This document shows positions 1-64,000 of a stretch of DNA of 64,000 nucleotides, in pieces (position 1 is the stretch's first letter; every line of letters begins with the position of its first letter). The notes beneath the pieces are model-generated. The model was not told the DNA's origin and searched no databases. It was given only the letters and a program-made list of their open reading frames with translations. A program made the position numbers and the translations under genes. The stretch lies in the NCBI RefSeq assembly GCF_021390675.1, contig NZ_JAJEJV010000004.1, positions 806,001 through 870,000 on the forward strand, given 5' to 3'. Origin of the DNA: Dyella sp. 2HG41-7. GTDB lineage: Bacteria; Pseudomonadota; Gammaproteobacteria; Xanthomonadales; Rhodanobacteraceae.

Positions 1-1
1 G

Positions 2-2239
2 CAGCCGATGCATGTCGTTGTGACGCTGAAGCTGCGCAACGAGCAGCAACTCGACAACTACATCGCCAAACCCGGCTTCAAGCCGCTGACCTCCGCGCAA
101 TTCAATGCGCAATACGCGCCCACCGCAGAGCAAGCGCAAGCCGTGGTCGATTACTTGACCAAGGCCGGCTTCAGCAACGTCAAGATCGCTCCCAATCGCG
201 CGTTGGTGGAAGCCGACGGTCACGCCGATTCCGCGCAGACCGCGTTCAATACGACCTTTGTGCATGTGAAAACGAAGGAAGGTCGCGACGCGTACGCCAA
301 CAACAGCGCCGTGCAGATTCCCGGCAGTTTGCAGGGTGTCGTCAAATCGGTGCTCGGCATGCAGAACGTGCATGTGGCGCATGTGTTCGCCAAGCGGCTC
401 AATCCGAACGTCGTGCACACGCATAACGTGACGCCGTTCGCGACGGGTTCGGCGGTGGGGCATGCACCTTCCGATTTTCCGTCGATCTATGGCGCTAGCA
501 GCATGGCGAACGTGACGTCCGTGCCGATTGGTTCCGTAGCCGAAGGCAGCATGACCAATATCTCCAGCGATTTGGCGGCGACGTATCCGAACGTATCGAT
601 CAGTTACAAGGGCAATACCAGTGGCAGCGACACCAGCGGCGACGGCGAGTGGGATCTGGATAGCCAGGACATCATCGCGTTCACCAACGTGTCGCAATAT
701 ACGTTCTACGTGGCGACTGATTTGACCGATGCGAGTCTCGCCACCGACTACAACCTGATCGTGTCGGACAACAACTTGAAGGCCATCGACGTTTCGCTGG
801 GCGAATGCGAAACCGATGCGCAGTCGAGCGGCGCTGCCGCATCGAACGACACCACCTTCAAGCAGGCCGTTGCACAAGGTCAGACTTTCTTCGTTTCCGC
901 CGGCGATTCCGGCGCGGACGAATGCGGTAATGGCGGCGTGACGCCAAGCTGGCCGGCGAGTTCGCAATACGTGACGGCCGTGGGCGGTACGGAGGTTTAC
1001 ACCAGCCCTAACACCACGTGGCAGAGCGAAACGGTGTGGAACAACCTCAACGAAAGCGAAGGCGCGACCGGCGGCAGCCCCAGCACCTTCGAGCCGATTC
1101 CGAGCTGGCAGAAGGGCGTGGCGGGCGTCACCAACCAAACGTATCGCGGCGTGCCCGATATCGCGTTCGACGCCAGTCCCGATAGCGGCGCACTGGTGTA
1201 TGTCGACGGCCAAGCCAATCAGCAGATCGGCGGCACCAGCCTTGCAGCGCCGCTCGCGGTGGGCATGTGGGCGCGCGTGTTGCAAGCCAATGGCACGAGC
1301 CTCGGCTTTGCATCGCCCGTGATCTACAAAGTGGCCCAGTCGTCGGCGAGCAACTATGCCGCAGCGTTCCACGACGTGACGTCCGGCAACAACAGCGGCG
1401 AAAACGCAGCCACCGGTTGGGATTACACCACCGGCTGGGGCAGCGCGATCGTCAGCCAGTTCAGCAGTCTGGCAGGTGGCGGCACGTCGACGGGTGGCTC
1501 GCCGGTTGCAGCCTTCACCGATAGCGTGAGCGGCTTAGCCGTAAACTTCACCAACACCTCCACCGATACTGGCGGCACCATCAACGCCTATGCGTGGACG
1601 TTCGGCGATGGCGGCACGTCGACCGCCGCAAGCCCGAGTCACACCTACACGGCTGCGGGCACGTACACCGTTACGCTCAAAGTGACCGACAACACAGGCG
1701 CGACCAACAGCGTCAGTCATTCCGTCACGGTGAGCAGCGGTGGCGGCGGTGGATCGGTGCAAGTGATCGCCAATCCGGACTTCACTAACGGGACGTCGTG
1801 GACGGCGAGCTCGGGCGTGTTGTGCAGCAGCCAGAGCAGCAGCGCGGATTACTGCACGGGCGAAAGCCCGTATACCGGCAGCTGGTTTATGTGGCTGGAC
1901 GGCTATAGCGTCGCGCATACGGATACGTTGTCGCAGTCGGTGACGATTCCGTCCGGCCATACCGCGGCGACGTTGACCTATCAGCTGCATATCGACACCA
2001 CGCAAACCTCCTCGTCGGCGATCGATACGCTGAAAGTGCAAGCGATCAGCGGCGGCGTCACCACCACGTTGGCGACGTACTCCAACCTCAACGCCAATTC
2101 GGCCTATACCGGATATTCGGTAAACGTTGCTTCGTATATCGGCAAGACCTTCACCTTGAAGTTCACCGGTACGCAGCATGGCACCGGCGGCGCCGAAACC
2201 TCGTTCGTGGTGGGCGAGGTGAAGTTGAACGCGCAGTAA
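2..2239 (+). CDS. Secreted S53 (sedolisin/xanthomonalisin-type) serine-carboxyl peptidase with PKD domain, 5' partial
   Basis: An acid-active secreted endopeptidase of the sedolisin family. The frame is open to the window edge and no signal peptide is visible, so the true start lies upstream; residues here are counted from the ATG at position 8. Residues 1-130 resemble a pro-kumamolisin activation domain. The catalytic domain shows Glu214 and Asp218 in GEWDLDSQ, the oxyanion Asp300 in SAGDSG and the nucleophile Ser411 in GGTSLAAP, which is the full S53 Ser-Glu-Asp set. A PKD domain with the FGDGG motif lies at about 500-578. The C-terminal region (about 590-743) looks like an accessory beta-sandwich carrying two cysteines. 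The gene stands alone, ends in a terminator and meets a TetR gene tail to tail. Confidence 0.93.
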   Translation, partial: QPMHVVVTLKLRNEQQLDNYIAKPGFKPLTSAQFNAQYAPTAEQAQAVVDYLTKAGFSNVKIAPNRALVEADGHADSAQTAFNTTFVHVKTKEGRDAYANNSAVQIPGSLQGVVKSVLGMQNVHVAHVFAKRLNPNVVHTHNVTPFATGSAVGHAPSDFPSIYGASSMANVTSVPIGSVAEGSMTNISSDLAATYPNVSISYKGNTSGSDTSGDGEWDLDSQDIIAFTNVSQYTFYVATDLTDASLATDYNLIVSDNNLKAIDVSLGECETDAQSSGAAASNDTTFKQAVAQGQTFFVSAGDSGADECGNGGVTPSWPASSQYVTAVGGTEVYTSPNTTWQSETVWNNLNESEGATGGSPSTFEPIPSWQKGVAGVTNQTYRGVPDIAFDASPDSGALVYVDGQANQQIGGTSLAAPLAVGMWARVLQANGTSLGFASPVIYKVAQSSASNYAAAFHDVTSGNNSGENAATGWDYTTGWGSAIVSQFSSLAGGGTSTGGSPVAAFTDSVSGLAVNFTNTSTDTGGTINAYAWTFGDGGTSTAASPSHTYTAAGTYTVTLKVTDNTGATNSVSHSVTVSSGGGGGSVQVIANPDFTNGTSWTASSGVLCSSQSSSADYCTGESPYTGSWFMWLDGYSVAHTDTLSQSVTIPSGHTAATLTYQLHIDTTQTSSSAIDTLKVQAISGGVTTTLATYSNLNANSAYTGYSVNVASYIGKTFTLKFTGTQHGTGGAETSFVVGEVKLNAQ

Positions 2240-2304
2240 GCATCACTTCAAGGATGACCCCGCGCAGGGACGCGCAACCTATGCGCAGTTAGCGCGGCAA
2301 CTTC

Positions 2305-2355
2305 GGCGAGTTGTCATTCCGCAGCGTGCAGGGGATGACAGCTCGCCCTTTTTTG
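2305..2355 (+). terminator. Rho-independent terminator of the S53 protease gene
   Basis: Arms 2305-2317 and 2335-2347 pair over 13 bases (GGCGAG and TGTCAT blocks with one G-T wobble) and are followed directly by a run of six T (2350-2354 region) on the + strand. It lies 65 bases after the protease stop and just before the convergent TetR stop. Confidence 0.8.
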
Positions 2356-2357
2356 CA

Positions 2358-3074
2358 CTAATTGGGTGGGCTTACACCGCGTGTGAGCAACGCCACAGCG
2401 TGTCGGGCGATATCTTCCGGCGTGAGTTTTTGTTTCGCCGGATCGTTGTTCCAGGATTTCGAGGCGACCAGCGGCAACACAATAAGGCCGAAGATAGATA
2501 CGAACAGCAGCGACGGCTCGATATCCGGATTGATGCGACCTTGTTTTTGCCAGCGCGCAAGAACATCGATTACGGCTTGATACTGCGGCTTGCCGTGGCG
2601 CTTATGGATGCGCTCGCGAAGAATGCCGTTATCGCTGATCACTTCGCGCATCCACAGGGCGGGAAACCACGGATGATGCGTGGCGGTGTGCATCAATTGC
2701 TCCGCCAGATTGGTAATTACTTTTACAGGATCGTCGACATCGACCTTGAACGCTTCACCGATGGCGAGGCGTTGCGGCTGAATGCGTTCGTCGATCAAGA
2801 CATCCAGCAACTGATCGCGTGACTTGAAGTAGTAGTGCACCATCGCCGGCGTGACGCCGGCTTCGCGCGCGATCGCAGACAGCGTCGTTTCGGCGATGCC
2901 TTGTCGTGCGAACAGCTTCATCGCCGCACCGAGCAGGCGATTGCGTTGTTCCACTTTGTTGACCGAGCCTGACGGGCGTCCCGGACGGCGGGCGGCCGTT
3001 TTTTTGCGCAACGTCGTTTTCGGTGTGCGCGATGCGGGCTTATCGGCTTGCTGAAGAGCCATCGAGGCGACCAT
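2358..3074 (-). CDS. TetR/AcrR-family transcriptional repressor
   Basis: A DNA-binding repressor, probably of the divergent exporter gene at 3139. The N-terminal part is a basic Ala/Pro/Lys tail (RRPGRPSGS), followed by a classic TetR helix-turn-helix: LFARQGIAETTLSAIAREAGVTPAMVHYYFKSRDQLL. The C-terminal ligand-binding half resembles the TetR_C domains of AcrR/CerR-like regulators. Three in-frame starts exist: GTG at 3095, ATG at 3074 and ATG at 3062. The best -10-like hexamer on this strand (TAATAT, 3099-3104) would put transcription start near 3092, so the ATG at 3074 is preferred; none of the three has a clear ribosome binding site. The effector is not predictable from sequence. Confidence 0.88.
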   Translation of the reverse strand: MVASMALQQADKPASRTPKTTLRKKTAARRPGRPSGSVNKVEQRNRLLGAAMKLFARQGIAETTLSAIAREAGVTPAMVHYYFKSRDQLLDVLIDERIQPQRLAIGEAFKVDVDDPVKVITNLAEQLMHTATHHPWFPALWMREVISDNGILRERIHKRHGKPQYQAVIDVLARWQKQGRINPDIEPSLLFVSIFGLIVLPLVASKSWNNDPAKQKLTPEDIARHAVALLTRGVSPPN

Positions 3075-3100
3075 TGACTGAACTGACCAGTGCACTATAT

Positions 3101-3103
<3 letters not shown>
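3074..3103 (+). promoter_or_regulatory. Sigma-70-type promoter for the MFS exporter
   Basis: TTGACT (3074-3079) and TATATA/TATATT (3096-3103) are separated by 16-18 bases. The operator palindrome begins at the 3' end of the -10 element, as expected for repression by the neighbouring TetR protein. Confidence 0.6.
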
Positions 3104-4689
<1,586 letters not shown>

Positions 4690-4690
4690 T

Positions 4691-5410
4691 TCACCACTGC
4701 GTGCGGCCGGGTAGCAGGCCTTTCAGTTCCGCATCGGTAAGATTGCGCCACTGGCCCGGTTTCAGATGGCCGAGCTTGACGTTGATGATGCGCACGCGGC
4801 GCAGCTGCGTGACGCGGTAACCGAACTCCGTCGCCATCAGGCGGATCTGTCGATTCAACCCCTGCGTCAGCACGATACCAAAGCCGAACTTGGCGATCTT
4901 GCGCGTGCGGCAGGGTTTGGTCATCTGCCCGTGGATGCGCACGCCGCGCGCCATGCCGGCGAGGAATTCGTCGGTCACGGGTTTGTTGACCGCGACCAGG
5001 TATTCCTTCTCGTGATGATTTTCCGCGCGCAGAATTTCGTTGACGATATCGCCGTTGCTGGTGAGCAAGATCAAACCTTCGGAATCTTTGTCCAGGCGTC
5101 CAATCGGAAAGATGCGTTCCTGGTGGTCGACATAGTCGATGATGTTGCCGTCCACGCTCTGGTCGGTGGTGCAGGTGATGCCCACCGGTTTGTTCAGCGC
5201 GATATAGACGGCGCGTTTGGCCGACGGTGTGGTGCCGAGAATGCGCGCATGCACGATCTCGCCATCGACACGCACCTCGTCGCCCTCCAGCGCCTTGGCG
5301 CCAGTGCTCACCACTTCGCCGTTGATGGTGACGCGCCCGGCCAGCAGCAGCTCGTCCGCTTCACGGCGCGAGCACAAACCCGCTTCGCTGATGTACTTGT
5401 TGACGCGCAT
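4691..5410 (-). CDS. rluF: 23S rRNA pseudouridine synthase, RluF type (RsuA/RluB/E/F family)
   Basis: Isomerises a uridine of 23S rRNA to pseudouridine; in E. coli RluF acts on U2604. An S4 RNA-binding domain occupies residues 1-48 (MRVNKYISEAGLCSRREADELL). The catalytic aspartate is in GRLDKDSEGL, and QGLNRQIRLMATEFGY is the conserved family motif. The middle and C-terminal sequence (KPCRTRKIAKFGF, LRRVRIINVKLG, GQWRNLTDAEL) fits RluF better than RsuA, RluB or RluE. It is a little shorter than E. coli RluF, lacking that protein's C-terminal tail. The stop is one base from the convergent MFS stop, so neither gene has its own spacer terminator. Confidence 0.87.
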   Translation of the reverse strand: MRVNKYISEAGLCSRREADELLLAGRVTINGEVVSTGAKALEGDEVRVDGEIVHARILGTTPSAKRAVYIALNKPVGITCTTDQSVDGNIIDYVDHQERIFPIGRLDKDSEGLILLTSNGDIVNEILRAENHHEKEYLVAVNKPVTDEFLAGMARGVRIHGQMTKPCRTRKIAKFGFGIVLTQGLNRQIRLMATEFGYRVTQLRRVRIINVKLGHLKPGQWRNLTDAELKGLLPGRTQW

Positions 5411-5421
5411 CGTTCAGCAGA

Positions 5422-6198
5422 TCACGAACGCAGACCCACGCCGCGCTTGAGCAGATTCAGCGCGATTGCGGACAAACCGATCACAAACATCAACATCACG
5501 CCGAAGGCGATCCCGACCTGCACGTCGCTGATGCCGAGCACGCCGTAGCGGAACGCATTGACCATGTAGAGAATCGGATTGACGCGCGAAATCGACTGCC
5601 ATGGCTCGCTCAGCATGCTGACCGAATAGAATACGCCGCCCAGGTACGTGAGCGGGGTGAGCACGAAGGTCGGCACCAGCGCGATATCGTCGAATTTCTT
5701 CGCGTAGATCGCATTGACGAAACCGGCCAACGAAAAAATCGTCGCTCCGAACAGCACCGAAAGAAACGTAACCAGCGGATGCGCAATCTGCAGATGCGTG
5801 AAAAGCAAAGCGATCAATAAAACCAGCACGCCGACTACCAAACCGCGCGTGACGGCGCCGGTGACGTAACCAAGCAGGATTACCCAGTTCGACATCGGCG
5901 ACACCAACATCTCTTCCACCGAACGCTGGAATTTCGCGCCGAAGAACGAGCTGGAGATATTGCCGTAGCTGTTGGTGATGATGCTCATCATCACCAGGCC
6001 CGGCACGATGTATTGCATATAGCTGAAGCCACCCTGGATCGTGCCAATGCGGCTGCCGATCAGCTTGCCGAAGATCACGAAGTACAAGGTCATCGTGATC
6101 GCCGGCGGAATCAGCGTCTGCGTCCAGATGCGCATGATGCGCACGATTTCGCGGCGGACGATGGTGTAAAGCGCAACGAGATTGCCCGAATTACTCAC
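5422..6198 (-). CDS. yadH: ABC-2 type transporter permease, YadH-like
   Basis: Integral membrane half of an ABC exporter, 258 residues with six hydrophobic segments and the ABC-2 signature region (NPILYMVNAFRYGVLGISD) near the C-terminus. Length and sequence match E. coli YadH. Its start codon overlaps the stop of the ATPase gene by four bases, so the two are translationally coupled. The substrate is unknown. rluF follows after only 11 bases and may be co-transcribed. Confidence 0.88.
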   Translation of the reverse strand: MSNSGNLVALYTIVRREIVRIMRIWTQTLIPPAITMTLYFVIFGKLIGSRIGTIQGGFSYMQYIVPGLVMMSIITNSYGNISSSFFGAKFQRSVEEMLVSPMSNWVILLGYVTGAVTRGLVVGVLVLLIALLFTHLQIAHPLVTFLSVLFGATIFSLAGFVNAIYAKKFDDIALVPTFVLTPLTYLGGVFYSVSMLSEPWQSISRVNPILYMVNAFRYGVLGISDVQVGIAFGVMLMFVIGLSAIALNLLKRGVGLRS

Positions 6199-7145
6199 GC
6201 GACTTTCTCCTTGGCCGGTTCCTGTCTGCCGTTTTCGACGAGTCGCACGAACAACTCCTCCAGGCGATTGGTTTTATTGCGCATGGACGTGACCGTAATG
6301 CCATGCGTGCTGAAGGTGTCGAACAAGGCGTTCATCGCCTGCGTGCGGGGCATTTCCGCTTCCAGCGTGTGATCGTCGACGCGGCGGAAGGTAATGCCGG
6401 GCAGGGATGGCAGTGCGTTCGGCAGATTGGTGACGTCGAACACGAAGGTTTCCACGTCCAGTTTCGACAGCAACTGCTTCATCGTGGTGTTCTCCACGAT
6501 GTTGCCGTGATCGATGATCGCGATATTGCGGCAGAGCTGTTCGGCTTCTTCTAGATAATGCGTGGTGAGAATCACCGTGGTGCCGGCGGCGTTGATGCCG
6601 CTGATGAACTGCCACATCGAGCGGCGAATTTCGATATCGACGCCCGCGGTGGGTTCGTCCAGGATCAACAGGCGCGGTTCGTTCATCATGGCGCGCGCGA
6701 TCATCAGGCGTCGCTTCATACCGCCCGAAAGCATGCGCGCCTGGTCCTGCGCCTTTTCCCACAGGCGCAATTCCTTGAGGTACTTCTCCGCGCGCTCGGC
6801 GGCGATCTTGCGCGGGATGCCGTAGAAGCCGGCTTCGTTGACGCAGATATCGAACGGCTTTTCGAATTGGTTGAAGTTGATTTCCTGCGGCACCAGGCCG
6901 ATCAGCTTCATCGCTTCATTGCGGCGCTTGTTCACCGACACGCCGAAAATCTGCGCGTCGCCCTCGGTGGAATTCACCAGCGAGGAGAGAATGCCGATCA
7001 GCGTGGATTTGCCGGCGCCGTTGGGGCCCAGCAAGGCGAAAAAATCGCCGGGCTGTACCGTCAGATTGACGCCTTTAAGCGCCTGAACGCCGTTACCGTA
7101 GGTTTTCTTGAGATTTTCGACGACAAGTGCGGGAGTGGGGGACAT
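6195..7145 (-). CDS. yadG: ABC transporter ATP-binding protein, YadG-like
   Basis: Cytoplasmic ATPase partner of the YadH-like permease. Visible motifs are Walker A (GPNGAGKST), the signature LSGGMKRRL, Walker B plus catalytic Glu (LLILDEP) and the switch His in LTTHYLEEAEQL. The start at 7145 gives 316 residues beginning MSPTPALVVENLKKTYG, matching the family; the frame continues upstream but without homology. A -10 element lies about 30 bases upstream. The C-terminal 80 residues form the DUF4162-like extension common in ABC-2 exporter ATPases. Confidence 0.9.
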   Translation of the reverse strand: MSPTPALVVENLKKTYGNGVQALKGVNLTVQPGDFFALLGPNGAGKSTLIGILSSLVNSTEGDAQIFGVSVNKRRNEAMKLIGLVPQEINFNQFEKPFDICVNEAGFYGIPRKIAAERAEKYLKELRLWEKAQDQARMLSGGMKRRLMIARAMMNEPRLLILDEPTAGVDIEIRRSMWQFISGINAAGTTVILTTHYLEEAEQLCRNIAIIDHGNIVENTTMKQLLSKLDVETFVFDVTNLPNALPSLPGITFRRVDDHTLEAEMPRTQAMNALFDTFSTHGITVTSMRNKTNRLEELFVRLVENGRQEPAKEKVA

Positions 7146-7172
7146 GGGCTGCACCGATGGGTCTAGCCCTCT

Positions 7173-7178
7173 ATTATA
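7173..7178 (-). promoter_or_regulatory. -10 element of the yadG-yadH(-rluF) operon
   Basis: Reads TATAAT on the minus strand, 28 bases upstream of the yadG ATG. No good -35 hexamer is seen at the expected distance, so activity may depend on an activator or be weak. Confidence 0.5.
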
Positions 7179-7241
7179 GCGGGCCTTGTCCCGACGACCG
7201 GATCGGCCGGGCGTACTCACCGTTTCTCCCTGGATACCCGC

Positions 7242-7988
7242 ATGGCCGACCACTTCACCCTACGCCTCGCCGACAGCCGCATGCTGGCGCCTTCCGTGCG
7301 CCATCTGGTGTTCGAGCGGGTCGACGGACAGCCGCTGGCCTTTATCCCGGGCCAGTTCCTGCAGATCCATTTCCACTACGACGACGGCGCCGCCACCAAG
7401 CGGAGCTACTCCATTGCCACCGTCGGCGACGGCCATGCGCCGGTGCAGCAGATCGAAATCGCGGTGAGCTACGTGGACGGCGGCGCCGCGACCAAGCTTC
7501 TGAGCGAACTGGAGATCGGCGGCACCATCGAGGCGAGCGGTCCGTACGGACGCTTCTGCCTGCAGGATGCCGACGCGCATCCGCGTTATGTGTTGATGGC
7601 TACTGGCACCGGCGTCACGCCGTATCGCGCGATGTTGCCGTTGTTCGAAAAGCTGCTCGCCAAAGGCGATCGCGAAGTGGTGCTGCTCTACGGCGCGCGC
7701 AACGAAACCGAGCTGTTGTACGGCGAAGAATTCGAAGCATTCGCGCAGACGCATCCTGGTTTCACGTTCTACGGATGCCTCAGCCGTCAGCCGCGCGCGG
7801 TGCCGCGGCCCAACGATCGTCCAGGCCACGTGCAAAGCGTGCTTCAAGAATTGCAGCCCGCCGCCGAAAGAGATATCGCGTATTTGTGCGGCAATCCGAA
7901 CATGGTCGACGCTGCGTTCAACGCTTTGAAGGAATGCGGCCTGCCGATTCCGCAGATCCGCCGCGAGAAGTACATCTCGTCTCGCTGA
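7242..7988 (+). CDS. fpr: Ferredoxin-NADP(+) reductase
   Basis: FAD enzyme that moves electrons between NADPH and ferredoxin or flavodoxin, feeding redox and oxidative-stress enzymes. The FAD domain shows the RSYSIA motif (R-x-Y-S/T) and ASGPYGRF. The NADP domain starts at ATGTGVTPYRAM and has LLYGARNETELLY and AYLCGNPNMVDA. The C-terminus REKYIS is typical of bacterial Fpr. The length of 248 residues is normal. It is divergent from yadG with a 96-base spacer. Confidence 0.9.
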   Translation: MADHFTLRLADSRMLAPSVRHLVFERVDGQPLAFIPGQFLQIHFHYDDGAATKRSYSIATVGDGHAPVQQIEIAVSYVDGGAATKLLSELEIGGTIEASGPYGRFCLQDADAHPRYVLMATGTGVTPYRAMLPLFEKLLAKGDREVVLLYGARNETELLYGEEFEAFAQTHPGFTFYGCLSRQPRAVPRPNDRPGHVQSVLQELQPAAERDIAYLCGNPNMVDAAFNALKECGLPIPQIRREKYISSR

Positions 7989-8437
7989 CGCTTGGCGTAT
8001 GAAAGTTTTTCATTAGATCTAAAGCGCGTCGAAATATTGCCGATAAGGAAAGTGCGCGAGATGACACGTCGCGTAAGCGTCATCACCATGACGCATCGGT
8101 CCCAAGAGAAAGCCTTTCCGTGACGGTTCAACTGCCCTTGAACCGACGGATCGAAACGCCTCCCGGTTCCGATGACGATCGCGACAAATAACCAACGCGT
8201 CTCGCTCGCCGAATATGCGAACGTAAGCAATTGTTTTACAGAGAATTCACCTGACCGACACAAATGCAGTGAAAACCGACGCGCGCGAGTCTTTTGACGG
8301 TCGATTCTCATAAAGAGTGTGACGCACTTCGCAATTCCATAACCCTGCCCGGCGGAGGCTCTTAAGGCCGGCGCACCGCAGCCGATTGGTGCCTTCAGGT
8401 ACCCGCGAAACGCGTGGGGCCGGTGGAGGGCAGCACT
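7989..8437. other. Non-coding gap upstream of the orphan pilin gene
   Basis: 449 bases with no convincing gene and lower GC than the neighbours. It contains two clean hairpins: 8077-8094 (GCGTCAT / ATGACGC, loop of 4) and 8125-8144 (GGTTCAA / TTGAACC, loop of 6). Neither has a following T-run. They could be a factor-dependent terminator for fpr or leader structure of the downstream transcript. Confidence 0.4.
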
Positions 8438-8830
8438 ATGCGTGCACAACGGTGGTTGGTTTTGACGAGTTGCTCGGTCGCGATGTTGTTCGCGTCTTCG
8501 GCCGTGCGGGCGAGTGGCGGCGGAAACATCGAGGGCGGGACCATTACCTTTGTCGGTGCGGTCGTGGAGCCGACATGCAGTGCTGTTGTTACACCCAGCG
8601 AGATGAATCAGGTTTTCAACGCTGCTCAAACGCACCGGCCTATTGAACGGAACTGCTTAGAGCCAACGACCGCGGGCGTCGTAACGGACGCGTACCGCCC
8701 TTACGATATTGAAGTCGTGCATCTGTCCAACGCGGAGCCCGATCACGTACTCAGATACTTTGCCGGCTATGTCCGTGCAGCTCAGCCAGGATCGGCGGAC
8801 CCCGTGTTGATGACGCAGACCTACGACTGA
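8438..8830 (+). CDS. Short fimbrial-type (pilin-domain) secreted protein
   Basis: A likely minor pilin or pilin-like protein. The ATG at 8438 has a strong ribosome binding site (GGAGGG, 8425-8430) and opens a signal peptide of about 25 residues. The mature part begins with GTITFVGAVVEPTCS, the usual N-terminal strand plus first cysteine of chaperone-usher subunits; a second cysteine follows in RNCLEP. The C-terminal stretch (RYFAGYVRAA...TQTYD) fits the last strand of these subunits. At about 105 mature residues it is shorter than typical pilins. It lies downstream of, and convergent to, the chaperone-usher operon, so assembly by that usher is plausible but unproven. Confidence 0.7.
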   Translation: MRAQRWLVLTSCSVAMLFASSAVRASGGGNIEGGTITFVGAVVEPTCSAVVTPSEMNQVFNAAQTHRPIERNCLEPTTAGVVTDAYRPYDIEVVHLSNAEPDHVLRYFAGYVRAAQPGSADPVLMTQTYD

Positions 8831-9131
8831 CACGGCGTATTTATCGGGACGCAGCTTCGAAAACTTAAGCGTCCATTTGCGCATAACAGATTTGTGCACG
8901 AAGTCCGCGCGATGGCGATGGGCTGTGCAGGAACGTTACGATTTTTCGACGCGCCGGTCAGTGCGCTGAAGATATACAGCCGCCTCTGACACGAGCAAGT
9001 CATTCTGTTTACGACGAGCGGCTTGCGCCAGATGCTATCGAGCGCCTGAAGTGCCGCTCGCTGCCGCGTGGCGGCCACTCATCGACAACGCGGGCTACGC
9101 AAATAGTGTGAACAGGCCCTATGGCAACCGT
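8831..9131. other. Gap between two convergent small secreted-protein genes
   Basis: 301 bases without a supported gene. The last third (9059-9121) is a solo arm of the intergenic inverted repeat described at 27413-27683. The remainder has no recognisable feature. Confidence 0.5.
9059..9121. repeat. Solo arm of a dispersed inverted-repeat element
   Basis: Bases 9070-9089 match the inner arm of the 27.4 kb element (27551-27570, reversed) at 20 of 20 positions, and 9089-9121 match its outer right arm (27650-27682) at about 31 of 33. Only one arm is present, so this is a decayed or recombined copy. Confidence 0.75.
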
Positions 9132-9410
9132 TCAAATTTGACTTGTTTTGACATGGCGGCAGGGCGCCGTCGTCGGGTTGTCCTTTGTCGCCGAACCTTG
9201 GAAGCATGCGGGAGCACCGTTTCCTCTTACCGAGGGCGTGTTGACCGCGTGGCTTGGGTTTGTCGACGATGCAGGGGCCCCCGATTGAATGACGGAAGCA
9301 TTCGTTGGTGCTTTGTTGATACGGGGCGCGGGTTTTGCGTGTGACGCCGCTTGTGCATGAACCGCGCTGACAAACACCATGCTGATGGCAAATACGACGA
9401 GTTTGTTCAT
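9132..9410 (-). CDS. Small secreted protein of unknown function next to the fimbrial operon
   Basis: 92 residues, starting at ATG 9410 with GGTGA placed about six bases upstream; a GTG nine bases earlier is less likely. A signal peptide (MNKLVVFAISMVFVSAVHAQA) is clear. The mature part is rich in Ala, Pro, Asn and Ser and holds two cysteines (ACFQ and PCRH) that could form a disulfide. It has the same orientation as the fimbrial genes and follows the tip protein gene by about 100 bases, so it may be the last gene of that operon. No family is recognised. Confidence 0.55.
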   Translation of the reverse strand: MNKLVVFAISMVFVSAVHAQAASHAKPAPRINKAPTNASVIQSGAPASSTNPSHAVNTPSVRGNGAPACFQGSATKDNPTTAPCRHVKTSQI

Positions 9411-9507
9411 GGAGTTCACCAGAATGGAAAGAGTGGCGGCGGTGTGATTGCTGGTTGGATTTTACGCGGGTCTTTAGCCCCCGCGACGAAAAGACGACGG
9501 CCGTTGT

Positions 9508-10590
9508 TTATTGGTACAGCAGCGTGAAGGTCGCCGATGCTTGCAGCGTGCCCGGGGTGATGGTTCCAGTCCGGTAGTAGCGTGCAAAGTACGAAATGTT
9601 GCTGGACCCCGTGGCTATCGTGCCGACTGTTTGCTGCGTACCGAACGTCACCGGATTGCTGGACTGGTTGAGTACCTGCACGCCCACGCCCGCGCTGCTG
9701 CCGCCGGTCGGCGTCAGCACACCTTGAATGCCGGAGGCGGTGCCGTTGTAGTCCAGCTGAATGGACAACGTCGCGCCCGCTGCTCCGCTTGGGCAGTTCA
9801 ACGCTATCGCGAAAGGCGTGGTGCCTGCGGTAGCGCCAACGCTTCCCAGCGACGCGCTGCTGATGGACGGCAGCGTGACGTTGACCGGATTAGCGGTCAC
9901 CGAGCACGACGGGTTGATGACGAGGGTGACCGAATTGGCCAGGGAGAAAGCGACGATCTGCGCTGTAGAGGTTGCGCCACCGTTGCCGAGTGCCTGCCAC
10001 TGCCAATATCCAAGCACGCCGGCCGGAACCGTGCTGTTGCTGATGGGTCCGGTGACGACAAGGCTGAGTTGCGTCGTGACGCTGAACTGGTAGGCCGTCG
10101 TTCCGTCAGGGCAATTCCAAGCCTGCTGCCCGTTCTTATAAGTGCAACCGCGCAGACCTGTATTCAAGCTGGAATTGGGCCAGGAATATTCGGTCGTGCC
10201 GCCGCGCACGATCTCGTACGAGATACCGGGAATGCCGGTCGGATAGGTGCCCACGCCAGCCCCCGGCGTCGTGCCCACGTTGTTGACGATGCCGTAAGGG
10301 ACAGTGCCGGCGCAGTCGTAAACCGGCACAGGATTGGTCTGTGTGACCGATGATGTCGCCAATACGGTGCCAATCGGTGTGTTGGCGGAGACCGTTATCG
10401 TCGACGGCAAGCTGAAATTGGTAGTTCCTTGCGTGGCCGGCGAACTGCCATCCAACATGCAACCGCTCGTCTGTGCGTCCACCTTGCCCATGGGCGCCAG
10501 GATGAGCACCAACAACATCAGTAACCATCCGCACCAGCTTAGATGTCGGTGATGAGCGCAGTGCAGTCGATGCGAGACGGCTTGTGTCAT
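9508..10590 (-). CDS. Fimbrial tip adhesin-like protein (two-domain chaperone-usher subunit)
   Basis: Putative tip protein of the fimbria. ATG at 10590 has GGAG six bases upstream. A long signal sequence ends near VDAQ. Residues of about 45-230 form an N-terminal domain with several cysteines (SGCML, YDCAG, RGCTY, WNCPDG), as in receptor-binding domains of two-domain adhesins. The C-terminal half is a pilin domain beginning SCSVTANPVNVTLPS and ending FARYYRTGTITPGTLQASATFTLLYQ. It is the last structural gene after the usher, where tip adhesins usually sit. The ligand cannot be predicted. Confidence 0.82.
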   Translation of the reverse strand: MTQAVSHRLHCAHHRHLSWCGWLLMLLVLILAPMGKVDAQTSGCMLDGSSPATQGTTNFSLPSTITVSANTPIGTVLATSSVTQTNPVPVYDCAGTVPYGIVNNVGTTPGAGVGTYPTGIPGISYEIVRGGTTEYSWPNSSLNTGLRGCTYKNGQQAWNCPDGTTAYQFSVTTQLSLVVTGPISNSTVPAGVLGYWQWQALGNGGATSTAQIVAFSLANSVTLVINPSCSVTANPVNVTLPSISSASLGSVGATAGTTPFAIALNCPSGAAGATLSIQLDYNGTASGIQGVLTPTGGSSAGVGVQVLNQSSNPVTFGTQQTVGTIATGSSNISYFARYYRTGTITPGTLQASATFTLLYQ

Positions 10591-10681
10591 GACGGTCTCC
10601 GCAATGCAATAGCAGCATCCGCTTTCACAAAACGGTGAACGGTGGTTCCGGCTGCGCAAGCGAATCCGTATTTCATACGTT

Positions 10682-13468
10682 TCATTGCCCCTGCTCGCCC
10701 GTCATGGCCATGGTAGGCGACGCCATCGAGCAGGTCACATTGATCTCCTCGACACGCGTTTGTTTGTTTTTAGCGTGGTCCGCAAGCTTGTAGGGGAACG
10801 AACAAGAATGGTTGGCACCGCTGTTATCCTGCCAGCGCGCTGTCAACTGGCCGGCTGATCCAACGCCGCGCAGCAGGATTTGTCCGGCCTGACCGACCAC
10901 ACCCATCGCGGCCCCTTTGTCGTCGAACACCTCGGCGCCAAAAGGCAAAGCCACGCCATTTTCGAGGCGCGCCTGCACAATCAACATGCGGCCGCTATGC
11001 GTCTTGAACTTCATCATCACCACCGCGCCGGCGTGGGGCACGACCTGCGTGCTGGTGGCATCGAGCTGGACATTCAGTGGCAATCCCTTGGGATCGATCT
11101 GGATGGTGTTGAGCTGGTAAGGCATCAGGTACGGCACCACCGCGTAGCCGAAACGATCGACGCGCGCACCGGGTGAATTGGTCAAGCGTGCACCGGCGGC
11201 ACCCGGCAGATAGACGATGCCAACCGTGTCGCCGATCGGCTGGCCGAACGTAACGCCACCTGGATGCGCAATCACGGAACCGCTCACGCTGACCGATGCT
11301 TGCGAATAGCCGCCGCCGTCGCCGTAGCTGGCATTGAATACCGCGAACGGACTGCGATAGCCCACGTTCACTGAGCCTGCGTTTCCACCACCGTCACCGG
11401 TGTGTGTCGCGGTGGCGCCATAGTTGAACTGGTTGTCGCTGCCCAACGTACCGTTCAACATCGCCTGCGTTTGCGAACCCGTCTCCTGGTCGTGGCTGAG
11501 GTTCAGCATAAAGGTCGGCGAATGTTCGCTGTGACCCAGCGGCAGCGAGAAACTCACAAAATACTGGTTGTCGTAACGGCCGAGCGGATCCACCGAACGC
11601 GTCGCGGAGATGCCGTAGCTGATCTGATGGAAATGGTTGTTGTAGCCGACTTGGAACTGTGTGTCGTTACCATGCTGGTTCCAATAATTGCTGGCCGTTA
11701 CGTTGGCGTAGATGGAGCCACCGATTTTCCCCAGCGGTTGGCTGAGCGAAAGCGTGAAATTGCTGCGCTGACGCTGCACTCCCGTCGTCGAAAGAATCGG
11801 ATTGGTGGTGAAGTCACTTCCTGCGAGCGCAGCCTGCTGGGCGGGCGTCAGCAGATTTTGGTCCGACAGATTCGATTGCGGCACGACATCGAAGGCATTG
11901 ATGCCTTCGCGCGCGTACTGGCGCGCTTGTTCGGCCTGGGTCAGGCTGAGAAAGCCGCCCGTCGAATAGCGATAGGCGGCGACCGACAGCGCTGTCTGCG
12001 TCGACGTCATGATTTTGCTGTACGTGACGCGCACGCTCTGGCCGGACTGCGTCGAATAGCCGGGGATGTGCGCGTTTGCCTGGGTGATGTCCATCCCAAA
12101 CGCGCCGAAGTGTGTGTCGATCGCGGCGCCCGCCAGCACAGCGCCGTAGCCTTGCGAACCCACGATGCCGGCATAGCCCGTCAACAGATTGTTGAAGCCG
12201 TGTTGGACAGTGGCTTGAACCACAGCCGGCTTAGCGTGGATCGTCGCGTTTCGCAACTCGCCGGCGGCGATGTCGAAGCGCGTGACGCCGGGACGTATAA
12301 GTTGCGCGAGCGACGCGTACGGCACGGTGAAGGTCGTTGTGCGGCCATCAGCTTCGGTCACCGTGACCAGCAGGTTGCCGCCATATCCGGTCGGGTAGAG
12401 GTCGTTGAGCGCAAACGGGCCAGGCGACACGGTGGTTTCGTAGAGCACTACGCCGTTCTGCCGCACAGTGACCTTGGCGTTGGTCTGGGCCACGCCGTGC
12501 ACCACAGGCGCATAGCCCTGCAAGGATTGCGGCAGCATGCGATCGTCGGTACCGAGCTGTATGCCGCGGATACCGTAACTGTCGAAAACCGCGCCATCGG
12601 TGTAACTGTCTCCGATCGTCAGTTGCGCGCGCAGCGAGGGCAGATCGCGCTGCACATAGGCATCGATGTTTTGCCACTGGCGACGCGACGGTGTACCGGC
12701 GGCGCCGGACTGCCAATTGACGGTAGCGTCTTCGCGCAAATGCCAGGGGCCGAGATTGATGCCGGTGTTCAAGCCCAGATATGAGGTGGTCTGGCTCTGG
12801 CCTTCGGAGGCGGTGTGGTAGCTGTTGAAGTTGTAATTCAGCAGCGCGGCCGGCACGCCGGCATCCCAGTACTCCGGACTCACGTAACCGCGCGCCATTT
12901 GGCCGAGATACGCCTGCGGCACGCTGGTGTCCAGGCGCAGCTGCGTCATGTCGAATGCCATGGTCGCGCCAGGGATCAGGCTGCTCAAGCTAACGCAGGC
13001 TTTCGGATCGCTCAGGCGAGCCTTGGCTTCATCGGACAGATTGGTCAGATGCAGCTTCAACTGGTTGAGCATCTCGCTGTCAACGCACGGCGTTGCGCTG
13101 GCATTGGCCGATGCAGCCGCGAAGCGCACGTCGCTGCGTCCGACCCAGACATTGTTGAGATAGATGTCGGTGTTGTAGCTGCCCGGCAGCACCGGATTGC
13201 CATGCTCGAAGCGCGACAGATCGGTGGTGTTCTGGCCGGAACCGGACAGCATGCTGCGGTCGAAGTCGGCATAGCCTCCGTTCGCGCTGGCATCCGCGCC
13301 GTTGGCGGCCGCGCTGGCCGATGCATCGGCCAATGCCGCAGCGGGTGCCGCAGCGGCGCACGTCCAACTGCTCAGCGCCGCGGCAATTCCCACGCACAGC
13401 AAAACCTGGCGGCACACACCATGCTTAGGCGCAGAAGCTACGCCGCGCGATGTGCGCCGATTCGTCAC
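10682..13468 (-). CDS. Outer-membrane fimbrial usher protein (FimD/PapC family)
   Basis: Assembles and secretes fimbrial subunits across the outer membrane. At 928 residues it has the family length. The N-terminal periplasmic domain includes FDRSMLSGSG and PGSYNTDIYLNN; the central 24-strand barrel and plug carry GSSYTDG-like, RGIQLGTDDRMLPQ and GPFALNDLYPTGYGG motifs; the C-terminal domains carry GVVGQAGQILLRG. An unusual Ala-rich stretch of about 40 residues lies between signal peptide and mature N-terminal domain. Its ATG overlaps the chaperone stop by four bases. Confidence 0.95.
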   Translation of the reverse strand: MTNRRTSRGVASAPKHGVCRQVLLCVGIAAALSSWTCAAAAPAAALADASASAAANGADASANGGYADFDRSMLSGSGQNTTDLSRFEHGNPVLPGSYNTDIYLNNVWVGRSDVRFAAASANASATPCVDSEMLNQLKLHLTNLSDEAKARLSDPKACVSLSSLIPGATMAFDMTQLRLDTSVPQAYLGQMARGYVSPEYWDAGVPAALLNYNFNSYHTASEGQSQTTSYLGLNTGINLGPWHLREDATVNWQSGAAGTPSRRQWQNIDAYVQRDLPSLRAQLTIGDSYTDGAVFDSYGIRGIQLGTDDRMLPQSLQGYAPVVHGVAQTNAKVTVRQNGVVLYETTVSPGPFALNDLYPTGYGGNLLVTVTEADGRTTTFTVPYASLAQLIRPGVTRFDIAAGELRNATIHAKPAVVQATVQHGFNNLLTGYAGIVGSQGYGAVLAGAAIDTHFGAFGMDITQANAHIPGYSTQSGQSVRVTYSKIMTSTQTALSVAAYRYSTGGFLSLTQAEQARQYAREGINAFDVVPQSNLSDQNLLTPAQQAALAGSDFTTNPILSTTGVQRQRSNFTLSLSQPLGKIGGSIYANVTASNYWNQHGNDTQFQVGYNNHFHQISYGISATRSVDPLGRYDNQYFVSFSLPLGHSEHSPTFMLNLSHDQETGSQTQAMLNGTLGSDNQFNYGATATHTGDGGGNAGSVNVGYRSPFAVFNASYGDGGGYSQASVSVSGSVIAHPGGVTFGQPIGDTVGIVYLPGAAGARLTNSPGARVDRFGYAVVPYLMPYQLNTIQIDPKGLPLNVQLDATSTQVVPHAGAVVMMKFKTHSGRMLIVQARLENGVALPFGAEVFDDKGAAMGVVGQAGQILLRGVGSAGQLTARWQDNSGANHSCSFPYKLADHAKNKQTRVEEINVTCSMASPTMAMTGEQGQ

Positions 13469-14208
13469 GGAGCCACGCTACCTTTGAAGGCAGTGACGCC
13501 GCCAAAGTCGTTGACGATGGTGTAGGCGATGGCGGTGCCCGTTGCCGGCGCCGATGCCAATCCTTTGATCTGCAGGCGCAAGGTGCCTAGCGGGTCGATC
13601 ATGCCGGTGTCGGCGCTGTACGGCTTGCCATCAACATCCAGCGACAGCTTGACGATGGTGACGTGATAAGGCGTGGGGTTATGCACTTCCAACGCATAGC
13701 CGCCTGCGTTGGCGACGGCTTTCCACGTCACCTGTGCAGGGGCCTTGGCCGGATCGCCAGCCAAACCGGCCGGACGATAGAAAAATTTGAGCCGCGAACG
13801 AATCGCGAACTGAAGGGTGTTCTTGCCTTCGAATTGCGTACCGCTTGGCTTGGGCGGCACTTCCAGCACGTTGAGCCAGAACAGCGATTCGCGATCGCTG
13901 GGCAAGTGCGGATTTGTGGCGATGATGCGCAGATCCTGATCTTTGTGCTCTTCCATGCGGAACAGCGGCGGTGTGATCAGAAACGGCACATTGACCTTGT
14001 CCGGAGTGGAGTTGGCGTCGCCATCGTCGATCCACGCTTCGACCAACGCAGGATGGGTGTTGTCGTTGGACAGCCGCACGGTGACTTCGCCTTCCTGCGC
14101 GGGAAATACCACGCGCGTACCGGCAATCAGCACGCTCGCGTTGGCGCTGACGGCGGTCAAGGAAAGCGCTATCAAGGCTGCGCGGGCTGCGCAGAGCAGG
14201 CTTTTCAT
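13465..14208 (-). CDS. Periplasmic fimbrial chaperone (FimC/PapD family)
   Basis: Binds subunits in the periplasm by donor-strand complementation and hands them to the usher. ATG 14208 starts a signal peptide ending SANASV. The mature protein has the family pattern: TRVVFPAQEGEVTVRLSNDNTHPALVEAWID, TPPLFRMEEHKDQDLRI, ESLFWLNVLEVPP and KFFYRPAGL. The frame continues upstream of 14208 without homology. The stop overlaps the usher start. Confidence 0.94.
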   Translation of the reverse strand: MKSLLCAARAALIALSLTAVSANASVLIAGTRVVFPAQEGEVTVRLSNDNTHPALVEAWIDDGDANSTPDKVNVPFLITPPLFRMEEHKDQDLRIIATNPHLPSDRESLFWLNVLEVPPKPSGTQFEGKNTLQFAIRSRLKFFYRPAGLAGDPAKAPAQVTWKAVANAGGYALEVHNPTPYHVTIVKLSLDVDGKPYSADTGMIDPLGTLRLQIKGLASAPATGTAIAYTIVNDFGGVTAFKGSVAP

Positions 14209-14299
14209 CGAGGTGTCCTGTACAGGGTCAATGCGGCGCCGCAAACAGTGATGGAGTGCTGCGACCACGACGCATGGCCGCAGCACCCTGGCGCCGAAC

Positions 14300-14833
14300 T
14301 TAGTTGTAGGTCAGCGTGAAGTTGACCGACGAAGTCACGAGGCCTGCCGTGGTGGTCGTGGCCGTCGAGATGTACTGAGCCGTGAGCGCGGCAGTGCCTG
14401 CGCCGCTGGTCAGGGTGATCTTGGGTGCGTTGGCCTGCGTGTTGGTGTTGACGACGCTGGCGCCGCTGAGCAGCTGAATCTCGACGTTCGAGTTGTTGCT
14501 CGTGAGCGAGTTCTTCAGGTTGCCCGACGTGGTATCAACGTTGGTGCCGCTGAAGGCCATCTGTGCGGTCGAAATATTCGTGTCGCAACCGGTCAACGCA
14601 ACGTTGAAGTTGGTTGCACCGGCGACGGTGTTTGCCGCGCCGCCAAACGCCGACACCATCACCGGCGGCAAGGTCACCGTGGAGCCGCCATTGACGTTGA
14701 CGGTGCAGGTGTCCGCGAACACCTTGCCGGAGAAGTTGATGGTGCCGGTGGAGGCCGCGAGGGCCGAAGTCGAGGCGAACGCTGCGATGCCGAAGCCGGC
14801 GATCACTGCAGCGGTCATGAGGGTCTTCTTCAT
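14300..14833 (-). CDS. Major fimbrial subunit (type 1 pilin, FimA-like)
   Basis: Main shaft subunit of the fimbria. It has an AAGGAA ribosome binding site, a signal peptide (MKKTLMTAAVIAGFGIAAFASTSALA) and a 150-residue mature protein. GTINFSGKVFADTCTV is the typical N-terminal pilin strand with the first cysteine, paired with LTGCDT. The C-terminus SSVNFTLTYN fits the last pilin strand. It is first in the operon pilin-chaperone-usher-tip, with 91 bases to the chaperone. Confidence 0.92.
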   Translation of the reverse strand: MKKTLMTAAVIAGFGIAAFASTSALAASTGTINFSGKVFADTCTVNVNGGSTVTLPPVMVSAFGGAANTVAGATNFNVALTGCDTNISTAQMAFSGTNVDTTSGNLKNSLTSNNSNVEIQLLSGASVVNTNTQANAPKITLTSGAGTAALTAQYISTATTTTAGLVTSSVNFTLTYN

Positions 14834-14969
14834 TGCGATTTTCCTTGTTTTGCTTGTCTAGGTAAGGTTGCAGCGTTCGGTAAAGCACTAGCGGTAGGCC
14901 GGGCGTTTCCCCGCCCCTAACGAGCAGACCCACGCCTTGCTTCCCAAAGGAGCAACATTCAGGCCAAAG

Positions 14970-14985
14970 CGTGATCCCCGTCACA
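14970..14985 (-). promoter_or_regulatory. CRP/Clp-like binding site upstream of the fimbrial operon
   Basis: On the minus strand TGTGA-N6-TCACG, which matches the CRP/Clp consensus TGTGA-N6-TCACA at nine of ten fixed positions. It lies about 140 bases upstream of the pilin start. No strong -10 is evident at the usual distance. Confidence 0.45.
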
Positions 14986-15170
14986 TTGCCAGGAAAGCAG
15001 GGCAAATTTCTATACATCCCCTACACAATTCAATAACTTTTCCCTACTTAACACTCGGAAAAAGTGTGAATCAGTTCTCCAAATCCCCTGGGGTGCCTGT
15101 CAAAAAGTGACGTGATTGGTCAGCAGACTGGACCAGGCGCATCTTTTTGGCGTTCGGCTGTAAAGGAAGC

Positions 15171-15221
15171 TTGACATCTCCATTTCGACAGGAATAGGCT
15201 TATGTAAAGGGTGCTTTACAT
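15171..15221 (+). promoter_or_regulatory. Promoter with a perfect palindromic operator for the membrane protein/HTH genes
   Basis: TTGACA (15171-15176) is followed 18 bases later by a weak -10 (TAGGCT, 15195-15200). Immediately downstream is ATGTAAAGGGTGCTTTACAT (15202-15221), a perfect eight-base inverted repeat with a four-base centre. The size and position fit an operator for the small HTH protein encoded in the same unit. Confidence 0.5.
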
Positions 15222-15325
15222 CCGATTTCTGGAGGGGAAATGGATCGTCATTACGCCATCGGATTCGTTCGATTTGGCATCGGCGCGGGTCGACTGTTTC
15301 TGTCGGCCGTTTGAGTAGGCGTGCG

Positions 15326-15937
15326 ATGACAAAACTTTCACAAAAGCAATACGAGCGGCGTGTGCTCATCGCGATGGGCATGTACACCGCCTACATGCTG
15401 CTGGCGTGGCCGCTGGTGCGCGCGACGAACAGCGTCGCGGTGAAGTGCTTGCTGGCGCTCGTGCCTGTGCTGCCGATGATTTACGTGATTGCGATGCTCG
15501 CGCGGCGCATTCGCGCCAGCGATGAGTTGGAGCGTTATACGCATCTCATCGGTTTGGGCATCGCCACCGCGGTTGTCGGCGTACTGAGTCTGGTCGGCGG
15601 CTTTCTAAGCATCGCCGGCGTGATGAAGGTGGACGGCTCGGTTTTGATCTGGGTTTTTCCCGTGCTGATGCTCAGCTATGGCTTGGCGCGCTGGCGAGTG
15701 ACGCGTTCTTATGGCGGGAGTCTGTCCTGCGAAAGCGAGTCGGCGCTTCCGAAATATGCACGGTTTCTGCTCGCCGGCGTGACGGTGTTGCTGCTTGCGT
15801 GGCTCAGTCGATCGTCGCTGGATGCGCTGCGCCTGGGCATTTTGTGTGGTGCGGGTGGGTGCTTTCTCGTGTTCGGCGCGGTGTATGGCGTCATCTATTG
15901 GCGCCGCGGCCCGAAGGGCGAGCGCGGCGATGAGTAA
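15326..15937 (+). CDS. Multi-pass membrane protein of unknown function, paired with an HTH regulator
   Basis: 203 residues with about six hydrophobic segments and short hydrophilic loops; no catalytic motif is seen. ATG 15326 is chosen over an in-frame TTG at 15311. It is followed 45 bases later by a 65-residue Cro/CI-type regulator. Pairs of a small HTH protein and a multi-pass membrane protein are widespread, and in such pairs the membrane protein is thought to modulate or be controlled by the regulator; that is inference here. Confidence 0.72.
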   Translation: MTKLSQKQYERRVLIAMGMYTAYMLLAWPLVRATNSVAVKCLLALVPVLPMIYVIAMLARRIRASDELERYTHLIGLGIATAVVGVLSLVGGFLSIAGVMKVDGSVLIWVFPVLMLSYGLARWRVTRSYGGSLSCESESALPKYARFLLAGVTVLLLAWLSRSSLDALRLGILCGAGGCFLVFGAVYGVIYWRRGPKGERGDE

Positions 15938-15982
15938 CTGCATGCGAAGCCTTGCGCGCGTCATGCGAGTGCACGCGATCTC

Positions 15983-16180
15983 ATGAACAACGTCGTACGT
16001 GAATTGCGCAGCGAACGCGGGTGGTCGCAGGCCGACCTCGCGCAGAAGCTGGATGTCTCGCGGCAAACCATCAACGCCATCGAGACAGGGAAATACGATC
16101 CGAGTTTGCCGCTGGCATTCAAGATCGCGCGCTTATTCGGTTTGCCGATCGAAATGATTTTCGTGCCCGAAGGGGAGTGA
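15983..16180 (+). CDS. Small Cro/CI-family (XRE) transcriptional regulator, YozG-like
   Basis: 65 residues, essentially a single helix-turn-helix: VRELRSERGWSQADLAQKLDVSRQTINAIETGKYDPSLPLAFKIARLF, ending IEMIFVPEGE. Such minimal regulators usually bind a palindrome in their own promoter; the palindrome at 15202-15221 is the obvious candidate. The next gene, a peptidase, begins eight bases later, so the operon may extend through the ABC transporter genes. Confidence 0.88.
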   Translation: MNNVVRELRSERGWSQADLAQKLDVSRQTINAIETGKYDPSLPLAFKIARLFGLPIEMIFVPEGE

Positions 16181-16187
16181 GGGACAC

Positions 16188-17777
16188 ATGGCCATAAAAG
16201 GAAGAACGGTTTTACGCATCGCTATCGCCGTGATAGCTGCCAGTTACCTGGGCTATCAATACTTGCATCGCGCCGATAAGCCGGCGACAGCTGCGAGCGC
16301 CGCATCGCCGATTGCGCCGCCCGTTGAAACCAAGGAACCGTCGCAACCTGCGCGCATCTGGCGTCGTGGATCGCTTACGTTCAAATCGTGCGAACTGGGA
16401 CGCCCTGGAAGCGGCGCAACGACGCAGGCATGGTGCACTACATTCGACGTGCCCGAAAATCGCGACGATCCGCATAGCCGACGCATCGGCTTGCGATTGG
16501 CGATCGCACGCAGCGATGCGCAAGTGCCCGCATCGGATATGGCGGTACTGCTTTCGGGTGGGCCGGGTGAAGCGGCGACGGAATCCTGGGTGCTCGAAGC
16601 GGGTGCTTTTGCGGACGTGCGCAAACATCGCGATGTGGTGTTGCTTGATCAACGCGGTACCGGCGGCTCCAATCCGTTGAGCTGCGAAAACGCGGAAAAA
16701 AATGCGGAAAAAGACGCCGACGATAGCGCGCTTACGTTGGATCTGAACAAGCTCCGCAAGGCGGTCGCCACGTGCTTGGACGAAGTGCGTGAAAAAGCCG
16801 ATCCGCGTTTCTACACGACCACCATCGCCGCGCAGGATCTGGAAGATGTGCGCAAGGCGCTGGGATCGCCGCAATTCGATCTGATCGGCGTGTCGTACGG
16901 CACGCGCATGGCGCAGCAATATCTCAAGCATTATCCCGATAGCGTGCGCAGCGTGGTGCTCGATTCGGTGGTGCCGAATCAGGTGATTTTCGGCGAAGAC
17001 TTCGCGATCAATCTCGATAACGCACTGAAGAAAGATTTCGCCAGTTGCATGGCGGTTGCGGCTTGCAAACAGCATTTCGGCGATTCCATGCAGACGCTTT
17101 ATCAGCTCCGTGACGCGTTGCGCGCCAATCCGCATAACGTCAGTTTTCGCGATCCGGAAACCTACGAAACCGTGGTTCGCCCGCTGACCGAATACTCGCT
17201 GGCCAGCGTCGTGCGCATGTTTGCCTATCAGCCCGAAACGGCGGCGCTGTTGCCGCTGTCGATCAACGCGGCCGCGCATGGCGATGTCGGTCCGCTGCTG
17301 GGACAAGCCAAATTGTTGAGCGGCGATCTGAGCGGCGACATGAACAGCGGCATGTCGATGAGCGTGATCTGTAGCGAAGACGCCGATCTGTTGCAACCCA
17401 GGCCTCAGGACCAGAACACCATCCTCAGCAATCACTTGATGGATGCGATCAAGGCGCAATGCGATGTGTGGCCGCACGGCACGCGTCCCGCCGATTTCCA
17501 TGCGCCGCTGAAAAGCGACAAACCGATCTTGATGCTGTCCGGCGAATTCGATCCGGTCACGCCGCCGGAATACGGCGCGCAAATTCTTCCCGGTCTTACG
17601 AATGGGCGGCAGCTGGTTTTCAAGGGGCAGGGGCATTCGTTGTTGCCGCGCGGCTGCATGCCGCAATTGCTGGGCAAGTACATCGACAAACCCGATCCCA
17701 AACAACTCGACGCCAGTTGCCTGGACAAATTAGGCGATACGCCTGCGTTTATCGACTTCAATGGAGCCTCGCCATGA
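16188..17777 (+). CDS. Alpha/beta-hydrolase, TAP/tripeptidyl aminopeptidase-like (S33) peptidase, membrane-anchored or exported
   Basis: Probable aminopeptidase or prolyl-type peptidase outside the cytoplasm. Residues 7-26 form a signal or anchor helix (TVLRIAIAVIAASYLGYQYL). The catalytic triad is visible: Ser236 in GVSYGTR, Asp455 in GEFDPVTPP and His483 in GQGHSLL. LSGGPGEAA provides the oxyanion loop and VVLLDQRGTGGSNPL is the S33 signature. The C-terminal TAP-like domain holds conserved cysteines. Its stop overlaps the start of the ABC ATPase gene by four bases, an unusual coupling to an exporter. Confidence 0.85.
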   Translation: MAIKGRTVLRIAIAVIAASYLGYQYLHRADKPATAASAASPIAPPVETKEPSQPARIWRRGSLTFKSCELGRPGSGATTQAWCTTFDVPENRDDPHSRRIGLRLAIARSDAQVPASDMAVLLSGGPGEAATESWVLEAGAFADVRKHRDVVLLDQRGTGGSNPLSCENAEKNAEKDADDSALTLDLNKLRKAVATCLDEVREKADPRFYTTTIAAQDLEDVRKALGSPQFDLIGVSYGTRMAQQYLKHYPDSVRSVVLDSVVPNQVIFGEDFAINLDNALKKDFASCMAVAACKQHFGDSMQTLYQLRDALRANPHNVSFRDPETYETVVRPLTEYSLASVVRMFAYQPETAALLPLSINAAAHGDVGPLLGQAKLLSGDLSGDMNSGMSMSVICSEDADLLQPRPQDQNTILSNHLMDAIKAQCDVWPHGTRPADFHAPLKSDKPILMLSGEFDPVTPPEYGAQILPGLTNGRQLVFKGQGHSLLPRGCMPQLLGKYIDKPDPKQLDASCLDKLGDTPAFIDFNGASP

Positions 17778-18508
17778 TCGAAGTAAAGGATTTGCGCAAA
17801 TATTTTGGCGACGTAAAAGCCGTGGACGGCGTGAGCTTCACCGCGCGCGACGGCGAAATCACCGGCTTGCTCGGGCCGAATGGCGCCGGCAAAACCACCA
17901 CGCTGCGCATGCTGTACACGTTGATGCAACCGGATAATGGCCAAGTATTGGTCGACGGCATTGACGTAGCGCGGGATGCGCAAGCGGTGCGTCGCCAGCT
18001 TGGCGTGCTGCCCGATGCGCGTGGCTTGTACAAGCGGCTCACCGCGCGCGAGAACATCGACTACTTCGCGCGCTTGCAAGGCATGAGCGACGCGCTGCTT
18101 CGCACGCGCCGCGAAGATCTGATTAAAGCCCTGGACATGGCCGATATCGCCGATCGTCGCACCGAAGGTTTCTCGCAAGGGCAACGCGTCAAGACGGCGA
18201 TTGCGCGCGCGCTGGTTCATGATCCGCGTAACGTGATTCTGGACGAACCGACCAACGGCCTGGATGTGATGGCGACGCGCGGCTTGCGCCAATTCATGCG
18301 CCATCTGAAAGAAGAAGGGCGATGCGTGCTGTTTTCCAGCCACATCATGCAAGAGGTGGCCGCGCTATGCGATCGCATCGTGGTGATCGCGCACGGTCGC
18401 GTGGTGGCTGACGAAACGCCGGATGCATTGCGCGCGCAAACCGGCGAGGCGAATTTGGAGGATGCCTTCGTGAAGATCATCGGCAGCGAAGAGGGGTTGG
18501 CCGCATGA
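17774..18508 (+). CDS. natA: ABC transporter ATP-binding protein, NatA-like
   Basis: ATPase of a Na+ or drug-type ABC-2 exporter. It starts MIEVKDLRKYFGDVKAVDGVSF at the overlapping ATGA; an upstream in-frame extension lies wholly within the peptidase gene and is rejected. Walker A GPNGAGKTT, signature FSQGQRVKTAIARAL (SQGQ in place of SGGQ), Walker B NVILDEPTNGLD and switch His SSHIMQEV are present. 244 residues, normal for NatA. Coupled to the permease gene by a four-base overlap. Confidence 0.87.
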   Translation: MIEVKDLRKYFGDVKAVDGVSFTARDGEITGLLGPNGAGKTTTLRMLYTLMQPDNGQVLVDGIDVARDAQAVRRQLGVLPDARGLYKRLTARENIDYFARLQGMSDALLRTRREDLIKALDMADIADRRTEGFSQGQRVKTAIARALVHDPRNVILDEPTNGLDVMATRGLRQFMRHLKEEGRCVLFSSHIMQEVAALCDRIVVIAHGRVVADETPDALRAQTGEANLEDAFVKIIGSEEGLAA

Positions 18509-19680
18509 AAACGTCGCTAACCGTCTTCTTCAAGGAAGTCAGGGAAAACCTGCGCGACAAGCGCACCATCACCAGCGCGCTGATTTACGGGCCGCTGATC
18601 GGGCCGCTGATTTTCGTGATGATCATCAATACGGTGATTACGCGGGAACTCAACAAGGCCGACCAACCCATCAAAGTGCCGGTGATCGGTGCGCAATATG
18701 CGCCAAACATGATCGATGCCCTTAAGCAACAAGGCCTGGTGCCGCAGCCGGCAGTTGCCGATCCGGAAGCGGCTGTACGCAATCAAGATGCGGACGTGGT
18801 GCTGCGCATTCCGGCCGATTTCGGCGCATCCTGGCGCAAGGGCCAGACCTCGCAGGTGGAGTTGATTTACGACTCCTCGCAGCGCGATACCGGCAGTTCC
18901 GTCGATCGCGTGCGGCGCATGGTGGAAACCTATACGCGTCATCAGGCGGCGATGCGCTTGGTCGCGCGGGGACTGGCCCCGACCATGATGGCGCCGGTAT
19001 CGGTGGACGATCGCGATCAATCCACGCCGCAATCGCGAGCGGGGCAGTTGTTCGCCATCATGCCGTACTTCTTCGTGCTGACGATTTTCATGGGCGGCAT
19101 GTATCTGGCGATCGACCTCACGGCGGGCGAACGCGAGCGGCAATCGTTGGAGCCGTTGTTCGCCAATCCGGTGGCGCGCTGGAAAATTCTGTTGGGCAAA
19201 CTCGGCGCGATTTGCGTGTTTTCGTTGTGCAGCTTGTTGATCAGCGTGATTGCCTTCGGCGTGTGCGGTAACTTCCTTCCTACCGAGCGTCTTGGCATGG
19301 TGTTGAACCTAGGGCCTTCGTTCGCCGGCCAGGTTTTGCTGATCATGTTGCCGCTGGTAGTTCTGCTTGCATCATTGCAAACGTTGGTCGCGGCGTTCGC
19401 AAAAAGCTATCGCGAGGCGCAGACCTATCTGTCGATTCTGATGATGGTGCCAGCGTTGCCTTCGGTGCTACTGAGCGTGATGCCGGTTAAGGTGTCCAAC
19501 TGGATGTTCGACGTGCCGCTGCTCGGGCAGCAGGTTGGCATTACGCAATTGTTGCGCGGCGAGTCGCTGACGGCGATGCAAGTTTCCCACTGTGTTGTGT
19601 CGGGTTTGCTGGTGGCGGCCGTCGCGACGCTGATTACGGCGTGGGTTTATCGCTCGGAGCGCCTTGCGATTTCGTCGTAA
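18505..19680 (+). CDS. natB: ABC-2 type exporter permease, NatB-like
   Basis: 391 residues: one N-terminal helix (about 25-45), a periplasmic domain of about 150 residues, then five or six C-terminal helices, the layout of NatB/YhaP-type permeases. ELIYDSSQRDTGSSVDRV and MYLAIDLTAGERERQSLEPLFANPV are characteristic of the family. In Bacillus NatAB exports Na+; the substrate here is unknown. The gene ends six bases before the convergent hydrolase stop. Confidence 0.86.
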   Translation: MKTSLTVFFKEVRENLRDKRTITSALIYGPLIGPLIFVMIINTVITRELNKADQPIKVPVIGAQYAPNMIDALKQQGLVPQPAVADPEAAVRNQDADVVLRIPADFGASWRKGQTSQVELIYDSSQRDTGSSVDRVRRMVETYTRHQAAMRLVARGLAPTMMAPVSVDDRDQSTPQSRAGQLFAIMPYFFVLTIFMGGMYLAIDLTAGERERQSLEPLFANPVARWKILLGKLGAICVFSLCSLLISVIAFGVCGNFLPTERLGMVLNLGPSFAGQVLLIMLPLVVLLASLQTLVAAFAKSYREAQTYLSILMMVPALPSVLLSVMPVKVSNWMFDVPLLGQQVGITQLLRGESLTAMQVSHCVVSGLLVAAVATLITAWVYRSERLAISS

Positions 19681-19686
19681 GCCGAG

Positions 19687-20556
19687 CTAGTGAGAAAGGT
19701 GCGCAAGCACCCATGCAGCGACGGCGTCCGGATGTTCCAGGTGAAGGTGATGGCCGCCGTCCATGTGTGTCACTGAAATACGCGGCACCAGCGCCGCACG
19801 CGCTTCCATCATGGCGGTTGGCAGATAGGGCGTCATCGGTGCGGACAGCAACAGTGCGGTGCGCGCTTCAATGCCGGCGAGCAATGCGCGGATCTGCCCT
19901 TCGGCCAAACGCACCGCGCTGGGTCGGGTCAGGCGGGGATCGCTGCGCCAGCGATAACCGCCGTCGACTTGCGCGAGGCCGCGTTCGACGATGGGGCGAG
20001 CAAGGTCGGCGCGCAATCCGCTCGCCATGGTGCGCGCGCTAATCGCTTGGTCGATATCTGCAAAAACGCGCAAGGATTTACCGCTCGCCGCCGACGTCGC
20101 GAAGGCGTCGCGGAAGCGCTTCAAGGTGTTGGAGCCGTCGTCGCCCAACGGGCCTAAGCCTTCGATCAGCGACAGGCGATCAATGCGTTGCGGTGTCGCG
20201 GCGGCCACTAACGACGCAATGCCGGCGCCGAGCGAATGACCGAGAAGGTGGTAACGATCCAATCCCAGCGCATCTGTGGCGTTGAGCACGGCGCTGACGT
20301 AATCGACGTAGTGATAGCTGATGCCGGCCGGCAGATGGTTGGAATGGCCGTGGCCCGGCAATTCCAGCGCGATCACGCGAAAGCGCGTAGCGAGCTTCGG
20401 TGCGAGAAAAGCGAAGCTTCCGGCGTTGTCCAGCCAACCGTGCAGCGCCAGCAGTGGCGGCGCATCCGCATCGCCCCATAGTTGCGCGGTGAGCGAAAGA
20501 TGATGCGACAGCGTGATGCGCTGTTCGATGGGCAATGTGCTCGAATGCGCGCTCAT
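19687..20556 (-). CDS. Alpha/beta-fold hydrolase
   Basis: Cytoplasmic hydrolase of 289 residues with no signal peptide. Features include LLALHGWLDNAGSFAFLAPKL (oxyanion HGW), the nucleophile elbow GHSLGAG and the C-terminal catalytic His in MDGGHHLHLEHPDAVAAW. It is closest in style to MhpC/SERHL-like esterases; the natural substrate is not known. The start overlaps the hemH stop by four bases, and this hydrolase-hemH pairing is common in Xanthomonadales. Confidence 0.82.
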   Translation of the reverse strand: MSAHSSTLPIEQRITLSHHLSLTAQLWGDADAPPLLALHGWLDNAGSFAFLAPKLATRFRVIALELPGHGHSNHLPAGISYHYVDYVSAVLNATDALGLDRYHLLGHSLGAGIASLVAAATPQRIDRLSLIEGLGPLGDDGSNTLKRFRDAFATSAASGKSLRVFADIDQAISARTMASGLRADLARPIVERGLAQVDGGYRWRSDPRLTRPSAVRLAEGQIRALLAGIEARTALLLSAPMTPYLPTAMMEARAALVPRISVTHMDGGHHLHLEHPDAVAAWVLAHLSH

Positions 20557-21608
20557 CGGGTTTCGCGCGGTGAAAATTCCGGCCAGCCTTGGGCGTGCCG
20601 CAAAATCAGTGTGGTAAGGCTGTCGAGTTGTTCTTCGCTATCGTTGAGCGAAGGGATATAGCGCAGCGTTTCGCCGCCGGCCGCGGTAAAGAAATCACGA
20701 TTCTGCAGCGCGATTTCCTCCAACGTTTCAAGGCAATCGACGGAAAAGCCGGGGCACGCGACATCCAATCGCTTCACGCCTTCCTGCGCGAGACGCTTCA
20801 CGGTTTCATCCGTATACGGATGCAGCCACGGTTCGCGTCCCACGCGCGATTGGAAACTCACGACAAACTGCGACTCGTCCAGCCCTAATCGTTCGCGCAG
20901 CAAGCGCGCCGTGGTCTGGCATTGATGAAAATACGGATCGCCGGCATCCACATAGCGTTGCGGAATGCCGTGGAACGACAGCAGCAATTTGTCGCCACGC
21001 CCATGCGTGCTCCACCACCGTTCGATGGAGCGCGCCAAGGCGGCGATATGTCCGGCGTCGTGGTGATAATCGTTGACGATGCGCAATTCCGGCGGCCAGC
21101 GCAGTTGCTTGAAGGTATCGGCCACAGCGTCGATCACCGATCCCGTCGAGGTGCCGGAATACTGCGGATAAAGCGGCAGCACCAGCAATCGGCGAACGCC
21201 GTCGCGCTGCATTTGCTCAATCTGCGCGCGCACGGACGGCGCGCCATAGCGCATCGCGAGCGCCACGCGCATTGGTCCGCGGGTGGTGTCACGCAGTCTG
21301 GCTTCCAGTCCCGCGGCGAGTTTTTCCGAGCCAACGCGAAGCGGCGAACCTTCGGGCGTCCAGATGCGCGCATAGGCGTGCGCGGATCGCGCAGGCCGGA
21401 CGCGCAGAATCACGCCGTGTAGGATCAGCCACCACAGCCAGCGCGGATATTCGATCACGCGCGGATCGCTCAAGAATTCGGCCAGATAAGGCCGCAGCGC
21501 ACTCGCCGTCGGGGCAGCCGGTGTGCCAAGGTTCACGAGCAGTACGCCAGCCTTGGCAGGATGGTCGTGGGATGGGCCGGCTAGGCCGGTATAGTGGCTG
21601 CGTGGCAT
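20553..21608 (-). CDS. hemH: Ferrochelatase
   Basis: Last enzyme of protohaem synthesis: inserts Fe2+ into protoporphyrin IX at the inner membrane face. 351 residues. Conserved features are GVLLVNLGTP, PLYPQYSGTSTGSV, the catalytic His in LLLSFHGIPQRYVDAGDPYFHQC, and the acidic metal site EPWLHPYTDET with CPGFSVDCLETLEEI. No extra C-terminal domain is present. Confidence 0.95.
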   Translation of the reverse strand: MPRSHYTGLAGPSHDHPAKAGVLLVNLGTPAAPTASALRPYLAEFLSDPRVIEYPRWLWWLILHGVILRVRPARSAHAYARIWTPEGSPLRVGSEKLAAGLEARLRDTTRGPMRVALAMRYGAPSVRAQIEQMQRDGVRRLLVLPLYPQYSGTSTGSVIDAVADTFKQLRWPPELRIVNDYHHDAGHIAALARSIERWWSTHGRGDKLLLSFHGIPQRYVDAGDPYFHQCQTTARLLRERLGLDESQFVVSFQSRVGREPWLHPYTDETVKRLAQEGVKRLDVACPGFSVDCLETLEEIALQNRDFFTAAGGETLRYIPSLNDSEEQLDSLTTLILRHAQGWPEFSPRETR

Positions 21609-21717
21609 CGTGGCGAGGGTGGCTGGTTACCCGATCAAGTCTGCCACAAGCCCTTCGCACGCCGGGTATCATCATCGCGATCACGATTGCGTTCCCAAGA
21701 ATCGACCGGAGCTGCTT

Positions 21718-22404
21718 ATGTTCAAAGCATTGCGTTGTCTTTCGTTCGTCGCCCTCGCCTTGTTGCCCGTCGCCGTGGTGCACGCGGACGACGATACGCC
21801 CGAGCAGCGCGCGCAAAGCGCGGTGCGCGTGCTCAATGAAATCGAGCAGGCGCCCGACAAATCCATCCCCACCGATCTTTTGCGGGACGCCAAGGCGATC
21901 GCGGTGATTCCCGATGTGCTGAAAGTCGGTTTCGTGTTTGGTGGCCGGCGCGGTGAGGGTCTGATTTCGGTGAAGAATCCGGACGGCACCTGGTCCAACC
22001 CCAGCTTTATTTCCTTCGGTGGCGGCAGCGTGGGCTTCCAGATCGGCGTTTCCAAGACGGATGTGATCCTGGTTTTCCGCACGCAGCGCGGCGTGGATAA
22101 CATCGTCAACGGCAAGTTCACGATCGGCGCGGATGCCTCCGCAGCGGCCGGCCCCGTGGGGCGCACGGCGTCGGCGGCGACTGACCAGCAGCTGAAAGCG
22201 GAGATTTACTCCTATTCGCGTGCCCGAGGCCTGTTTGCAGGCGTGGCGCTGGACGGATCGGTGCTGAAGATCGATTACGACGCCAATGCGCAGACCTACG
22301 GCAAAGGCGTTACCCCGCGCCGTATTTTCGAGGGCGGCGTCAGCAACGTTCCGGCGGGGGTTGTCCACTTCCGGGATGCCCTGGAGGAGTACACTGCACG
22401 CTGA
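21718..22404 (+). CDS. SYLF (Ysc84)-domain lipid-binding protein, exported
   Basis: 228 residues from ATG 21718, which has GGAG eight bases upstream and opens a signal peptide (MFKALRCLSFVALALLPVAVVHA). The rest is a SYLF domain: AVRVLNEIEQAPDKSIPTDLLRDAKAIAVIPDVLKVGFVFGGRRGEG, then FGGGSVGFQIGVSKTDVILVF and SRARGLFAGVALDGSVLK. These domains bind phosphoinositides in eukaryotes; the bacterial role is not settled. The tatABC genes follow. Confidence 0.88.
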   Translation: MFKALRCLSFVALALLPVAVVHADDDTPEQRAQSAVRVLNEIEQAPDKSIPTDLLRDAKAIAVIPDVLKVGFVFGGRRGEGLISVKNPDGTWSNPSFISFGGGSVGFQIGVSKTDVILVFRTQRGVDNIVNGKFTIGADASAAAGPVGRTASAATDQQLKAEIYSYSRARGLFAGVALDGSVLKIDYDANAQTYGKGVTPRRIFEGGVSNVPAGVVHFRDALEEYTAR

Positions 22405-22415
22405 TACGGAACGCC

Positions 22416-22435
22416 GGAGCTGCCCCCGCAGCTCC
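22416..22435. other. Stable hairpin between the SYLF gene and tatA
   Basis: GGAGCTGC / GCAGCTCC arms pair perfectly around a CCCC loop 11 bases after the SYLF stop. No T-run follows, so it may stabilise the upstream transcript or separate the units partially. Confidence 0.5.
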
Positions 22436-22466
22436 CTGACGGCGCAGACCCCGTAACGAGGTACTC

Positions 22467-22709
22467 ATGGGTTTGGACAGCATTTGGCATTGGGCGATCC
22501 TGCTCGTCATCATCCTGTTGGTGTTCGGCACCGGCAAACTGACGCGGGTTGGCTCCGATCTCGGCAACGCCGTGCGTGGCTTCAAGAAAGCCATGCACAG
22601 CGACGAGGACGAAGAGAAGCGCAAGGCGCAGGAAACGCTGCAGGCCGATCCTCCGCCGAGCGCCGGCAGCGCCGCGAGCAAGCAACGCGATTCCAGCGAA
22701 TCGAAGTAA
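22467..22709 (+). CDS. tatA: Sec-independent protein translocase subunit TatA
   Basis: Pore-forming subunit of the twin-arginine system. 80 residues: one N-terminal membrane helix ([19 protein letters not shown]), the FGTGKL hinge, an amphipathic helix ([15 protein letters not shown]) and a charged tail. First of tatA-tatB-tatC. Confidence 0.95.
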
Positions 22710-22726
22710 GCGCCTAGGATTCCCAC

Positions 22727-23089
22727 ATGATCGAGTTCAGCCTCGGCAAGCTGATGTTGCTGGCGCTGATCGCATTGATTGTGCTCGGCCCCGAAAAGTT
22801 ACCGCACGCCGCACGCACGGCCGGCGCTTTGGTGCGTCGCCTGCGTTCGGGCTGGGAAAGCGTGCGTGCCGAGGTGGAGCGGGAGCTGGAAATCGAAGAG
22901 CTCAAGCGCACCGCGCGCGAAGCGGCGGCACGCGCCGAGGCGTTGCAGGCCGATATGAACAAGGCCGCCCAGGACACGCGCGAACAAGTTGCTTCGACCG
23001 CCGCGGAAGTGCGCGAGAACATCGCGGATGTTCAGAAGGATATCGTCGAGACGGATGCGGCCAAGGAATCGCCACATGGCAGCGTCTGA
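22727..23089 (+). CDS. tatB: Sec-independent protein translocase subunit TatB
   Basis: Receptor subunit that works with TatC. The N-terminal helix ends in VLGPEKLPHAARTAG, the TatB hallmark GPxxLP, followed by long charged amphipathic helices to residue 120. Its 3' end overlaps the tatC start by 14 bases. Confidence 0.95.
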   Translation: MIEFSLGKLMLLALIALIVLGPEKLPHAARTAGALVRRLRSGWESVRAEVERELEIEELKRTAREAAARAEALQADMNKAAQDTREQVASTAAEVRENIADVQKDIVETDAAKESPHGSV

Positions 23090-23837
23090 TCCCGATTTGA
23101 ATCTGCAGGAAGGTCTGTTCTCCCACCTGCTCGAACTGCGCTCGCGATTGATCAAGGCCATTCTGGCGTTGGCCGTGGTGTTGGCGGCGCTGGTGCCGTT
23201 TGCCAATCGTCTATATGCATGGCTGGCGGCGCCGCTCGTTTCCCGGTTGCCGCAAGGCGCGCATTTGATCGCCACCGAAGTGGCCAGTCCCTTTATTACA
23301 CCGTTGAAGTTGGCGTTTTACGCGGCGCTGTTTATCACGATGCCTGTGATCCTGTATCAGCTGTGGGCGTTCGTGAGTCCGGGCTTGTACAAGCATGAAA
23401 AGCGTCTGGCGCGACCGTTGTTGGTGGCGGCACTGGTGCTGTTCTACATCGGCTGCGCGTTCGCTTTTTTTCTAGTGTTGCCCGCCGCGTTCCGTTTCCT
23501 GACGGCGGTGACGCCGCAGGGTGTTGAAATGATGACGGACATCACGCACTACCTCGATTTCGTGATGCTGATGTTCTTCGCCTTCGGCCTTTGTTTCGAG
23601 GTGCCAGTGGCGGTGGTGGTGCTTGCTGCGGTCGGCGTCGTCGATCTGGATAAATTGCGTAAGGGCAGACGCTACGCAGTTGTCGGTGCGTTCGCCATCT
23701 CTGCCGTGGTGACGCCGCCCGATATCACATCGATGATCATGCTGGCCATTCCGATGTGCTTTCTTTATGAGCTCGGCATCCTGGCGGTGCGTTGGTTGCT
23801 GAAGCCGGCGACGGCCGACGCGCCGTCGCATTCCTGA
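23076..23837 (+). CDS. tatC: Sec-independent protein translocase subunit TatC
   Basis: Six-helix membrane receptor for twin-arginine signal peptides. 253 residues starting MAASDPDLNLQEGLFSHLLELRSRLIKAI; conserved FSHLLELRSR near the N-terminus, SPGLYKHEKR in the second loop and PPDITSMIMLAIPMCFLYELGI at the last helices. Starts within tatB and ends at TGATG shared with the next gene. Confidence 0.95.
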   Translation: MAASDPDLNLQEGLFSHLLELRSRLIKAILALAVVLAALVPFANRLYAWLAAPLVSRLPQGAHLIATEVASPFITPLKLAFYAALFITMPVILYQLWAFVSPGLYKHEKRLARPLLVAALVLFYIGCAFAFFLVLPAAFRFLTAVTPQGVEMMTDITHYLDFVMLMFFAFGLCFEVPVAVVVLAAVGVVDLDKLRKGRRYAVVGAFAISAVVTPPDITSMIMLAIPMCFLYELGILAVRWLLKPATADAPSHS

Positions 23838-25042
23838 TGAATCGCTCCAAGACTTCTCGCTTACCCGAGCCGCCCGCCGACGAGCTGGCGCATTCCGAAC
23901 GCTTGTTGCAACACTTGCGCGAAACCATCGCGTCGCACGGGCCTATACCGTTTTCGCAATACATGGAGCGCTGTCTCTACGCGCCCGGTCTGGGTTACTA
24001 CAGCGCCGGCAAGACCAAATTCGGCGAAGCCGGCGATTTCGTCACGGCGCCGGAGCTCGGCTCGTTGTTTGCGCGTTGCGTGATTCAAGTGGTGCAGCCT
24101 GTGCTCGGCATGTTGGGCGACGAGGCGGATTTTCTCGAGCTTGGCGGCGGCAGCGGCGCATTCGCCGAAGCGGCTCTGTTGGCGATGGCCGAAAACGGCG
24201 TACTTCCGCATCGTTATTTGATTCTCGAACCCAGCGCCGATCTTCGCGAACGACAGCGCGAACGGCTTGCGGCGGCATTGTCGTCGGACGTGATGGCGCG
24301 TGTCGTGTGGATCGATCGCCCGCCGGAAGCGTCGTGGCGAGGCGTGCTCTTCGCCAACGAAGTGATCGATGCGCTGCCGACCACGCGCTTCGTGATGCGT
24401 CACGGCGAAGTCTACGAAGAGTACGTTGCGCTCGACGGCGAAGCGCGCCTGCTGCGCGTCGATCGCCCGGCCGACGCGCTAGTCGCTGGCGCCGTACGGC
24501 ATGTCGAACGCGATCTAGGCAGGGAATTCGAGGACGGGTATCGCTCGGAAATTTTGCCTCAGTTGCCTTACTGGATGCAGGCCGTGGCAGGTTCGCTCGA
24601 AGCGGGCCTGATGCTCTTTATCGACTACGGTTATGTACGCCGCGAGTTCTATCTGCCCGAGCGCCAGGATGGCACGCTGATGGCGCATTACCGTCATCGC
24701 GCGCACAGCGATCCGTTGTTTTTGCCAGGCCTCAACGATCTCACCGCGTCGGTGGATTTCACCGCCCTGGCCGAGGCGTGCAACAGCGCGGGTTTTAGCG
24801 TGGCCGGCTATCTTCCGCAGGCGCAATTCCTGATCGCTGCCGGTTTGCAAGATGTTTTCGAGCGCGCCTATGACGCTGCGCCCGACGACGTCGCGCGTTA
24901 CAACCTCGCGCAACAAGTGAAAAAACTCACCTTGCCGGATCAGATGGGCGAGCGTTTTCAAGCGATGCTGTTGGCGCGCGGCATGCCGGCGTTGCCGTTG
25001 CCTGTCGAGCTGCTCGAAGCCGATCAAGGCGATCGGCTTTGA
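23837..25042 (+). CDS. SAM-dependent methyltransferase, MidA/NDUFAF7 family
   Basis: 401 residues from the ATG overlapping the tatC stop (TGATG). GPIPFSQYMERCLYAPGLGYYS and GEAGDFVTAPELGSLFARCV are the family signature, followed by the SAM-binding LELGGGSGAFAEAAL. NEVIDALPTTRF and FIDYGYVRREFYLPER complete the fold. The mitochondrial homologue methylates an arginine of complex I; the bacterial substrate is not established. It is coupled to tatC by context only. Confidence 0.9.
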   Translation: MNRSKTSRLPEPPADELAHSERLLQHLRETIASHGPIPFSQYMERCLYAPGLGYYSAGKTKFGEAGDFVTAPELGSLFARCVIQVVQPVLGMLGDEADFLELGGGSGAFAEAALLAMAENGVLPHRYLILEPSADLRERQRERLAAALSSDVMARVVWIDRPPEASWRGVLFANEVIDALPTTRFVMRHGEVYEEYVALDGEARLLRVDRPADALVAGAVRHVERDLGREFEDGYRSEILPQLPYWMQAVAGSLEAGLMLFIDYGYVRREFYLPERQDGTLMAHYRHRAHSDPLFLPGLNDLTASVDFTALAEACNSAGFSVAGYLPQAQFLIAAGLQDVFERAYDAAPDDVARYNLAQQVKKLTLPDQMGERFQAMLLARGMPALPLPVELLEADQGDRL

Positions 25043-25122
25043 GTGACTACGTTCGGCGGATTGCCTGTGTTGTATAGCTTTGTCCAAGAGCTTGAGCGCA
25101 CTGCGTACGCGCGAAGCTTTAG

Positions 25123-26355
25123 TTAGAATTTCAGTTCCAGCTTTGCGATTTCGATCGCTTCCATCCGTGCTTTTTCCATGGCGGCGCCAATGGCGGGCCC
25201 TTTTAGTCCTTGCTCCAAAAACGGAGCGGAGTTGATTGCTGCGGCGACATCGCGTGCGTGGCGCAACCATGCTGCTTGGGGGTATTCGTCGTGCTCATGA
25301 CCGAGCCGTCCGCGCTTGTCGGCAAGGCACGCAGTGAGAAAAATGTCCAGTCGCTCCGGTCGGCGCAATGCATCCAGCGTTGCCAACAATTTCAAAATCG
25401 TGGCCGGCTTCAATTCCAACGCGCGATGCGCATTGAGATGCTCGCGACAGACAAGCTCTGCGAGCTCGGCGTGTTCTGCGGGTACCTTCAATCGTGCGGC
25501 GAGCGCGCGTAGTGGTTCCACACCACGGTGTTCGTGGCCGACGTGACGCGGCAGTTCTTCCTTGGGCGTAAGCGCCTTGCCGAGATCGTGGGTGAGCGCG
25601 CAGAAGCCGATGAGATCATTGCCGGGCGCAAGCTTGGCGGCCATATCCAACACCATTTCCAGATGCACGCCGGTGTCGATTTCCGGATGAAACTCGGCGC
25701 GTTGGGGTACGCCGTACAGTGCATCGATTTCTGGAAACAGCTTCGCCAGCGCACCGGCCTCGCGCAGAACGCGCAAAAAAGCCGAAGGCTGCGCTTCGCT
25801 GAGCGCCTTGCGCGTTTCCGCCCACACGCGTTCGGGAACGAGATGATCGACCTCGCCGTCGCGCACCATTTGCTGCAGCAACGCCATGGTTTCATCGGCG
25901 ACGGTGAAACCGAGCGGTGCGAAACGCGCAGCGAAACGTGCGACGCGTAGCAGGCGAACAGGATCTTCCACGAAAGCGGGTGAAACGTGTCGCAGCACGC
26001 GCTGTTCGATATCGCGTTTGCCGCCGTAGGGGTCGACGAGATGACCGGCTTCATCCTGCGCAATGGCGTTGATGGTGAGGTCGCGCCGCGCGAGATCTTG
26101 CTCCAACGTCACGCTGGAATCGGCCTGAAAGGCGAAACCGTGATAGCCGTGCCCGGTCTTGCGTTCTGTGCGGGCGAGCGCGTATTCCTCGCTGGTTTCT
26201 GGATGCAGAAATACCGGGAAATCTTTGCCGACCGGTTTGTAGCCGAGCGCAAGCATCTCTTCCGGGTGCGCGCCGACGACCACGTGGTCGTGGTCGACCA
26301 CTGTGCGTCCAAGCAATTTGTCACGGACCGCGCCGCCAACCAGATAAGTACGCAT
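25123..26355 (-). CDS. cca: CCA tRNA nucleotidyltransferase (multifunctional, with HD domain)
   Basis: Adds or repairs the 3' CCA of tRNAs. 410 residues. [11 protein letters not shown] and the metal-binding Asp21/Asp23 in VDHDHVVV define the class II nucleotidyltransferase; [10 protein letters not shown] and [16 protein letters not shown] are the other catalytic motifs. The HD domain ([13 protein letters not shown]) is present, as in the gammaproteobacterial enzyme that also has phosphatase and phosphodiesterase activities. It ends 80 bases from the convergent midA stop. Confidence 0.95.
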
Positions 26356-26374
26356 GCCTCATTGTGCCATGGCC

Positions 26375-27322
26375 CTAACGACCGCGATGGCGGAAGGTCT
26401 GGCGCGCCATATCCAGGCGACGTTGCCGCGCGCCGTGAAGGATGTAAGGCAGCGAAGGCGTAAAGGGCTGCGGCGCGATGCCCAGCGCTGCATAGCCGTT
26501 ACTGACGCCCACGGAGTCGGTGCCCAGCGAAAGAAAGTTGTCCAGCGAGAACGGCTTGCCTGGAAGCATGCCTGCAAAGCGCGCTTGCAGACGGCCGAGG
26601 CTATCGGGCAAAGGGACAATGCGCGTATGCAATCCAGCGGCATCGCGTATGGCCGCCACGATCTCGCCGAGCGTGAGTACTTCAGGGCCATAGAGCTCGA
26701 AGCTGCGGCGAGAGGAGCGGCTGTCGTCCGCCACGCAGCGCGCGATCGCCTCGGCGACGTCGCCGACAAACGTTGGCGCCATGCGCGAGTTGGCGCGCGC
26801 GAGCGGAAAGGCCGGCATTTTTCGCAGCAATCCCAGGAAGCGCGTAATCAGACCGTCATCGACACCAAAGATCACGCTCGGTTGATAAATCGTCCAATTG
26901 AGCGGCGATCGTTGGACTAGCGTTTCCGCCTCGCCGCGTGTTTTCAGGTATTGGGATTCGCCTTGTCCTGCTTTGAGCGAACTCATTTGATGCAGTCGTT
27001 GCACGCCGGTGGCGTGGCAGGCGTCGACAAGCCGTCGAGTCATCTCCACATGCGCGCGCTGAAACGTATGGCGGCCGACATGGTTGAGTATGCCGATAAG
27101 ATTGATCACGGTGTCGGCGCCGTCGCAATAGCGCCAAAGCACGCCATCGTCGTAAACATCCGCGCTGCGAATAACAACATTCGGCAACACGGCCATGTCG
27201 CGGTGCAATTCGCGATTGCGCGAAAGCAGCGTGATGTGGTGCCCGTCGGCGGCGAGACGGGGCACCAGATAACTTCCGACAAAACCGGTAGCGCCGAGCA
27301 TGACGATGCGTTGCGTGGTCAT
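26375..27322 (-). CDS. NAD(P)-binding epimerase, complex I NDUFA9-like SDR
   Basis: Atypical short-chain dehydrogenase of 315 residues. RIVMLGATGFVGSYLVPRLAADGH is the Rossmann dinucleotide site; VINLIGILNHVGRHTFQRAHVEMTRRLVDAC and MSSLKAG...YLKTRGEAETLV are typical of the NDUFA9/YbjT branch, where the catalytic Tyr is often altered. A real start at ATG 27322 (GAGG upstream) is preferred over an earlier in-frame codon. Function in bacteria is uncertain; cca follows 19 bases downstream on the same strand. Confidence 0.82.
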   Translation of the reverse strand: MTTQRIVMLGATGFVGSYLVPRLAADGHHITLLSRNRELHRDMAVLPNVVIRSADVYDDGVLWRYCDGADTVINLIGILNHVGRHTFQRAHVEMTRRLVDACHATGVQRLHQMSSLKAGQGESQYLKTRGEAETLVQRSPLNWTIYQPSVIFGVDDGLITRFLGLLRKMPAFPLARANSRMAPTFVGDVAEAIARCVADDSRSSRRSFELYGPEVLTLGEIVAAIRDAAGLHTRIVPLPDSLGRLQARFAGMLPGKPFSLDNFLSLGTDSVGVSNGYAALGIAPQPFTPSLPYILHGARQRRLDMARQTFRHRGR

Positions 27323-27743
27323 GGCGAAGTCCTCTTGCCGCCTGCTCACTCGCTCCCATCGGGGCAGGCCTGAATGAGGGGTCGATCTTGCGATCGCTTA
27401 CTCCGTTCAATGCTAGGGCCTGTTCGCACTATTTGCGTGGCCCGCGCCGGGATCTGTTTGCGCGCCAGCCAAGGAAGACCGAAGGAGTGTACGTCCGTAC
27501 ACGACTGAGCGATGACGCAGGATGGCGTGCAAACAGACCCGGCCCTTCGGGTTGTCGATGAGTGGCCGCCATGCGGCAGCGCGCGGCTTGGCTTGACTGC
27601 CAGTCAAGCCGGCGCCACGCACTACCACCTGTCGGCCACTCATCGACAACGCGGGCCACGCAAATAGTGCGAACAGGCCCTAGGGTTTTCGCGCGATTTC
27701 CAGGTTTTGGCAAGCGCCAGGGCGATGCACAGGGAACCCAGTC
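27323..27743. other. Intergenic gap occupied by a structured inverted-repeat element
   Basis: 421 bases between the epimerase start and the slt stop. It has no gene; 271 of the bases are the element at 27413-27683. The flanks hold only the epimerase leader and the slt 3' end. Confidence 0.7.
27413..27683. repeat. 271-base element with perfect 34-base terminal inverted repeats (MITE/REP-like)
   Basis: Ends 27413-27446 and 27650-27683 are perfect inverted copies over 34 bases, each starting with CTAG. Nested inside are arms 27551-27570 and 27631-27650 (19 of 20 pairing), a central hairpin GCTTGACTG / CAGTCAAGC (27591-27609), and in the left half a GTGTACG / CGTACAC hairpin flanked by a TCTGTTTGC-type inverted pair. 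There is no coding capacity. If the palindromic CTAG is a target duplication, it would fit an element moved by an IS5-like transposase; that is inference. Confidence 0.85.
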
Positions 27744-29840
27744 TCAGTGTCCCTTGTCTTTGGCGGTCGTATGGCTTGCCGGCTTTGCCCGCACGGAGGT
27801 CGCCGCAGCGGGAGCTGGCGCCGAGGCGGCGTTAGCGACGGGCGGCGGCGCGGGACAGGTGAGATCTTTGCGCGTGCTGGGCAAATCTGACCGATACGGT
27901 TGGCCGATGGCGACCATGCGTGTGGAGATCGGCGAAGCGGCGCCGTGCTGGCGCCAATCGTAGATCACGCTGTAGTACATGACCCGCGCGACGTATTCGC
28001 GGGTTTCCTTGAATGGCATGGTGGCGACGAAGATGTCCGGCGGCAGCGAGCCGCGCGCGTCGAGCCACTGATTCACGCGCGCTGCACCTGCGTTGTACGC
28101 GGCGCTGGCCAACCATGGCGAACCGTCATAGCGTTGCGCCATATGCGCCAGGTAGCGCGTGCCGAGTTGGATATTGGTGGCCGGATCGTACAGGCTATCG
28201 CCGCCGCGCCACGGCAATCCATTGCGACGCGCGACTTCCGCGCCCGTACCGGGAACCAATTGCATAAGTCCGCGCGCGTCGGCGCCGGATTGCGCATCGC
28301 TCATCCAGGCGCTTTCCTGGCGGAGAATGCCGTATGCCCACGAGGGATCGATGCCTGCTTGTTGTGCTTGCGCGACCAGCCCATCCTGGCCGGCGAGCGG
28401 AAAGCGCAGCGTGTAATAGTGCAATGCATCGCCTTTATTGAACGCAAACACGGCGCGGTCGTACCAGCCGCGTTTGTTCGCCAGGATCACGGCTTGCTGC
28501 ACCGTATTCGCATCGGCGTTAGCCAAGGCGAGATTCCACTCGCGACGCGCTTGCTTGAGCATATCGACTGCGAACAGTTCGAACGCGCGCCGCATGCCGG
28601 GAATGTCCAGCACTTCATCTTGCTTTTGCGAGTTGGCGGCGAGCTGCGTGCTGCACAATGCGTAGGAAACGTTTTGGTGATCGGCAGCCAGGTATCCGAA
28701 ATAGCTGGATTGCTCGGCGACGTTTGCGTAAACGGTTTGCGCCTCGTCGTTACGTCCAAGCTCGCTGAGCGCGCGTGCACGGAAGTATTGCCACTCGTCG
28801 TCCTGGCGTTGTTCCGGCGGCATCGCTTCGATCGCGGCGACCACCGCCGTCCAATCTTTTGCTGCTAGCGCCGCGCGCACGCGCCACTCGCGGCTGATCG
28901 ATGTCTGCGCGGATGCCGGCAGATTGACGAGTCGTGCCAGTGCGTTGGCGTCGTAATCGGTCGCATGGAAGATGGCCAACGCGTTCAACACGCGATCACG
29001 CTGTTCCGGCGTGAACGCGAAGCGCGGCTGGAGCTCCTGCCATGCGGTGTCGGCCGTATCGGATTGGCGCCGCGCTAAGCGAACGAGCGCCAAGGTAACG
29101 GCCTGGCGCGAACGCGTCGTATCCGGCCATTGCTTGGCGGCCTGCGCGGCGGCGGCAGGATCGTTGAGCGCAAGGGCGAGATGCTGCGCGGTTTGCGCAT
29201 CGTCCGGCGGCAGCCACGACATCAGGTCGGTGATCGTATTGGCCTTGCCCGCATTGACAGCTGCATCGATGCGCGCCCAAAGACGTGCCGGTGTCAGCAA
29301 CCCCTGGTCGTGCGCGGCTTGCATCACGGGGTCGCACGAGGAAGGCAGGGAGGCCTCCGACCACAACGCGGCAAGATCGCGGTCGAAATCCAACTTCGCC
29401 CCACCCGCCAGCTGAGCTTGCAGCGCGTCGCAGGTGAGCGCGTCGCCGAGACCCGGTTGATACATCGCGACGAAATCGGTCCAGTCTTGCCGCCGCGCCA
29501 ATTCCTGCAGGAAATCGCGGTGCAGATCATTGGCCGGAATCAGGCCCGGATACTGCCGCAGATACGCTTCGACCGTCGGGCGATCCACTTGCTGCAGATC
29601 GTGCTCCAGCGAAGCCGCTTGCAAATACGGATAGAGCGGATAGTTCTGCAGGCCGCTCGCGAGCGCGCGCCAACCGTCGCCACCTTGGGCAGCGGACGCG
29701 TAAGCTTGTTTGAACGCAGCGCGTTGCGCTTGAAGCGTCGCGTCATCCGCCTGGGCGGCGACAGCCGTGGTGGCCAGCATCCCGCCGGCGATGAAGGTCA
29801 ACAAACGGCGGCCGAGGCGCGATCCGGCAAGCGAGGCCAT
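27744..29840 (-). CDS. slt: Soluble lytic murein transglycosylase
   Basis: Periplasmic enzyme that cleaves peptidoglycan glycan strands to 1,6-anhydro products. 698 residues from ATG 29840, with GGAG just upstream and a signal peptide ending VAAQA. A long alpha-superhelical U-domain (about 30-500) is followed by the catalytic SLT domain: the catalytic Glu is in YGILRQESAWMSDAQSGADARGLMQLVPGTG, and YDPATNIQLGTRYLAHM plus ASAAYNAGAARVNQWL complete it. A Pro/Ala-rich tail of about 40 residues ends the protein. An in-frame upstream extension to 29987 lacks signal-peptide logic and is rejected. Confidence 0.93.
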   Translation of the reverse strand: MASLAGSRLGRRLLTFIAGGMLATTAVAAQADDATLQAQRAAFKQAYASAAQGGDGWRALASGLQNYPLYPYLQAASLEHDLQQVDRPTVEAYLRQYPGLIPANDLHRDFLQELARRQDWTDFVAMYQPGLGDALTCDALQAQLAGGAKLDFDRDLAALWSEASLPSSCDPVMQAAHDQGLLTPARLWARIDAAVNAGKANTITDLMSWLPPDDAQTAQHLALALNDPAAAAQAAKQWPDTTRSRQAVTLALVRLARRQSDTADTAWQELQPRFAFTPEQRDRVLNALAIFHATDYDANALARLVNLPASAQTSISREWRVRAALAAKDWTAVVAAIEAMPPEQRQDDEWQYFRARALSELGRNDEAQTVYANVAEQSSYFGYLAADHQNVSYALCSTQLAANSQKQDEVLDIPGMRRAFELFAVDMLKQARREWNLALANADANTVQQAVILANKRGWYDRAVFAFNKGDALHYYTLRFPLAGQDGLVAQAQQAGIDPSWAYGILRQESAWMSDAQSGADARGLMQLVPGTGAEVARRNGLPWRGGDSLYDPATNIQLGTRYLAHMAQRYDGSPWLASAAYNAGAARVNQWLDARGSLPPDIFVATMPFKETREYVARVMYYSVIYDWRQHGAASPISTRMVAIGQPYRSDLPSTRKDLTCPAPPPVANAASAPAPAAATSVRAKPASHTTAKDKGH

Positions 29841-30006
29841 GGAAACTCCAAATCCTGCGGATAATCCAGGGCAAGTGTAATGGATGGTATTGCGGCGTCC
29901 TGAACGCTTCTTCACGCAGCGCAGCGGTAAATGGGCCGAAACGCCGCGCAAGGCGTCCCCTGCTAAGCTTGCGCGTTTCGGCAGCACCTCGCCCTACAGG
30001 ACTTGC

Positions 30007-31617
30007 ATGTCGCCTCCGTCAAAAAACGTAGCTCATTACGGACTTGCCTGGTTGACGCTGGTGCTGGCCACGCTCGCCGGTCTGGCGTGGTGGTGGCAAA
30101 TCGGACGGCCGGTCGACTTGCCGGATGCGCCATCGGCGCGCATCGCGTGCGTGTCTTACGCACCGTTCCGCAAAGTGGGCGAAACGCCGTTCGACCGCAA
30201 CTTCATCATCACGCCGCAACGCATTGACGAAGACCTGCGGGCGTTGTCGCAACGCTTCGATTGCGTGCGCACGTATTCGCAGAGCAATGGACTGGCCGCG
30301 ATTCCGGCCATCGCTGCGCGCTATCACATGCAGGTGCTGATGGGCATCTGGTTGAGCGGCCTGCCGAAGCAAAACGAAAAAGAGATCGAGCAGGGCATCG
30401 CCACCGCCAATGCGAATCCCGGCGTGATTCGCGGCGTGATCGTCGGCAACGAAGTACTTTTGCGCGGCGAGCTTTCGCCCAAGCACATTATCGAATACAT
30501 CCAGCGCGTGCGAGCCGGCATACCGGCCGCCATCCCTGTCACTTACGCCGACGTGTGGGAAGACTGGGTTCGACATCCGGAGATGGCCAAGGCGGTGGAT
30601 TTCGTCACCATCCACATCTTGCCGTACTGGGAAAACGATCCGGTCGCCGCTGTCGATGCCGTGCCTCATGTCGAAGATGTGTACGCACGCATGCAGCACA
30701 TGTTTCCCGGCAAGCAGGTAATGATCGGCGAGACCGGTTGGCCAAGCGCGGGGCGTCTGCGTCGTTCCGCTGAACCTAGCTTGGTCGACGAAGCGTTGTA
30801 TATACGCAGCTTTCTGCGTTACGCCGCGCGGATACATATGCCTTACAACGTGATCGAAACCTTCGATCAGCCGTGGAAACGTGCATTGGAAGGTACCGTC
30901 GGCGGTTACTGGGGCATTTTCGATTCCAACGCGAAGCCTAAATTCCCGATGTTCGGTCCGGTGACGGAAGACCCAACATGGTGGTTGGGATGGTTAGCCG
31001 GCGGCATGGGCGCGCTTGCATTCTTGGCGATTGGCGGCTCGCGTCGCGGCTGGCATGGCATCCGTGGATGGATCGCGTTGTTGCTGGCGGGTTTTGCCTC
31101 CGGTACTGCCGTGATGTGGCAGATCCGCCAGATGCGCTACGCCTGCGAGTTGCCGTGGGAGTGGATCCTTTCGTCTGCGTGTTTGCTTGGCGGCCTGGCG
31201 ATTGCGGCGGTGCTGGCGCGGCGCATTGCGGCGCATCTTGCCGATCATCACGATCATTCCGAACCAGCGCAATGGTGGCGCTTCGGCGCGATGTTCGCGC
31301 TCACCTTCTACGACATCCTGATGGCGTTCGACGGGCGCTATCTCGATTTTCCGATGGGCTTGTTTGCGTTGCCGTGCGTCGCTTACGGCGTGTTCGGATT
31401 GCTGACACATGAAAAGTCCATGCCGTCGGCCGAGCAACGTTTTCTTGCGTGCGTGGGTCCTGCGCTCGCCATCGCGCCCATCGTGCAGGAAATGGGCATG
31501 AACAAGGTGACCTGGCTGTGGCTGGGCCTGAATCTTGCGATCGCCTTACCCGTGCTGGTGGCTTGGCGTTGGCATGCGGTCCGCCTGCGTGCGCACCAGC
31601 CGCAGACAGCCCACTAA
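30007..31617 (+). CDS. Membrane-anchored glycoside hydrolase family 17-like protein
   Basis: Probable beta-1,3-glucan-active enzyme with its catalytic domain outside the inner membrane. 536 residues: an N-terminal helix (about 10-28), a GH17 barrel (about 40-315), then six or seven membrane helices. The acid/base Glu149 is in VIVGNEVLLRGE and the nucleophile Glu242 in IGETGWPSAGR. Bacterial proteins of this layout have been linked to cyclic beta-glucan processing (transglucosylation); here that is inferred from layout only. The start at 30007 has AGGA nearby. The 3' end overlaps the convergent gene at 31546 by 72 bases. Confidence 0.82.
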   Translation: MSPPSKNVAHYGLAWLTLVLATLAGLAWWWQIGRPVDLPDAPSARIACVSYAPFRKVGETPFDRNFIITPQRIDEDLRALSQRFDCVRTYSQSNGLAAIPAIAARYHMQVLMGIWLSGLPKQNEKEIEQGIATANANPGVIRGVIVGNEVLLRGELSPKHIIEYIQRVRAGIPAAIPVTYADVWEDWVRHPEMAKAVDFVTIHILPYWENDPVAAVDAVPHVEDVYARMQHMFPGKQVMIGETGWPSAGRLRRSAEPSLVDEALYIRSFLRYAARIHMPYNVIETFDQPWKRALEGTVGGYWGIFDSNAKPKFPMFGPVTEDPTWWLGWLAGGMGALAFLAIGGSRRGWHGIRGWIALLLAGFASGTAVMWQIRQMRYACELPWEWILSSACLLGGLAIAAVLARRIAAHLADHHDHSEPAQWWRFGAMFALTFYDILMAFDGRYLDFPMGLFALPCVAYGVFGLLTHEKSMPSAEQRFLACVGPALAIAPIVQEMGMNKVTWLWLGLNLAIALPVLVAWRWHAVRLRAHQPQTAH

Positions 31618-31938
31618 CAGCGCCGCCGCGCCGGCGAAATAGCAGTACATGATCAGTGCGAACACACCGAGCGCGGCCGCGAGACAAGCAAGCCACCGTT
31701 TTTTCCACACGAACGAAAGCGCCGTGACGACCAAGGCGGCAATGCCGTAGCCGTAACTGTTGAAGCCGATCACCACCGCCTCGCGCACGGAACACCATGC
31801 CGGCGCATGGCCGTCCTCGCAGAGATAACCCAGTGAGGGTATCTCGATAAAGCCGTACCGCAGCCATGCCGCAAGCAGGCCGATCACCACGATCAGGCAC
31901 CAGGGAAGAACAACGGGAATCAATCGTTTTGCGGTCAT
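31546..31938 (-). CDS. Small multi-pass membrane protein, unknown function
   Basis: 130 residues with four hydrophobic helices and a short cysteine-containing loop (YLCEDGHAPAWCSVREAV). Its ATG overlaps the stop of the endonuclease-like gene by four bases, which supports it as a real gene in that unit. Its 3' end overlaps the convergent GH17 gene by 72 bases. No family is recognised. Confidence 0.62.
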   Translation of the reverse strand: MTAKRLIPVVLPWCLIVVIGLLAAWLRYGFIEIPSLGYLCEDGHAPAWCSVREAVVIGFNSYGYGIAALVVTALSFVWKKRWLACLAAALGVFALIMYCYFAGAAALLVGCLRLVRTQADRMPTPSHQHG

Positions 31939-32717
31939 CGGTGCGTCTTGATGGAAGCGGAAGGCAGCTGAATCTCGGCGGCCAGCGCAAGATGATCGGA
32001 GAAAGCCTGCGGCAACGTCCAGATTTTTTCGACGCGGATGTCCGACGACACCAGGATGTGATCGAGCGCACGCCGCGGTTTCCAGCTCGGAAATGTCGGT
32101 ACGGGTTGCACGGGCGGTTGCAGGCTGGAATGCGCGAAAAGGTGGCGCATCTCGGGGCTGTGCGCGTCGGTATTCAAATCGCCCATCAGCACCGCGTGCG
32201 GATGATCCTGGAGCACCTCGGCGATGAATCCCAATTGCTTGGCGCGCGCTTGCGCGCTCAGCGACAGATGCGCGATCACCACGGCCAACCCATCGATATC
32301 GTCGCCGAACCGCACCAATAACGCGCCCCGGCCGGGAATGCGGCTGGGCAGCGGATAGTCGATCACCGCCTGCGGTTCCAGCCGGCAGATCAGGCCGTTG
32401 GCGGTGTGCGAAAGCTGCGCGACCGGTCGATTGGGCTGATGACTCCAGAACGGCATGCCGGACGTTTCGGCCAGATAGCGCGTCTGGTTGAGAAAGCCCG
32501 AACGCAGGCTTCCGGCATCGGCTTCTTGCAGGCCGATCACGTCGAATTGCGGCAGTAGTTCGGCCAGGCGATCGAGATTGTCGAGCTTGCTGCGTCCCGG
32601 CAGCACCGCCTTGATGCTGCGCGTGACGTATTGCCGATAACGCTGCACGCTGGCCCCGGCCAGAATGTTACAGCTGAGGAGGCGCAGCCGTTGATGCTTG
32701 GCGGAGGCGCGAGTCAT
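31935..32717 (-). CDS. Endonuclease/exonuclease/phosphatase (EEP) family protein
   Basis: Metal-dependent phosphodiesterase fold of 260 residues without a signal peptide. Conserved elements are RLLSCNILAG (Asn), GLQEAD (metal Glu), VVIAHLSLSAQAR (His), VLMGDLNTDAHSPE (GDxN), RALDHILVSSDI and the catalytic FSDHLAL. The substrate (nucleic acid, phospholipid or sugar phosphate) cannot be assigned. Confidence 0.83.
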   Translation of the reverse strand: MTRASAKHQRLRLLSCNILAGASVQRYRQYVTRSIKAVLPGRSKLDNLDRLAELLPQFDVIGLQEADAGSLRSGFLNQTRYLAETSGMPFWSHQPNRPVAQLSHTANGLICRLEPQAVIDYPLPSRIPGRGALLVRFGDDIDGLAVVIAHLSLSAQARAKQLGFIAEVLQDHPHAVLMGDLNTDAHSPEMRHLFAHSSLQPPVQPVPTFPSWKPRRALDHILVSSDIRVEKIWTLPQAFSDHLALAAEIQLPSASIKTHR

Positions 32718-32737
32718 TGGGCCAACTTAAAGGCTTT

Positions 32738-32765
32738 CGATGCAGCTTTTGTGAAAGCCGCATCG
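32738..32765 (-). terminator. Terminator-like hairpin after the first dsbA gene
   Basis: CGATGC and GCTTT blocks pair with AAAGC and GCATCG around CACA on the minus strand, ten bases after the dsbA stop. The following run is only weakly T-rich. Confidence 0.5.
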
Positions 32766-32775
32766 AGACCGGTTG

Positions 32776-33435
32776 TTAGTGCTTGGCGTTCAGTTCTTGC
32801 TGCACCAGCCATTTGGTGAGATCGACCAGCTCGGCAAAGCTCTTGATATTGGCGCTGCGGTACTTGCCGTCGACCACGATGGTCGGTGTGCTATCGACAC
32901 CCCAAGTCTGGATCAATGCGAAGTCCTTCTTGATCTGCGCGTCGACTTCCGGTGAGTTGGCGATCTTCAGGAACTCGGCGCGGTTCGCGCCGTTCCTCGC
33001 ATAGAAATCGGCGATCTCATCCATCGAATTGATCGGGTACTGCTGCTTGAACTTAGCGTCGAAGAACGCGTCGTGCGTCCGTTCGACGATGCCTAGTTTC
33101 TTGGCGGCGTAGTAACCGCGTGCGAACGGCACCCATGCGTCGTTGAACGGCGCCGGCACGAATTTGAATTCCACGCCGGCCGGCAGCGATTTGCGCAGCT
33201 TGTCGACGTACGTGGAGAACTCGGCGCAATGGATGCAGCCGTAGGAAAACACTTCCACCACTTCGACCTTGCCGCTGGCGCTGACGCGCTGATACGGCGC
33301 GGGAAGCGTGACGTATTGATCGCCATCGGTAAAAGGCGCGGCTGCGGAGGCATCCGGACCCGCGGCGCTGCAGGCGGTGGTCAGCAACAAGCCGCAGAGC
33401 ATGGCGGCGATGCGGTAGCGGGAAATCTTGAACAT
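32776..33435 (-). CDS. dsbA: Thiol:disulfide interchange protein, DsbA family, with CIHC active site
   Basis: Periplasmic disulfide oxidase, 219 residues from ATG 33435 (AGGT upstream). The signal ends in LLLTTACSAAG, a possible lipobox. The active site is VFSYGCIHCAEF with Cys67 and Cys70; Ile replaces the Pro of the usual CPHC, which in this family tunes redox potential. The cis-Pro loop is VDSTPTIVVDGKYR. It is one of two adjacent DsbA genes transcribed in the same direction. Confidence 0.88.
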   Translation of the reverse strand: MFKISRYRIAAMLCGLLLTTACSAAGPDASAAAPFTDGDQYVTLPAPYQRVSASGKVEVVEVFSYGCIHCAEFSTYVDKLRKSLPAGVEFKFVPAPFNDAWVPFARGYYAAKKLGIVERTHDAFFDAKFKQQYPINSMDEIADFYARNGANRAEFLKIANSPEVDAQIKKDFALIQTWGVDSTPTIVVDGKYRSANIKSFAELVDLTKWLVQQELNAKH

Positions 33436-33487
33436 GGTTCTACCTGCGCGATGACGGGTGTCGTCAAAAAGGGGTGACTGCAAAGCG

Positions 33488-33511
33488 AAGCGCCCGGGTG
33501 GCCGGGCGCTT
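33488..33511 (-). terminator. Strong hairpin between the two dsbA genes
   Basis: Ten-base perfect arms AAGCGCCCGG / CCGGGCGCTT around a four-base loop, 12 bases after the upstream dsbA stop. CGCTTT follows on the minus strand, a weak T-run, so termination may be partial. Confidence 0.6.
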
Positions 33512-33522
33512 GGGGTTCGTGC

Positions 33523-34413
33523 TTACTTGCCGGCGGCTTCCTTGGCGATTAGCCATTTCGTCAGCTCGATCGTTTGCGGGTATCCGCCCGCGTTGCTTGG
33601 CGTGAAACGGTATTTGCCATTGACGATGATCGTCGGCGTGCCGTCGACGGCATACGCTTTCACCATATCGTCGGCGCGCTTCATTTGCGTGTTGATGCTG
33701 AAAGAGTTCGCCACGGCGACAAACTGCTTGGGGTCCGCGCCGTACTTGACGTAGAACTTCGCCACATCGTCGATCGTCGGCCATGCGGACTGCGGCTTCG
33801 GACGGCCGGTCGACAGATCGTCGGAAGACAGTTCGCCGGACTTCCACACCGCATCGAACATCGCATCGTGCGACTTCTCGGCCACGCCCATCGCCTTGGC
33901 GGCGAAATAGGCGCGCTGGAACAGCGGGAAGTTTTCATCCGGGCGGAACGACACCGGCAGATACGTCATCACCGCATTCGAGGGCAGGTCGCTTGCGATC
34001 TGATCGGCGGTGGTGTGGAACGCGTTGCAGGCAGGGCAGGCGTAAGAGAACGCTTCCGTCACCACGATCTTGTCCGGGTTGCCGGTCGGCTGCTGCGGTT
34101 CGATCAGGAAGTAGTTCTTGCCTTCCACCCACTTGCCGTTATCGACGAAGGGTTCGGCCGGCGCGGACGGCTTTTGCGCAGCCGCGCTGGCGGCAGCGGC
34201 GGGCGCCGCGGCGGTGCTGGCCGATGCCGCAGCCGTCGATGCGGTGGCCGGAGCCGCCGTGCTCGCCGCCACAGGTTTCGCTGCCGAGGCCGGTGCGGCG
34301 GGCGCGGATGTCTGAGCCGGTGCGGGCTGCGATGCCGTGGTGTCGGAGCCGTTCTGGCTGCAGGCGGCAAGCGCGATCAGCGCCGCACAGAGAAAAGACA
34401 AACGCTTAAGCAT
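33523..34413 (-). CDS. dsbA: Lipoprotein DsbA-family thiol:disulfide oxidoreductase with long Ala/Pro linker, CPAC active site
   Basis: 296 residues from ATG 34413 with GAGG six bases upstream. The signal peptide ends in LIALAAC with Cys18 as lipidation site. A low-complexity Ala/Ser/Thr/Pro linker covers about residues 20-90 and would let the domain reach away from the membrane. The thioredoxin-like domain has AFSYACPACNAFH (Cys126, Cys129) and cis-Pro VDGTPTIIVNGKYR. The linker is unlike the neighbouring DsbA, suggesting division of labour between a tethered and a less tethered enzyme. Confidence 0.88.
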   Translation of the reverse strand: MLKRLSFLCAALIALAACSQNGSDTTASQPAPAQTSAPAAPASAAKPVAASTAAPATASTAAASASTAAAPAAAASAAAQKPSAPAEPFVDNGKWVEGKNYFLIEPQQPTGNPDKIVVTEAFSYACPACNAFHTTADQIASDLPSNAVMTYLPVSFRPDENFPLFQRAYFAAKAMGVAEKSHDAMFDAVWKSGELSSDDLSTGRPKPQSAWPTIDDVAKFYVKYGADPKQFVAVANSFSINTQMKRADDMVKAYAVDGTPTIIVNGKYRFTPSNAGGYPQTIELTKWLIAKEAAGK

Positions 34414-34470
34414 GACGGGCCTCAAGATAGGTAAAACGGAAAACGCTTGGACAACACGAACGTCGATTAG

Positions 34471-35259
34471 TTACGGCGAGGCCTTCACGCTGTGATCGGC
34501 CACATGCAGGCCTTCGATATAGCTGGCGAGCGCGGCGATGTCCTGAGGGTCGAGGTTCTTGGCGACGGCCGGCATGATCTGCGCGTGCGCCTCCTGGCCC
34601 CAGGTCGTGCCGTTGTGGAAGTCTTTCAGCTTCGCTTCGATGTACTGCGCGTGCTGGCTGGTGAGCTCCGGATACATCGCGCCGGGATTGCCACGGCCAT
34701 CGATGCCGTGGCACGCCATGCAGGCGGGAATGCCGCGCGTCGTGTCGCCCTGGCGATAGAGCTTCTGGCCCTGCTCGACCAAGGCCTGATCGGCCACGCC
34801 CGGCAGCGGCTGCTTGCTGGCGAAATAGGCGCCGATATCACGCGTATCCTGGTCGGACAGCGGCGTGGCCATGCCTAGCATGATGGCGTTCTGGCGCTCG
34901 CCATTCTTGAAGTTATGCAGCTGGTGCGCGATGTACATCTCGTGCTGGCCGGCCAGCTTCGGATATTGCGCATCGCTGGAGTTGCCGTCCATGCCGTGGC
35001 AGGCGCCGCAGGCGGCGGCCTTACCCTGACCGGCGGTGGCGTCGCCCGGCTTGGTGGAGGCCATCCAATCGCTGTTGGCTGCCGCGGCGGGTGCGGGAGC
35101 AGCGGCGGCCGGTTTGGCGGCGGTGGAGGCGGCGGCCGGGGCTTTAGTGGCCGCCTGACCGGTGGCGTTCTGCGCCCAAACAGCGCCGGAAGAAAGAGCG
35201 AGAACCAAGGCTACGGCATTTACAACAGCGGGCCGGCAACCGGCGAGCCGAAAACTCAT
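34471..35259 (-). CDS. Dihaem cytochrome c4-type protein
   Basis: Periplasmic electron carrier. The ATG at 35259 has GGAGG seven bases upstream and opens a signal peptide ending AVWAQ. After an Ala/Pro-rich linker come two class I haem domains: CGACHG with Met in LGMATPLSD, and CMACHG with Met in QIMPAVAKNL. This fits cytochrome c4, which delivers electrons to terminal oxidases. It lies upstream of the two dsbA genes on the same strand and divergent from engB. Confidence 0.88.
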   Translation of the reverse strand: MSFRLAGCRPAVVNAVALVLALSSGAVWAQNATGQAATKAPAAASTAAKPAAAAPAPAAAANSDWMASTKPGDATAGQGKAAACGACHGMDGNSSDAQYPKLAGQHEMYIAHQLHNFKNGERQNAIMLGMATPLSDQDTRDIGAYFASKQPLPGVADQALVEQGQKLYRQGDTTRGIPACMACHGIDGRGNPGAMYPELTSQHAQYIEAKLKDFHNGTTWGQEAHAQIMPAVAKNLDPQDIAALASYIEGLHVADHSVKASP

Positions 35260-35375
35260 ACACTTGCCTCCAGGAAACACTGCTATTGGATGTACGGTAC
35301 GCACCCTCAGCGTACCGTGACTGGCAGAACTTCGAAATTATCTCTACCCCATACCAGTCGGTCAAACCACGCACT

Positions 35376-36038
35376 ATGCCAACCAATCCGCTGCAGGGCG
35401 CCGAATTTGTGCTCGCCGCCCATCGCGTCAACCAATTGCCTGCCGACGAAGGCGCCGAAGTGGCGTTCGCCGGTCGTTCCAATGCAGGCAAATCCAGCGC
35501 GTTAAACGCACTAACCGGCCAGAAAGGTTTGGCGCGCACCTCCAAAACCCCGGGGCGCACCCAGCAGATGGTCGCCTTTTCCTTGCCTGTAGTGGTGCGC
35601 GGTGAAACGTCGCAGCCCGTGGAAACGCGTTTGATCGACTTGCCGGGCTACGGCTACGCCAAGGTGCCCGATGCCTTGCGCGATCACTGGCGGCATGAAA
35701 TCGACAAATACCTGCATGTGCGGCGCAGCCTGCGTGGCGTGGTGCTGATCGTGGATATCCGTCATCCGCTCAAGGAATTCGATCGGATGATGCTGGACTT
35801 CTGTCTCGGCACCCTGTTGCCCTGCCACGTGCTGATGACGAAGGCGGACAAACTATCGCGGAATCAGGCCGGACAGGCGTTGGCGACGCTGCGCAAAGAT
35901 CTCGGCGCCAGCTCCGCGATAACGATGCAGGTGTTTTCGGCTTCAGACGGCACGGGCGTGGACGAAGCGCGCGCGGCCGTGATGACCTTGCTGGAAGGCG
36001 ATGTGCGCGCCGATGTCGATATCGGCCGGCATTGGTGA
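35376..36038 (+). CDS. engB: Ribosome biogenesis GTP-binding protein EngB/YsxC (YihA)
   Basis: Essential-type GTPase for large ribosomal subunit assembly. 220 residues starting MPTNPLQGAEFVLAAH. G motifs: GRSNAGKSS (G1), TPGRTQ (G2 region), DLPGYGYA (G3), TKADKL (G4) and FSASDGTG (G5). An in-frame extension to 35286 is rejected as it lacks homology and overlaps the divergent promoter area. Confidence 0.94.
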   Translation: MPTNPLQGAEFVLAAHRVNQLPADEGAEVAFAGRSNAGKSSALNALTGQKGLARTSKTPGRTQQMVAFSLPVVVRGETSQPVETRLIDLPGYGYAKVPDALRDHWRHEIDKYLHVRRSLRGVVLIVDIRHPLKEFDRMMLDFCLGTLLPCHVLMTKADKLSRNQAGQALATLRKDLGASSAITMQVFSASDGTGVDEARAAVMTLLEGDVRADVDIGRHW

Positions 36039-36056
36039 CCGTACAAGTGGCGCGGA

Positions 36057-36554
36057 TTAGCTTTGCGCGTTGACGGCGTTCATAAACACGGCGCACAACG
36101 CTTCCATGCCGGCGCGGTCTTCGTCGTCGAAACGGCCGACCGACGGGCTGTCCACATCCCACACGCCTAGCAGCGTGCCGTCCGCTTTCACTAGCGGCAC
36201 TACGATTTCCGATTGGGACGCCGCATCGCATGCGATGTGGCCGTCGAACGCGTTCACATCGTGCACGAGTTGCGTTTCGCGCGTCTGCGCCGCCTTGCCG
36301 CATACGCCTCGGCCAAGCGCGATGCGGATGCAGGCGGGTTTGCCTTGAAACGGTCCAACGACCAGTTCATTTCCGTCATAGAGATAGAAACCGGCCCAGT
36401 TGAAATCCGGCAGCGTGTGAAACACCAGCGCGGAAAAATTGGCGGCGTTAGCAATCAGACTAGGTTCGCCCGCAAGCATGCCGCGGGCCTGTTCCACCAG
36501 TTCGGCGTATTGCTCGGATTTGCTTGTCGTGGTGCCGGTTTTGATTTCGAACAT
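36057..36554 (-). CDS. msrC: Free methionine-(R)-sulfoxide reductase, GAF domain (fRMsr)
   Basis: Reduces free Met-R-sulfoxide in the cytoplasm. 165 residues with a single GAF domain. The three conserved cysteines are visible in KPACIRIALGRGVCGKAA and DGHIACDAASQSEIVVPL, with FNWAGFYLY and LLGVWDVDSP around them. Start chosen at ATG 36554 where homology begins. Convergent with engB. Confidence 0.9.
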   Translation of the reverse strand: MFEIKTGTTTSKSEQYAELVEQARGMLAGEPSLIANAANFSALVFHTLPDFNWAGFYLYDGNELVVGPFQGKPACIRIALGRGVCGKAAQTRETQLVHDVNAFDGHIACDAASQSEIVVPLVKADGTLLGVWDVDSPSVGRFDDEDRAGMEALCAVFMNAVNAQS

Positions 36555-36630
36555 GACGGACGGGCCTGATTGCTGCACACTGATCCGTCCAAGATGGGTC
36601 GTCCGCGGACCGGATGCAAGGGGATAGATC

Positions 36631-37335
36631 ATGAGCGAGCAGCATGAGGCTACGCACAGCGGGCGCGTGGAGGTGCACCGCCTGGACGGATTCATCGATG
36701 CGGCCTTCGCCTTCGCGGTGAGCGTGCTGGCGATCGCCGGCGCCGAGATACCGCACAATCTGCACGATTTGGTGACGGCGCTGGAGCGGATACCGGCGTT
36801 CGCGTGCAGCTTCGCTACATTGATGATCTTTTGGCATCGTCAGGTGCGCTGGCGCGATCATTTCCGGCTGCACGACACCACCAGCATGCTGCTCAGCTTG
36901 GCGCTGGTGTTCTTTGCGCTCATTTTTGTGTATCCGCTCAACATGTTGTTCCAGGCGATGTTCGGTGCGCTGTATGCATCGTTCGCGCATCAGGAATTGG
37001 CCGGCGCACCGACGATCGACAGCGTACGCGACATCAAAGCGCTTTATCTCTGCTACGGCCTCGCCTATGCATGCATGGCCGGGTGTCTCGTCGGTCTTTA
37101 TCGGCACAGCTTGCGGAAAGCATCGATCTCCGCGATCGAGCGCATCGACGCTCGACAGAATTTGTTCGCGCAATCGGGTTCCGTTTGCGTCGCGACCCTT
37201 TCGCTCGTTGCGGCATTGCTGATTCCTGATGCGCCGTCATGGACGGCGCTGCCGGGATTTATCTACGTCCTTTTGAGCCCGACGTATTGGCTGACCGGGC
37301 GCTGGGCAACGCGAGCAAAGGCTAAGCTGGCATGA
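36631..37335 (+). CDS. TMEM175/DUF1211-family membrane protein (putative K+ channel)
   Basis: 234 residues with about six membrane helices. RLDGFIDAAFAFAVSVLAIAG matches the N-terminal helix motif (RxxxFxDxxFAxxxT/S) of TMEM175-type potassium channels, followed by FATLMIFWHRQVRWRD. Family membership is fairly clear; channel activity is not shown for this member. The stop overlaps the bioD start by four bases. Confidence 0.75.
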   Translation: MSEQHEATHSGRVEVHRLDGFIDAAFAFAVSVLAIAGAEIPHNLHDLVTALERIPAFACSFATLMIFWHRQVRWRDHFRLHDTTSMLLSLALVFFALIFVYPLNMLFQAMFGALYASFAHQELAGAPTIDSVRDIKALYLCYGLAYACMAGCLVGLYRHSLRKASISAIERIDARQNLFAQSGSVCVATLSLVAALLIPDAPSWTALPGFIYVLLSPTYWLTGRWATRAKAKLA

Positions 37336-38009
37336 GTCGTTCGTTGTTTATCGCCGGCACCGATACCGGTATCGGCAAAACGCATGCCGCGTGTGCGGTG
37401 ATCCATGCGTTGCGTGGGACGGGCGAGCGCGTTTGCGGTATGAAACCCGTGGCCAGCGGTTGCGTGGAAGCAGTGCATGGATTGCGCAACGACGATGCAT
37501 TGGCGCTGCAAGCCGCCAGCAGCGCGCCTGCGCCGGCGTACGAGCACATCAATCCGATCGCGCTGCGCGAGCCGCTGTCACCGCACCTTGCAGCGGCGCA
37601 CGAGCACGTCACCATCACGTTGTCGCCGCTGCAGACGGCGTTCCATCACTTGCGTGCGCATTACGACACGGTAGTCGTCGAGGGCGTGGGTGGTTGGCTC
37701 GTACCGTTGGCGCCGGGTTTGTTCGCATCGGAGATCGCCAAGGCGTGGAACTTGCCGGTGGTGCTTGTCGTCGGTATGCGATTGGGTTGTCTCAATCACG
37801 CCTTGCTGAGTGCGCAGGCGATTCAAGCAGACGGCTGCCGACTCGTTGGCTGGATTGCGAACCACATCGATCCAAATATGGCGGCGATGGAGGAGAATAT
37901 CGACACGTTGCGTAAACTGCTGTCGGCGCCGTATCTGGGAATTCTTCCACACGGCATGCCACCCGAGCGCGCGTGCAGTCTGCTGGATCAGGCTGCGCTG
38001 CGTTTTTGA
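37332..38009 (+). CDS. bioD: Dethiobiotin synthetase
   Basis: ATP-dependent ring closure of diaminopelargonate to dethiobiotin, the step before BioB. 225 residues. FIAGTDTGIGKTHAACAV is the P-loop, KPVASGC binds substrate, VVVEGVGGWLVPL carries the Glu-Gly motif, and ANHIDPN is the adenine-binding region. It is separated here from other biotin genes. Confidence 0.93.
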   Translation: MSRSLFIAGTDTGIGKTHAACAVIHALRGTGERVCGMKPVASGCVEAVHGLRNDDALALQAASSAPAPAYEHINPIALREPLSPHLAAAHEHVTITLSPLQTAFHHLRAHYDTVVVEGVGGWLVPLAPGLFASEIAKAWNLPVVLVVGMRLGCLNHALLSAQAIQADGCRLVGWIANHIDPNMAAMEENIDTLRKLLSAPYLGILPHGMPPERACSLLDQAALRF

Positions 38010-38061
38010 AAGGATAAAGGTTGCGCGGCGCTCAACAAATACGGTCGCATAGGGAGAAATC

Positions 38062-38412
38062 ATGACCAACCGCAGTCACTACTACCTGCAAATCCAGGAC
38101 TTGTCGCATGCGCGCGGTCCCAACTCTGCGTTGAGCTACGACGGCGCCGGCCCGAACGATTTCGCCGCGGCATTGCAAGAGGCGTTGCGCAGTCCGTTGT
38201 TGTTTCAACGTTGGCGCGCGTTGCAGCCTGATCCTGACAGCGTGGATGAGCGCTTGGGCGTCACCGATCAGCTCGCCAAGGTGATCGCGAAAACTACGGA
38301 TCTGCACACCGACGTCGAAGTGATCAGCGATCTTCCGATGAGCATTCTGCGCCAGCGCATGAATTGGCTGATCGGCAACACCTGGCAATTGCACGACGTG
38401 CGTCCTGCCTAA
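38062..38412 (+). CDS. Conserved small cytoplasmic protein of unknown function
   Basis: 116 residues, acidic to neutral, no signal peptide or membrane helix. A clear ribosome binding site (GGGAGAA) precedes the ATG. Begins MTNRSHYYLQIQDLSHARGPN. No domain recognised; follows bioD by 52 bases. Confidence 0.68.
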   Translation: MTNRSHYYLQIQDLSHARGPNSALSYDGAGPNDFAAALQEALRSPLLFQRWRALQPDPDSVDERLGVTDQLAKVIAKTTDLHTDVEVISDLPMSILRQRMNWLIGNTWQLHDVRPA

Positions 38413-38430
38413 AATCCAGCGCAATCGTGC

Positions 38431-40578
38431 TTAAACCGAATCCGCGGCCGCTGGCGATTTGACAGGAAAGAGCAGTCGCCATGGGTGCGCAAGCACGTAC
38501 CGCCAGACCGCTTTGGTGATTTCGTGACGTGCGCGACCTTGAATCGGCCTCGCACGCAACGCCATCTGAAAGGCCATCGTAAAACTCACGGCCACGTTCA
38601 GCACCGCCATGCTGGCCGTGCCGGCCACCGCCCACCAAAGTTCCGAGGTGCGCAACATCGCTTGCCCGAGCACGCCCAGCGATACGCCGATCGATCCGGT
38701 CGATAGCGTGACGTGGCGCACCTCGAACGGCAACGCAAACGCGGTAAGAATCGACGGAACCAATCCGAGCATCAGGCCGAGCGAAAGATTGGCGGTCACG
38801 CCCGCGACATGATGACTCCAAAAATTGGCGAAGCGAACGGCGCCGCGCTCGCCCATCACAAAGCGCAAACGGCGATTGTAGGAAAGCACATCGTGCAATC
38901 GATGCAGCACGAACCAGTTGTCGGCCCAGCCGGCCAGTAAACTCGACGACCACAACAAGATGCCGGTTCCCACGGCATAGAACGGCGTGACGCCCAGCAA
39001 CGAGAACGAATGCAAGGTCGCGTGGGCTTTTTCCGGTGAAATGATATCCACGCCGAGCGCATAACGCGCGCCGAGCTGGATCGCTAAACACACCGGAAAA
39101 ACGGCGATCAGATTGCCGAAAATCGCAGCCGCCTGTGTGCGAATCAGCGCGACCACCGCCTGCACGAAATCGCCCATGCCTTGCGGCGTGCCGATGTCGT
39201 CGAGCTTCTGCGCCAACATCGGCGCCGTCATCGCCGGTTGTTTGGTCGCCAGCGTGAAGTGCAGAAAATGCATCAGCAGGAACGACAACGCGTAATTGAT
39301 GCCGGCGAACAAACCTTCGATCATCGGATGCATATGCGCAGCGACGATAAAGAATTTGATATAGACCGTGGCGACTGTCACCAGTCCGCCGCCGATCGCC
39401 GCCCACAGCATCTGCAAATATTCTTTGCGATCGTAGGCAACGTAGTGCTCGCCATCCTCCGCGCTGCGATCGACCACCTTGCGCGCCAGCAAGGAAAAGT
39501 TTTTGCGTATCAGGCTGCCGATACTTCGGCTGGACTGATTGGCGGCAATGAGATCGGCAAACAGGCTGGCGACGGGTTCGATGGATTCGCCTTGGCGTTG
39601 AATAGCCAGCCACGCTTCCAGCAGACGCTCGGCGCGGGTGATGCGCGCACGCATGCGTTCGATCTGAAAAACGATGTCGACGCTAACGCCGTTTTGATCG
39701 AGATGCGTGTGCACATCGCGCAGGGACCGATGGCATTCGTCCAGCAATGCGCGAAGGTAGTTCACCTCTTGCAACACGGTGCGGCTTATGCCGCTGGGAT
39801 GTTCGTCGAGCGCGTTTGCGGCATCGGTTTGCGCGGCTGTTTCGATGGCGAGCATGGCGCGCGGCAACTTGTAGAAAGGCAACGCGTCGAGCCGCTTCTC
39901 GGTGAGGCGTGTGCGGATGGCTTTGGACAAGCCGGCCGAACCGATTTGTCCGGTGACATTGTGCAGCGCCGCCAGCAATTCCATGGAAAGACGGCTGGGC
40001 GATGGCGAAGTGGATTCTTCGCGCTCACTGCGAGCGTCTTCCGCGCTCTCCCGGTACGCAAACAGATCACCGAGTTTCGCCAGCAGTTCGCGCGGCAGCG
40101 TTCCCACCCACTGCGCATCGTTGGCCGATTGAAAGATCAGTGCGAAAAGGGCGGACAGATCACGGCTGTTAGGCGCGGGCGGAATCAGCGAATCTTGCAG
40201 GCGTTCGAACAAGGCGCCGCTGAAGCCCGCATGCGCCGGCATGCCCGAATCGCAGAGCAGGGCCATCGCATCCGTATCGCGAACGATGCTCTGGAGCGTC
40301 AGTGCAACATTCGCTCTCCAAGCGGGATTGCGATCGAGCAACTGCAATAGATAACGCAGCCGTACGTGCGGTCGGTATTTCGGCGTTCGATCCGGTTGCG
40401 CGACATCGCTGGCGAGCGTGCCTTCGCGATGCAGCCAATGCGAGACCTCGATCAGCCATTCGTTGCGCACCGCCAAGGCCGCGTCGGGATCGGCGTGGGC
40501 GAGCAGGGCGTCGATCTGCCGCCCCGCGCTGCGCGACTCACGCCATTTTCGCCATAAATTCGCGATGGGGGTGGGCAT
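38431..40578 (-). CDS. Large membrane protein of the so-called site-specific recombinase (Gcr) family
   Basis: 715 residues. The first 370 are soluble and helical; from about 380 on there are six or more membrane helices (LWAAIGGGLVTVATVYIKFFIV, YALSFLLMHFLHFTLA, and others). Members are named site-specific recombinase after a Neisseria homologue, but no Ser or Tyr recombinase catalytic motif is visible and the C-terminal half is plainly a membrane domain. The name should be treated as historical; the function is unknown. Confidence 0.78.
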   Translation of the reverse strand: MPTPIANLWRKWRESRSAGRQIDALLAHADPDAALAVRNEWLIEVSHWLHREGTLASDVAQPDRTPKYRPHVRLRYLLQLLDRNPAWRANVALTLQSIVRDTDAMALLCDSGMPAHAGFSGALFERLQDSLIPPAPNSRDLSALFALIFQSANDAQWVGTLPRELLAKLGDLFAYRESAEDARSEREESTSPSPSRLSMELLAALHNVTGQIGSAGLSKAIRTRLTEKRLDALPFYKLPRAMLAIETAAQTDAANALDEHPSGISRTVLQEVNYLRALLDECHRSLRDVHTHLDQNGVSVDIVFQIERMRARITRAERLLEAWLAIQRQGESIEPVASLFADLIAANQSSRSIGSLIRKNFSLLARKVVDRSAEDGEHYVAYDRKEYLQMLWAAIGGGLVTVATVYIKFFIVAAHMHPMIEGLFAGINYALSFLLMHFLHFTLATKQPAMTAPMLAQKLDDIGTPQGMGDFVQAVVALIRTQAAAIFGNLIAVFPVCLAIQLGARYALGVDIISPEKAHATLHSFSLLGVTPFYAVGTGILLWSSSLLAGWADNWFVLHRLHDVLSYNRRLRFVMGERGAVRFANFWSHHVAGVTANLSLGLMLGLVPSILTAFALPFEVRHVTLSTGSIGVSLGVLGQAMLRTSELWWAVAGTASMAVLNVAVSFTMAFQMALRARPIQGRARHEITKAVWRYVLAHPWRLLFPVKSPAAADSV

Positions 40579-40640
40579 GGGTCAACGCCTTTCCTGTCGT
40601 TGTTGGTCACGAGCTTCCGCTTTGCGAGGGATTCGTGCAA

Positions 40641-40666
40641 CGGTCGTGCGTTAGCGCACACGACCG
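40641..40666. other. Very stable hairpin upstream of the Gcr-family gene
   Basis: CGGTCG / CGACCG plus TGCG / CGCA pair around TTAG. It lies in the 143-base gap between the Gcr-family start and the ispA stop. No T-run; function unclear. Confidence 0.45.
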
Positions 40667-40693
40667 CAAACCACAGGTGTTGCTACATCAAGA

Positions 40694-40717
40694 GCGCCCC
40701 GGAGTATGTCGGGGCGC
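40694..40717 (-). terminator. Terminator-like hairpin after ispA
   Basis: GCGCCCCG / CGGGGCGC pair perfectly around eight bases, five bases after the ispA stop. On the minus strand it is followed by TCTTGATGT, a moderate T-run. Confidence 0.55.
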
Positions 40718-40721
40718 GAAC

Positions 40722-41624
40722 TCAATGATTGCGTTGCTGGATATGATCGGCCAGCCACAACAGCGGCTCGGCGTTACCTGGCAGGCTACGCGCCGCGTCG
40801 CGCGCTTCGTCGAACAAGGCGTCCGCGCGCTGGCGCGCTTGTTCAAGGCCCATCAACGAAGGGAAGGTCGACTTGTTTTGCGCGAGGTCTTTGCCGGCGG
40901 TTTTGCCGAGCGTGGCGGTGTCGGCAATCTGATCGAGCACGTCGTCCTGAATCTGGAAGGCGAGGCCGATGCATTTACCGTAACGCTCCAACGCAATCTC
41001 CACGGCTTCGGGCGCGTTGGCGGCGATGCCGGCGAGCTGGCAGGTGACGAGAATCAGGGCGCCGGTCTTGCGCGCGTGCAGCGATTCCAGCTGCGCCACC
41101 GTCAGCGTGAGGTTTTCCGAGGCCATGTCGACGGCCTGGCCGCCGACCATGCCCAGCGAGCCGGACGCATGCGCGAGGCTGCGAATCATGCGCACTTTTT
41201 GTTCCGCGTTGAGCGCGCTGGCGTTAACCAAAGCTTCGAACGCGAATGTCTGCAGCGCATCGCCGACCAGAATCGCCGTGGCTTCGTCGAAGGCTTTGTG
41301 CACCGTCGGACGGCCGCGACGCAGATCGTCGTTGTCCATGCCCGGCAGGTCGTCGTGCACCAGCGAATACGCGTGGATAAGTTCCACGGCGCAGGCGGCG
41401 GGATCGAGTTGTTCGGCGGGCACGCCGAGCGTTTCGCCCGCGGCGTAAACCATCAAAGCGCGCAGATGCTTGCCGCCCTCGCAGGCGTAGCGCAAAGCGT
41501 GATGAAGCCGCTCGGGGTGCGTGGAAGCGGGAGGAAGCAGGGCGTCCGTCGCGCGTTCCAGCCGTTGCAGGTAGGCCGTGACGCGATCGGCAAACGCGGA
41601 AACCTCGGGGGAAGTCAGGCTCAT
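40722..41624 (-). CDS. ispA: Polyprenyl synthetase, farnesyl diphosphate synthase
   Basis: Condenses DMAPP and IPP to GPP and FPP, the precursor of squalene and of longer prenyl chains. 300 residues. The first Asp-rich motif is DDLPGMDNDDLRRGRP and the second QIQDDVLDQ. The chain-length region before the first motif (AVELIHAYSLVHDD) fits short-chain FPP synthase. GGKHLRALMV replaces the usual GGKRxRP. It sits next to the hopanoid genes, supplying FPP to the squalene synthase at 46589. A hairpin lies directly upstream of the start. Confidence 0.9.
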   Translation of the reverse strand: MSLTSPEVSAFADRVTAYLQRLERATDALLPPASTHPERLHHALRYACEGGKHLRALMVYAAGETLGVPAEQLDPAACAVELIHAYSLVHDDLPGMDNDDLRRGRPTVHKAFDEATAILVGDALQTFAFEALVNASALNAEQKVRMIRSLAHASGSLGMVGGQAVDMASENLTLTVAQLESLHARKTGALILVTCQLAGIAANAPEAVEIALERYGKCIGLAFQIQDDVLDQIADTATLGKTAGKDLAQNKSTFPSLMGLEQARQRADALFDEARDAARSLPGNAEPLLWLADHIQQRNH

Positions 41625-41635
41625 GCGATATCCGG

Positions 41636-41681
41636 AAAAAGGGGTTGCGGTCGCCTCCCAGCGGAGGCAGACCGCAATTTT
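41636..41681 (-). terminator. Hairpin with T-runs between copD and ispA (possible attenuator)
   Basis: TTGCGGT and GCCTCC blocks (41645-41658) pair with GGAGGC and ACCGCAA (41663-41677). On the minus strand CCCCTTTTT follows and the ispA ATG is only 11 bases further. On the plus strand TTTT follows directly. Confidence 0.5.
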
Positions 41682-41694
41682 AACATCGCCGCTC

Positions 41695-43350
41695 TCAGGC
41701 TTCGCGGTACCAAAGCAGAATCACGCCCACGAGCATGAAGCAGATCGGCCATACCCACCCGGCGATCCGGCCGCCGCGCCCAGGCAGGCGCAGCTCCAGC
41801 CAGCGCGCCCAGCCGGCGCTCACGCCTGCCAGGGCCAGCGGCGTATGGGTCAGTTCGATCAGCAGCTGATCTTTGATGTTGGAGATCTGATGGCTGTGCG
41901 TGAGCAGCATCGCGCCGCCCACTGAGACGAGCAGCGGAAACACCAGCGCCGCCTTGGGATTGTGCAGGCGACCCGTGCGCACGGCCCATTCGAACAGGCC
42001 GAACATCACGATCAGCGCCACAAAGAAGCGATGCTGGGCCACTTCCACATCGCGCCAAGCGATCCAGAAACCTTCGTGGCCCATCGGCCACACTTCCGGA
42101 TCGGATCGCACCAGCAGAAAGCCGGCCATCAGCAGAAACAGCAGCGGCCAATGCCGCAACCATTTCAGGCCTGCGCGATTGAGCAGTGCGAGCAGGCCGA
42201 TCAGGAGCACGAAGATGCCGGCCCAATGATGGTTGTATTCCGACCATGCAATGTCGTCGGCGTTGCGCGGCGGCAACACGCCCGAGCCGGGAATATTCGC
42301 TTGCGCCGCGACTTGTCCGCGCTGCGAGGCTTCGTGATCCAGCTGCGACTGCATTTCGGAAATCGCGAGCTGGTCGTGATCGGGCGAGGTCAGTCGCGGC
42401 CACGCGGGCGCGTTGCGCACGGCGATTTCGTGCAAGGTCACGCGATCGGCCGTGAGATCGACCGCAGGCGGCACCGAGGTCAACGACGCCGCCGCGAAAA
42501 AGATCGTGAAGCCGATACCGATTTCCACTTCGGCGAAGCGGCGCAGGCGAATCACCGACGTATCCTGGTTTTTGCGCAGTCGTTCCGTCACCAGCAAGTT
42601 GCCAAGACCCAGCAACAACAGCGCGATAAACATGGCGATTTTCGCGCCCACCATCACGCCGTACGCGGTGCCGTAAAAACCCTGGACGCTGCCGATGTAG
42701 TAGTAGCTCATCACCGCGCCGGAAATCACGATGCTGGCGACGCCGATCATCGACATGCGCGAAAAGCGCGCGCCGACGATGCGCCAACCGTTTGCATCGC
42801 TCAAACGGCTCAACACGACCACAAAACAGGGAATCGCACCGACCCAGATCGCGGCGCCGAATTGATGCAAGCCTTCGACAAACAACAACAACGTGTTATC
42901 GCTGAGGCGCGCGTACGCGTGCGTGGTGAACGTTGCCGCAGTCAACTCGATCGCGCCGATTGCGAGCAACAACACGGACGATAGCGACCTCGAAGAAATG
43001 CGCTTGCCGAGACACGGAATCACGGCCAAGGCGCAAAGGATCTTGACGGTGCCGGCAATCGCGAACGGCGCATGCATCACATCCAGAAAGCTCAAATCCA
43101 CCGTGGACATCACCACGGCCACCTGCAAACCGACGCCGGCAATTTCGGCGAGGATCAGGCCGATGGCGCTATAAGTGGTGAGTCGCGCAATGCGCCGCTC
43201 CAGATCCGCGCCTTGCGGCAGCAGATGCGCGAAGGGTCGCAGCAGAAAGACCAGGAACAGAATGCCGCCGAGCGTCATCGACTGCGCAACGATGGTGAAA
43301 CCGTGCAGGATGATGCTCAGGTAACCGAAGATATCGACGAGTAGTTCCAC
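41695..43350 (-). CDS. copD: CopD-family copper resistance/import membrane protein
   Basis: Inner-membrane protein thought to move copper with CopC. About 551 residues from the GTG at 43350, where the conserved membrane domain begins (VELLVDIFGYLSIILHGFTIVAQSM); the frame runs on into the intergenic repeat, which is not credible protein. It has roughly eight N-terminal helices with the CopD core (FVEGLHQFGAAIWVGAIPCF), a periplasmic loop (about 295-375) and four to six C-terminal helices with HRFF and TLLTHSHQ-like His residues that may bind Cu. Downstream of copC. Confidence 0.85.
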   Translation of the reverse strand: MELLVDIFGYLSIILHGFTIVAQSMTLGGILFLVFLLRPFAHLLPQGADLERRIARLTTYSAIGLILAEIAGVGLQVAVVMSTVDLSFLDVMHAPFAIAGTVKILCALAVIPCLGKRISSRSLSSVLLLAIGAIELTAATFTTHAYARLSDNTLLLFVEGLHQFGAAIWVGAIPCFVVVLSRLSDANGWRIVGARFSRMSMIGVASIVISGAVMSYYYIGSVQGFYGTAYGVMVGAKIAMFIALLLLGLGNLLVTERLRKNQDTSVIRLRRFAEVEIGIGFTIFFAAASLTSVPPAVDLTADRVTLHEIAVRNAPAWPRLTSPDHDQLAISEMQSQLDHEASQRGQVAAQANIPGSGVLPPRNADDIAWSEYNHHWAGIFVLLIGLLALLNRAGLKWLRHWPLLFLLMAGFLLVRSDPEVWPMGHEGFWIAWRDVEVAQHRFFVALIVMFGLFEWAVRTGRLHNPKAALVFPLLVSVGGAMLLTHSHQISNIKDQLLIELTHTPLALAGVSAGWARWLELRLPGRGGRIAGWVWPICFMLVGVILLWYREA

Positions 43351-43363
43351 AGGGAATCGCTCT

Positions 43364-43454
43364 GGTAGGTTGGGGTGAGCGTATGCGAACCCCAACATCG
43401 TGATGTAGTGAAGATGGCGGTGTTGGAGGTCGCTAACGCTCACCCCAACCTACG
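43364..43454. repeat. Intergenic repeat with 17-base perfect inverted ends
   Basis: GTAGGTTGGGGTGAGCG (43365-43381) and its exact reverse complement (43437-43453) flank inner CCAACA / TGTTGG arms. The GTAGGTTGGG-GAGCG-GCGAACCCCAAC pattern is a repeat type seen between genes in many proteobacteria (from general knowledge, not searched). Confidence 0.75.
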
Positions 43455-43477
43455 CTACCGATTTCGAAATCGGCGAA

Positions 43478-43846
43478 TTACTGTTTGGCGACGACGGTAA
43501 ACGGCAAATCGCCGCGCGTGATATGTCCGTCCAGCGCCAACGCCTGCCAGCGCACGGTGTATGCGCCCGGTGCCAGATCCGCCTGCGTGTCCAGCTCGTT
43601 GCTCTTGCTGTCGGTGGCGATGGTCAGCACTTTTTCGCTCTTGTCCGGACCGATCAAGGTCATGCGCGAACGATGCTGATCGATCTTGCTGTTGTATTTG
43701 AAAACGAGTTGCACATGACCGGCGGATATGGTGCCGTTGGCCTTGGGCGTGCTGTCGACGAGGATCGCGTGCGCGGAAGCGGTCATGCTGGCGACGGCGC
43801 AAACGGCGGCAACCAGGAAGGTTCCGAAACGATGACGCAGGGACAT
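43478..43846 (-). CDS. copC: CopC-domain copper-binding protein (YobA-like)
   Basis: Periplasmic copper carrier, 122 residues. GGAGAG lies eight bases before ATG 43846; the signal peptide ends ASMTASA and the mature protein begins HAILVDSTPKANG, so the N-terminal His ligand is in place. The second conserved site is in LALDGHITRGDLPF. The many Met ligands of plasmid CopC are absent, as in the short chromosomal form. Paired with copD across a repeat. Confidence 0.88.
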   Translation of the reverse strand: MSLRHRFGTFLVAAVCAVASMTASAHAILVDSTPKANGTISAGHVQLVFKYNSKIDQHRSRMTLIGPDKSEKVLTIATDSKSNELDTQADLAPGAYTVRWQALALDGHITRGDLPFTVVAKQ

Positions 43847-43893
43847 GGTGATGCTCTCCAGAAAAGTCGGTAATCGGGGTAGTGCGAAGTTGT

Positions 43894-44619
43894 TTAACGA
43901 TGCCAACCGAGCGTCGGCCCAACCGCTTTGGCGGCGGCGCGTAACGCCTGCGTGGCCCGTTGCATGCGGGAGTATAGACGGGGCAGCTCGCCCCACACTG
44001 ACGGATGCCTGCACAGCGCGGCCATCAGATGGAGCGGCCGCGGCCGGCCCCAGGCATCGACGCTATCGTTCAGCGCGCTGGGAATCATGTCGTTCGCCTC
44101 GTCGACGATGGCGCGCATCACGATAAAGGGTAGGCCGCGCGTCTGGGCGACGGCGGCCACAGCGGCGCTTTCCATATCCACAGCAAGCGCCGCATAACGC
44201 TGATGCGCGGTTTGCTTCGCGGCGACGGTCAGCAGCGGCGCAGCGACGCTGAGCAGGGCGCCTTCGGTACGCAGCGGCGTATCGATCTCCGCAAGCGTGC
44301 GTTGCACGTCGGCGCACCACGAAGCATCGGTCGCGAAGTCACGGCCTTCCTCGTCCATCACGCGTTCGGGGCAGAACAGCGCGCCGTTGCGCAACTGCGG
44401 ATGAAGTGCGCCGGCGACGCCGAAAACAGCCAGCGCGCTGGCTCCCGCGTCCGCCAATCCTTCTGCAGCGCGTCGTGCTGCGTCAGGTCCCATGCCGCTA
44501 AGCCAAAGCGCCGAGTCGTCGCCGAGTGCAGTGATCTGATCGGGTTTCGCGGCGCGCGACGTCAGCGTGTCGGCTTCCGACGCCAACGCGACGACGATGC
44601 CGGTTGCGCCGATGTTCAA
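43894..44619 (-). CDS. hpnG: Hopanoid-associated phosphorylase HpnG (adenosylhopane nucleosidase/phosphorylase)
   Basis: Removes adenine from adenosylhopane made by HpnH, giving phosphoribosyl- or ribosylhopane. 241 residues, PNP/UDP phosphorylase fold: GIVVALASEADTL, GMGPDAARRAAEGL, FGVAGALHP, AVDMESAAVAAVA. The start is taken as TTG 44619, which overlaps the shc stop (TTGA) and gives the expected N-terminus; the ribosome binding site is poor, so this is uncertain by a few codons. Third gene of the sqs-shc-hpnG unit. Confidence 0.88.
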   Translation of the reverse strand: MNIGATGIVVALASEADTLTSRAAKPDQITALGDDSALWLSGMGPDAARRAAEGLADAGASALAVFGVAGALHPQLRNGALFCPERVMDEEGRDFATDASWCADVQRTLAEIDTPLRTEGALLSVAAPLLTVAAKQTAHQRYAALAVDMESAAVAAVAQTRGLPFIVMRAIVDEANDMIPSALNDSVDAWGRPRPLHLMAALCRHPSVWGELPRLYSRMQRATQALRAAAKAVGPTLGWHR

Positions 44620-46592
44620 GCCGTGGCCGATTGCAGCAACTGCCGGTAGCGAGACAACGCCCACAGCGGGAAATACGCGGTGTAGCCGTGGTATTTCAGG
44701 TAATACACGCGCGGGAAACCCGGCGCATTGTGCGACGGGTGATACCACAATCCGCCGTTTTCCTGCTGTGCGAGCAAGAACGCTATGCCGCGCCGTACCG
44801 AATCCGAACGCACATCGCCGACCGCCATCTGCGCAAGCAAGGCCCATGCGGTGGACTGCGGTGTGCTGACGCCTTCGTTCGTGCCGCGCAACGCGTGGTC
44901 GATGTAACTGTCGTTGGTTTCGCCCCAGCCGCCGTCGGCATGCTGGCGCGAGCGCAGCCACTCGACCGCTTTGCGGATATACGGCTGCTGCGGATCTTCG
45001 CCCGCCAGCGCAAGGCCGCCGAGCACGCTCCAGGTGCCGTAGATGTAATTGCTGCCCCAACGGCCCCACCAGCTGCCGTCTTCAAGCTGCGTGCTGCGCA
45101 AATAAGCGATGCATCGTTGCAGCACGTCGCGATCTTGCGGACGCGCCAGCACGCCTAGGCACGCCGCGACGCGACCGGAGACGTCTTCCGTCGGCGGATC
45201 GAGCAGGGCGCCGTGATCGGCGAACGGAATCGCATTGAGATGGTAATGCGTGTTGTCGGCATCGAATGCGGCGAAGCCGCCGTTCTTCGATTGCAGCGCA
45301 ATCATCCAGTCCATCGCGCGATCGGTGTTGAAGCGATGGCGACCCGATTCGCCGCGGCGACGATCCTGGATATGCAGCAGCGCCGCGACGACGGCGGAGT
45401 CGTCGATATCCGGGTAATACGCATTGTTGTACTGGAAGGCCCAGCCGCCGGGCGCGGCATCGGGGGCGCGCACGGCCCAATCGCCCTTCAATTCCAACTC
45501 TTGCTTGGACGTGAGCCAATCGACGGACTTGGCGATGGCATCTTGCGTTTGCGTATCGTCGCTGGTGTGCATCAGCGTCAACGCGCTCCACACGGTGTCC
45601 CAGATCGGCGATACGCACGGCTGGCAATACGCCGTACCGTCGTCGCGATGGACAACGAGTTTCTGGATCGAGCGCAGGCAAGTCTGGCGCGCGGGGTGAT
45701 CCTTCGGATAACCGAGCAGCGCCATCGCTTCGTAGCTGTTGACCATTGGCGGGAAAATCGCGCCGATGCCGTCTTCGCCATTCAAACGCGGCAGAAACCA
45801 CGCTTCGGCTTTTTTCACGGCGCGCTGGCGGATGGCTTTCGGTATGAAGCGATCGATGAAGCGCCCGATCTTGTCCAACGCGAGAAATGTGCGATTGAGC
45901 AGGCCGCCGCGAATAAAGTAGTGGCGTTCGTGCTCCGGCGGCGTAACGAACAGCTCGCGGATATGCACCTTGCGCGGATTCGCCGCCTTCGCTTTCAACG
46001 AGCAAAGAACGGTCAGCGGTACCAGCGTGGTGCGCGCCCAATACGAAATCTTGTCGATGTGGAACGGAAACCAGCGCGGCAGCAGCATGATTTCCACCGG
46101 CACATACGGCGTCGCGCGCCACGGCACCTGCTCGAACAGCGCGAGCAGGATGCGCGTGAACACGTTGGCTTTCGCTGCGCCACCGTGCGCAAGAATGGCA
46201 TTGCGCGCGATGCGCATATGTTCGGCTTCGGGATCGTCGCCCGCCGCTTTCAGCGCGTAATACGCTTTCACCGTGCCCGACAGGTCGATGTCGCCGCCGT
46301 GGTATTGCGGCCAGCCGCCGTGTCCGTCTTTCACGTGCGTGGCGCGCAGATAGCGCGCCATCTTTTCCTGCAGCACGTCGTCGATTTCATCCATGAAATG
46401 CATCAGCAGGATGTATTCGGCGGTGATCGTGCAGTCGGATTCCAGCTCGAAACACCAATGTCCGTCGTGATGCTGACGCGCCAGCAGCGCGGCACGACCC
46501 CGGTCGATCGCTTCGTCCAGTCCGTGGGTATGAGGCGTTTGGAAAAGATCGGCCGTGGCGGCGGTGGCGGTGCTAGGCGCGGAAGAATTCAT
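44616..46592 (-). CDS. shc: Squalene-hopene cyclase
   Basis: Cyclises squalene to hopene/hopanol at the membrane. 658 residues. The catalytic DxDDTA motif is present as Asp395-Ile-Asp397-Asp398-Ser-Ala, Ser replacing Thr. Several QW repeats are visible (GGWAFQYNN, GGFAAFDAD, DGSWWGRWG, DGGWGETND, NGGLWYHPSHNAPGFPRVYYLKYHGY). The ATG at 46592 overlaps the squalene synthase stop; the long upstream frame is a shadow of that gene. Confidence 0.96.
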   Translation of the reverse strand: MNSSAPSTATAATADLFQTPHTHGLDEAIDRGRAALLARQHHDGHWCFELESDCTITAEYILLMHFMDEIDDVLQEKMARYLRATHVKDGHGGWPQYHGGDIDLSGTVKAYYALKAAGDDPEAEHMRIARNAILAHGGAAKANVFTRILLALFEQVPWRATPYVPVEIMLLPRWFPFHIDKISYWARTTLVPLTVLCSLKAKAANPRKVHIRELFVTPPEHERHYFIRGGLLNRTFLALDKIGRFIDRFIPKAIRQRAVKKAEAWFLPRLNGEDGIGAIFPPMVNSYEAMALLGYPKDHPARQTCLRSIQKLVVHRDDGTAYCQPCVSPIWDTVWSALTLMHTSDDTQTQDAIAKSVDWLTSKQELELKGDWAVRAPDAAPGGWAFQYNNAYYPDIDDSAVVAALLHIQDRRRGESGRHRFNTDRAMDWMIALQSKNGGFAAFDADNTHYHLNAIPFADHGALLDPPTEDVSGRVAACLGVLARPQDRDVLQRCIAYLRSTQLEDGSWWGRWGSNYIYGTWSVLGGLALAGEDPQQPYIRKAVEWLRSRQHADGGWGETNDSYIDHALRGTNEGVSTPQSTAWALLAQMAVGDVRSDSVRRGIAFLLAQQENGGLWYHPSHNAPGFPRVYYLKYHGYTAYFPLWALSRYRQLLQSATA

Positions 46593-47758
46593 CGGTGTCG
46601 TGCTTCGACATCGGCCGGTTCGCGCCACTGGGCGGCATCGGCGATGTGCGGGATGGAACGTTTGGGCCAGGTGCGGGCGGGCGTCGAGGGCTCGCTCCAT
46701 TCGGCGGTGAGCGGCGTCACCGGCAGGCCGCGCGCGGTGATCGCGAACAACCAACGCAGGCCAGTGTTGGATTTGCCCAGCACGCGCGTCATCAGAATGG
46801 TGCGCGCCACGGCTTTGCGCGAGATCTTGATCTGCGTGCCGGCGGAGAAATCCAGATTGTTCTGCAAATTGCGCAGCGTCAGCAGCGCCATGCCGATCGC
46901 CCATAAGCAGAAGCGGCGAATGCCAGCGTGCTTGGTGGGAATCAGCAAGGTGTATTCCAGCGCCTCGCGCAGATGCGCGTGCGCAATGCCGACCAGCTCC
47001 GACATCGTGGCCGCATAACCGGCGTTCTGCTTACCCGCCTGCAGCGTGCTCAACTTCACGCCGTGCTGCGCGAACATATCCTGCGGCAACCAGCAGGCGC
47101 CGCGCGTGCGGTCTTCCCATTGATCCTTGAGGATGTTGACCATCTGCAAGCCTTGGCCAAACGACACGGCCAGACGCAGCATGGTGTTGCGATGCGGAGC
47201 GAGCAACGGTTCGAAATCGACGAACAGTTCCGTCAGCATTTCGCCCACGACGCCGGCGACGCAGTAGCAGTAGCGATCCAGATCGTGCAGCGTCGGCAAA
47301 CCTTGCAAACCGGCCTTGCGCTGAAACTCGTGCATGCCGTGCGACATGATGCGCAGGCACTTCACGATCGACGCCTGTTGCGACGGCGCGAGGCTGCGCG
47401 TCACTTCCAGCACCAGCGGCAGTTGCCGCATCAGATCGCGCTCGGCTTCCAGCGTGCTGTCGGACAGCAGCGGCGCGACTTCGTCGGCCACTTCGTGCGC
47501 GTCGGTTTCGCCGACGACGGCATCGACGAACGCGTTTTCGAACGCGCGCTTCTGCTCGGCCGACAATGCCGGCTCGTCTTCGATGGTGTCCGCAATGCGG
47601 CAGAGTAGGTATGCATTCGCGACCGCACGGCGCAGCTCCGGGGGAAGCTGCGGGATGGTCAGCGCAAAAGTCCGGGAAACCTTCGGCAGGATGGCATCCT
47701 GATAGGCGTCGGCCTTTGCGCTTCCGGTACCGGCGGTGGCATTGTTTATTTCGATCAT
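46589..47758 (-). CDS. Squalene synthase-type trans-isoprenyl diphosphate synthase
   Basis: Joins two FPP to give squalene (or presqualene diphosphate). 389 residues from ATG 47758, with GAGG upstream. Asp-rich motifs are DTIEDEP (about 55-62) and NILKDQWEDRTRG. YCYCVAGVVGEMLTELF matches the substrate site. With about 390 residues and a C-terminal extension of about 100 residues beyond the core it looks closer to single-enzyme squalene synthases than to HpnC or HpnD (about 280-300 residues). No hpnC or hpnE gene is in the window, which agrees. It heads the operon sqs-shc-hpnG. Confidence 0.82.
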   Translation of the reverse strand: MIEINNATAGTGSAKADAYQDAILPKVSRTFALTIPQLPPELRRAVANAYLLCRIADTIEDEPALSAEQKRAFENAFVDAVVGETDAHEVADEVAPLLSDSTLEAERDLMRQLPLVLEVTRSLAPSQQASIVKCLRIMSHGMHEFQRKAGLQGLPTLHDLDRYCYCVAGVVGEMLTELFVDFEPLLAPHRNTMLRLAVSFGQGLQMVNILKDQWEDRTRGACWLPQDMFAQHGVKLSTLQAGKQNAGYAATMSELVGIAHAHLREALEYTLLIPTKHAGIRRFCLWAIGMALLTLRNLQNNLDFSAGTQIKISRKAVARTILMTRVLGKSNTGLRWLFAITARGLPVTPLTAEWSEPSTPARTWPKRSIPHIADAAQWREPADVEARHR

Positions 47759-48126
47759 GGGTATGCCTCGACCGCCGGAATTATGACACACCCATGCGGG
47801 TACGAATCCGAAACGGCGATAACGCGGGCCGTTTTCATACTGGGAAATGTCTGATAGGACATGCGTGCAACACGGCTGGCCGGAGGCTGGCGGGGTGGGG
47901 TAGGCATTCCAATATGCTGAAGCACCGGGGTTGCTTGAACAAGTCCGCAGGTGCATCGCGGGCGTCACAGTTTGAAATGCAAATGAAAGGATGCTGCCGG
48001 CAGCGCTGCGGTTTTGGCGCATCGATCCGCGATTTTCGTCCATAATTCCGCGATGACAGACACGACTTCTTCCATCACGGACATCGCCGCCGGCGCGCGG
48101 TCGCTCACGATCTGGACGGGTGCATT
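47759..48126. promoter_or_regulatory. Divergent promoter region of the sqs-shc-hpnG and hpnA units
   Basis: 368 bases. The ten-base motif CATAATTCCG occurs once in each direction: 48041-48050 on + and 47776-47785 on -, each close to the first start codon of its unit and readable as a -10 box. A palindrome GCTGCCGGCAGC sits at 47993-48004. A 25-codon ORF precedes hpnA (see 48053). Confidence 0.5.
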
Positions 48127-48130
48127 GTGA
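48053..48130 (+). CDS. 25-codon upstream ORF overlapping the hpnA start
   Basis: ATG 48053 opens 25 codons (begins MTDTTSSITD) ending in a TGA that overlaps the hpnA GTG as GTGA. The position suggests translational coupling: ribosomes ending here could restart at hpnA, which has a weak ribosome binding site. The -10-like CATAAT six bases before would make the transcript start at or very near this ATG (leaderless). Not supported by any known family. Confidence 0.35.
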   Translation: MTDTTSSITDIAAGARSLTIWTGAL

Positions 48131-49104
48131 AGGCCCTGGTGACCGGCGCCACCGGATTCGTGGGCTCGGCGGTGGCGCGCCGTCTGTTGCGCGATGGGCA
48201 CCGCGTTCGCGTGCTGGCGCGGGCCGGTTCGGATCGGCGCAATCTGCAAAACCTCGATGTGGACGTGGTCGAAGGCGACCTTACCAAGCCGGCAAGCTTG
48301 CTGCCCGCTTGCGACGGTTGCGATGCCTTGTTCCATGTCGCCGCCGATTACCGCCTTTGGGCGCCGGATCCCGCTGAACTTTATCGCGCCAATGTCGACG
48401 GCACGCGCGCGATTCTGGAGGCGGCCACGCGCGTCGGTGTGCAGCGCATCGTGTACACCAGCAGCGTGGCGACGCTGGGCATTCCCAAAGACGGCACACC
48501 GGGAAGTGAGAGCACGCCGGTGACGGTGGACGACATGATCGGCCACTACAAGCGCTCCAAATTTCTCGCCGAAGAAGTGGCCCGACAATTCGCGGCGGAA
48601 GGTTCGCCGGTGGTCATCGTCAATCCGTCCACACCGATCGGGCCGTACGACATCAAACCCACGCCGACGGGACGCATCGTGCGCGATGCGATGCTGGGGC
48701 GCTTACCGGCGTATGTCGATACCGGTTTGAATATCGCGCACGTAGACGATGTCGCCGAAGGCCATTGGCTGGCGTACGAACGCGGCGCAATCGGCGAGCG
48801 GTACATTCTCGGCGGCTTCAATATGAGTCTGCGCGATGTGTTGACGGAAATCGCCAACATCGCAGGGCGCTCTCCACCCAAGGTGCGTTTGCCGCACGCC
48901 GCCGTGATGCCGGTGGCTTATGTCGCCGAAGCGTGGGCGCGCCTGACCGGCATGAATCCGATCGCCACGGTCGAAGAAGTACGCATGTCGAAAAAACGCA
49001 TGTTTTTCACTATCGCCAAGGCCGAGCGCGAACTCGGCTACACCGCGCGTCCGGCGCGATTGGCGTTGGAAGATGCGGTGCGCTGGTTCCAGCAGCAACG
49101 TTGA
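48127..49104 (+). CDS. hpnA: Hopanoid-associated sugar epimerase HpnA
   Basis: NAD-dependent epimerase/dehydratase-like SDR found in hopanoid clusters; the reaction is not established. 325 residues from GTG 48127. ALVTGATGFVGSAVARRLL is the Rossmann site; SSVATLG and the Tyr-x-x-x-Lys pair (HYKRSKFLAEE) are the catalytic elements; VIVNPSTPIGPYDIKPTPTGRIV is typical of HpnA. Confidence 0.92.
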   Translation: MKALVTGATGFVGSAVARRLLRDGHRVRVLARAGSDRRNLQNLDVDVVEGDLTKPASLLPACDGCDALFHVAADYRLWAPDPAELYRANVDGTRAILEAATRVGVQRIVYTSSVATLGIPKDGTPGSESTPVTVDDMIGHYKRSKFLAEEVARQFAAEGSPVVIVNPSTPIGPYDIKPTPTGRIVRDAMLGRLPAYVDTGLNIAHVDDVAEGHWLAYERGAIGERYILGGFNMSLRDVLTEIANIAGRSPPKVRLPHAAVMPVAYVAEAWARLTGMNPIATVEEVRMSKKRMFFTIAKAERELGYTARPARLALEDAVRWFQQQR

Positions 49105-49118
49105 CGTGATGTGCGTCA

Positions 49119-49138
49119 GGGCGCGCGAATGCGTGCCC
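49119..49138. terminator. Terminator-like hairpin between convergent hpnA and the diiron gene
   Basis: GGGCGCGC / GCGTGCCC with a GAAT loop, one G-T pair, in the 47-base convergent gap. No T-run on either strand, so assignment is tentative. Confidence 0.4.
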
Positions 49139-49151
49139 CGACGTCAGCCGA

Positions 49152-50153
49152 TCATTTGCGCTTGCGCCGCTCGAAGAAATTCAACACCGGCAACGCGAGC
49201 CTGACCAGGAACGGCATCGTCGTCGGACGCAGCAAGCGTTCGTCGTAGCCGGAAAAGCGACGATCGTTTTCGCTTAGGCAGGTCGCCATCAATTCCGCCA
49301 CGCTCAGTTCTTTCTCCGTCATCGACTGCGCGCCGGTGACGGTGAAGTTGTTGTCTTGCGCGTGTTCGTTGCCGTCGCCGTCCAGGCTCTTGGCCAGTTC
49401 CATGCGTTCCATGCCGAGGAACCACCACACGCGAAACACTTTCCATTCGAACGCGATGCGTTGGAACAGATTGAGGTTGCGGCGATGCCACGCCACCCAG
49501 TTGGCGAACAGCAGAATGTGTCGGCATTCCTCCTGCATCACCGGTTCGAAAGTCTCGATCAATTCTGGCGGAAACAGGCCCGAATCGTAGGCGACTTTGA
49601 ACAGACCGAACGCGAAGAAGCTATCGATGCACTCGCTGTAGCCGGTGACGAGGTACGCCCATTCCGGGTCTTTTGGATATTCGTACGGCGGCTCGGCGAC
49701 GAGCGGAATGCCGTAGTGCTGCACCATCTTGGACAGCACTTCTTTGTGGCGATTCTCTTCCCACGCATTCTGCGCGAGAACGTTGCGCATGTCCGGATCG
49801 GTAAGCGTGCGCGCGTAGGCTGCCATGCGCAGACGCGCCTTGCCTTCGGTCTGCACGGCGATGTCCCAGATCGGCAGCGAGGTGATGCGATGCAGGGCCG
49901 CTTCATCCAACGTCGGCCATTTGAGCACCGATGGACGGTAGGGATTGAACGTGTCCTCGAACATCTTGCACATCATCTGCTTGTGCGCGTTCGAGCCGTA
50001 CTTCACGCGTTCGCGTGCGTTGCTCAACCAGCGGCGCGTACGCGCTTCGGATGCGGCGATGGTGGCCGCATCCGGTTCGTCCGTCGGCAGCACTGGCTCG
50101 CGATAGCCAGGGACTAGTGCTTCGGGATCAAAGGCGTCGTGTTCGAACGTCAT
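49152..50153 (-). CDS. Ferritin-like diiron-carboxylate protein in the hopanoid operon
   Basis: 333 residues, no signal peptide. The four-helix diiron pattern is complete: Glu103 (QTEGKA), Glu133-x-x-His136 (WEENRHKE), Glu174 (GYSECID) and Glu209-x-x-His212 (QEECRH), spaced about 30, 38 and 35 residues apart as in ribonucleotide reductase R2, acyl-ACP desaturases and AurF-type oxygenases. It is last in the hpnI-J-K-L unit, 15 bases after hpnL. A role as an oxygenase or desaturase acting on hopanoids or their side chain is an inference; no specific family name is recognised. Confidence 0.8.
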   Translation of the reverse strand: MTFEHDAFDPEALVPGYREPVLPTDEPDAATIAASEARTRRWLSNARERVKYGSNAHKQMMCKMFEDTFNPYRPSVLKWPTLDEAALHRITSLPIWDIAVQTEGKARLRMAAYARTLTDPDMRNVLAQNAWEENRHKEVLSKMVQHYGIPLVAEPPYEYPKDPEWAYLVTGYSECIDSFFAFGLFKVAYDSGLFPPELIETFEPVMQEECRHILLFANWVAWHRRNLNLFQRIAFEWKVFRVWWFLGMERMELAKSLDGDGNEHAQDNNFTVTGAQSMTEKELSVAELMATCLSENDRRFSGYDERLLRPTTMPFLVRLALPVLNFFERRKRK

Positions 50154-50168
50154 CACTGGAACATCTCT

Positions 50169-51191
50169 TCAAATAGGCGGTTGGCCGGAACCGGCGCGCG
50201 CGGAGTTGCCGGTATACAGCCGGCGCGCTTCGGCCCATTGCCAGGAAATCAACGCGGGCACGCCGAAACCGACTTCACGCATGCGCTTGACCAGCGACAG
50301 CGCAACGCTGGCTTCGGGCGGCAAACCGATCATGTTGCCGAACAACACCAAGCCGCCTTCCTGCACGCCCAGGCCAGCCGGTACAACGAAAATGATATGA
50401 CGCAGCGCCTGCGTTACGGCTTCGATGGCGATCGCATCCCACACGCTGATCGGATAACCCAGCAGATGCAACGCCAGCCACGTTTCGAAACTGCCCGTCA
50501 CATAGCCTGCGAACTGCCAGCCGGTGGCGACGATCAAACGCAGGGGGCGCGAATACTGTTCGCGGATTTCCTGATCGAGATTCGCGCCATCGATCAGTTC
50601 GGTCAACGTCGAACGACCGCCCAGCAACTTCTCGGCGAAACCTTCCAGGCGCGAGAACACCTTGCCATGGCGCAGCAGGATGATCAGGAAAATCGGCAAC
50701 GGCACGCTCGCCGCCAAGGCTGAAATCACCGTGCTGAACGCGCTGATATTGCTGGTCAGCTCGATCAGCAAAATGATACCCAGCGCGGTGAACAGATATT
50801 GATTCACCAGCGTGAGCAGAACTTCCATGATCACACTCGCCGCCGTGGCGGCGCCGCCGATGCCGCGCCATTTCACCAGGCGGATGCCGATGATTTCGCC
50901 GCCGATATTGGCGACCGGTAGCAAACGATTGCTGGCCTCGCGAATCGAAGCCACCCAGAACAAAAACGGCAGCGTGGCTTGCCGATGCGGGTCGCGCGGC
51001 GCGATCAGCACGCGCCAACCCACGACATCCAGCAGCAACGGCAACACGTGGAACGGCAGCAGCCACAGCAGCGCCCAACCGGCGTGATCGATCGCCGTCA
51101 TGATTTCCGACCAACCCTGGTGCGCCACCAATGCGATAGCGACGCCGAGGCCGAGAATGCCGGCGATATAACTAAGCAACTTCATGTTCAT
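50169..51191 (-). CDS. hpnL: HpnL-like membrane protein (lysylphosphatidylglycerol synthetase TM-domain family)
   Basis: Integral membrane protein of 340 residues with about eight helices, of the UPF0104/LPG synthase membrane-domain fold. PVANIGGEIIGIRLV and VPAGLGVQEGGLVLFGNMIGLP are the conserved family motifs. In hopanoid clusters HpnL is proposed to handle or flip modified hopanoids. The ATG at 51191 overlaps the hpnK stop by four bases. Confidence 0.85.
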   Translation of the reverse strand: MNMKLLSYIAGILGLGVAIALVAHQGWSEIMTAIDHAGWALLWLLPFHVLPLLLDVVGWRVLIAPRDPHRQATLPFLFWVASIREASNRLLPVANIGGEIIGIRLVKWRGIGGAATAASVIMEVLLTLVNQYLFTALGIILLIELTSNISAFSTVISALAASVPLPIFLIILLRHGKVFSRLEGFAEKLLGGRSTLTELIDGANLDQEIREQYSRPLRLIVATGWQFAGYVTGSFETWLALHLLGYPISVWDAIAIEAVTQALRHIIFVVPAGLGVQEGGLVLFGNMIGLPPEASVALSLVKRMREVGFGVPALISWQWAEARRLYTGNSARAGSGQPPI

Positions 51192-52087
51192 GCTGCGACC
51201 GCCGTCGGATCGGAAAAGCCTTCGCACAAGTGATAGCGATCGGCGATGGTTTGGCGCACGCGCGGCGAGAGCAGTGCGGCGAGTTCGTCGGCGTGGCGAT
51301 ATTCCGCCATGCTGTCGGTGAGGTGTCCGTGCGAAGCCGGATGCAGATAAATTTCCGACAGGCCGCGCGGCAGTTCTCGCAGAATATCGAGCATCACCGT
51401 TTCATCCATGCCGCCGCTGTGGCGCAAACCGAACACATGATCGTTGTACGCAACGCCAGCGCGATCCAAGCGCCGGCGCATCAACGCCAACCACGGACGC
51501 AGCCACGGACCCATGCCGGGTTCCGAAGGCAGGCGAATCGCGCGCAGACCGTATTCGCGGCCAATCGAAAGCATCAGCGACAAAATCGTGGGATGCAGAT
51601 GGAAATGCTTGTGCGCATTGGCGTGATCGAGTTTAAGCCCGGTCGCTTTGAACGCCTCGAATTGCGCGCGAATTTCATCGGCGAGCTGGCGGCGCACATG
51701 CGGCAAAAAGAAAAAACGGAAACCGTTGCTCACCATGTTCGAACTGAACATGCCTTGGGCATCGACCAGATCGGGAATGCGCGAGGGAGGAAGCATCGCA
51801 CGGCCATCGGCGAGCACGAGATGCAAACCCACGGCCAGATCGGGATTCTGCTTGGCGCGCGCTACGGCGTCGGCCACGGCAGGCGCCGCCACCATCAAGC
51901 TGGCGGCGCGCAGCACGCCATCGCGATAGCCGCGTTCCACGGCTTCGTTGACGGCCTCATGCAAACCGAAATCGTCGGCGGTGACGATGAGGCGTGGGCG
52001 ACTATCCCTACTCCCTCTCCCCTCCGGGGAGAGGGCTGGGGTGAGGGGTCGCTCTTGCGTGATTGTTGATTCGGAGCGCGATGTCAT
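51188..52087 (-). CDS. hpnK: Hopanoid N-acetylglucosaminyl deacetylase HpnK (ChbG/YdjC family)
   Basis: Deacetylates the GlcNAc put on bacteriohopanetetrol by HpnI. 299 residues. LIVTADDFGLHEAVNEAV carries the metal-binding Asp pair; KLDHANAHKHFHLHP carries the His ligands. The first 31 residues are odd: they include PLTPALSPEGRG, the translation of a palindromic repeat (52013-52035). No alternative start codon lies between the repeat and the conserved domain, so the repeat seems to have become part of the coding sequence. Confidence 0.9.
   Translation of the reverse strand: MTSRSESTITQERPLTPALSPEGRGSRDSRPRLIVTADDFGLHEAVNEAVERGYRDGVLRAASLMVAAPAVADAVARAKQNPDLAVGLHLVLADGRAMLPPSRIPDLVDAQGMFSSNMVSNGFRFFFLPHVRRQLADEIRAQFEAFKATGLKLDHANAHKHFHLHPTILSLMLSIGREYGLRAIRLPSEPGMGPWLRPWLALMRRRLDRAGVAYNDHVFGLRHSGGMDETVMLDILRELPRGLSEIYLHPASHGHLTDSMAEYRHADELAALLSPRVRQTIADRYHLCEGFSDPTAVAA
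52009..52049. repeat. Palindromic repeat inside the hpnK 5' coding region
   Basis: CCCTCTCCCC / GGGGAGAGGG perfect arms (52013-52035) followed by a GGTGAGGGG tail. The same unit appears inverted and more diverged at 52110-52163. Confidence 0.75.
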
Positions 52088-52109
52088 GAGAGGTCTGAGG
52101 CAAGCCGTG

Positions 52110-52163
52110 GCCCCTCACCTCAATCCTCTCCCCCGTCTACAAATTTGGTAAACGAGGGAGAGG
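52110..52163. repeat. Inverted, diverged copy of the repeat in the hpnJ-hpnK gap
   Basis: CCCCTCACCTCAATCCTCTCC mirrors the tail and stem of the 52009 copy. CCTCTCCC (52125-52132 region) pairs with GGGAGAGG (52156-52163 region). The hpnK start lies between the two copies, so they could also pair with each other in RNA. Confidence 0.6.
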
Positions 52164-52200
52164 AGGCGAATGTGGCTCGCTGCGCTCGCGATTTAATCAA

Positions 52201-53628
52201 TTAAGCCTCGTGCGCGTGCAGGAAGCGGAAGAATTCCACGCCTTCGCGCAAACGGCGCTTCATCATGTCCCAGCTGGTGAGCATTTCCTTGACGATTTCC
52301 CAGATCTTCGACGGGCGGAAATAGAACGCACGGTAGAACTTCTCCACGCCGTGGAAAATTTCCTGCTTCGACAGATGCGGGTATTCGATCAGCGCCAGCT
52401 GCACACCCTTGTCGTTGACGAGGTTGACCGCCTCGTTTTCCTTCAGCCAATTGTTCTCAACGGCCTGCTTGTACAGCGCGGTGCCCGGATACGGAGCAGC
52501 CAGCGACACCTGGATGGTGTGCGGGTTGATTTCCTTGGCGAACTGGATCGTCTTGTCGATCGTTTCCTTCGTTTCGCCCGGCAGGCCGAGGATGAAGGTG
52601 CCGTGGATGGTGACGCCCAGCTTGCGGCAGTCTTCGGTGAAGCGGCGCGCGATATCGGTGCGCAGGCCCTTCTTGATGTTGTGCAGGATCTGGTCGTCGC
52701 CCGACTCGTAACCCACGAGCAGCAGACGCAGACCGTTTTCCTTCATGATCTTGAGCGATTCGTAAGGCACATTCGCCTTCGCGTTGCACGACCACGTCCA
52801 ACCCATCGCGCCAAGGCCGCGCGCGATTTCGTGCACGCGTTCCATGTTGGAACTGTCGGTGAAGGTGTCGTCGTCGAACATCAGCTCCTTCACTTCGGGC
52901 ATGTTCTCTTTGATCCACTTCGCTTCGGCCAGCACGTTCGCAGCCGAACGCGTGCGGTAGCGATGGCCGCCGACGGTTTGCGGCCACAAGCAGAACGTGC
53001 ACTTGGAGCGGCAGCCGCGACCCGTGTAGATCGACACGTACGGATAGTTGAGATAGCCGATGAAGTAGTTGCTGATCTTCAAGTCGCGCTTGTAGATCGG
53101 CGCGACGAACGGCAGATCGTCCATGTTCTCGATCATCGCGCGCGGCGGATTGTGCTGCACGGTGCCGTCGGCAAGACGATAGGTGATGCCGGTGATGCTT
53201 TCGAACGGGCGACCTTCGGCGACTTCTTTGCAGGTGTAGTCGAATTCTTCGCGCGCGACGAAGTCGATCGCCTTCGATGCGGTGAGCGAACCGGTCGGAT
53301 CGACCGCCACCTTCGCGCCGACCAGGCCGACGATCACGTTCGGCTTGCGCTCTTTCAGGAGCTCGGCGAACTTGGCGTCGGTCGGGAACGACGGCGTGCT
53401 GGTGTGGATGATCACCAGGTCGTAGTCGGCGGCGATCTTCAAGCTCTCTTCGACCGAGATCTCGTCGGCCGGCGCATCGAGCACGCGCGAATCGGGCACC
53501 ATCGCGGCCGGCTGTGCGAGCCAGGTCGGATACCAGAAACTCTTGATCTCTCGTTTGGCTTGGTAGCGCGAACCCGCGCCGCCATCAAAGCCATCGAAGG
53601 AAGGAGCTTGCAGAAAAAGCGTTTTCAT
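52201..53628 (-). CDS. hpnJ: Hopanoid biosynthesis radical SAM protein HpnJ (B12-binding type)
   Basis: Contracts the hopanoid-bound glucosamine to a cyclitol ether. 475 residues. An N-terminal cobalamin-binding-like domain (about 1-180) precedes the radical SAM core with the 4Fe-4S motif Cys206-x3-Cys210-x2-Cys213 (RGCRSKCTFCLWP). ELMFDDDTFTD and GTFILGLPGET are further radical SAM elements. Second in the hpnI-J-K-L-diiron unit. Confidence 0.93.
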   Translation of the reverse strand: MKTLFLQAPSFDGFDGGAGSRYQAKREIKSFWYPTWLAQPAAMVPDSRVLDAPADEISVEESLKIAADYDLVIIHTSTPSFPTDAKFAELLKERKPNVIVGLVGAKVAVDPTGSLTASKAIDFVAREEFDYTCKEVAEGRPFESITGITYRLADGTVQHNPPRAMIENMDDLPFVAPIYKRDLKISNYFIGYLNYPYVSIYTGRGCRSKCTFCLWPQTVGGHRYRTRSAANVLAEAKWIKENMPEVKELMFDDDTFTDSSNMERVHEIARGLGAMGWTWSCNAKANVPYESLKIMKENGLRLLLVGYESGDDQILHNIKKGLRTDIARRFTEDCRKLGVTIHGTFILGLPGETKETIDKTIQFAKEINPHTIQVSLAAPYPGTALYKQAVENNWLKENEAVNLVNDKGVQLALIEYPHLSKQEIFHGVEKFYRAFYFRPSKIWEIVKEMLTSWDMMKRRLREGVEFFRFLHAHEA

Positions 53629-53706
53629 TACGAATGACTCCTGCGGGGGCGTTCAATGTGCCCGTGAACAGCAGATAGAACTCAAAAAAAGTGTCGACCT
53701 AACAGG

Positions 53707-54861
53707 TTAGGTCCGTGGCGCTGAACCATCGCCTCGTGCATGCAGAACCTGACCGCGCCATTTTACCTGCCAACCGGCCAGGGCAACTGCCCATTCCATC
53801 AGCAATAAGGCGTCGCGGAGGGGAATCAACAGGACTTCATGCCAGGCGAAGGCTTGATCGCTGATGCGCCGCTGCAAAAAGTGTATCAAAACCCGCGCCG
53901 CGCCACCCAGCAGGGCCAGGCCGGCGGTAACCGGTCCGGGCGCCAGGCACAACCCCAAAAGTAGCAAAGGCGCGGTAAAACACACGAAAGTCAGGGCAAA
54001 ACCCGCCGGAGCGATCGCGCGGATGGTGCGCAGCCAGCGCAGTTCGTGCGTCCACAAATCTTTCAGTGTGCTTTCGCCGACCTCGGTGCCGACCACCACG
54101 TCCGACAGCACGGTCTGCAAACCGGCGCGTCGCGTGAGCTCGCCCAGCCAGAAATCGTCGGCCAGCAGGTCGCGCAGTACATCGAAACCGCCGATGGTCG
54201 CCAGTGCATCGCGACGCAAGGCGATGGTCGAGCCGAATGCGAATTGAGTCGATCCGAAAGCGTTCGACAGTTTCACGGAAGGCGCGAACCAGTCGTCGAT
54301 AAATAGACGGCCAAGCCGCGACCAGAACGAAGGCCCCGGAATGCCGTAGTAAAGACAGGTGACGATGCCCACGCTCGGGTCGGCCAACGGCGCGACGACG
54401 CGCGCCAGATAGTCCGGTTTCACATAGATATCGGCATCGGCCAGCACCAGCACATCGTGCTGCGCGTGCGGCAGCATGTTCATCAGATTGCTGACTTTGA
54501 AGTTCGCGCCATACACGCGCGAATCGATCGCCAAGGCGATCGATTGCTGTGGAAATTCGTGACGCAAGCGCTCGACCACGGCGATGGCCGGATCGTCCGG
54601 ATCGCGCACGCCGAAGACAATCTGATAATTGGGATGCGTCTGCACACAGAAGCTGCGCAGGTTCTCGTATAGCTTGGGTTCTGCGCCATGCAAGGGTTTG
54701 AGCACGGTCGCAGGTCGCGGCTGCGTGTCGTTGGACGCCCATGTTCGGCGCGGCCGTTTCAGCATCGCCCACAGCGCAACACAGGCGTACCCTGTCGCCG
54801 CAAAGGCGAACGCGATGCCTAGTCCACGCGTAAGGTGAGTCGATAACCAGCTCGGAAACAT
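53707..54861 (-). CDS. hpnI: Hopanoid glycosyltransferase HpnI (family 2, membrane)
   Basis: Transfers GlcNAc to bacteriohopanetetrol. 384 residues: an N-terminal helix (about 11-34), a GT2 domain with TVLKPLHGAEPKLYENLRSF, the DxD-type LADADIYVKPDYL, LADDFWLGEL and the HELRWLRTIR (QxxRW-like) motif, then C-terminal helices (290-370). It resembles ceramide glucosyltransferases, as known HpnI proteins do. First gene of the minus-strand unit, divergent from the mevalonate side. Confidence 0.92.
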   Translation of the reverse strand: MFPSWLSTHLTRGLGIAFAFAATGYACVALWAMLKRPRRTWASNDTQPRPATVLKPLHGAEPKLYENLRSFCVQTHPNYQIVFGVRDPDDPAIAVVERLRHEFPQQSIALAIDSRVYGANFKVSNLMNMLPHAQHDVLVLADADIYVKPDYLARVVAPLADPSVGIVTCLYYGIPGPSFWSRLGRLFIDDWFAPSVKLSNAFGSTQFAFGSTIALRRDALATIGGFDVLRDLLADDFWLGELTRRAGLQTVLSDVVVGTEVGESTLKDLWTHELRWLRTIRAIAPAGFALTFVCFTAPLLLLGLCLAPGPVTAGLALLGGAARVLIHFLQRRISDQAFAWHEVLLIPLRDALLLMEWAVALAGWQVKWRGQVLHARGDGSAPRT

Positions 54862-54942
54862 GGACGTTTATGCTACAGGTATCGATGGGGCACGAAGAGC
54901 GCGAGATAAGGGCGGCATGATGGGTATGCAAGTGGGTGTGCG

Positions 54943-55512
54943 ATGAATGTGCCGGACCGAACCGGCTGTTGGCGTCGAGTGTGGCAATGGGCGCTGCTCA
55001 TGCTTCTGTGTTGCGCGTCCGCGCACGCCTTGGCGCAGGAGGCGAAGACCTACTCCCCAAGTCCCTCGGCCATCGTCGGTGACTGGCTGGTGGAAAGCCG
55101 CGACGCGGTGATCCGCATCCAGCAAATCGGCAACCAGTATCAGGGTTACATCGTGTGGCAGCTGCACGATACTTACGGCCCGGAGGATGGTCCCGAGCTC
55201 AACGGCAAGATCGTCACGGACCGTAAAAACCCTGATCCCGCCTTGCGTTCCCGCACCCTGGACGGTCTGCCATTGCTCACCAGCCTGCGCTTCGAACCAG
55301 ATAAAACCCGGTGGATCGACGGCCGCATCTATAATGCGGATAACGGACGCACCTATAATTGCCTGGTTCGGATGCTTGGCCCGAACCGTTTGCAACTGCG
55401 CGGTTTTATCGGCATCAGCCTGTTCGGCGGCAATACCGTGTGGAGTCGGGTGACCATGAGAACACCTGCCCCCGGGCAATTGCCGTTCGTGGAAGATGCG
55501 CCGGCCAAGTAG
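54943..55512 (+). CDS. DUF2147 secreted protein
   Basis: 189 residues with an N-terminal signal (WALLMLLCCASAHALAQ). The domain SAIVGDWLVESRDAVIRIQQIGNQYQGYIVW, then LDGLPLLTSLRF, WIDGRIYNADNGRTY and LRGFIGISLFGGNTVWSR is DUF2147, a small beta-barrel of unknown function common in proteobacteria. It lies upstream of mvaD by 61 bases on the same strand and may share its promoter. Confidence 0.88.
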   Translation: MNVPDRTGCWRRVWQWALLMLLCCASAHALAQEAKTYSPSPSAIVGDWLVESRDAVIRIQQIGNQYQGYIVWQLHDTYGPEDGPELNGKIVTDRKNPDPALRSRTLDGLPLLTSLRFEPDKTRWIDGRIYNADNGRTYNCLVRMLGPNRLQLRGFIGISLFGGNTVWSRVTMRTPAPGQLPFVEDAPAK

Positions 55513-55573
55513 CGACGTCCCCGGTTTCTTTTAGCTATTCGTATTTCGTCGACCCCTTTCCCTGCGAGACATC

Positions 55574-56602
55574 ATGAACCGCGAACCACGCACCGATCTG
55601 TCCGGTGAACTGCGTGCTGCTTCCCAAGCACAGCCCAACATCGCTCTGATCAAGTACTGGGGCAAGCGCGACACGGCGCTCAATCTGCCGGTGGTCGGTT
55701 CGATTTCCATCACACTGGAAAGTTTGTGGACGCGCACCGATGTGCGTTTCGTGCCCGGCCAGAAGCACGATCGCGTGAGCCTCAACGGTCGCAGCGATGA
55801 CGCGGAATCCAAGCGCATCACCGCGTGCTTAAATTTGTTGCGCACGCGCGCGGGCGTCGATTACGGCGCGGACGTTGCGAGCCGCAACAACTTCCCTACT
55901 GCAGCAGGTTTGGCTTCTTCCGCATCGGGATTTGCCGCACTGGTGCACGCCGGCACGCGCGCGCTCGGTTTAGATTTGAATCTCACCGAGCAATCCGAAT
56001 TGGCGCGTCGCTGCTCCGGTTCGGCGGCGCGTTCGCTGTTCGGCGGTTATGTGGAATGGGCGCACGGCAAGCTGGCCGATGGCAGCGATTCCATCGCGCA
56101 ACCTTTGCTCGATGCGAGTGCATGGCCATTGCGCGTAGCCGTTGCGATTACTTCGACGGCGGCCAAGCAGGTCGGTTCGACCGAAGGCATGCGCCGCACG
56201 GCGGAAACTTCGCCGTATCAATCCGCATGGATCGATACGCAGGAAGCGGATCTGAGCGTGGCGCGCGATGCGATCCGCGCACACGATTTCGATGCGCTGG
56301 CGCGCATCTCCGAATACAGCTGTTTGAAGATGCACGCGCTGGCGCTCGCGGCGCAGCCGGGTCTGTTGTATTGGAATGGCGCGACCGTGGAATGCATGCA
56401 CCGCGTGCGCGCGCTGCGTCAGCAAGGCGTGCCGGTGTTCTTCACCGTCGATGCCGGCCCGCAATTGAAAGCGGTGTGCGCACCGTCTGCGATTGAGCAA
56501 GTAAAAGCCGCTTTGCGCGATGTGCCCGGTGTGCTCGAAGTGCTCGATACCGGATTGGGCGAGGGCGCCCACGCCATCGCCTCGGATGCCGTGGAGGCAT
56601 GA
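55574..56602 (+). CDS. mvaD: Diphosphomevalonate decarboxylase
   Basis: ATP-dependent decarboxylation of mevalonate diphosphate to IPP. 342 residues of the GHMP fold. The N-terminal QPNIALIKYWGKRDTALNLP signature, the P-loop-like AAGLASSASGFAAL and the FTVDAGPQ region (catalytic Asp) are all present. First mevalonate gene of the unit; the stop overlaps the next start region (ATGATG). Confidence 0.93.
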   Translation: MNREPRTDLSGELRAASQAQPNIALIKYWGKRDTALNLPVVGSISITLESLWTRTDVRFVPGQKHDRVSLNGRSDDAESKRITACLNLLRTRAGVDYGADVASRNNFPTAAGLASSASGFAALVHAGTRALGLDLNLTEQSELARRCSGSAARSLFGGYVEWAHGKLADGSDSIAQPLLDASAWPLRVAVAITSTAAKQVGSTEGMRRTAETSPYQSAWIDTQEADLSVARDAIRAHDFDALARISEYSCLKMHALALAAQPGLLYWNGATVECMHRVRALRQQGVPVFFTVDAGPQLKAVCAPSAIEQVKAALRDVPGVLEVLDTGLGEGAHAIASDAVEA

Positions 56603-57699
56603 TGGAACTCACCGCCAGCGCACCGGCCAAGCTGGTTCTGTTGGGCGATTACGCCGTGCTGGAAGGCGCGCGCGCCCTGGTGCTGGCGGTGGATCGCCGC
56701 GCCAACGTACGCATCGCAGCGCGTGAAGATCGTGAATGCAATGTGTATGCGCCGGATCTTGGCGTTCATGGCGCACAGATCGCGATCGGGAGCGACGGCA
56801 ATCTGCATTGGCAGTGCGACGAGGCGACCAAGGCCAAACTCTCGCTCGTTGATCACGTGTGGCACGGGCTGCTGGATGAAGGCCTGGCGCCTTTATCGCG
56901 CGGCGGTTTCGATCTGCATCTGGATACCTCCGGGTTTTTCCACGTCGAAGGATCGGTGCGCGCCAAGTTGGGGCTCGGTTCGAGTGCGGCCTTGACGGTA
57001 GCGCTTGCTTCCGCGCTGGCAACGTACGCCGGGCATGGCGATGTCATCACCGATCGCACGCGATGGATGCGGCAGTTGTTGAACATGCACGGAAATTGGC
57101 AGGGCGGGCGCGGCAGCGGCGTCGACATTGCCGCCAGCGTGGCGGGCGGATTGATCGCGTATCAACTCGTCGGCTCAACGCGCGAGCCCACCTACGAAGC
57201 GATGCGCATGAACGGCTTGCATTGCCTGTTTGTCTGGTCGGGACAGTCCGTCTCCACCAGCGACTCGCTACAACGTTTGGCACTGTGGCGCGATACCCAT
57301 GCGGCCGATTATGTGGCGCATATGGACGAATTGAGTTCGATTTCTGCTGCCGCGATCGATGCGCTTGCGCAACAGCGCGTACAATCTTTCATTGGCCTTA
57401 CGAAAGACTATGCACGTGGATTGCAGCATTTCAGCGCTGCGTGCGGTCTGGAAATCTATTCTCCCGCACAAAAACGACTCGCCGATATGGTTTCAGGCAC
57501 CGATGTCAGTTATAAGCCTTGCGGCGCAGGCGGCGACTTCGGCGTGGTCTTTGCCGAGGATGCGGAAAGGTTGGCGACATTTGGACGCGCCATTGTTTCC
57601 GCCGATATGCAAGTTGTTCCCCTGGGGCTTGATAACCAGGGCGTGAGCTGCCATATGCGGCCAGACGCGAAATCTCCCCCCTCAAGGATTTTGACGTGA
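56602..57699 (+). CDS. Phosphomevalonate kinase (GHMP family)
   Basis: Phosphorylates mevalonate 5-phosphate. 365 residues. TASAPAKLVLLGDYAVLEGARAL is GHMP motif 1, KLGLGSSAALTVALASAL motif 2 and KPCGAGGDFGVVF motif 3. GRGSGVDIAASVAGG is typical of phosphomevalonate kinase. The ATG at 56602 is preferred over 56599 because GGAGG (56593-56597) is then four bases away. The mevalonate kinase step is covered by the next gene, which supports this assignment. Confidence 0.87.
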   Translation: MELTASAPAKLVLLGDYAVLEGARALVLAVDRRANVRIAAREDRECNVYAPDLGVHGAQIAIGSDGNLHWQCDEATKAKLSLVDHVWHGLLDEGLAPLSRGGFDLHLDTSGFFHVEGSVRAKLGLGSSAALTVALASALATYAGHGDVITDRTRWMRQLLNMHGNWQGGRGSGVDIAASVAGGLIAYQLVGSTREPTYEAMRMNGLHCLFVWSGQSVSTSDSLQRLALWRDTHAADYVAHMDELSSISAAAIDALAQQRVQSFIGLTKDYARGLQHFSAACGLEIYSPAQKRLADMVSGTDVSYKPCGAGGDFGVVFAEDAERLATFGRAIVSADMQVVPLGLDNQGVSCHMRPDAKSPPSRILT

Positions 57700-57720
57700 A
57701 CGCAAACCCTGTCGAATGTC

Positions 57721-57736
57721 ATGGCTCGCGAGCCAT
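57721..57736. promoter_or_regulatory. Perfect 16-base palindrome in the gap before the HMGR-MK gene
   Basis: ATGGCTCGCGAGCCAT, followed on + by TTCTATTT. It can be a DNA-binding site or a small hairpin (six-base stem, CGCG loop) with a U-rich tail, i.e. a weak attenuator inside the mevalonate unit. Confidence 0.4.
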
Positions 57737-57802
57737 TTCTATTTGCATCGACGTGAAGCCAGGGTGTGCGGCTTACGACCTATCACGGAGTGCTTAAGAA
57801 TT

Positions 57803-60085
57803 ATGAGCGCCGAATCAACGAGTGCCGAACGGTCCCGATTCCCTGCTTTCTACAAACTCTCGGTGTCCGACCGCGTGCGCATCATTCACGAGCGCGGTTG
57901 GCTTTCGGCCGAGGACTATCAAGCGCTCGTCTCCGGCGAGCACACGCTGAAGATCCACAAAGCCGACAAGATGATCGAAAACGTCGTCGGCGTGATGGGC
58001 TTGCCGGTGGGTCTTGGCCTCAACTTCCTCGTCAACGGTCGCGACTACATCGTGCCGCTGGTGGTGGAAGAACCGTCGATCGTCGCGGCGTTGTCCTCCG
58101 CGGCGAAACTCGTGCGCGGCACGGGCGGCTTCACGGTGGAAAGCACTGAGCCGGTGCTGATCGGTCAGGTGCAAGTGGTGGATGTGCCGCACTTGGCGCA
58201 CGCCAAAGCTACGTTGCTGCAACGTAAAGACGAACTGCTCAATCTCGCCAACAGTCTGCATCCGCAGATGGTGGCGCGTGGCGGCGGCGCGCAGGATCTG
58301 GAAGTGCACGTGCATCCGCGCCCCGAAGGCGGCGACATGCTCGTGGTGCATCTGTTGGTCGACACGCGCGACGCGATGGGCGCCAACCTCGTCAACACCA
58401 TGTGCGAAGGCATCGCTTCGCTGGTGGAAACGATGACCGGCGGCCGCGTATTCCTGCGCATTCTTTCCAACCTCACCGATCGTTCGATGGTGCGCGCGCG
58501 TTGCGTGATTCCTGCCGATCAACTCACCGGCAAAGGTTTCGAAGGCGAAGAAGTGCGCGACGGCATCGTGCTCGCAAACGAATTCGCCAGCATCGATCCG
58601 TATCGTGCGGCCACGCACAACAAGGGCATCATGAACGGCGTCGATGCCGTCGCGCTGGCTACCGGCAACGACTGGCGCGCGATCGAATCGGCCGCGCATG
58701 CGTACGCCGCGCGCGGCGGTCGTTACACGTCGCTGACGCGTTGGTACAAAGGCGAGAAGGGCGAGCTGATCGGCGAACTCGATATTCCGATGAAGGTCGG
58801 CACCGTCGGTGGTCCGCTGCAATCGAACGCCACGGTCGCGCTCAACTTGCGCCTGCTCGGCGTCAAGACGGCGCGCGAACTGGCCGAAATCATGGGCGCC
58901 GTCGGTCTGGCGCAGAACTTCTCGGCGCTGCGTGCGCTGGTCACCGAAGGCATTCAGCAAGGTCATATGACGCTGCATGCGCGCAGCGTTGCCGTGGCGG
59001 CGGGCGCCACGCCGGAAATCTTCGACACGGTCGTGGAGCGCCTGGTGGAAAGCGGCGAGATCAAGATCTGGAAAGCGCAGGAGATCGTCGAGCAGGTACG
59101 CAAGGAATCCCGCGGCGTGCCGGCGACGACGGCCGAGCAACCGTCGGTCGATCATCGCGCATGCGGTCACGGCAAAATCATTTTGCTTGGCGAACACGCG
59201 GTGGTGTACGGAAGTCATGCGATCGCCGCGCCGGTGCCGCTCGCCGTGCGCGCCGTCGCGCAAGACACCAAATCCGGCGGCGTGGATATGTTTATCCCGC
59301 GCTGGGGTGTGGAATATCGCTTGCATCGCGATCCCGCGCACCGCGATTCGTTCCAGCGTTCGCTCGGCATCATCTTCGATTCGCTGGAACTGACCGAGCG
59401 CTCGATGCGCATCGAAGTGTTCCCGAACGTGCCGCGCGCGATGGGTTTGGGCGGCTCGGCCGCGATGGCGGTTGCGGTGATCCGCGCGCTCGACCAGCAC
59501 TACAAGCTGGGCCTGAGCGACGAAGAGATCAACGCGCTGGCGTTCCGTTGCGAAGAAATCGCGCACGGTTCGGCGTCGGGCATCGATAACACCGTGGCGA
59601 CGTATGGCAAAACGCTGCTGTACAAACGCGCCAGCAAGAAGGGCGAGTCGCCGATGGTGCGCGAGCTGCATCTGCCCAAGCGCATTCCGTTGGTGATCGG
59701 TATCAGCGGCAAGGAATCGCTCACAGCGGTGACGGTCGGCAAGGTGCGCACGGCGTGGCAGCGCAATCCCGCGTTGTACGACGGCATCTTCCAGCAGATC
59801 GACGCGCTCACGCTGCAAGGCGTGGAAGCGATGCAGCAGTTCGATCTGGAACGCCTCGGCGATTTAATGAACATTTGCCACGGTCTGCTCAACGCGTTGC
59901 GCGTGTCGAGTTGGGAAGTGGAAGAGCTCGTGCAGATCGCGCGCGAACACGGCGCAATCGGCGCCAAGCTCACAGGTGGTGGTGGCGGCGGTTCGATCGT
60001 CGCGCTGTGCCCGCAGAACCGCGAGAAAGTCGCGGCCGCGATACGCGACGCCGGTTACCAGGCGATGGAGGTCGACATTGGATAA
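57803..60085 (+). CDS. Fusion protein: class II HMG-CoA reductase - mevalonate kinase
   Basis: Two consecutive mevalonate-pathway steps on one chain of 760 residues. Residues about 10-430 are a class II HMG-CoA reductase: ENVVGVMGLPVGLGLNFLVNGRDY, VVEEPSIVAA (Glu90), HNKGIMNGVDAVALATGNDW (Lys274, Asp290) and GHMTLHARS (His388); these align with Glu83, Lys267, Asp283 and His381 of the Pseudomonas mevalonii enzyme at a constant offset of 7. A linker of about 20 residues (RGVPATTAEQPSVD) leads to a mevalonate kinase (about 449-760): GHGKIILLGEHAVVYGSHAIA, MGLGGSAAMAVAV (547-559) and AKLTGGGGGGS. The frame is continuous with no frameshift signs. ATG 57803 begins the homology; GGAG lies 13 bases upstream. 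Confidence 0.95.
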   Translation: MSAESTSAERSRFPAFYKLSVSDRVRIIHERGWLSAEDYQALVSGEHTLKIHKADKMIENVVGVMGLPVGLGLNFLVNGRDYIVPLVVEEPSIVAALSSAAKLVRGTGGFTVESTEPVLIGQVQVVDVPHLAHAKATLLQRKDELLNLANSLHPQMVARGGGAQDLEVHVHPRPEGGDMLVVHLLVDTRDAMGANLVNTMCEGIASLVETMTGGRVFLRILSNLTDRSMVRARCVIPADQLTGKGFEGEEVRDGIVLANEFASIDPYRAATHNKGIMNGVDAVALATGNDWRAIESAAHAYAARGGRYTSLTRWYKGEKGELIGELDIPMKVGTVGGPLQSNATVALNLRLLGVKTARELAEIMGAVGLAQNFSALRALVTEGIQQGHMTLHARSVAVAAGATPEIFDTVVERLVESGEIKIWKAQEIVEQVRKESRGVPATTAEQPSVDHRACGHGKIILLGEHAVVYGSHAIAAPVPLAVRAVAQDTKSGGVDMFIPRWGVEYRLHRDPAHRDSFQRSLGIIFDSLELTERSMRIEVFPNVPRAMGLGGSAAMAVAVIRALDQHYKLGLSDEEINALAFRCEEIAHGSASGIDNTVATYGKTLLYKRASKKGESPMVRELHLPKRIPLVIGISGKESLTAVTVGKVRTAWQRNPALYDGIFQQIDALTLQGVEAMQQFDLERLGDLMNICHGLLNALRVSSWEVEELVQIAREHGAIGAKLTGGGGGGSIVALCPQNREKVAAAIRDAGYQAMEVDIG

Positions 60086-60680
60086 CGCAGAAGTGGAACG
60101 TCAGGATTGGCGCGATTCGAACGAGATCGTGTCGTTCGACGACGAGCCGTTGGTCCTGGTCGATCACGACGATCGCGAAATCGGTTTCATGGACAAGGCC
60201 GCGGCGCACATGGGCAAGGGCACCTTGCATCGTGCGTTCTCGTTGTTCGTGTTCAATTCGAAAGGCGAGTTGCTGTTGCAGCAGCGCGCGTCGGGTAAAC
60301 GCTTGTGGGCGGGCTTCTGGTCGAACACCTGCTGCAGCCATCCGCGCCGCGGCGAGACCTTGGACAGCGCCATTCATCGTCGCTTGCGCGAGGAGCTTGG
60401 GCTCGCCTGTCCGCTCGAACATTTGTTCAAGTTCGAATACCACGCGCAATTCGACGCCGACGGCGCCGAACACGAACTGTGCTGGGTGTATGCCGGCCGC
60501 AGCGACGAAGCGCCGACCGTGAACGTGAATGAAATTTCCGGCCTGCGCTATATCGCGCCGGACGCGCTCGATGCGGAAATGGCGGCCACGCCCGAAGCCT
60601 TCACGCCCTGGTTCAAGATCGAATGGGCAAGGATTCGCAGCGAGCACGCTCACGTCTTCGCGCCGCTTTCGAAGGGCTAA
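60078..60680 (+). CDS. idi: Isopentenyl-diphosphate delta-isomerase, type 1
   Basis: Interconverts IPP and DMAPP, essential when isoprenoids come only from the mevalonate pathway. 200 residues of the Nudix fold. The start is TTG 60078, fixed by GGAGGT at 60068-60073; it overlaps the fusion gene by eight bases. Catalytic Cys86 in SNTCCSHP and Glu133 in EHELCWVY correspond to Cys67 and Glu116 of E. coli Idi. GKRLWAGFWSN and AIHRRLREELGL (Nudix box) are clear. Confidence 0.93.
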   Translation: MDNAEVERQDWRDSNEIVSFDDEPLVLVDHDDREIGFMDKAAAHMGKGTLHRAFSLFVFNSKGELLLQQRASGKRLWAGFWSNTCCSHPRRGETLDSAIHRRLREELGLACPLEHLFKFEYHAQFDADGAEHELCWVYAGRSDEAPTVNVNEISGLRYIAPDALDAEMAATPEAFTPWFKIEWARIRSEHAHVFAPLSKG

Positions 60681-60812
60681 ACGTTAAGCCAAGCCGGCAT
60701 AACCGCCTCATCCAGGTGGGTTATACTGTACTGGTAAGTATTCCACGCTACCGATGCTGCCATCAGCACACGTTTGATCGCATCGAAGCGTACTGACATT
60801 CCGGAGAATCCC

Positions 60813-61955
60813 TTGGGTATCCCTCTTATTCAACAAACCACGATCGCGCAATACATCCTCAAGAAAAAGCTGAGTGGTCAAAAGCGCTACCCGCTGGCGA
60901 TGATGTTGGAGCCGTTGTTCCAGTGCAATCTGGCGTGCGCCGGTTGCGGCAAGATCGATCAGCCCAAGGAAATTCTGCAGAAGCGCATGAGCGTCGAGCA
61001 GGCCTTGGCGGCGGTGGATGAGTGCGATGCGCCGGTGGTGTCGATTCCCGGCGGCGAGCCGCTGATCCTCAAGGATCTGCCGAAGATCGTCGAAGGCCTT
61101 ATCGAGCGCAAGAAATTCGTGTACCTGTGCACGAACGCTATCTTGATGCCCAAGCACATCGACGAATACAAGCCGTCGCCGTACTTCACCTGGTCCGTGC
61201 ATTTGGACGGCCTTGAGAAGCAGCACGATAAATCCGTGTGCATGGACGGTGTGTTCGAGAAAGCCGTCACCGCGATCAAGCTCGCGCTGTCGAAGGGTTT
61301 CCGCGTCACGGTGAACTGCACGCTGTTCAATAGCGAGCCGCCGGAAGAAGTCGCCGACTTCTTCGACTACGCGATGGAACTTGGCGTGGAAGGCATCACC
61401 GTCTCGCCGGGCTACAGCTATCAGCATGCGCCGCGTCAGGACGTGTTCCTCGGCCGCACCGAGAGCAAGCAGCTGTTCCGCGACATCTTCAAGATCGGCA
61501 AAGAACGCAAGCGCAAGTGGGCGTTCAATCAGTCGGCGATGTTCATGGACTTCATCGCCGGCAACCAGGCTTACCAGTGCACGCCGTGGTCCAACCCGAC
61601 GTACAACATCTTCGGATGGCAGAAGCCGTGCTACTTGTTGGTCGACGAAGGCTACGCCAAGACCTACAAGGAATTGATGGAAGACACCGAGTGGGAAAAA
61701 TACGGCGTCGGCATCAACCCGAAGTGCGACAACTGCATGGCGCACTGCGGCTTTGAAGGCACGGCGGTGGACGATATGTTCGCCCATCCGCTGAAGGCGA
61801 TGAAGGTGTCGATGTTCGGCCCGCGCACCGATGGCCCGATGGCGCCGGATCTCCCGGTGAAGTACGGCAATCGCGCCGACGCCACCGCGATCAAGATTCC
61901 GATCAGCTCCATTCAGCGCCGCGAATCGTCCACGACGACCGACGCCAATCATTGA
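60813..61955 (+). CDS. hpnH: Adenosylhopane synthase HpnH (radical SAM)
   Basis: Adds the adenosyl group to hopene, the first side-chain step. 380 residues from TTG 60813, supported by GGAGA five bases upstream and by the family N-terminus (IPLIQQTTIAQYILKKKLSGQKRYPLAMMLEPLFQCN). The 4Fe-4S site is Cys38-x3-Cys42-x2-Cys45 (CNLACAGC). SIPGGEPLI and the C-terminal cysteines (PKCDNCMAHCGFEGTAVDD) fit HpnH. A TATACT hexamer at 60722-60727 may mark a separate promoter. Confidence 0.94.
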   Translation: MGIPLIQQTTIAQYILKKKLSGQKRYPLAMMLEPLFQCNLACAGCGKIDQPKEILQKRMSVEQALAAVDECDAPVVSIPGGEPLILKDLPKIVEGLIERKKFVYLCTNAILMPKHIDEYKPSPYFTWSVHLDGLEKQHDKSVCMDGVFEKAVTAIKLALSKGFRVTVNCTLFNSEPPEEVADFFDYAMELGVEGITVSPGYSYQHAPRQDVFLGRTESKQLFRDIFKIGKERKRKWAFNQSAMFMDFIAGNQAYQCTPWSNPTYNIFGWQKPCYLLVDEGYAKTYKELMEDTEWEKYGVGINPKCDNCMAHCGFEGTAVDDMFAHPLKAMKVSMFGPRTDGPMAPDLPVKYGNRADATAIKIPISSIQRRESSTTTDANH

Positions 61956-62010
61956 TCTTCAAAGCCGCCAACGATGGGACCAGAGTCCGCTCATGATCCC
62001 CTCGTTGCCC

Positions 62011-62115
62011 GCGTTGCGCCTGAGCGGTTGCCAGGCGTCAGCGCGCGGCTTGACCAGACGGCCAGTCTGGCGCTGCGCCACGCACTGCCACCTGGCAACC
62101 GCTCAGACACAACGC
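62011..62115. repeat. 105-base structured inverted repeat related to the 27.4 kb element
   Basis: Outer arms GCGTTG / CAACGC and CTGAGCGGTTGCCAGG / reverse complement (62020-62035, 62091-62106) pair perfectly. The core 62039-62094 shares CAGCGCGCGGCTTG (14 of 14) and GCGCCACGCACTGCCACCTG (19 of 20) with 27577-27631. The central stem differs (CCAGAC / GTCTGG here) but still pairs. Confidence 0.85.
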
Positions 62116-62131
62116 AAGCTACGTGGAGATC

Positions 62132-63244
62132 ATGAGCGGGCTCTTTGGATGGATCGCCGCGTCGCTGCCGGCATTGATGTGGGTAGGGCTGCTGCTGACA
62201 CCGTGGCGGTCCTGGAGCACCCGTGAACGAATCGAAGCCGACCCCCATGCGGGGTCGGTCGATCTCAGCGAAATCACCGTACTGATTCCTGCACGCAACG
62301 AGGCCGATGTCATCGGTCTCACGCTCGGCGGTTTGCAAGCGCAAGGCCATGGTCTGCAAGTGATCGTGGTGGATGATCAGTCCACCGACGATACGGCGAA
62401 AATCGCCGCGTCCTTTCCGCACACACGCGTCGTAAGCGGTCAGCCTTTGCCGGAAGGTTGGGCGGGCAAGTTGTGGGCGTTGGAGCAGGGCAAGGCGCAT
62501 GTGGACACGCGCATCACCTTGCTGCTGGATGCGGATATCCAATTGCAGCCCGGATTGCTGCCTGCGTTGCTGGCGCATAAAGAACGCGAGAACAGGCAAT
62601 TCGTTTCGTTGATGGCCGACCTGCGGCGCACCAGTTTCTGGGATCGTTTGCTGCTCCCGGCGTTTGTGTATTACTTCAAGCTCATCTATCCCTTCGCATT
62701 GTCCAATTCCAACTTCCGCCACGTCGCGGCGGCAGCTGGCGGTTGCATTCTCGTCGACACGGACGCGCTGCATCGCGCCGGCGCGTTCGCCAGTTTGCGC
62801 AATGCGCTGATCGACGATTGCACGCTCGCGCGCCAGGTGAAAAACGCCGGCTATCGCATTTGGCTCGGCTTGAGCCGCGATGTGGTGAGTTTGCGTCCGT
62901 ATGGCAGTCTGCGTTCCATTCACGACATGGTGGCGCGCTCCGCCTTCACGCAGCTCGGTTATTCCACCGTCGTGCTGCTGGTGGTGACGGTGCTTTTCGC
63001 TCTGGCCTACGGTTTGCCGTTCGTGCTGCTGGGCTATCCCGAGACTTGGCGCCTGGGTCTTATCGCCCTGGTGGCGATGATGATCAGCTATCTGCCCATG
63101 CTGCGTTACTACCAGATGCGGCTGGCGTGGGCTCTGTTGTTGCCGTTCGGCGCCGCGCTCTACCTGGGTATGACCTGGAGCTCAGCCATTCGCTACTGGC
63201 GTGGCGTCCGCTCCCGCTGGAAGGACCGCACTTACAGCACTTGA
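62132..63244 (+). CDS. hpnB: Hopanoid-associated glycosyltransferase HpnB (family 2)
   Basis: Membrane GT2 enzyme of the hopanoid locus; the acceptor is not established. 370 residues: an N-terminal helix (MSGLFGWIAASLPALMWVGLLL), GT-A motifs ITVLIPARNEADVIG, VIVVDDQSTDDTA and LLLDADIQLQPG, then HMVARSAFTQLGYST and three C-terminal helices. ATG 62132 has GGAG close by; a GTG at 62123 is possible. It follows hpnH across the structured repeat. Confidence 0.9.
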   Translation: MSGLFGWIAASLPALMWVGLLLTPWRSWSTRERIEADPHAGSVDLSEITVLIPARNEADVIGLTLGGLQAQGHGLQVIVVDDQSTDDTAKIAASFPHTRVVSGQPLPEGWAGKLWALEQGKAHVDTRITLLLDADIQLQPGLLPALLAHKERENRQFVSLMADLRRTSFWDRLLLPAFVYYFKLIYPFALSNSNFRHVAAAAGGCILVDTDALHRAGAFASLRNALIDDCTLARQVKNAGYRIWLGLSRDVVSLRPYGSLRSIHDMVARSAFTQLGYSTVVLLVVTVLFALAYGLPFVLLGYPETWRLGLIALVAMMISYLPMLRYYQMRLAWALLLPFGAALYLGMTWSSAIRYWRGVRSRWKDRTYST

Positions 63245-63361
63245 CGAGGCCTTAGGCTCCTATGCCTTCGGACAGGCTTGGAAGATGGGTGACCTCTGGC
63301 TACAGTCGGAGGCTAAACCCTTCGATTCCCGTTCACGGGAAAGCCACTTTCGGGAGCTTTC

Positions 63362-64000
63362 ATGCCTCGTCTTCGTCTTCTTGCGATCGCCACGTCCGTC
63401 GTGCTCGCTGCGTGTTCCCAGTCGCCCAATAACGGCAATAACGCGGCGCCCGCGGCTTCCGGCACGGCGCCGGCCAAGGCATCGACCTCTGCTGCCGTCG
63501 AGGCGCAGGCAAGCAATCCGTTCTTCACGGTCAGCACGCTGCCGTATCAGGCGCCGCCGTTCGACAAGATCAAGGACACCGACTACCAGCCCGCCATCGA
63601 AGAAGGCATGAAGCAGCAGTTGGATGAGGTGGAGAAGATCGCCAACAATCCCGATGCGCCGACCTTCGAAAACACCTATGTCGCGCTGGAAAAATCCGGC
63701 GTGCTGCTCAACCGCGTGATGGCGGTGTTCAACGGCGTGACGTCGGCCAACACCAACGACGCCCTGCAGAAAGTGCAGGAAGACGAAGCGCCCAAGCTCG
63801 CCGCGCACCAGGATGCGATTCATCTCAACGGCAAACTGTTCCAGCGCATTCAAACCGTATACGACCAGCGCGATTCGTTGAAGCTCGATCCCGAATCGCA
63901 GCGCCTGATCGACGTGGTGTACCGCAACTTCGTCATGGCCGGTGCGAAGCTTTCCGACGCCGACAAAGCCAAGCTCAAGGATTACAACAAAGAAGAAGCC
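63362..64000 (+). CDS. dcp: M3-family peptidyl-dipeptidase (Dcp-like) lipoprotein, 3' partial
   Basis: The N-terminal 213 residues of a thimet-oligopeptidase-like metallopeptidase that removes C-terminal dipeptides; the zinc HExxH site lies beyond the window. The ATG at 63362 has GGGAG upstream. The signal peptide ends VVLAAC with Cys18 as lipidation site, so the protein is membrane-anchored in the periplasm, unlike the cytoplasmic E. coli Dcp. NPFFTVSTLPYQAPPFDKIKDTDYQPAIEEGM and TFENTYVALEKSGVLLNRV are the Dcp N-terminal pattern. A CCCG/CGGG hairpin (63326-63341) lies just upstream. Confidence 0.88.
   Translation, partial: MPRLRLLAIATSVVLAACSQSPNNGNNAAPAASGTAPAKASTSAAVEAQASNPFFTVSTLPYQAPPFDKIKDTDYQPAIEEGMKQQLDEVEKIANNPDAPTFENTYVALEKSGVLLNRVMAVFNGVTSANTNDALQKVQEDEAPKLAAHQDAIHLNGKLFQRIQTVYDQRDSLKLDPESQRLIDVVYRNFVMAGAKLSDADKAKLKDYNKEEA

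Follow-up and report, generated by a model that had tools for sequence, protein, structure and literature searches.

One gene for HMG-CoA reductase and mevalonate kinase: a predicted bifunctional enzyme of the mevalonate pathway in Dyella and other bacteria

A single gene of Dyella sp. 2HG41-7 encodes a class II HMG-CoA reductase (HMGR), the third enzyme of the mevalonate pathway and the chief site of its control, joined to a mevalonate kinase (MVK), the fourth. Very probably its product serves the classical mevalonate pathway as a bifunctional enzyme, likely dependent on NADPH, that replaces the MEP pathway, the usual route to isoprenoids in bacteria, and feeds the synthesis of hopanoids. The gene lies in a stretch of 64,000 nucleotides, hereafter the window, from a genome of 4.26 Mb that is 99.99% complete and has Dyella species as its closest named relatives. 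The fusion is no isolated case: it occurs in Lysobacterales, in some other Gammaproteobacteria and in metagenome-assembled genomes (MAGs) labelled as other phyla.

Results

One open frame with two complete enzymes

Translation of the forward strand from 57803 to 60085 gives 760 residues with a sole, terminal stop. The frame is open as far up as 57716, and the matches of kin begin at residues 1-13 (best 80 of 222 relatives), so that the ATG at 57803 is the likely start. The first part of the protein is recognised by PF00368 at residues 21-393 (368 bits against a cut-off of 27) and by TIGR00532, the second by TIGR00549 at residues 456-735; the two latter scores (Table 1) exceed equivalog cut-offs of 260 and 163 bits, respectively. 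The N and C domains of GHMP kinases are both detected in the MVK part, and the closest solved structures are Pseudomonas mevalonii HMGR (1qax, residues 11-433) and Leishmania MVK (2hfs, residues 452-742). The uninterrupted two-enzyme frame that the original prediction had described is thus borne out, and the possibility of a stop or frameshift near nucleotide 59100, which it had raised, finds no counterpart among the relatives, where a junction frameshift is seen in 0 of 107 fused frames. In 12 comparisons with near kin, dN/dS amounts to 0.032 for the HMGR domain, 0.115 for the linker and 0.059 for the MVK domain. Conservation and dN/dS reject a chance open frame; the fused gene is confirmed as real, and is neither a chance frame nor an assembly artefact. 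An antisense frame of 667 residues (57815-59818, reverse strand) is also present and was taken as a shadow of biased codon use.

Table 1. Features of the window around the fused gene, with positions counted from the first nucleotide of the window
Feature	Position	Strand	Basis
HMG-CoA reductase : mevalonate kinase fusion, 760 aa	57803..60085	+	translation, Pfam/NCBIfam profiles
Class II HMGR domain, residues about 8-434	57824..59104	+	TIGR00532 416 bits; alignment to 1qax, 6dio, 5wpj
Linker, residues about 435-454; predicted disordered at 438-450	59105..59164	+	alignment, model
Mevalonate kinase domain, residues about 455-760; K458, S552, E584, D595, K722-L-T-GGGGGG	59165..60082	+	TIGR00549 236.5 bits; alignment to 2hfs
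Diphosphomevalonate decarboxylase (MVD)	55574..56602	+	TIGR01240 295.7 bits, cut-off 171
Fast-evolving GHMP kinase, probably phosphomevalonate kinase (PMK)	56599..57699	+	TIGR01220 77 bits, below cut-off 166
Type I isopentenyl-diphosphate isomerase (IDI), exact start unsettled	60132..60680	+	NF002995 170 bits, TIGR02150 145.6 bits, both above cut-off
HpnH, adenosyl-hopene transferase	60774..61955	+	TIGR03470 527.9 bits
HpnB-like glycosyltransferase	62123..63244	+	TIGR03469 373.7 bits, just below cut-off 379
HpnI glycosyltransferase	53707..54861	-	TIGR03472 457 bits
HpnJ radical SAM protein	52201..53628	-	TIGR03471 831.9 bits
HpnK	51188..52087	-	TIGR03473 392.6 bits
HpnL membrane protein	50169..51227	-	TIGR03476 343 bits
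HpnA sugar epimerase	48127..49104	+	TIGR03466 503.5 bits
Squalene synthase-like protein	46589..48043	-	TIGR01559 130 bits, below cut-off 287
Squalene-hopene cyclase	44616..46904	-	PF13243 436 bits, PF13249 415 bits
HpnG-like phosphorylase, true start probably internal	43894..45069	-	TIGR03468 169.7 bits, below cut-off 187
Farnesyl diphosphate synthase	40722..41624	-	NF045485 333 bits, above cut-off 275

A mevalonate and hopanoid neighbourhood

MVD and the probable PMK lie upstream of the fusion, while IDI, HpnH and the HpnB-like gene follow downstream. The expectation that two consecutive steps would be found joined among biosynthetic genes therefore stands: the fusion is real, MVD, PMK and IDI adjoin it, and a hopanoid cluster surrounds them. 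As PMK falls below its family cut-off, this step is assigned by position and fold; a PMK relative adjoins the fusion in most of the gene orders compared. Within the loci of the best 80 of 222 relatives, contig ends included, 77 hold IDI, 72 hold PMK and 65 hold MVD; of the 58 such loci that span 14 kb or more, 33 have at least one hpn gene and the other 25 have none. From these counts, the mevalonate genes appear as the constant part of the neighbourhood and the hopanoid genes as a frequent companion. Taking the source genome as a whole, HMGR, MVK and MVD of the classical pathway score above their cut-offs and PMK below, and HMG-CoA synthase exceeds its Pfam cut-off only.

Loss of the MEP pathway and supply of HMG-CoA

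Neither Dxr nor IspH was found in the source genome, which makes the fusion cassette probably its sole isoprenoid route, in replacement of the MEP pathway. Replacement of Dxr by the alternative enzyme DXR-II was considered and rejected: IspH was not found either, and the MEP route could not finish. The same markers were sought in 40 of the 64 Lysobacterales genomes with a full-length fusion and in 40 genomes without fusion from the same order sample, all of which share ancestry and were hand-chosen for completeness and spread rather than at random. Dxr is present in 7 of the 40 fusion genomes (two of these matches being divergent and below cut-off) versus 40 of 40 others, and IspH in 5 of 40 versus 40 of 40 (Fisher p 2e-17, uncorrected for shared ancestry). 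Dxr and IspH are both retained in five of the fusion genomes. Among 50 fusion entries reached via their loci, IspH is found in nine, two of these being repeats; this set includes many MAGs of unknown completeness, at least two doubled genomes and one entry (L121) with a partial fusion only, and several entries overlap the set of 40 plus 40. The replacement can also be followed within single genera: in genus g12, one genome (G396) has the fusion and neither Dxr nor IspH was found in it, whereas another (G110) has no fusion and both markers; genus g11 comprises members without fusion as well as members with fusion and both markers.

Upstream of the fusion in the pathway, HMG-CoA synthase is detected in 25 of the 40 fusion genomes versus one of the 40 others, the latter by a weak match. 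The synthase of the source genome (L102), located on another contig, is above the Pfam cut-off and below all NCBIfam cut-offs. In 9 of the 80 loci (best 80 of 222 relatives), mostly of Nevskia type, an HMG-CoA synthase like that of Dyella lies downstream in the same locus. Among the 15 fusion genomes with no synthase match are all five IspH-bearing ones, together with ten in which IspH was not found, and a search near the fusions of the 15 (L154-L165, L031, L034, L039) found none. The upstream supply of HMG-CoA is thus unexplained in these 15 genomes, the five dual-route ones included; leucine breakdown could be a source. Pieces of two such loci hold genes of regulatory, secretion, lipid-modifying and housekeeping types. 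A similar gap is reported for Legionella (PMC13001223).

Distribution and origin of the fusion

All 16 sampled genomes of the window's genus, whose named members are Dyella, carry the fusion. At the level of the order, Lysobacterales, it is full length in 64 of 398 genomes and partial in three more (G178, G217 and G109). In even samples of the class and of the phylum, own genome counted, the fusion is rare, with full-length copies in 9 of 369 and 2 of 398 genomes, respectively, and one more case in the class sample (G580) cut by a contig end. Likewise, the partial matches of G178 and G580 end with their contigs and that of G217 begins at base 3 of its contig. No such explanation applies to G109, whose match stops at residue 591, mid-contig, with no kinase end further on.

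In the wider genome collection, both domains are present in 80 of 80 loci (best 80 of 222 relatives), whose titles include Dyella, Nevskia, Wenzhouxiangella, Marinobacter and Litchfieldella. MAGs labelled as Thermoanaerobaculales (Acidobacteriota), Calditrichia and others also hold the fusion, labels of this kind being sometimes wrong. Altogether, 153 loci yielded 107 fused frames, that is 91 distinct sequences and 16 exact repeats, some genomes being represented twice. Five loci were kept out of the 107: a MAG locus with a frame break inside the HMGR part (L036), two partial ones (L048, L121), a fragment (L140), and a full-length one whose BLAST alignment ends at residue 718 (L118). Plasmids gave 37 matching records, none covering 80% of the query and all below 60% identity; the 15 matches listed all fall in the reductase part. 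The original prediction pointed to no described bacterial fusion of this kind. Of the outcome that would have spoken against it, an architecture both common and already characterised, the first half holds in some lineages, while neither a description nor a characterisation was found in the open-access literature.

In a tree of HMGR domains (n=121), a single branch (SH-aLRT 99) separates the 91 fused rows from the rest, and fused reductases are apparently one clade of single origin; the tree was built by a quick method from a set that leaves out the stand-alone enzymes of Bacillota and archaea, one of its members (L120) has a long branch, and the program warns of long branches being joined. Fused rows are 56 to 99% identical to the HMGR domain of the fusion in the window, stand-alone rows 34 to 52%. 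No intact stand-alone reductase above about 55% identity to this domain was met, so that separation of the two domains seems to be a rare event. In the tree, Dyella is placed within a group of Nevskia-titled sequences; this placement and the patchy distribution hint at horizontal transfer. A bolder reading, which we put forward tentatively and would not call the expected one, is that a one-origin HMGR:MVK family has spread as a cassette and replaced the MEP pathway in several lineages, the coupling of NADPH-driven reduction to ATP-driven capture making two steps effectively one irreversible step. If this were true, mevalonate would be passed on before it could leak or be re-oxidised.

A probable flexible tether between the two enzymes

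Between their two domains, the 91 distinct fused sequences have 13 to 30 residues, which are poorly conserved. An AlphaFold2 monomer model computed from 44 aligned fusions reaches a mean pLDDT of 80 and a pTM of 0.52; its two folded halves match HMGR and MVK structures in Foldseek, and the linker is below pLDDT 50, with low confidence at residues 438-450. A linker that is predicted to be disordered and is variable in length favours a picture of two autonomous enzymes on a loose, flexible tether, with no fixed docking predicted for the monomer. The distances of the HMGR and MVK domains co-vary (r 0.92, n=91), as expected of a single gene.

These properties weigh on the idea of channelling, in which mevalonate would be handed from the reductase site to the kinase site shielded from the medium, beyond what plain proximity affords. 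The union of consecutive steps in one chain, and the fact that it seems seldom to be undone, would suit such a transfer. However, the poorly conserved linker of 13-30 residues, which is predicted to be disordered, the low whole-chain pTM of the monomer model and the exception of G109, with its match ending inside the kinase part, argue against it, and we consider channelling unlikely.

Cofactor helix and catalytic residues

The original prediction noted that class II HMGRs are best known as degradative enzymes dependent on NAD, yet that this one sits among biosynthetic genes; the class also includes the biosynthetic enzymes of Gram-positive cocci. The cofactor helix of the fusion reads H153-x-Q155-x-x-x-R159, and the 1qax alignment places P. 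mevalonii D146, L148 and L152 opposite H153, Q155 and R159. According to passages of a preprint (PMC13370337), Dx(V/L)xxxL is the motif of NADH enzymes and (H/Y)xSxxxR that of NADPH enzymes. The fusion departs from the former, with H153 and R159 in place of Asp and Leu, and agrees with the latter in H and R, Q replacing S. In fused rows, H is found in 90 of 91 and R in all 91, and the third motif place is occupied by Q, K, N, R or A. Seventeen of the 30 stand-alone rows have D at the place of H153, with L (15 rows) or H (2 rows) at the last place; the remaining 13 combine A, L or I with R and fit neither motif. Replacement by Lys of an Asp near the NAD ribose (residue 154) in the HMGR of Ruegeria pomeroyi raised NADPH activity 53.7-fold, as stated in passages of PMC12292504; this residue is presumed to be equivalent to the D146 place of P. 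mevalonii. NADPH is therefore the most likely cofactor as predicted from the motif, some doubt coming from the missing Ser.

A degradative, NAD-dependent reductase half, with a fusion serving mevalonate catabolism or a switch between uses, is correspondingly improbable. It would account for a score above the cut-off of an NCBIfam equivalog named 'degradative' (TIGR00532) and for a best solved match to the P. mevalonii enzyme. Yet the enzyme of S. pneumoniae, whose structure was determined with NADPH, is a match of the same class, the NAD-type Asp is replaced by His in nearly all fused rows, the fused kinase removes mevalonate in the anabolic direction, the neighbours are biosynthetic and the MEP markers were not found.

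We give slightly less credit still to a scheme in which one domain is catalytically dead and persists in a scaffolding or regulatory role. The four reductase residues singled out beforehand, E90, K274, D290 and H388, do align with E83, K267, D283 and H381 of 1qax, the numbering differing by 7 throughout this part; we take the latter to be the catalytic residues of P. mevalonii HMGR. On the kinase side, K458, S552, E584 and D595 are the counterparts of K13, S146, E193 and D204 of rat MVK, presumably its catalytic positions. None of these eight positions of the fusion varies among the 91 distinct fused sequences. A dead kinase might be suspected from its loop, which reads GLGGSAA, GLGSSAA or something close to it being present in four of the five MVK alignments listed, but Leishmania MVK (2hfs, GIGASAS) likewise lacks the first Ser, and the only other match of the fusion protein in its own genome is one GHMP match at 25%. 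Finally, the possibility that an error of assembly or sequencing has joined two genes, for which no supporting point was found, is already refuted by 16 of 16 genus genomes and by 107 fused frames among 153 loci in independent assemblies.

Discussion

A bifunctional biosynthetic enzyme is the reading that accounts best for these data. A separate HMG-CoA synthase, encoded elsewhere in the genome, would feed the fusion; the N-terminal class II HMGR domain would convert HMG-CoA to (R)-mevalonate, most likely with NADPH, and the C-terminal GHMP kinase domain, on its flexible linker, would use ATP to convert mevalonate to 5-phosphomevalonate, both domains being presumably active in catalysis. The adjoining PMK, MVD and IDI would continue to IPP and DMAPP. 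As the predicted sole de novo source of isoprenoids, supplying the adjacent hopanoid pathway as well, the cassette would presumably be essential. Joining the domains most likely sets a 1:1 dose of the two enzymes and, by pairing a reductase that is reversible in principle with an ATP-driven kinase, keeps flux forward, a proposed kinetic benefit of the fusion.

Several consequences follow. The near mutual exclusion of fusion and IspH in one order provides a clear case of MEP-to-mevalonate replacement among relatives, and this pathway swap is tied to hopanoid clusters, whose products serve as biomarkers. A natural fusion is also a ready-made part for terpenoid engineering, with which one may test whether joining the steps helps flux. 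For annotation, the automatic name 'HMG-CoA reductase, degradative' can hide a biosynthetic enzyme.

As far as can be told, the pathway is partly known in these organisms and the fusion is apparently undescribed. A passage of PMC7691419 reports a mevalonate pathway and a squalene synthase in Wenzhouxiangella with no mention of a fusion, and Wenzhouxiangella-titled loci carry the same fusion lineage; passages of PMC5462960 report most mevalonate pathway genes in one acidobacterial genome of subdivision 22. The word fusion is absent from the main text of PMC12583986, on alphaproteobacterial hopanoids, and the main text of PMC13001223 does not name Dyella or Nevskia, some such genera being possibly listed in its pathway-use table. 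No description of a natural HMGR:MVK fusion was recognised in the open-access literature.

Taken separately, the two halves resemble known enzymes. With the class II HMGRs of P. mevalonii (1qax), Delftia acidovorans (6dio) and Streptococcus pneumoniae (5wpj), the fusion shares the fold, the catalytic Glu, Lys, Asp and His and, in the structural alignments listed, 45-54% identity; it differs from them by its C-terminal kinase, and its HxQxxxR helix comes closer to the NADPH motif than do the helices of P. mevalonii and Delftia, which have Dx(V/L)xxxL. With the MVKs of Leishmania major (2hfs) and Methanosarcina mazei (4hac and 6mde), it has in common the whole domain, the ATP loop, the catalytic Lys, Glu and Asp and the glycine-rich C-terminal motif; unlike them it is not stand-alone, identity is about 30-32%, and GLGGSA replaces GLGSSA.

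As a whole, the protein is best compared with MvaE of enterococci, in which acetyl-CoA acetyltransferase is fused to a class II HMGR. In each, a class II HMGR is naturally fused to a second mevalonate-pathway enzyme and, by this analogy, the Dyella protein can be regarded as a two-enzyme fusion of a known kind within a known pathway. The two differ in their arrangement: in MvaE the partner of the reductase is the enzyme of the pathway's first step, whereas in the Dyella fusion the partner, attached at the other end of the reductase, is that of the step that follows.

HMG-CoA synthase in the fusion genomes

The window's own genome encodes, outside the fusion region, an unusual HMG-CoA synthase whose best NCBIfam score was 151 bits, against a cut-off of 360. 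Relatives of this protein were found in 17 of the 40 fusion genomes and in none of the 40 others, and in 8 further fusion genomes the HMG-CoA synthase was closer to the conventional type (339-364 bits). In another ten of the 40 (G396, G058, G029, G084, G009, G104, G163, G026, G117 and G152), neither IspH nor HMG-CoA synthase was detected, and a search of the fusion regions themselves found no HMG-CoA synthase near the fusion. Two genomes of the window's genus (G354 and G358) retain a divergent Dxr-like gene, both scoring under the Dxr family cut-off of 315.7 bits; IspH was found in neither in the 80-genome search.

Location of the features discussed
Feature	Position	Strand	Details
HMG-CoA synthase	L102 1297-2970 = G000:C3:115602-117275		at most 558 residues; passes no NCBIfam cut-off
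Dxr-like gene	G354:C1:3243985-3245142		232 bits
Dxr-like gene	G358:C7:28722-29876		239 bits
Two fusion genes	L101 3399-5750 and 12242-14806		Thermoanaerobaculales MAG; one contig, ~8.8 kb apart
Second MVK-like stretch	G119:C4:93972-94889		immediately adjoining fusion
Interrupted fusion	L168 = G109:C66:43000-48000		match ends at residue 590-592
Site-specific recombinase family protein	window 38431-40578	-	PF10136, 690.7 bits
334-residue protein	window 49152-50156	-	in hopanoid cluster
Putative PMK	window 56599-57699

Variation of the fusion gene and its surroundings

Besides the paired fusion genes of one MAG, a second mevalonate-kinase-like stretch (G119), which shares 53% identity with the MVK domain of the fusion, is a possible duplicate. 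The sole internal break of its kind encountered lies in G109, where the match ends inside the kinase part, within a long open frame, and no kinase C-terminus was found downstream in the fetched locus; either a chimeric assembly or a genuine truncation may explain it.

Dyella and some Nevskia-type loci retain the 334-residue protein in their hopanoid cluster; it matched nothing in NCBIfam (E up to 0.001) or Pfam (E up to 1e-5). A farnesyl diphosphate synthase gene lies close to the recombinase family gene in the window.

The putative PMK scores under the cut-off of the NCBIfam PMK profile. Its identity is 26-51% in many loci where the fused HMGR retains about 70-91%; judged from these comparisons, it changes far more rapidly than the neighbouring genes.
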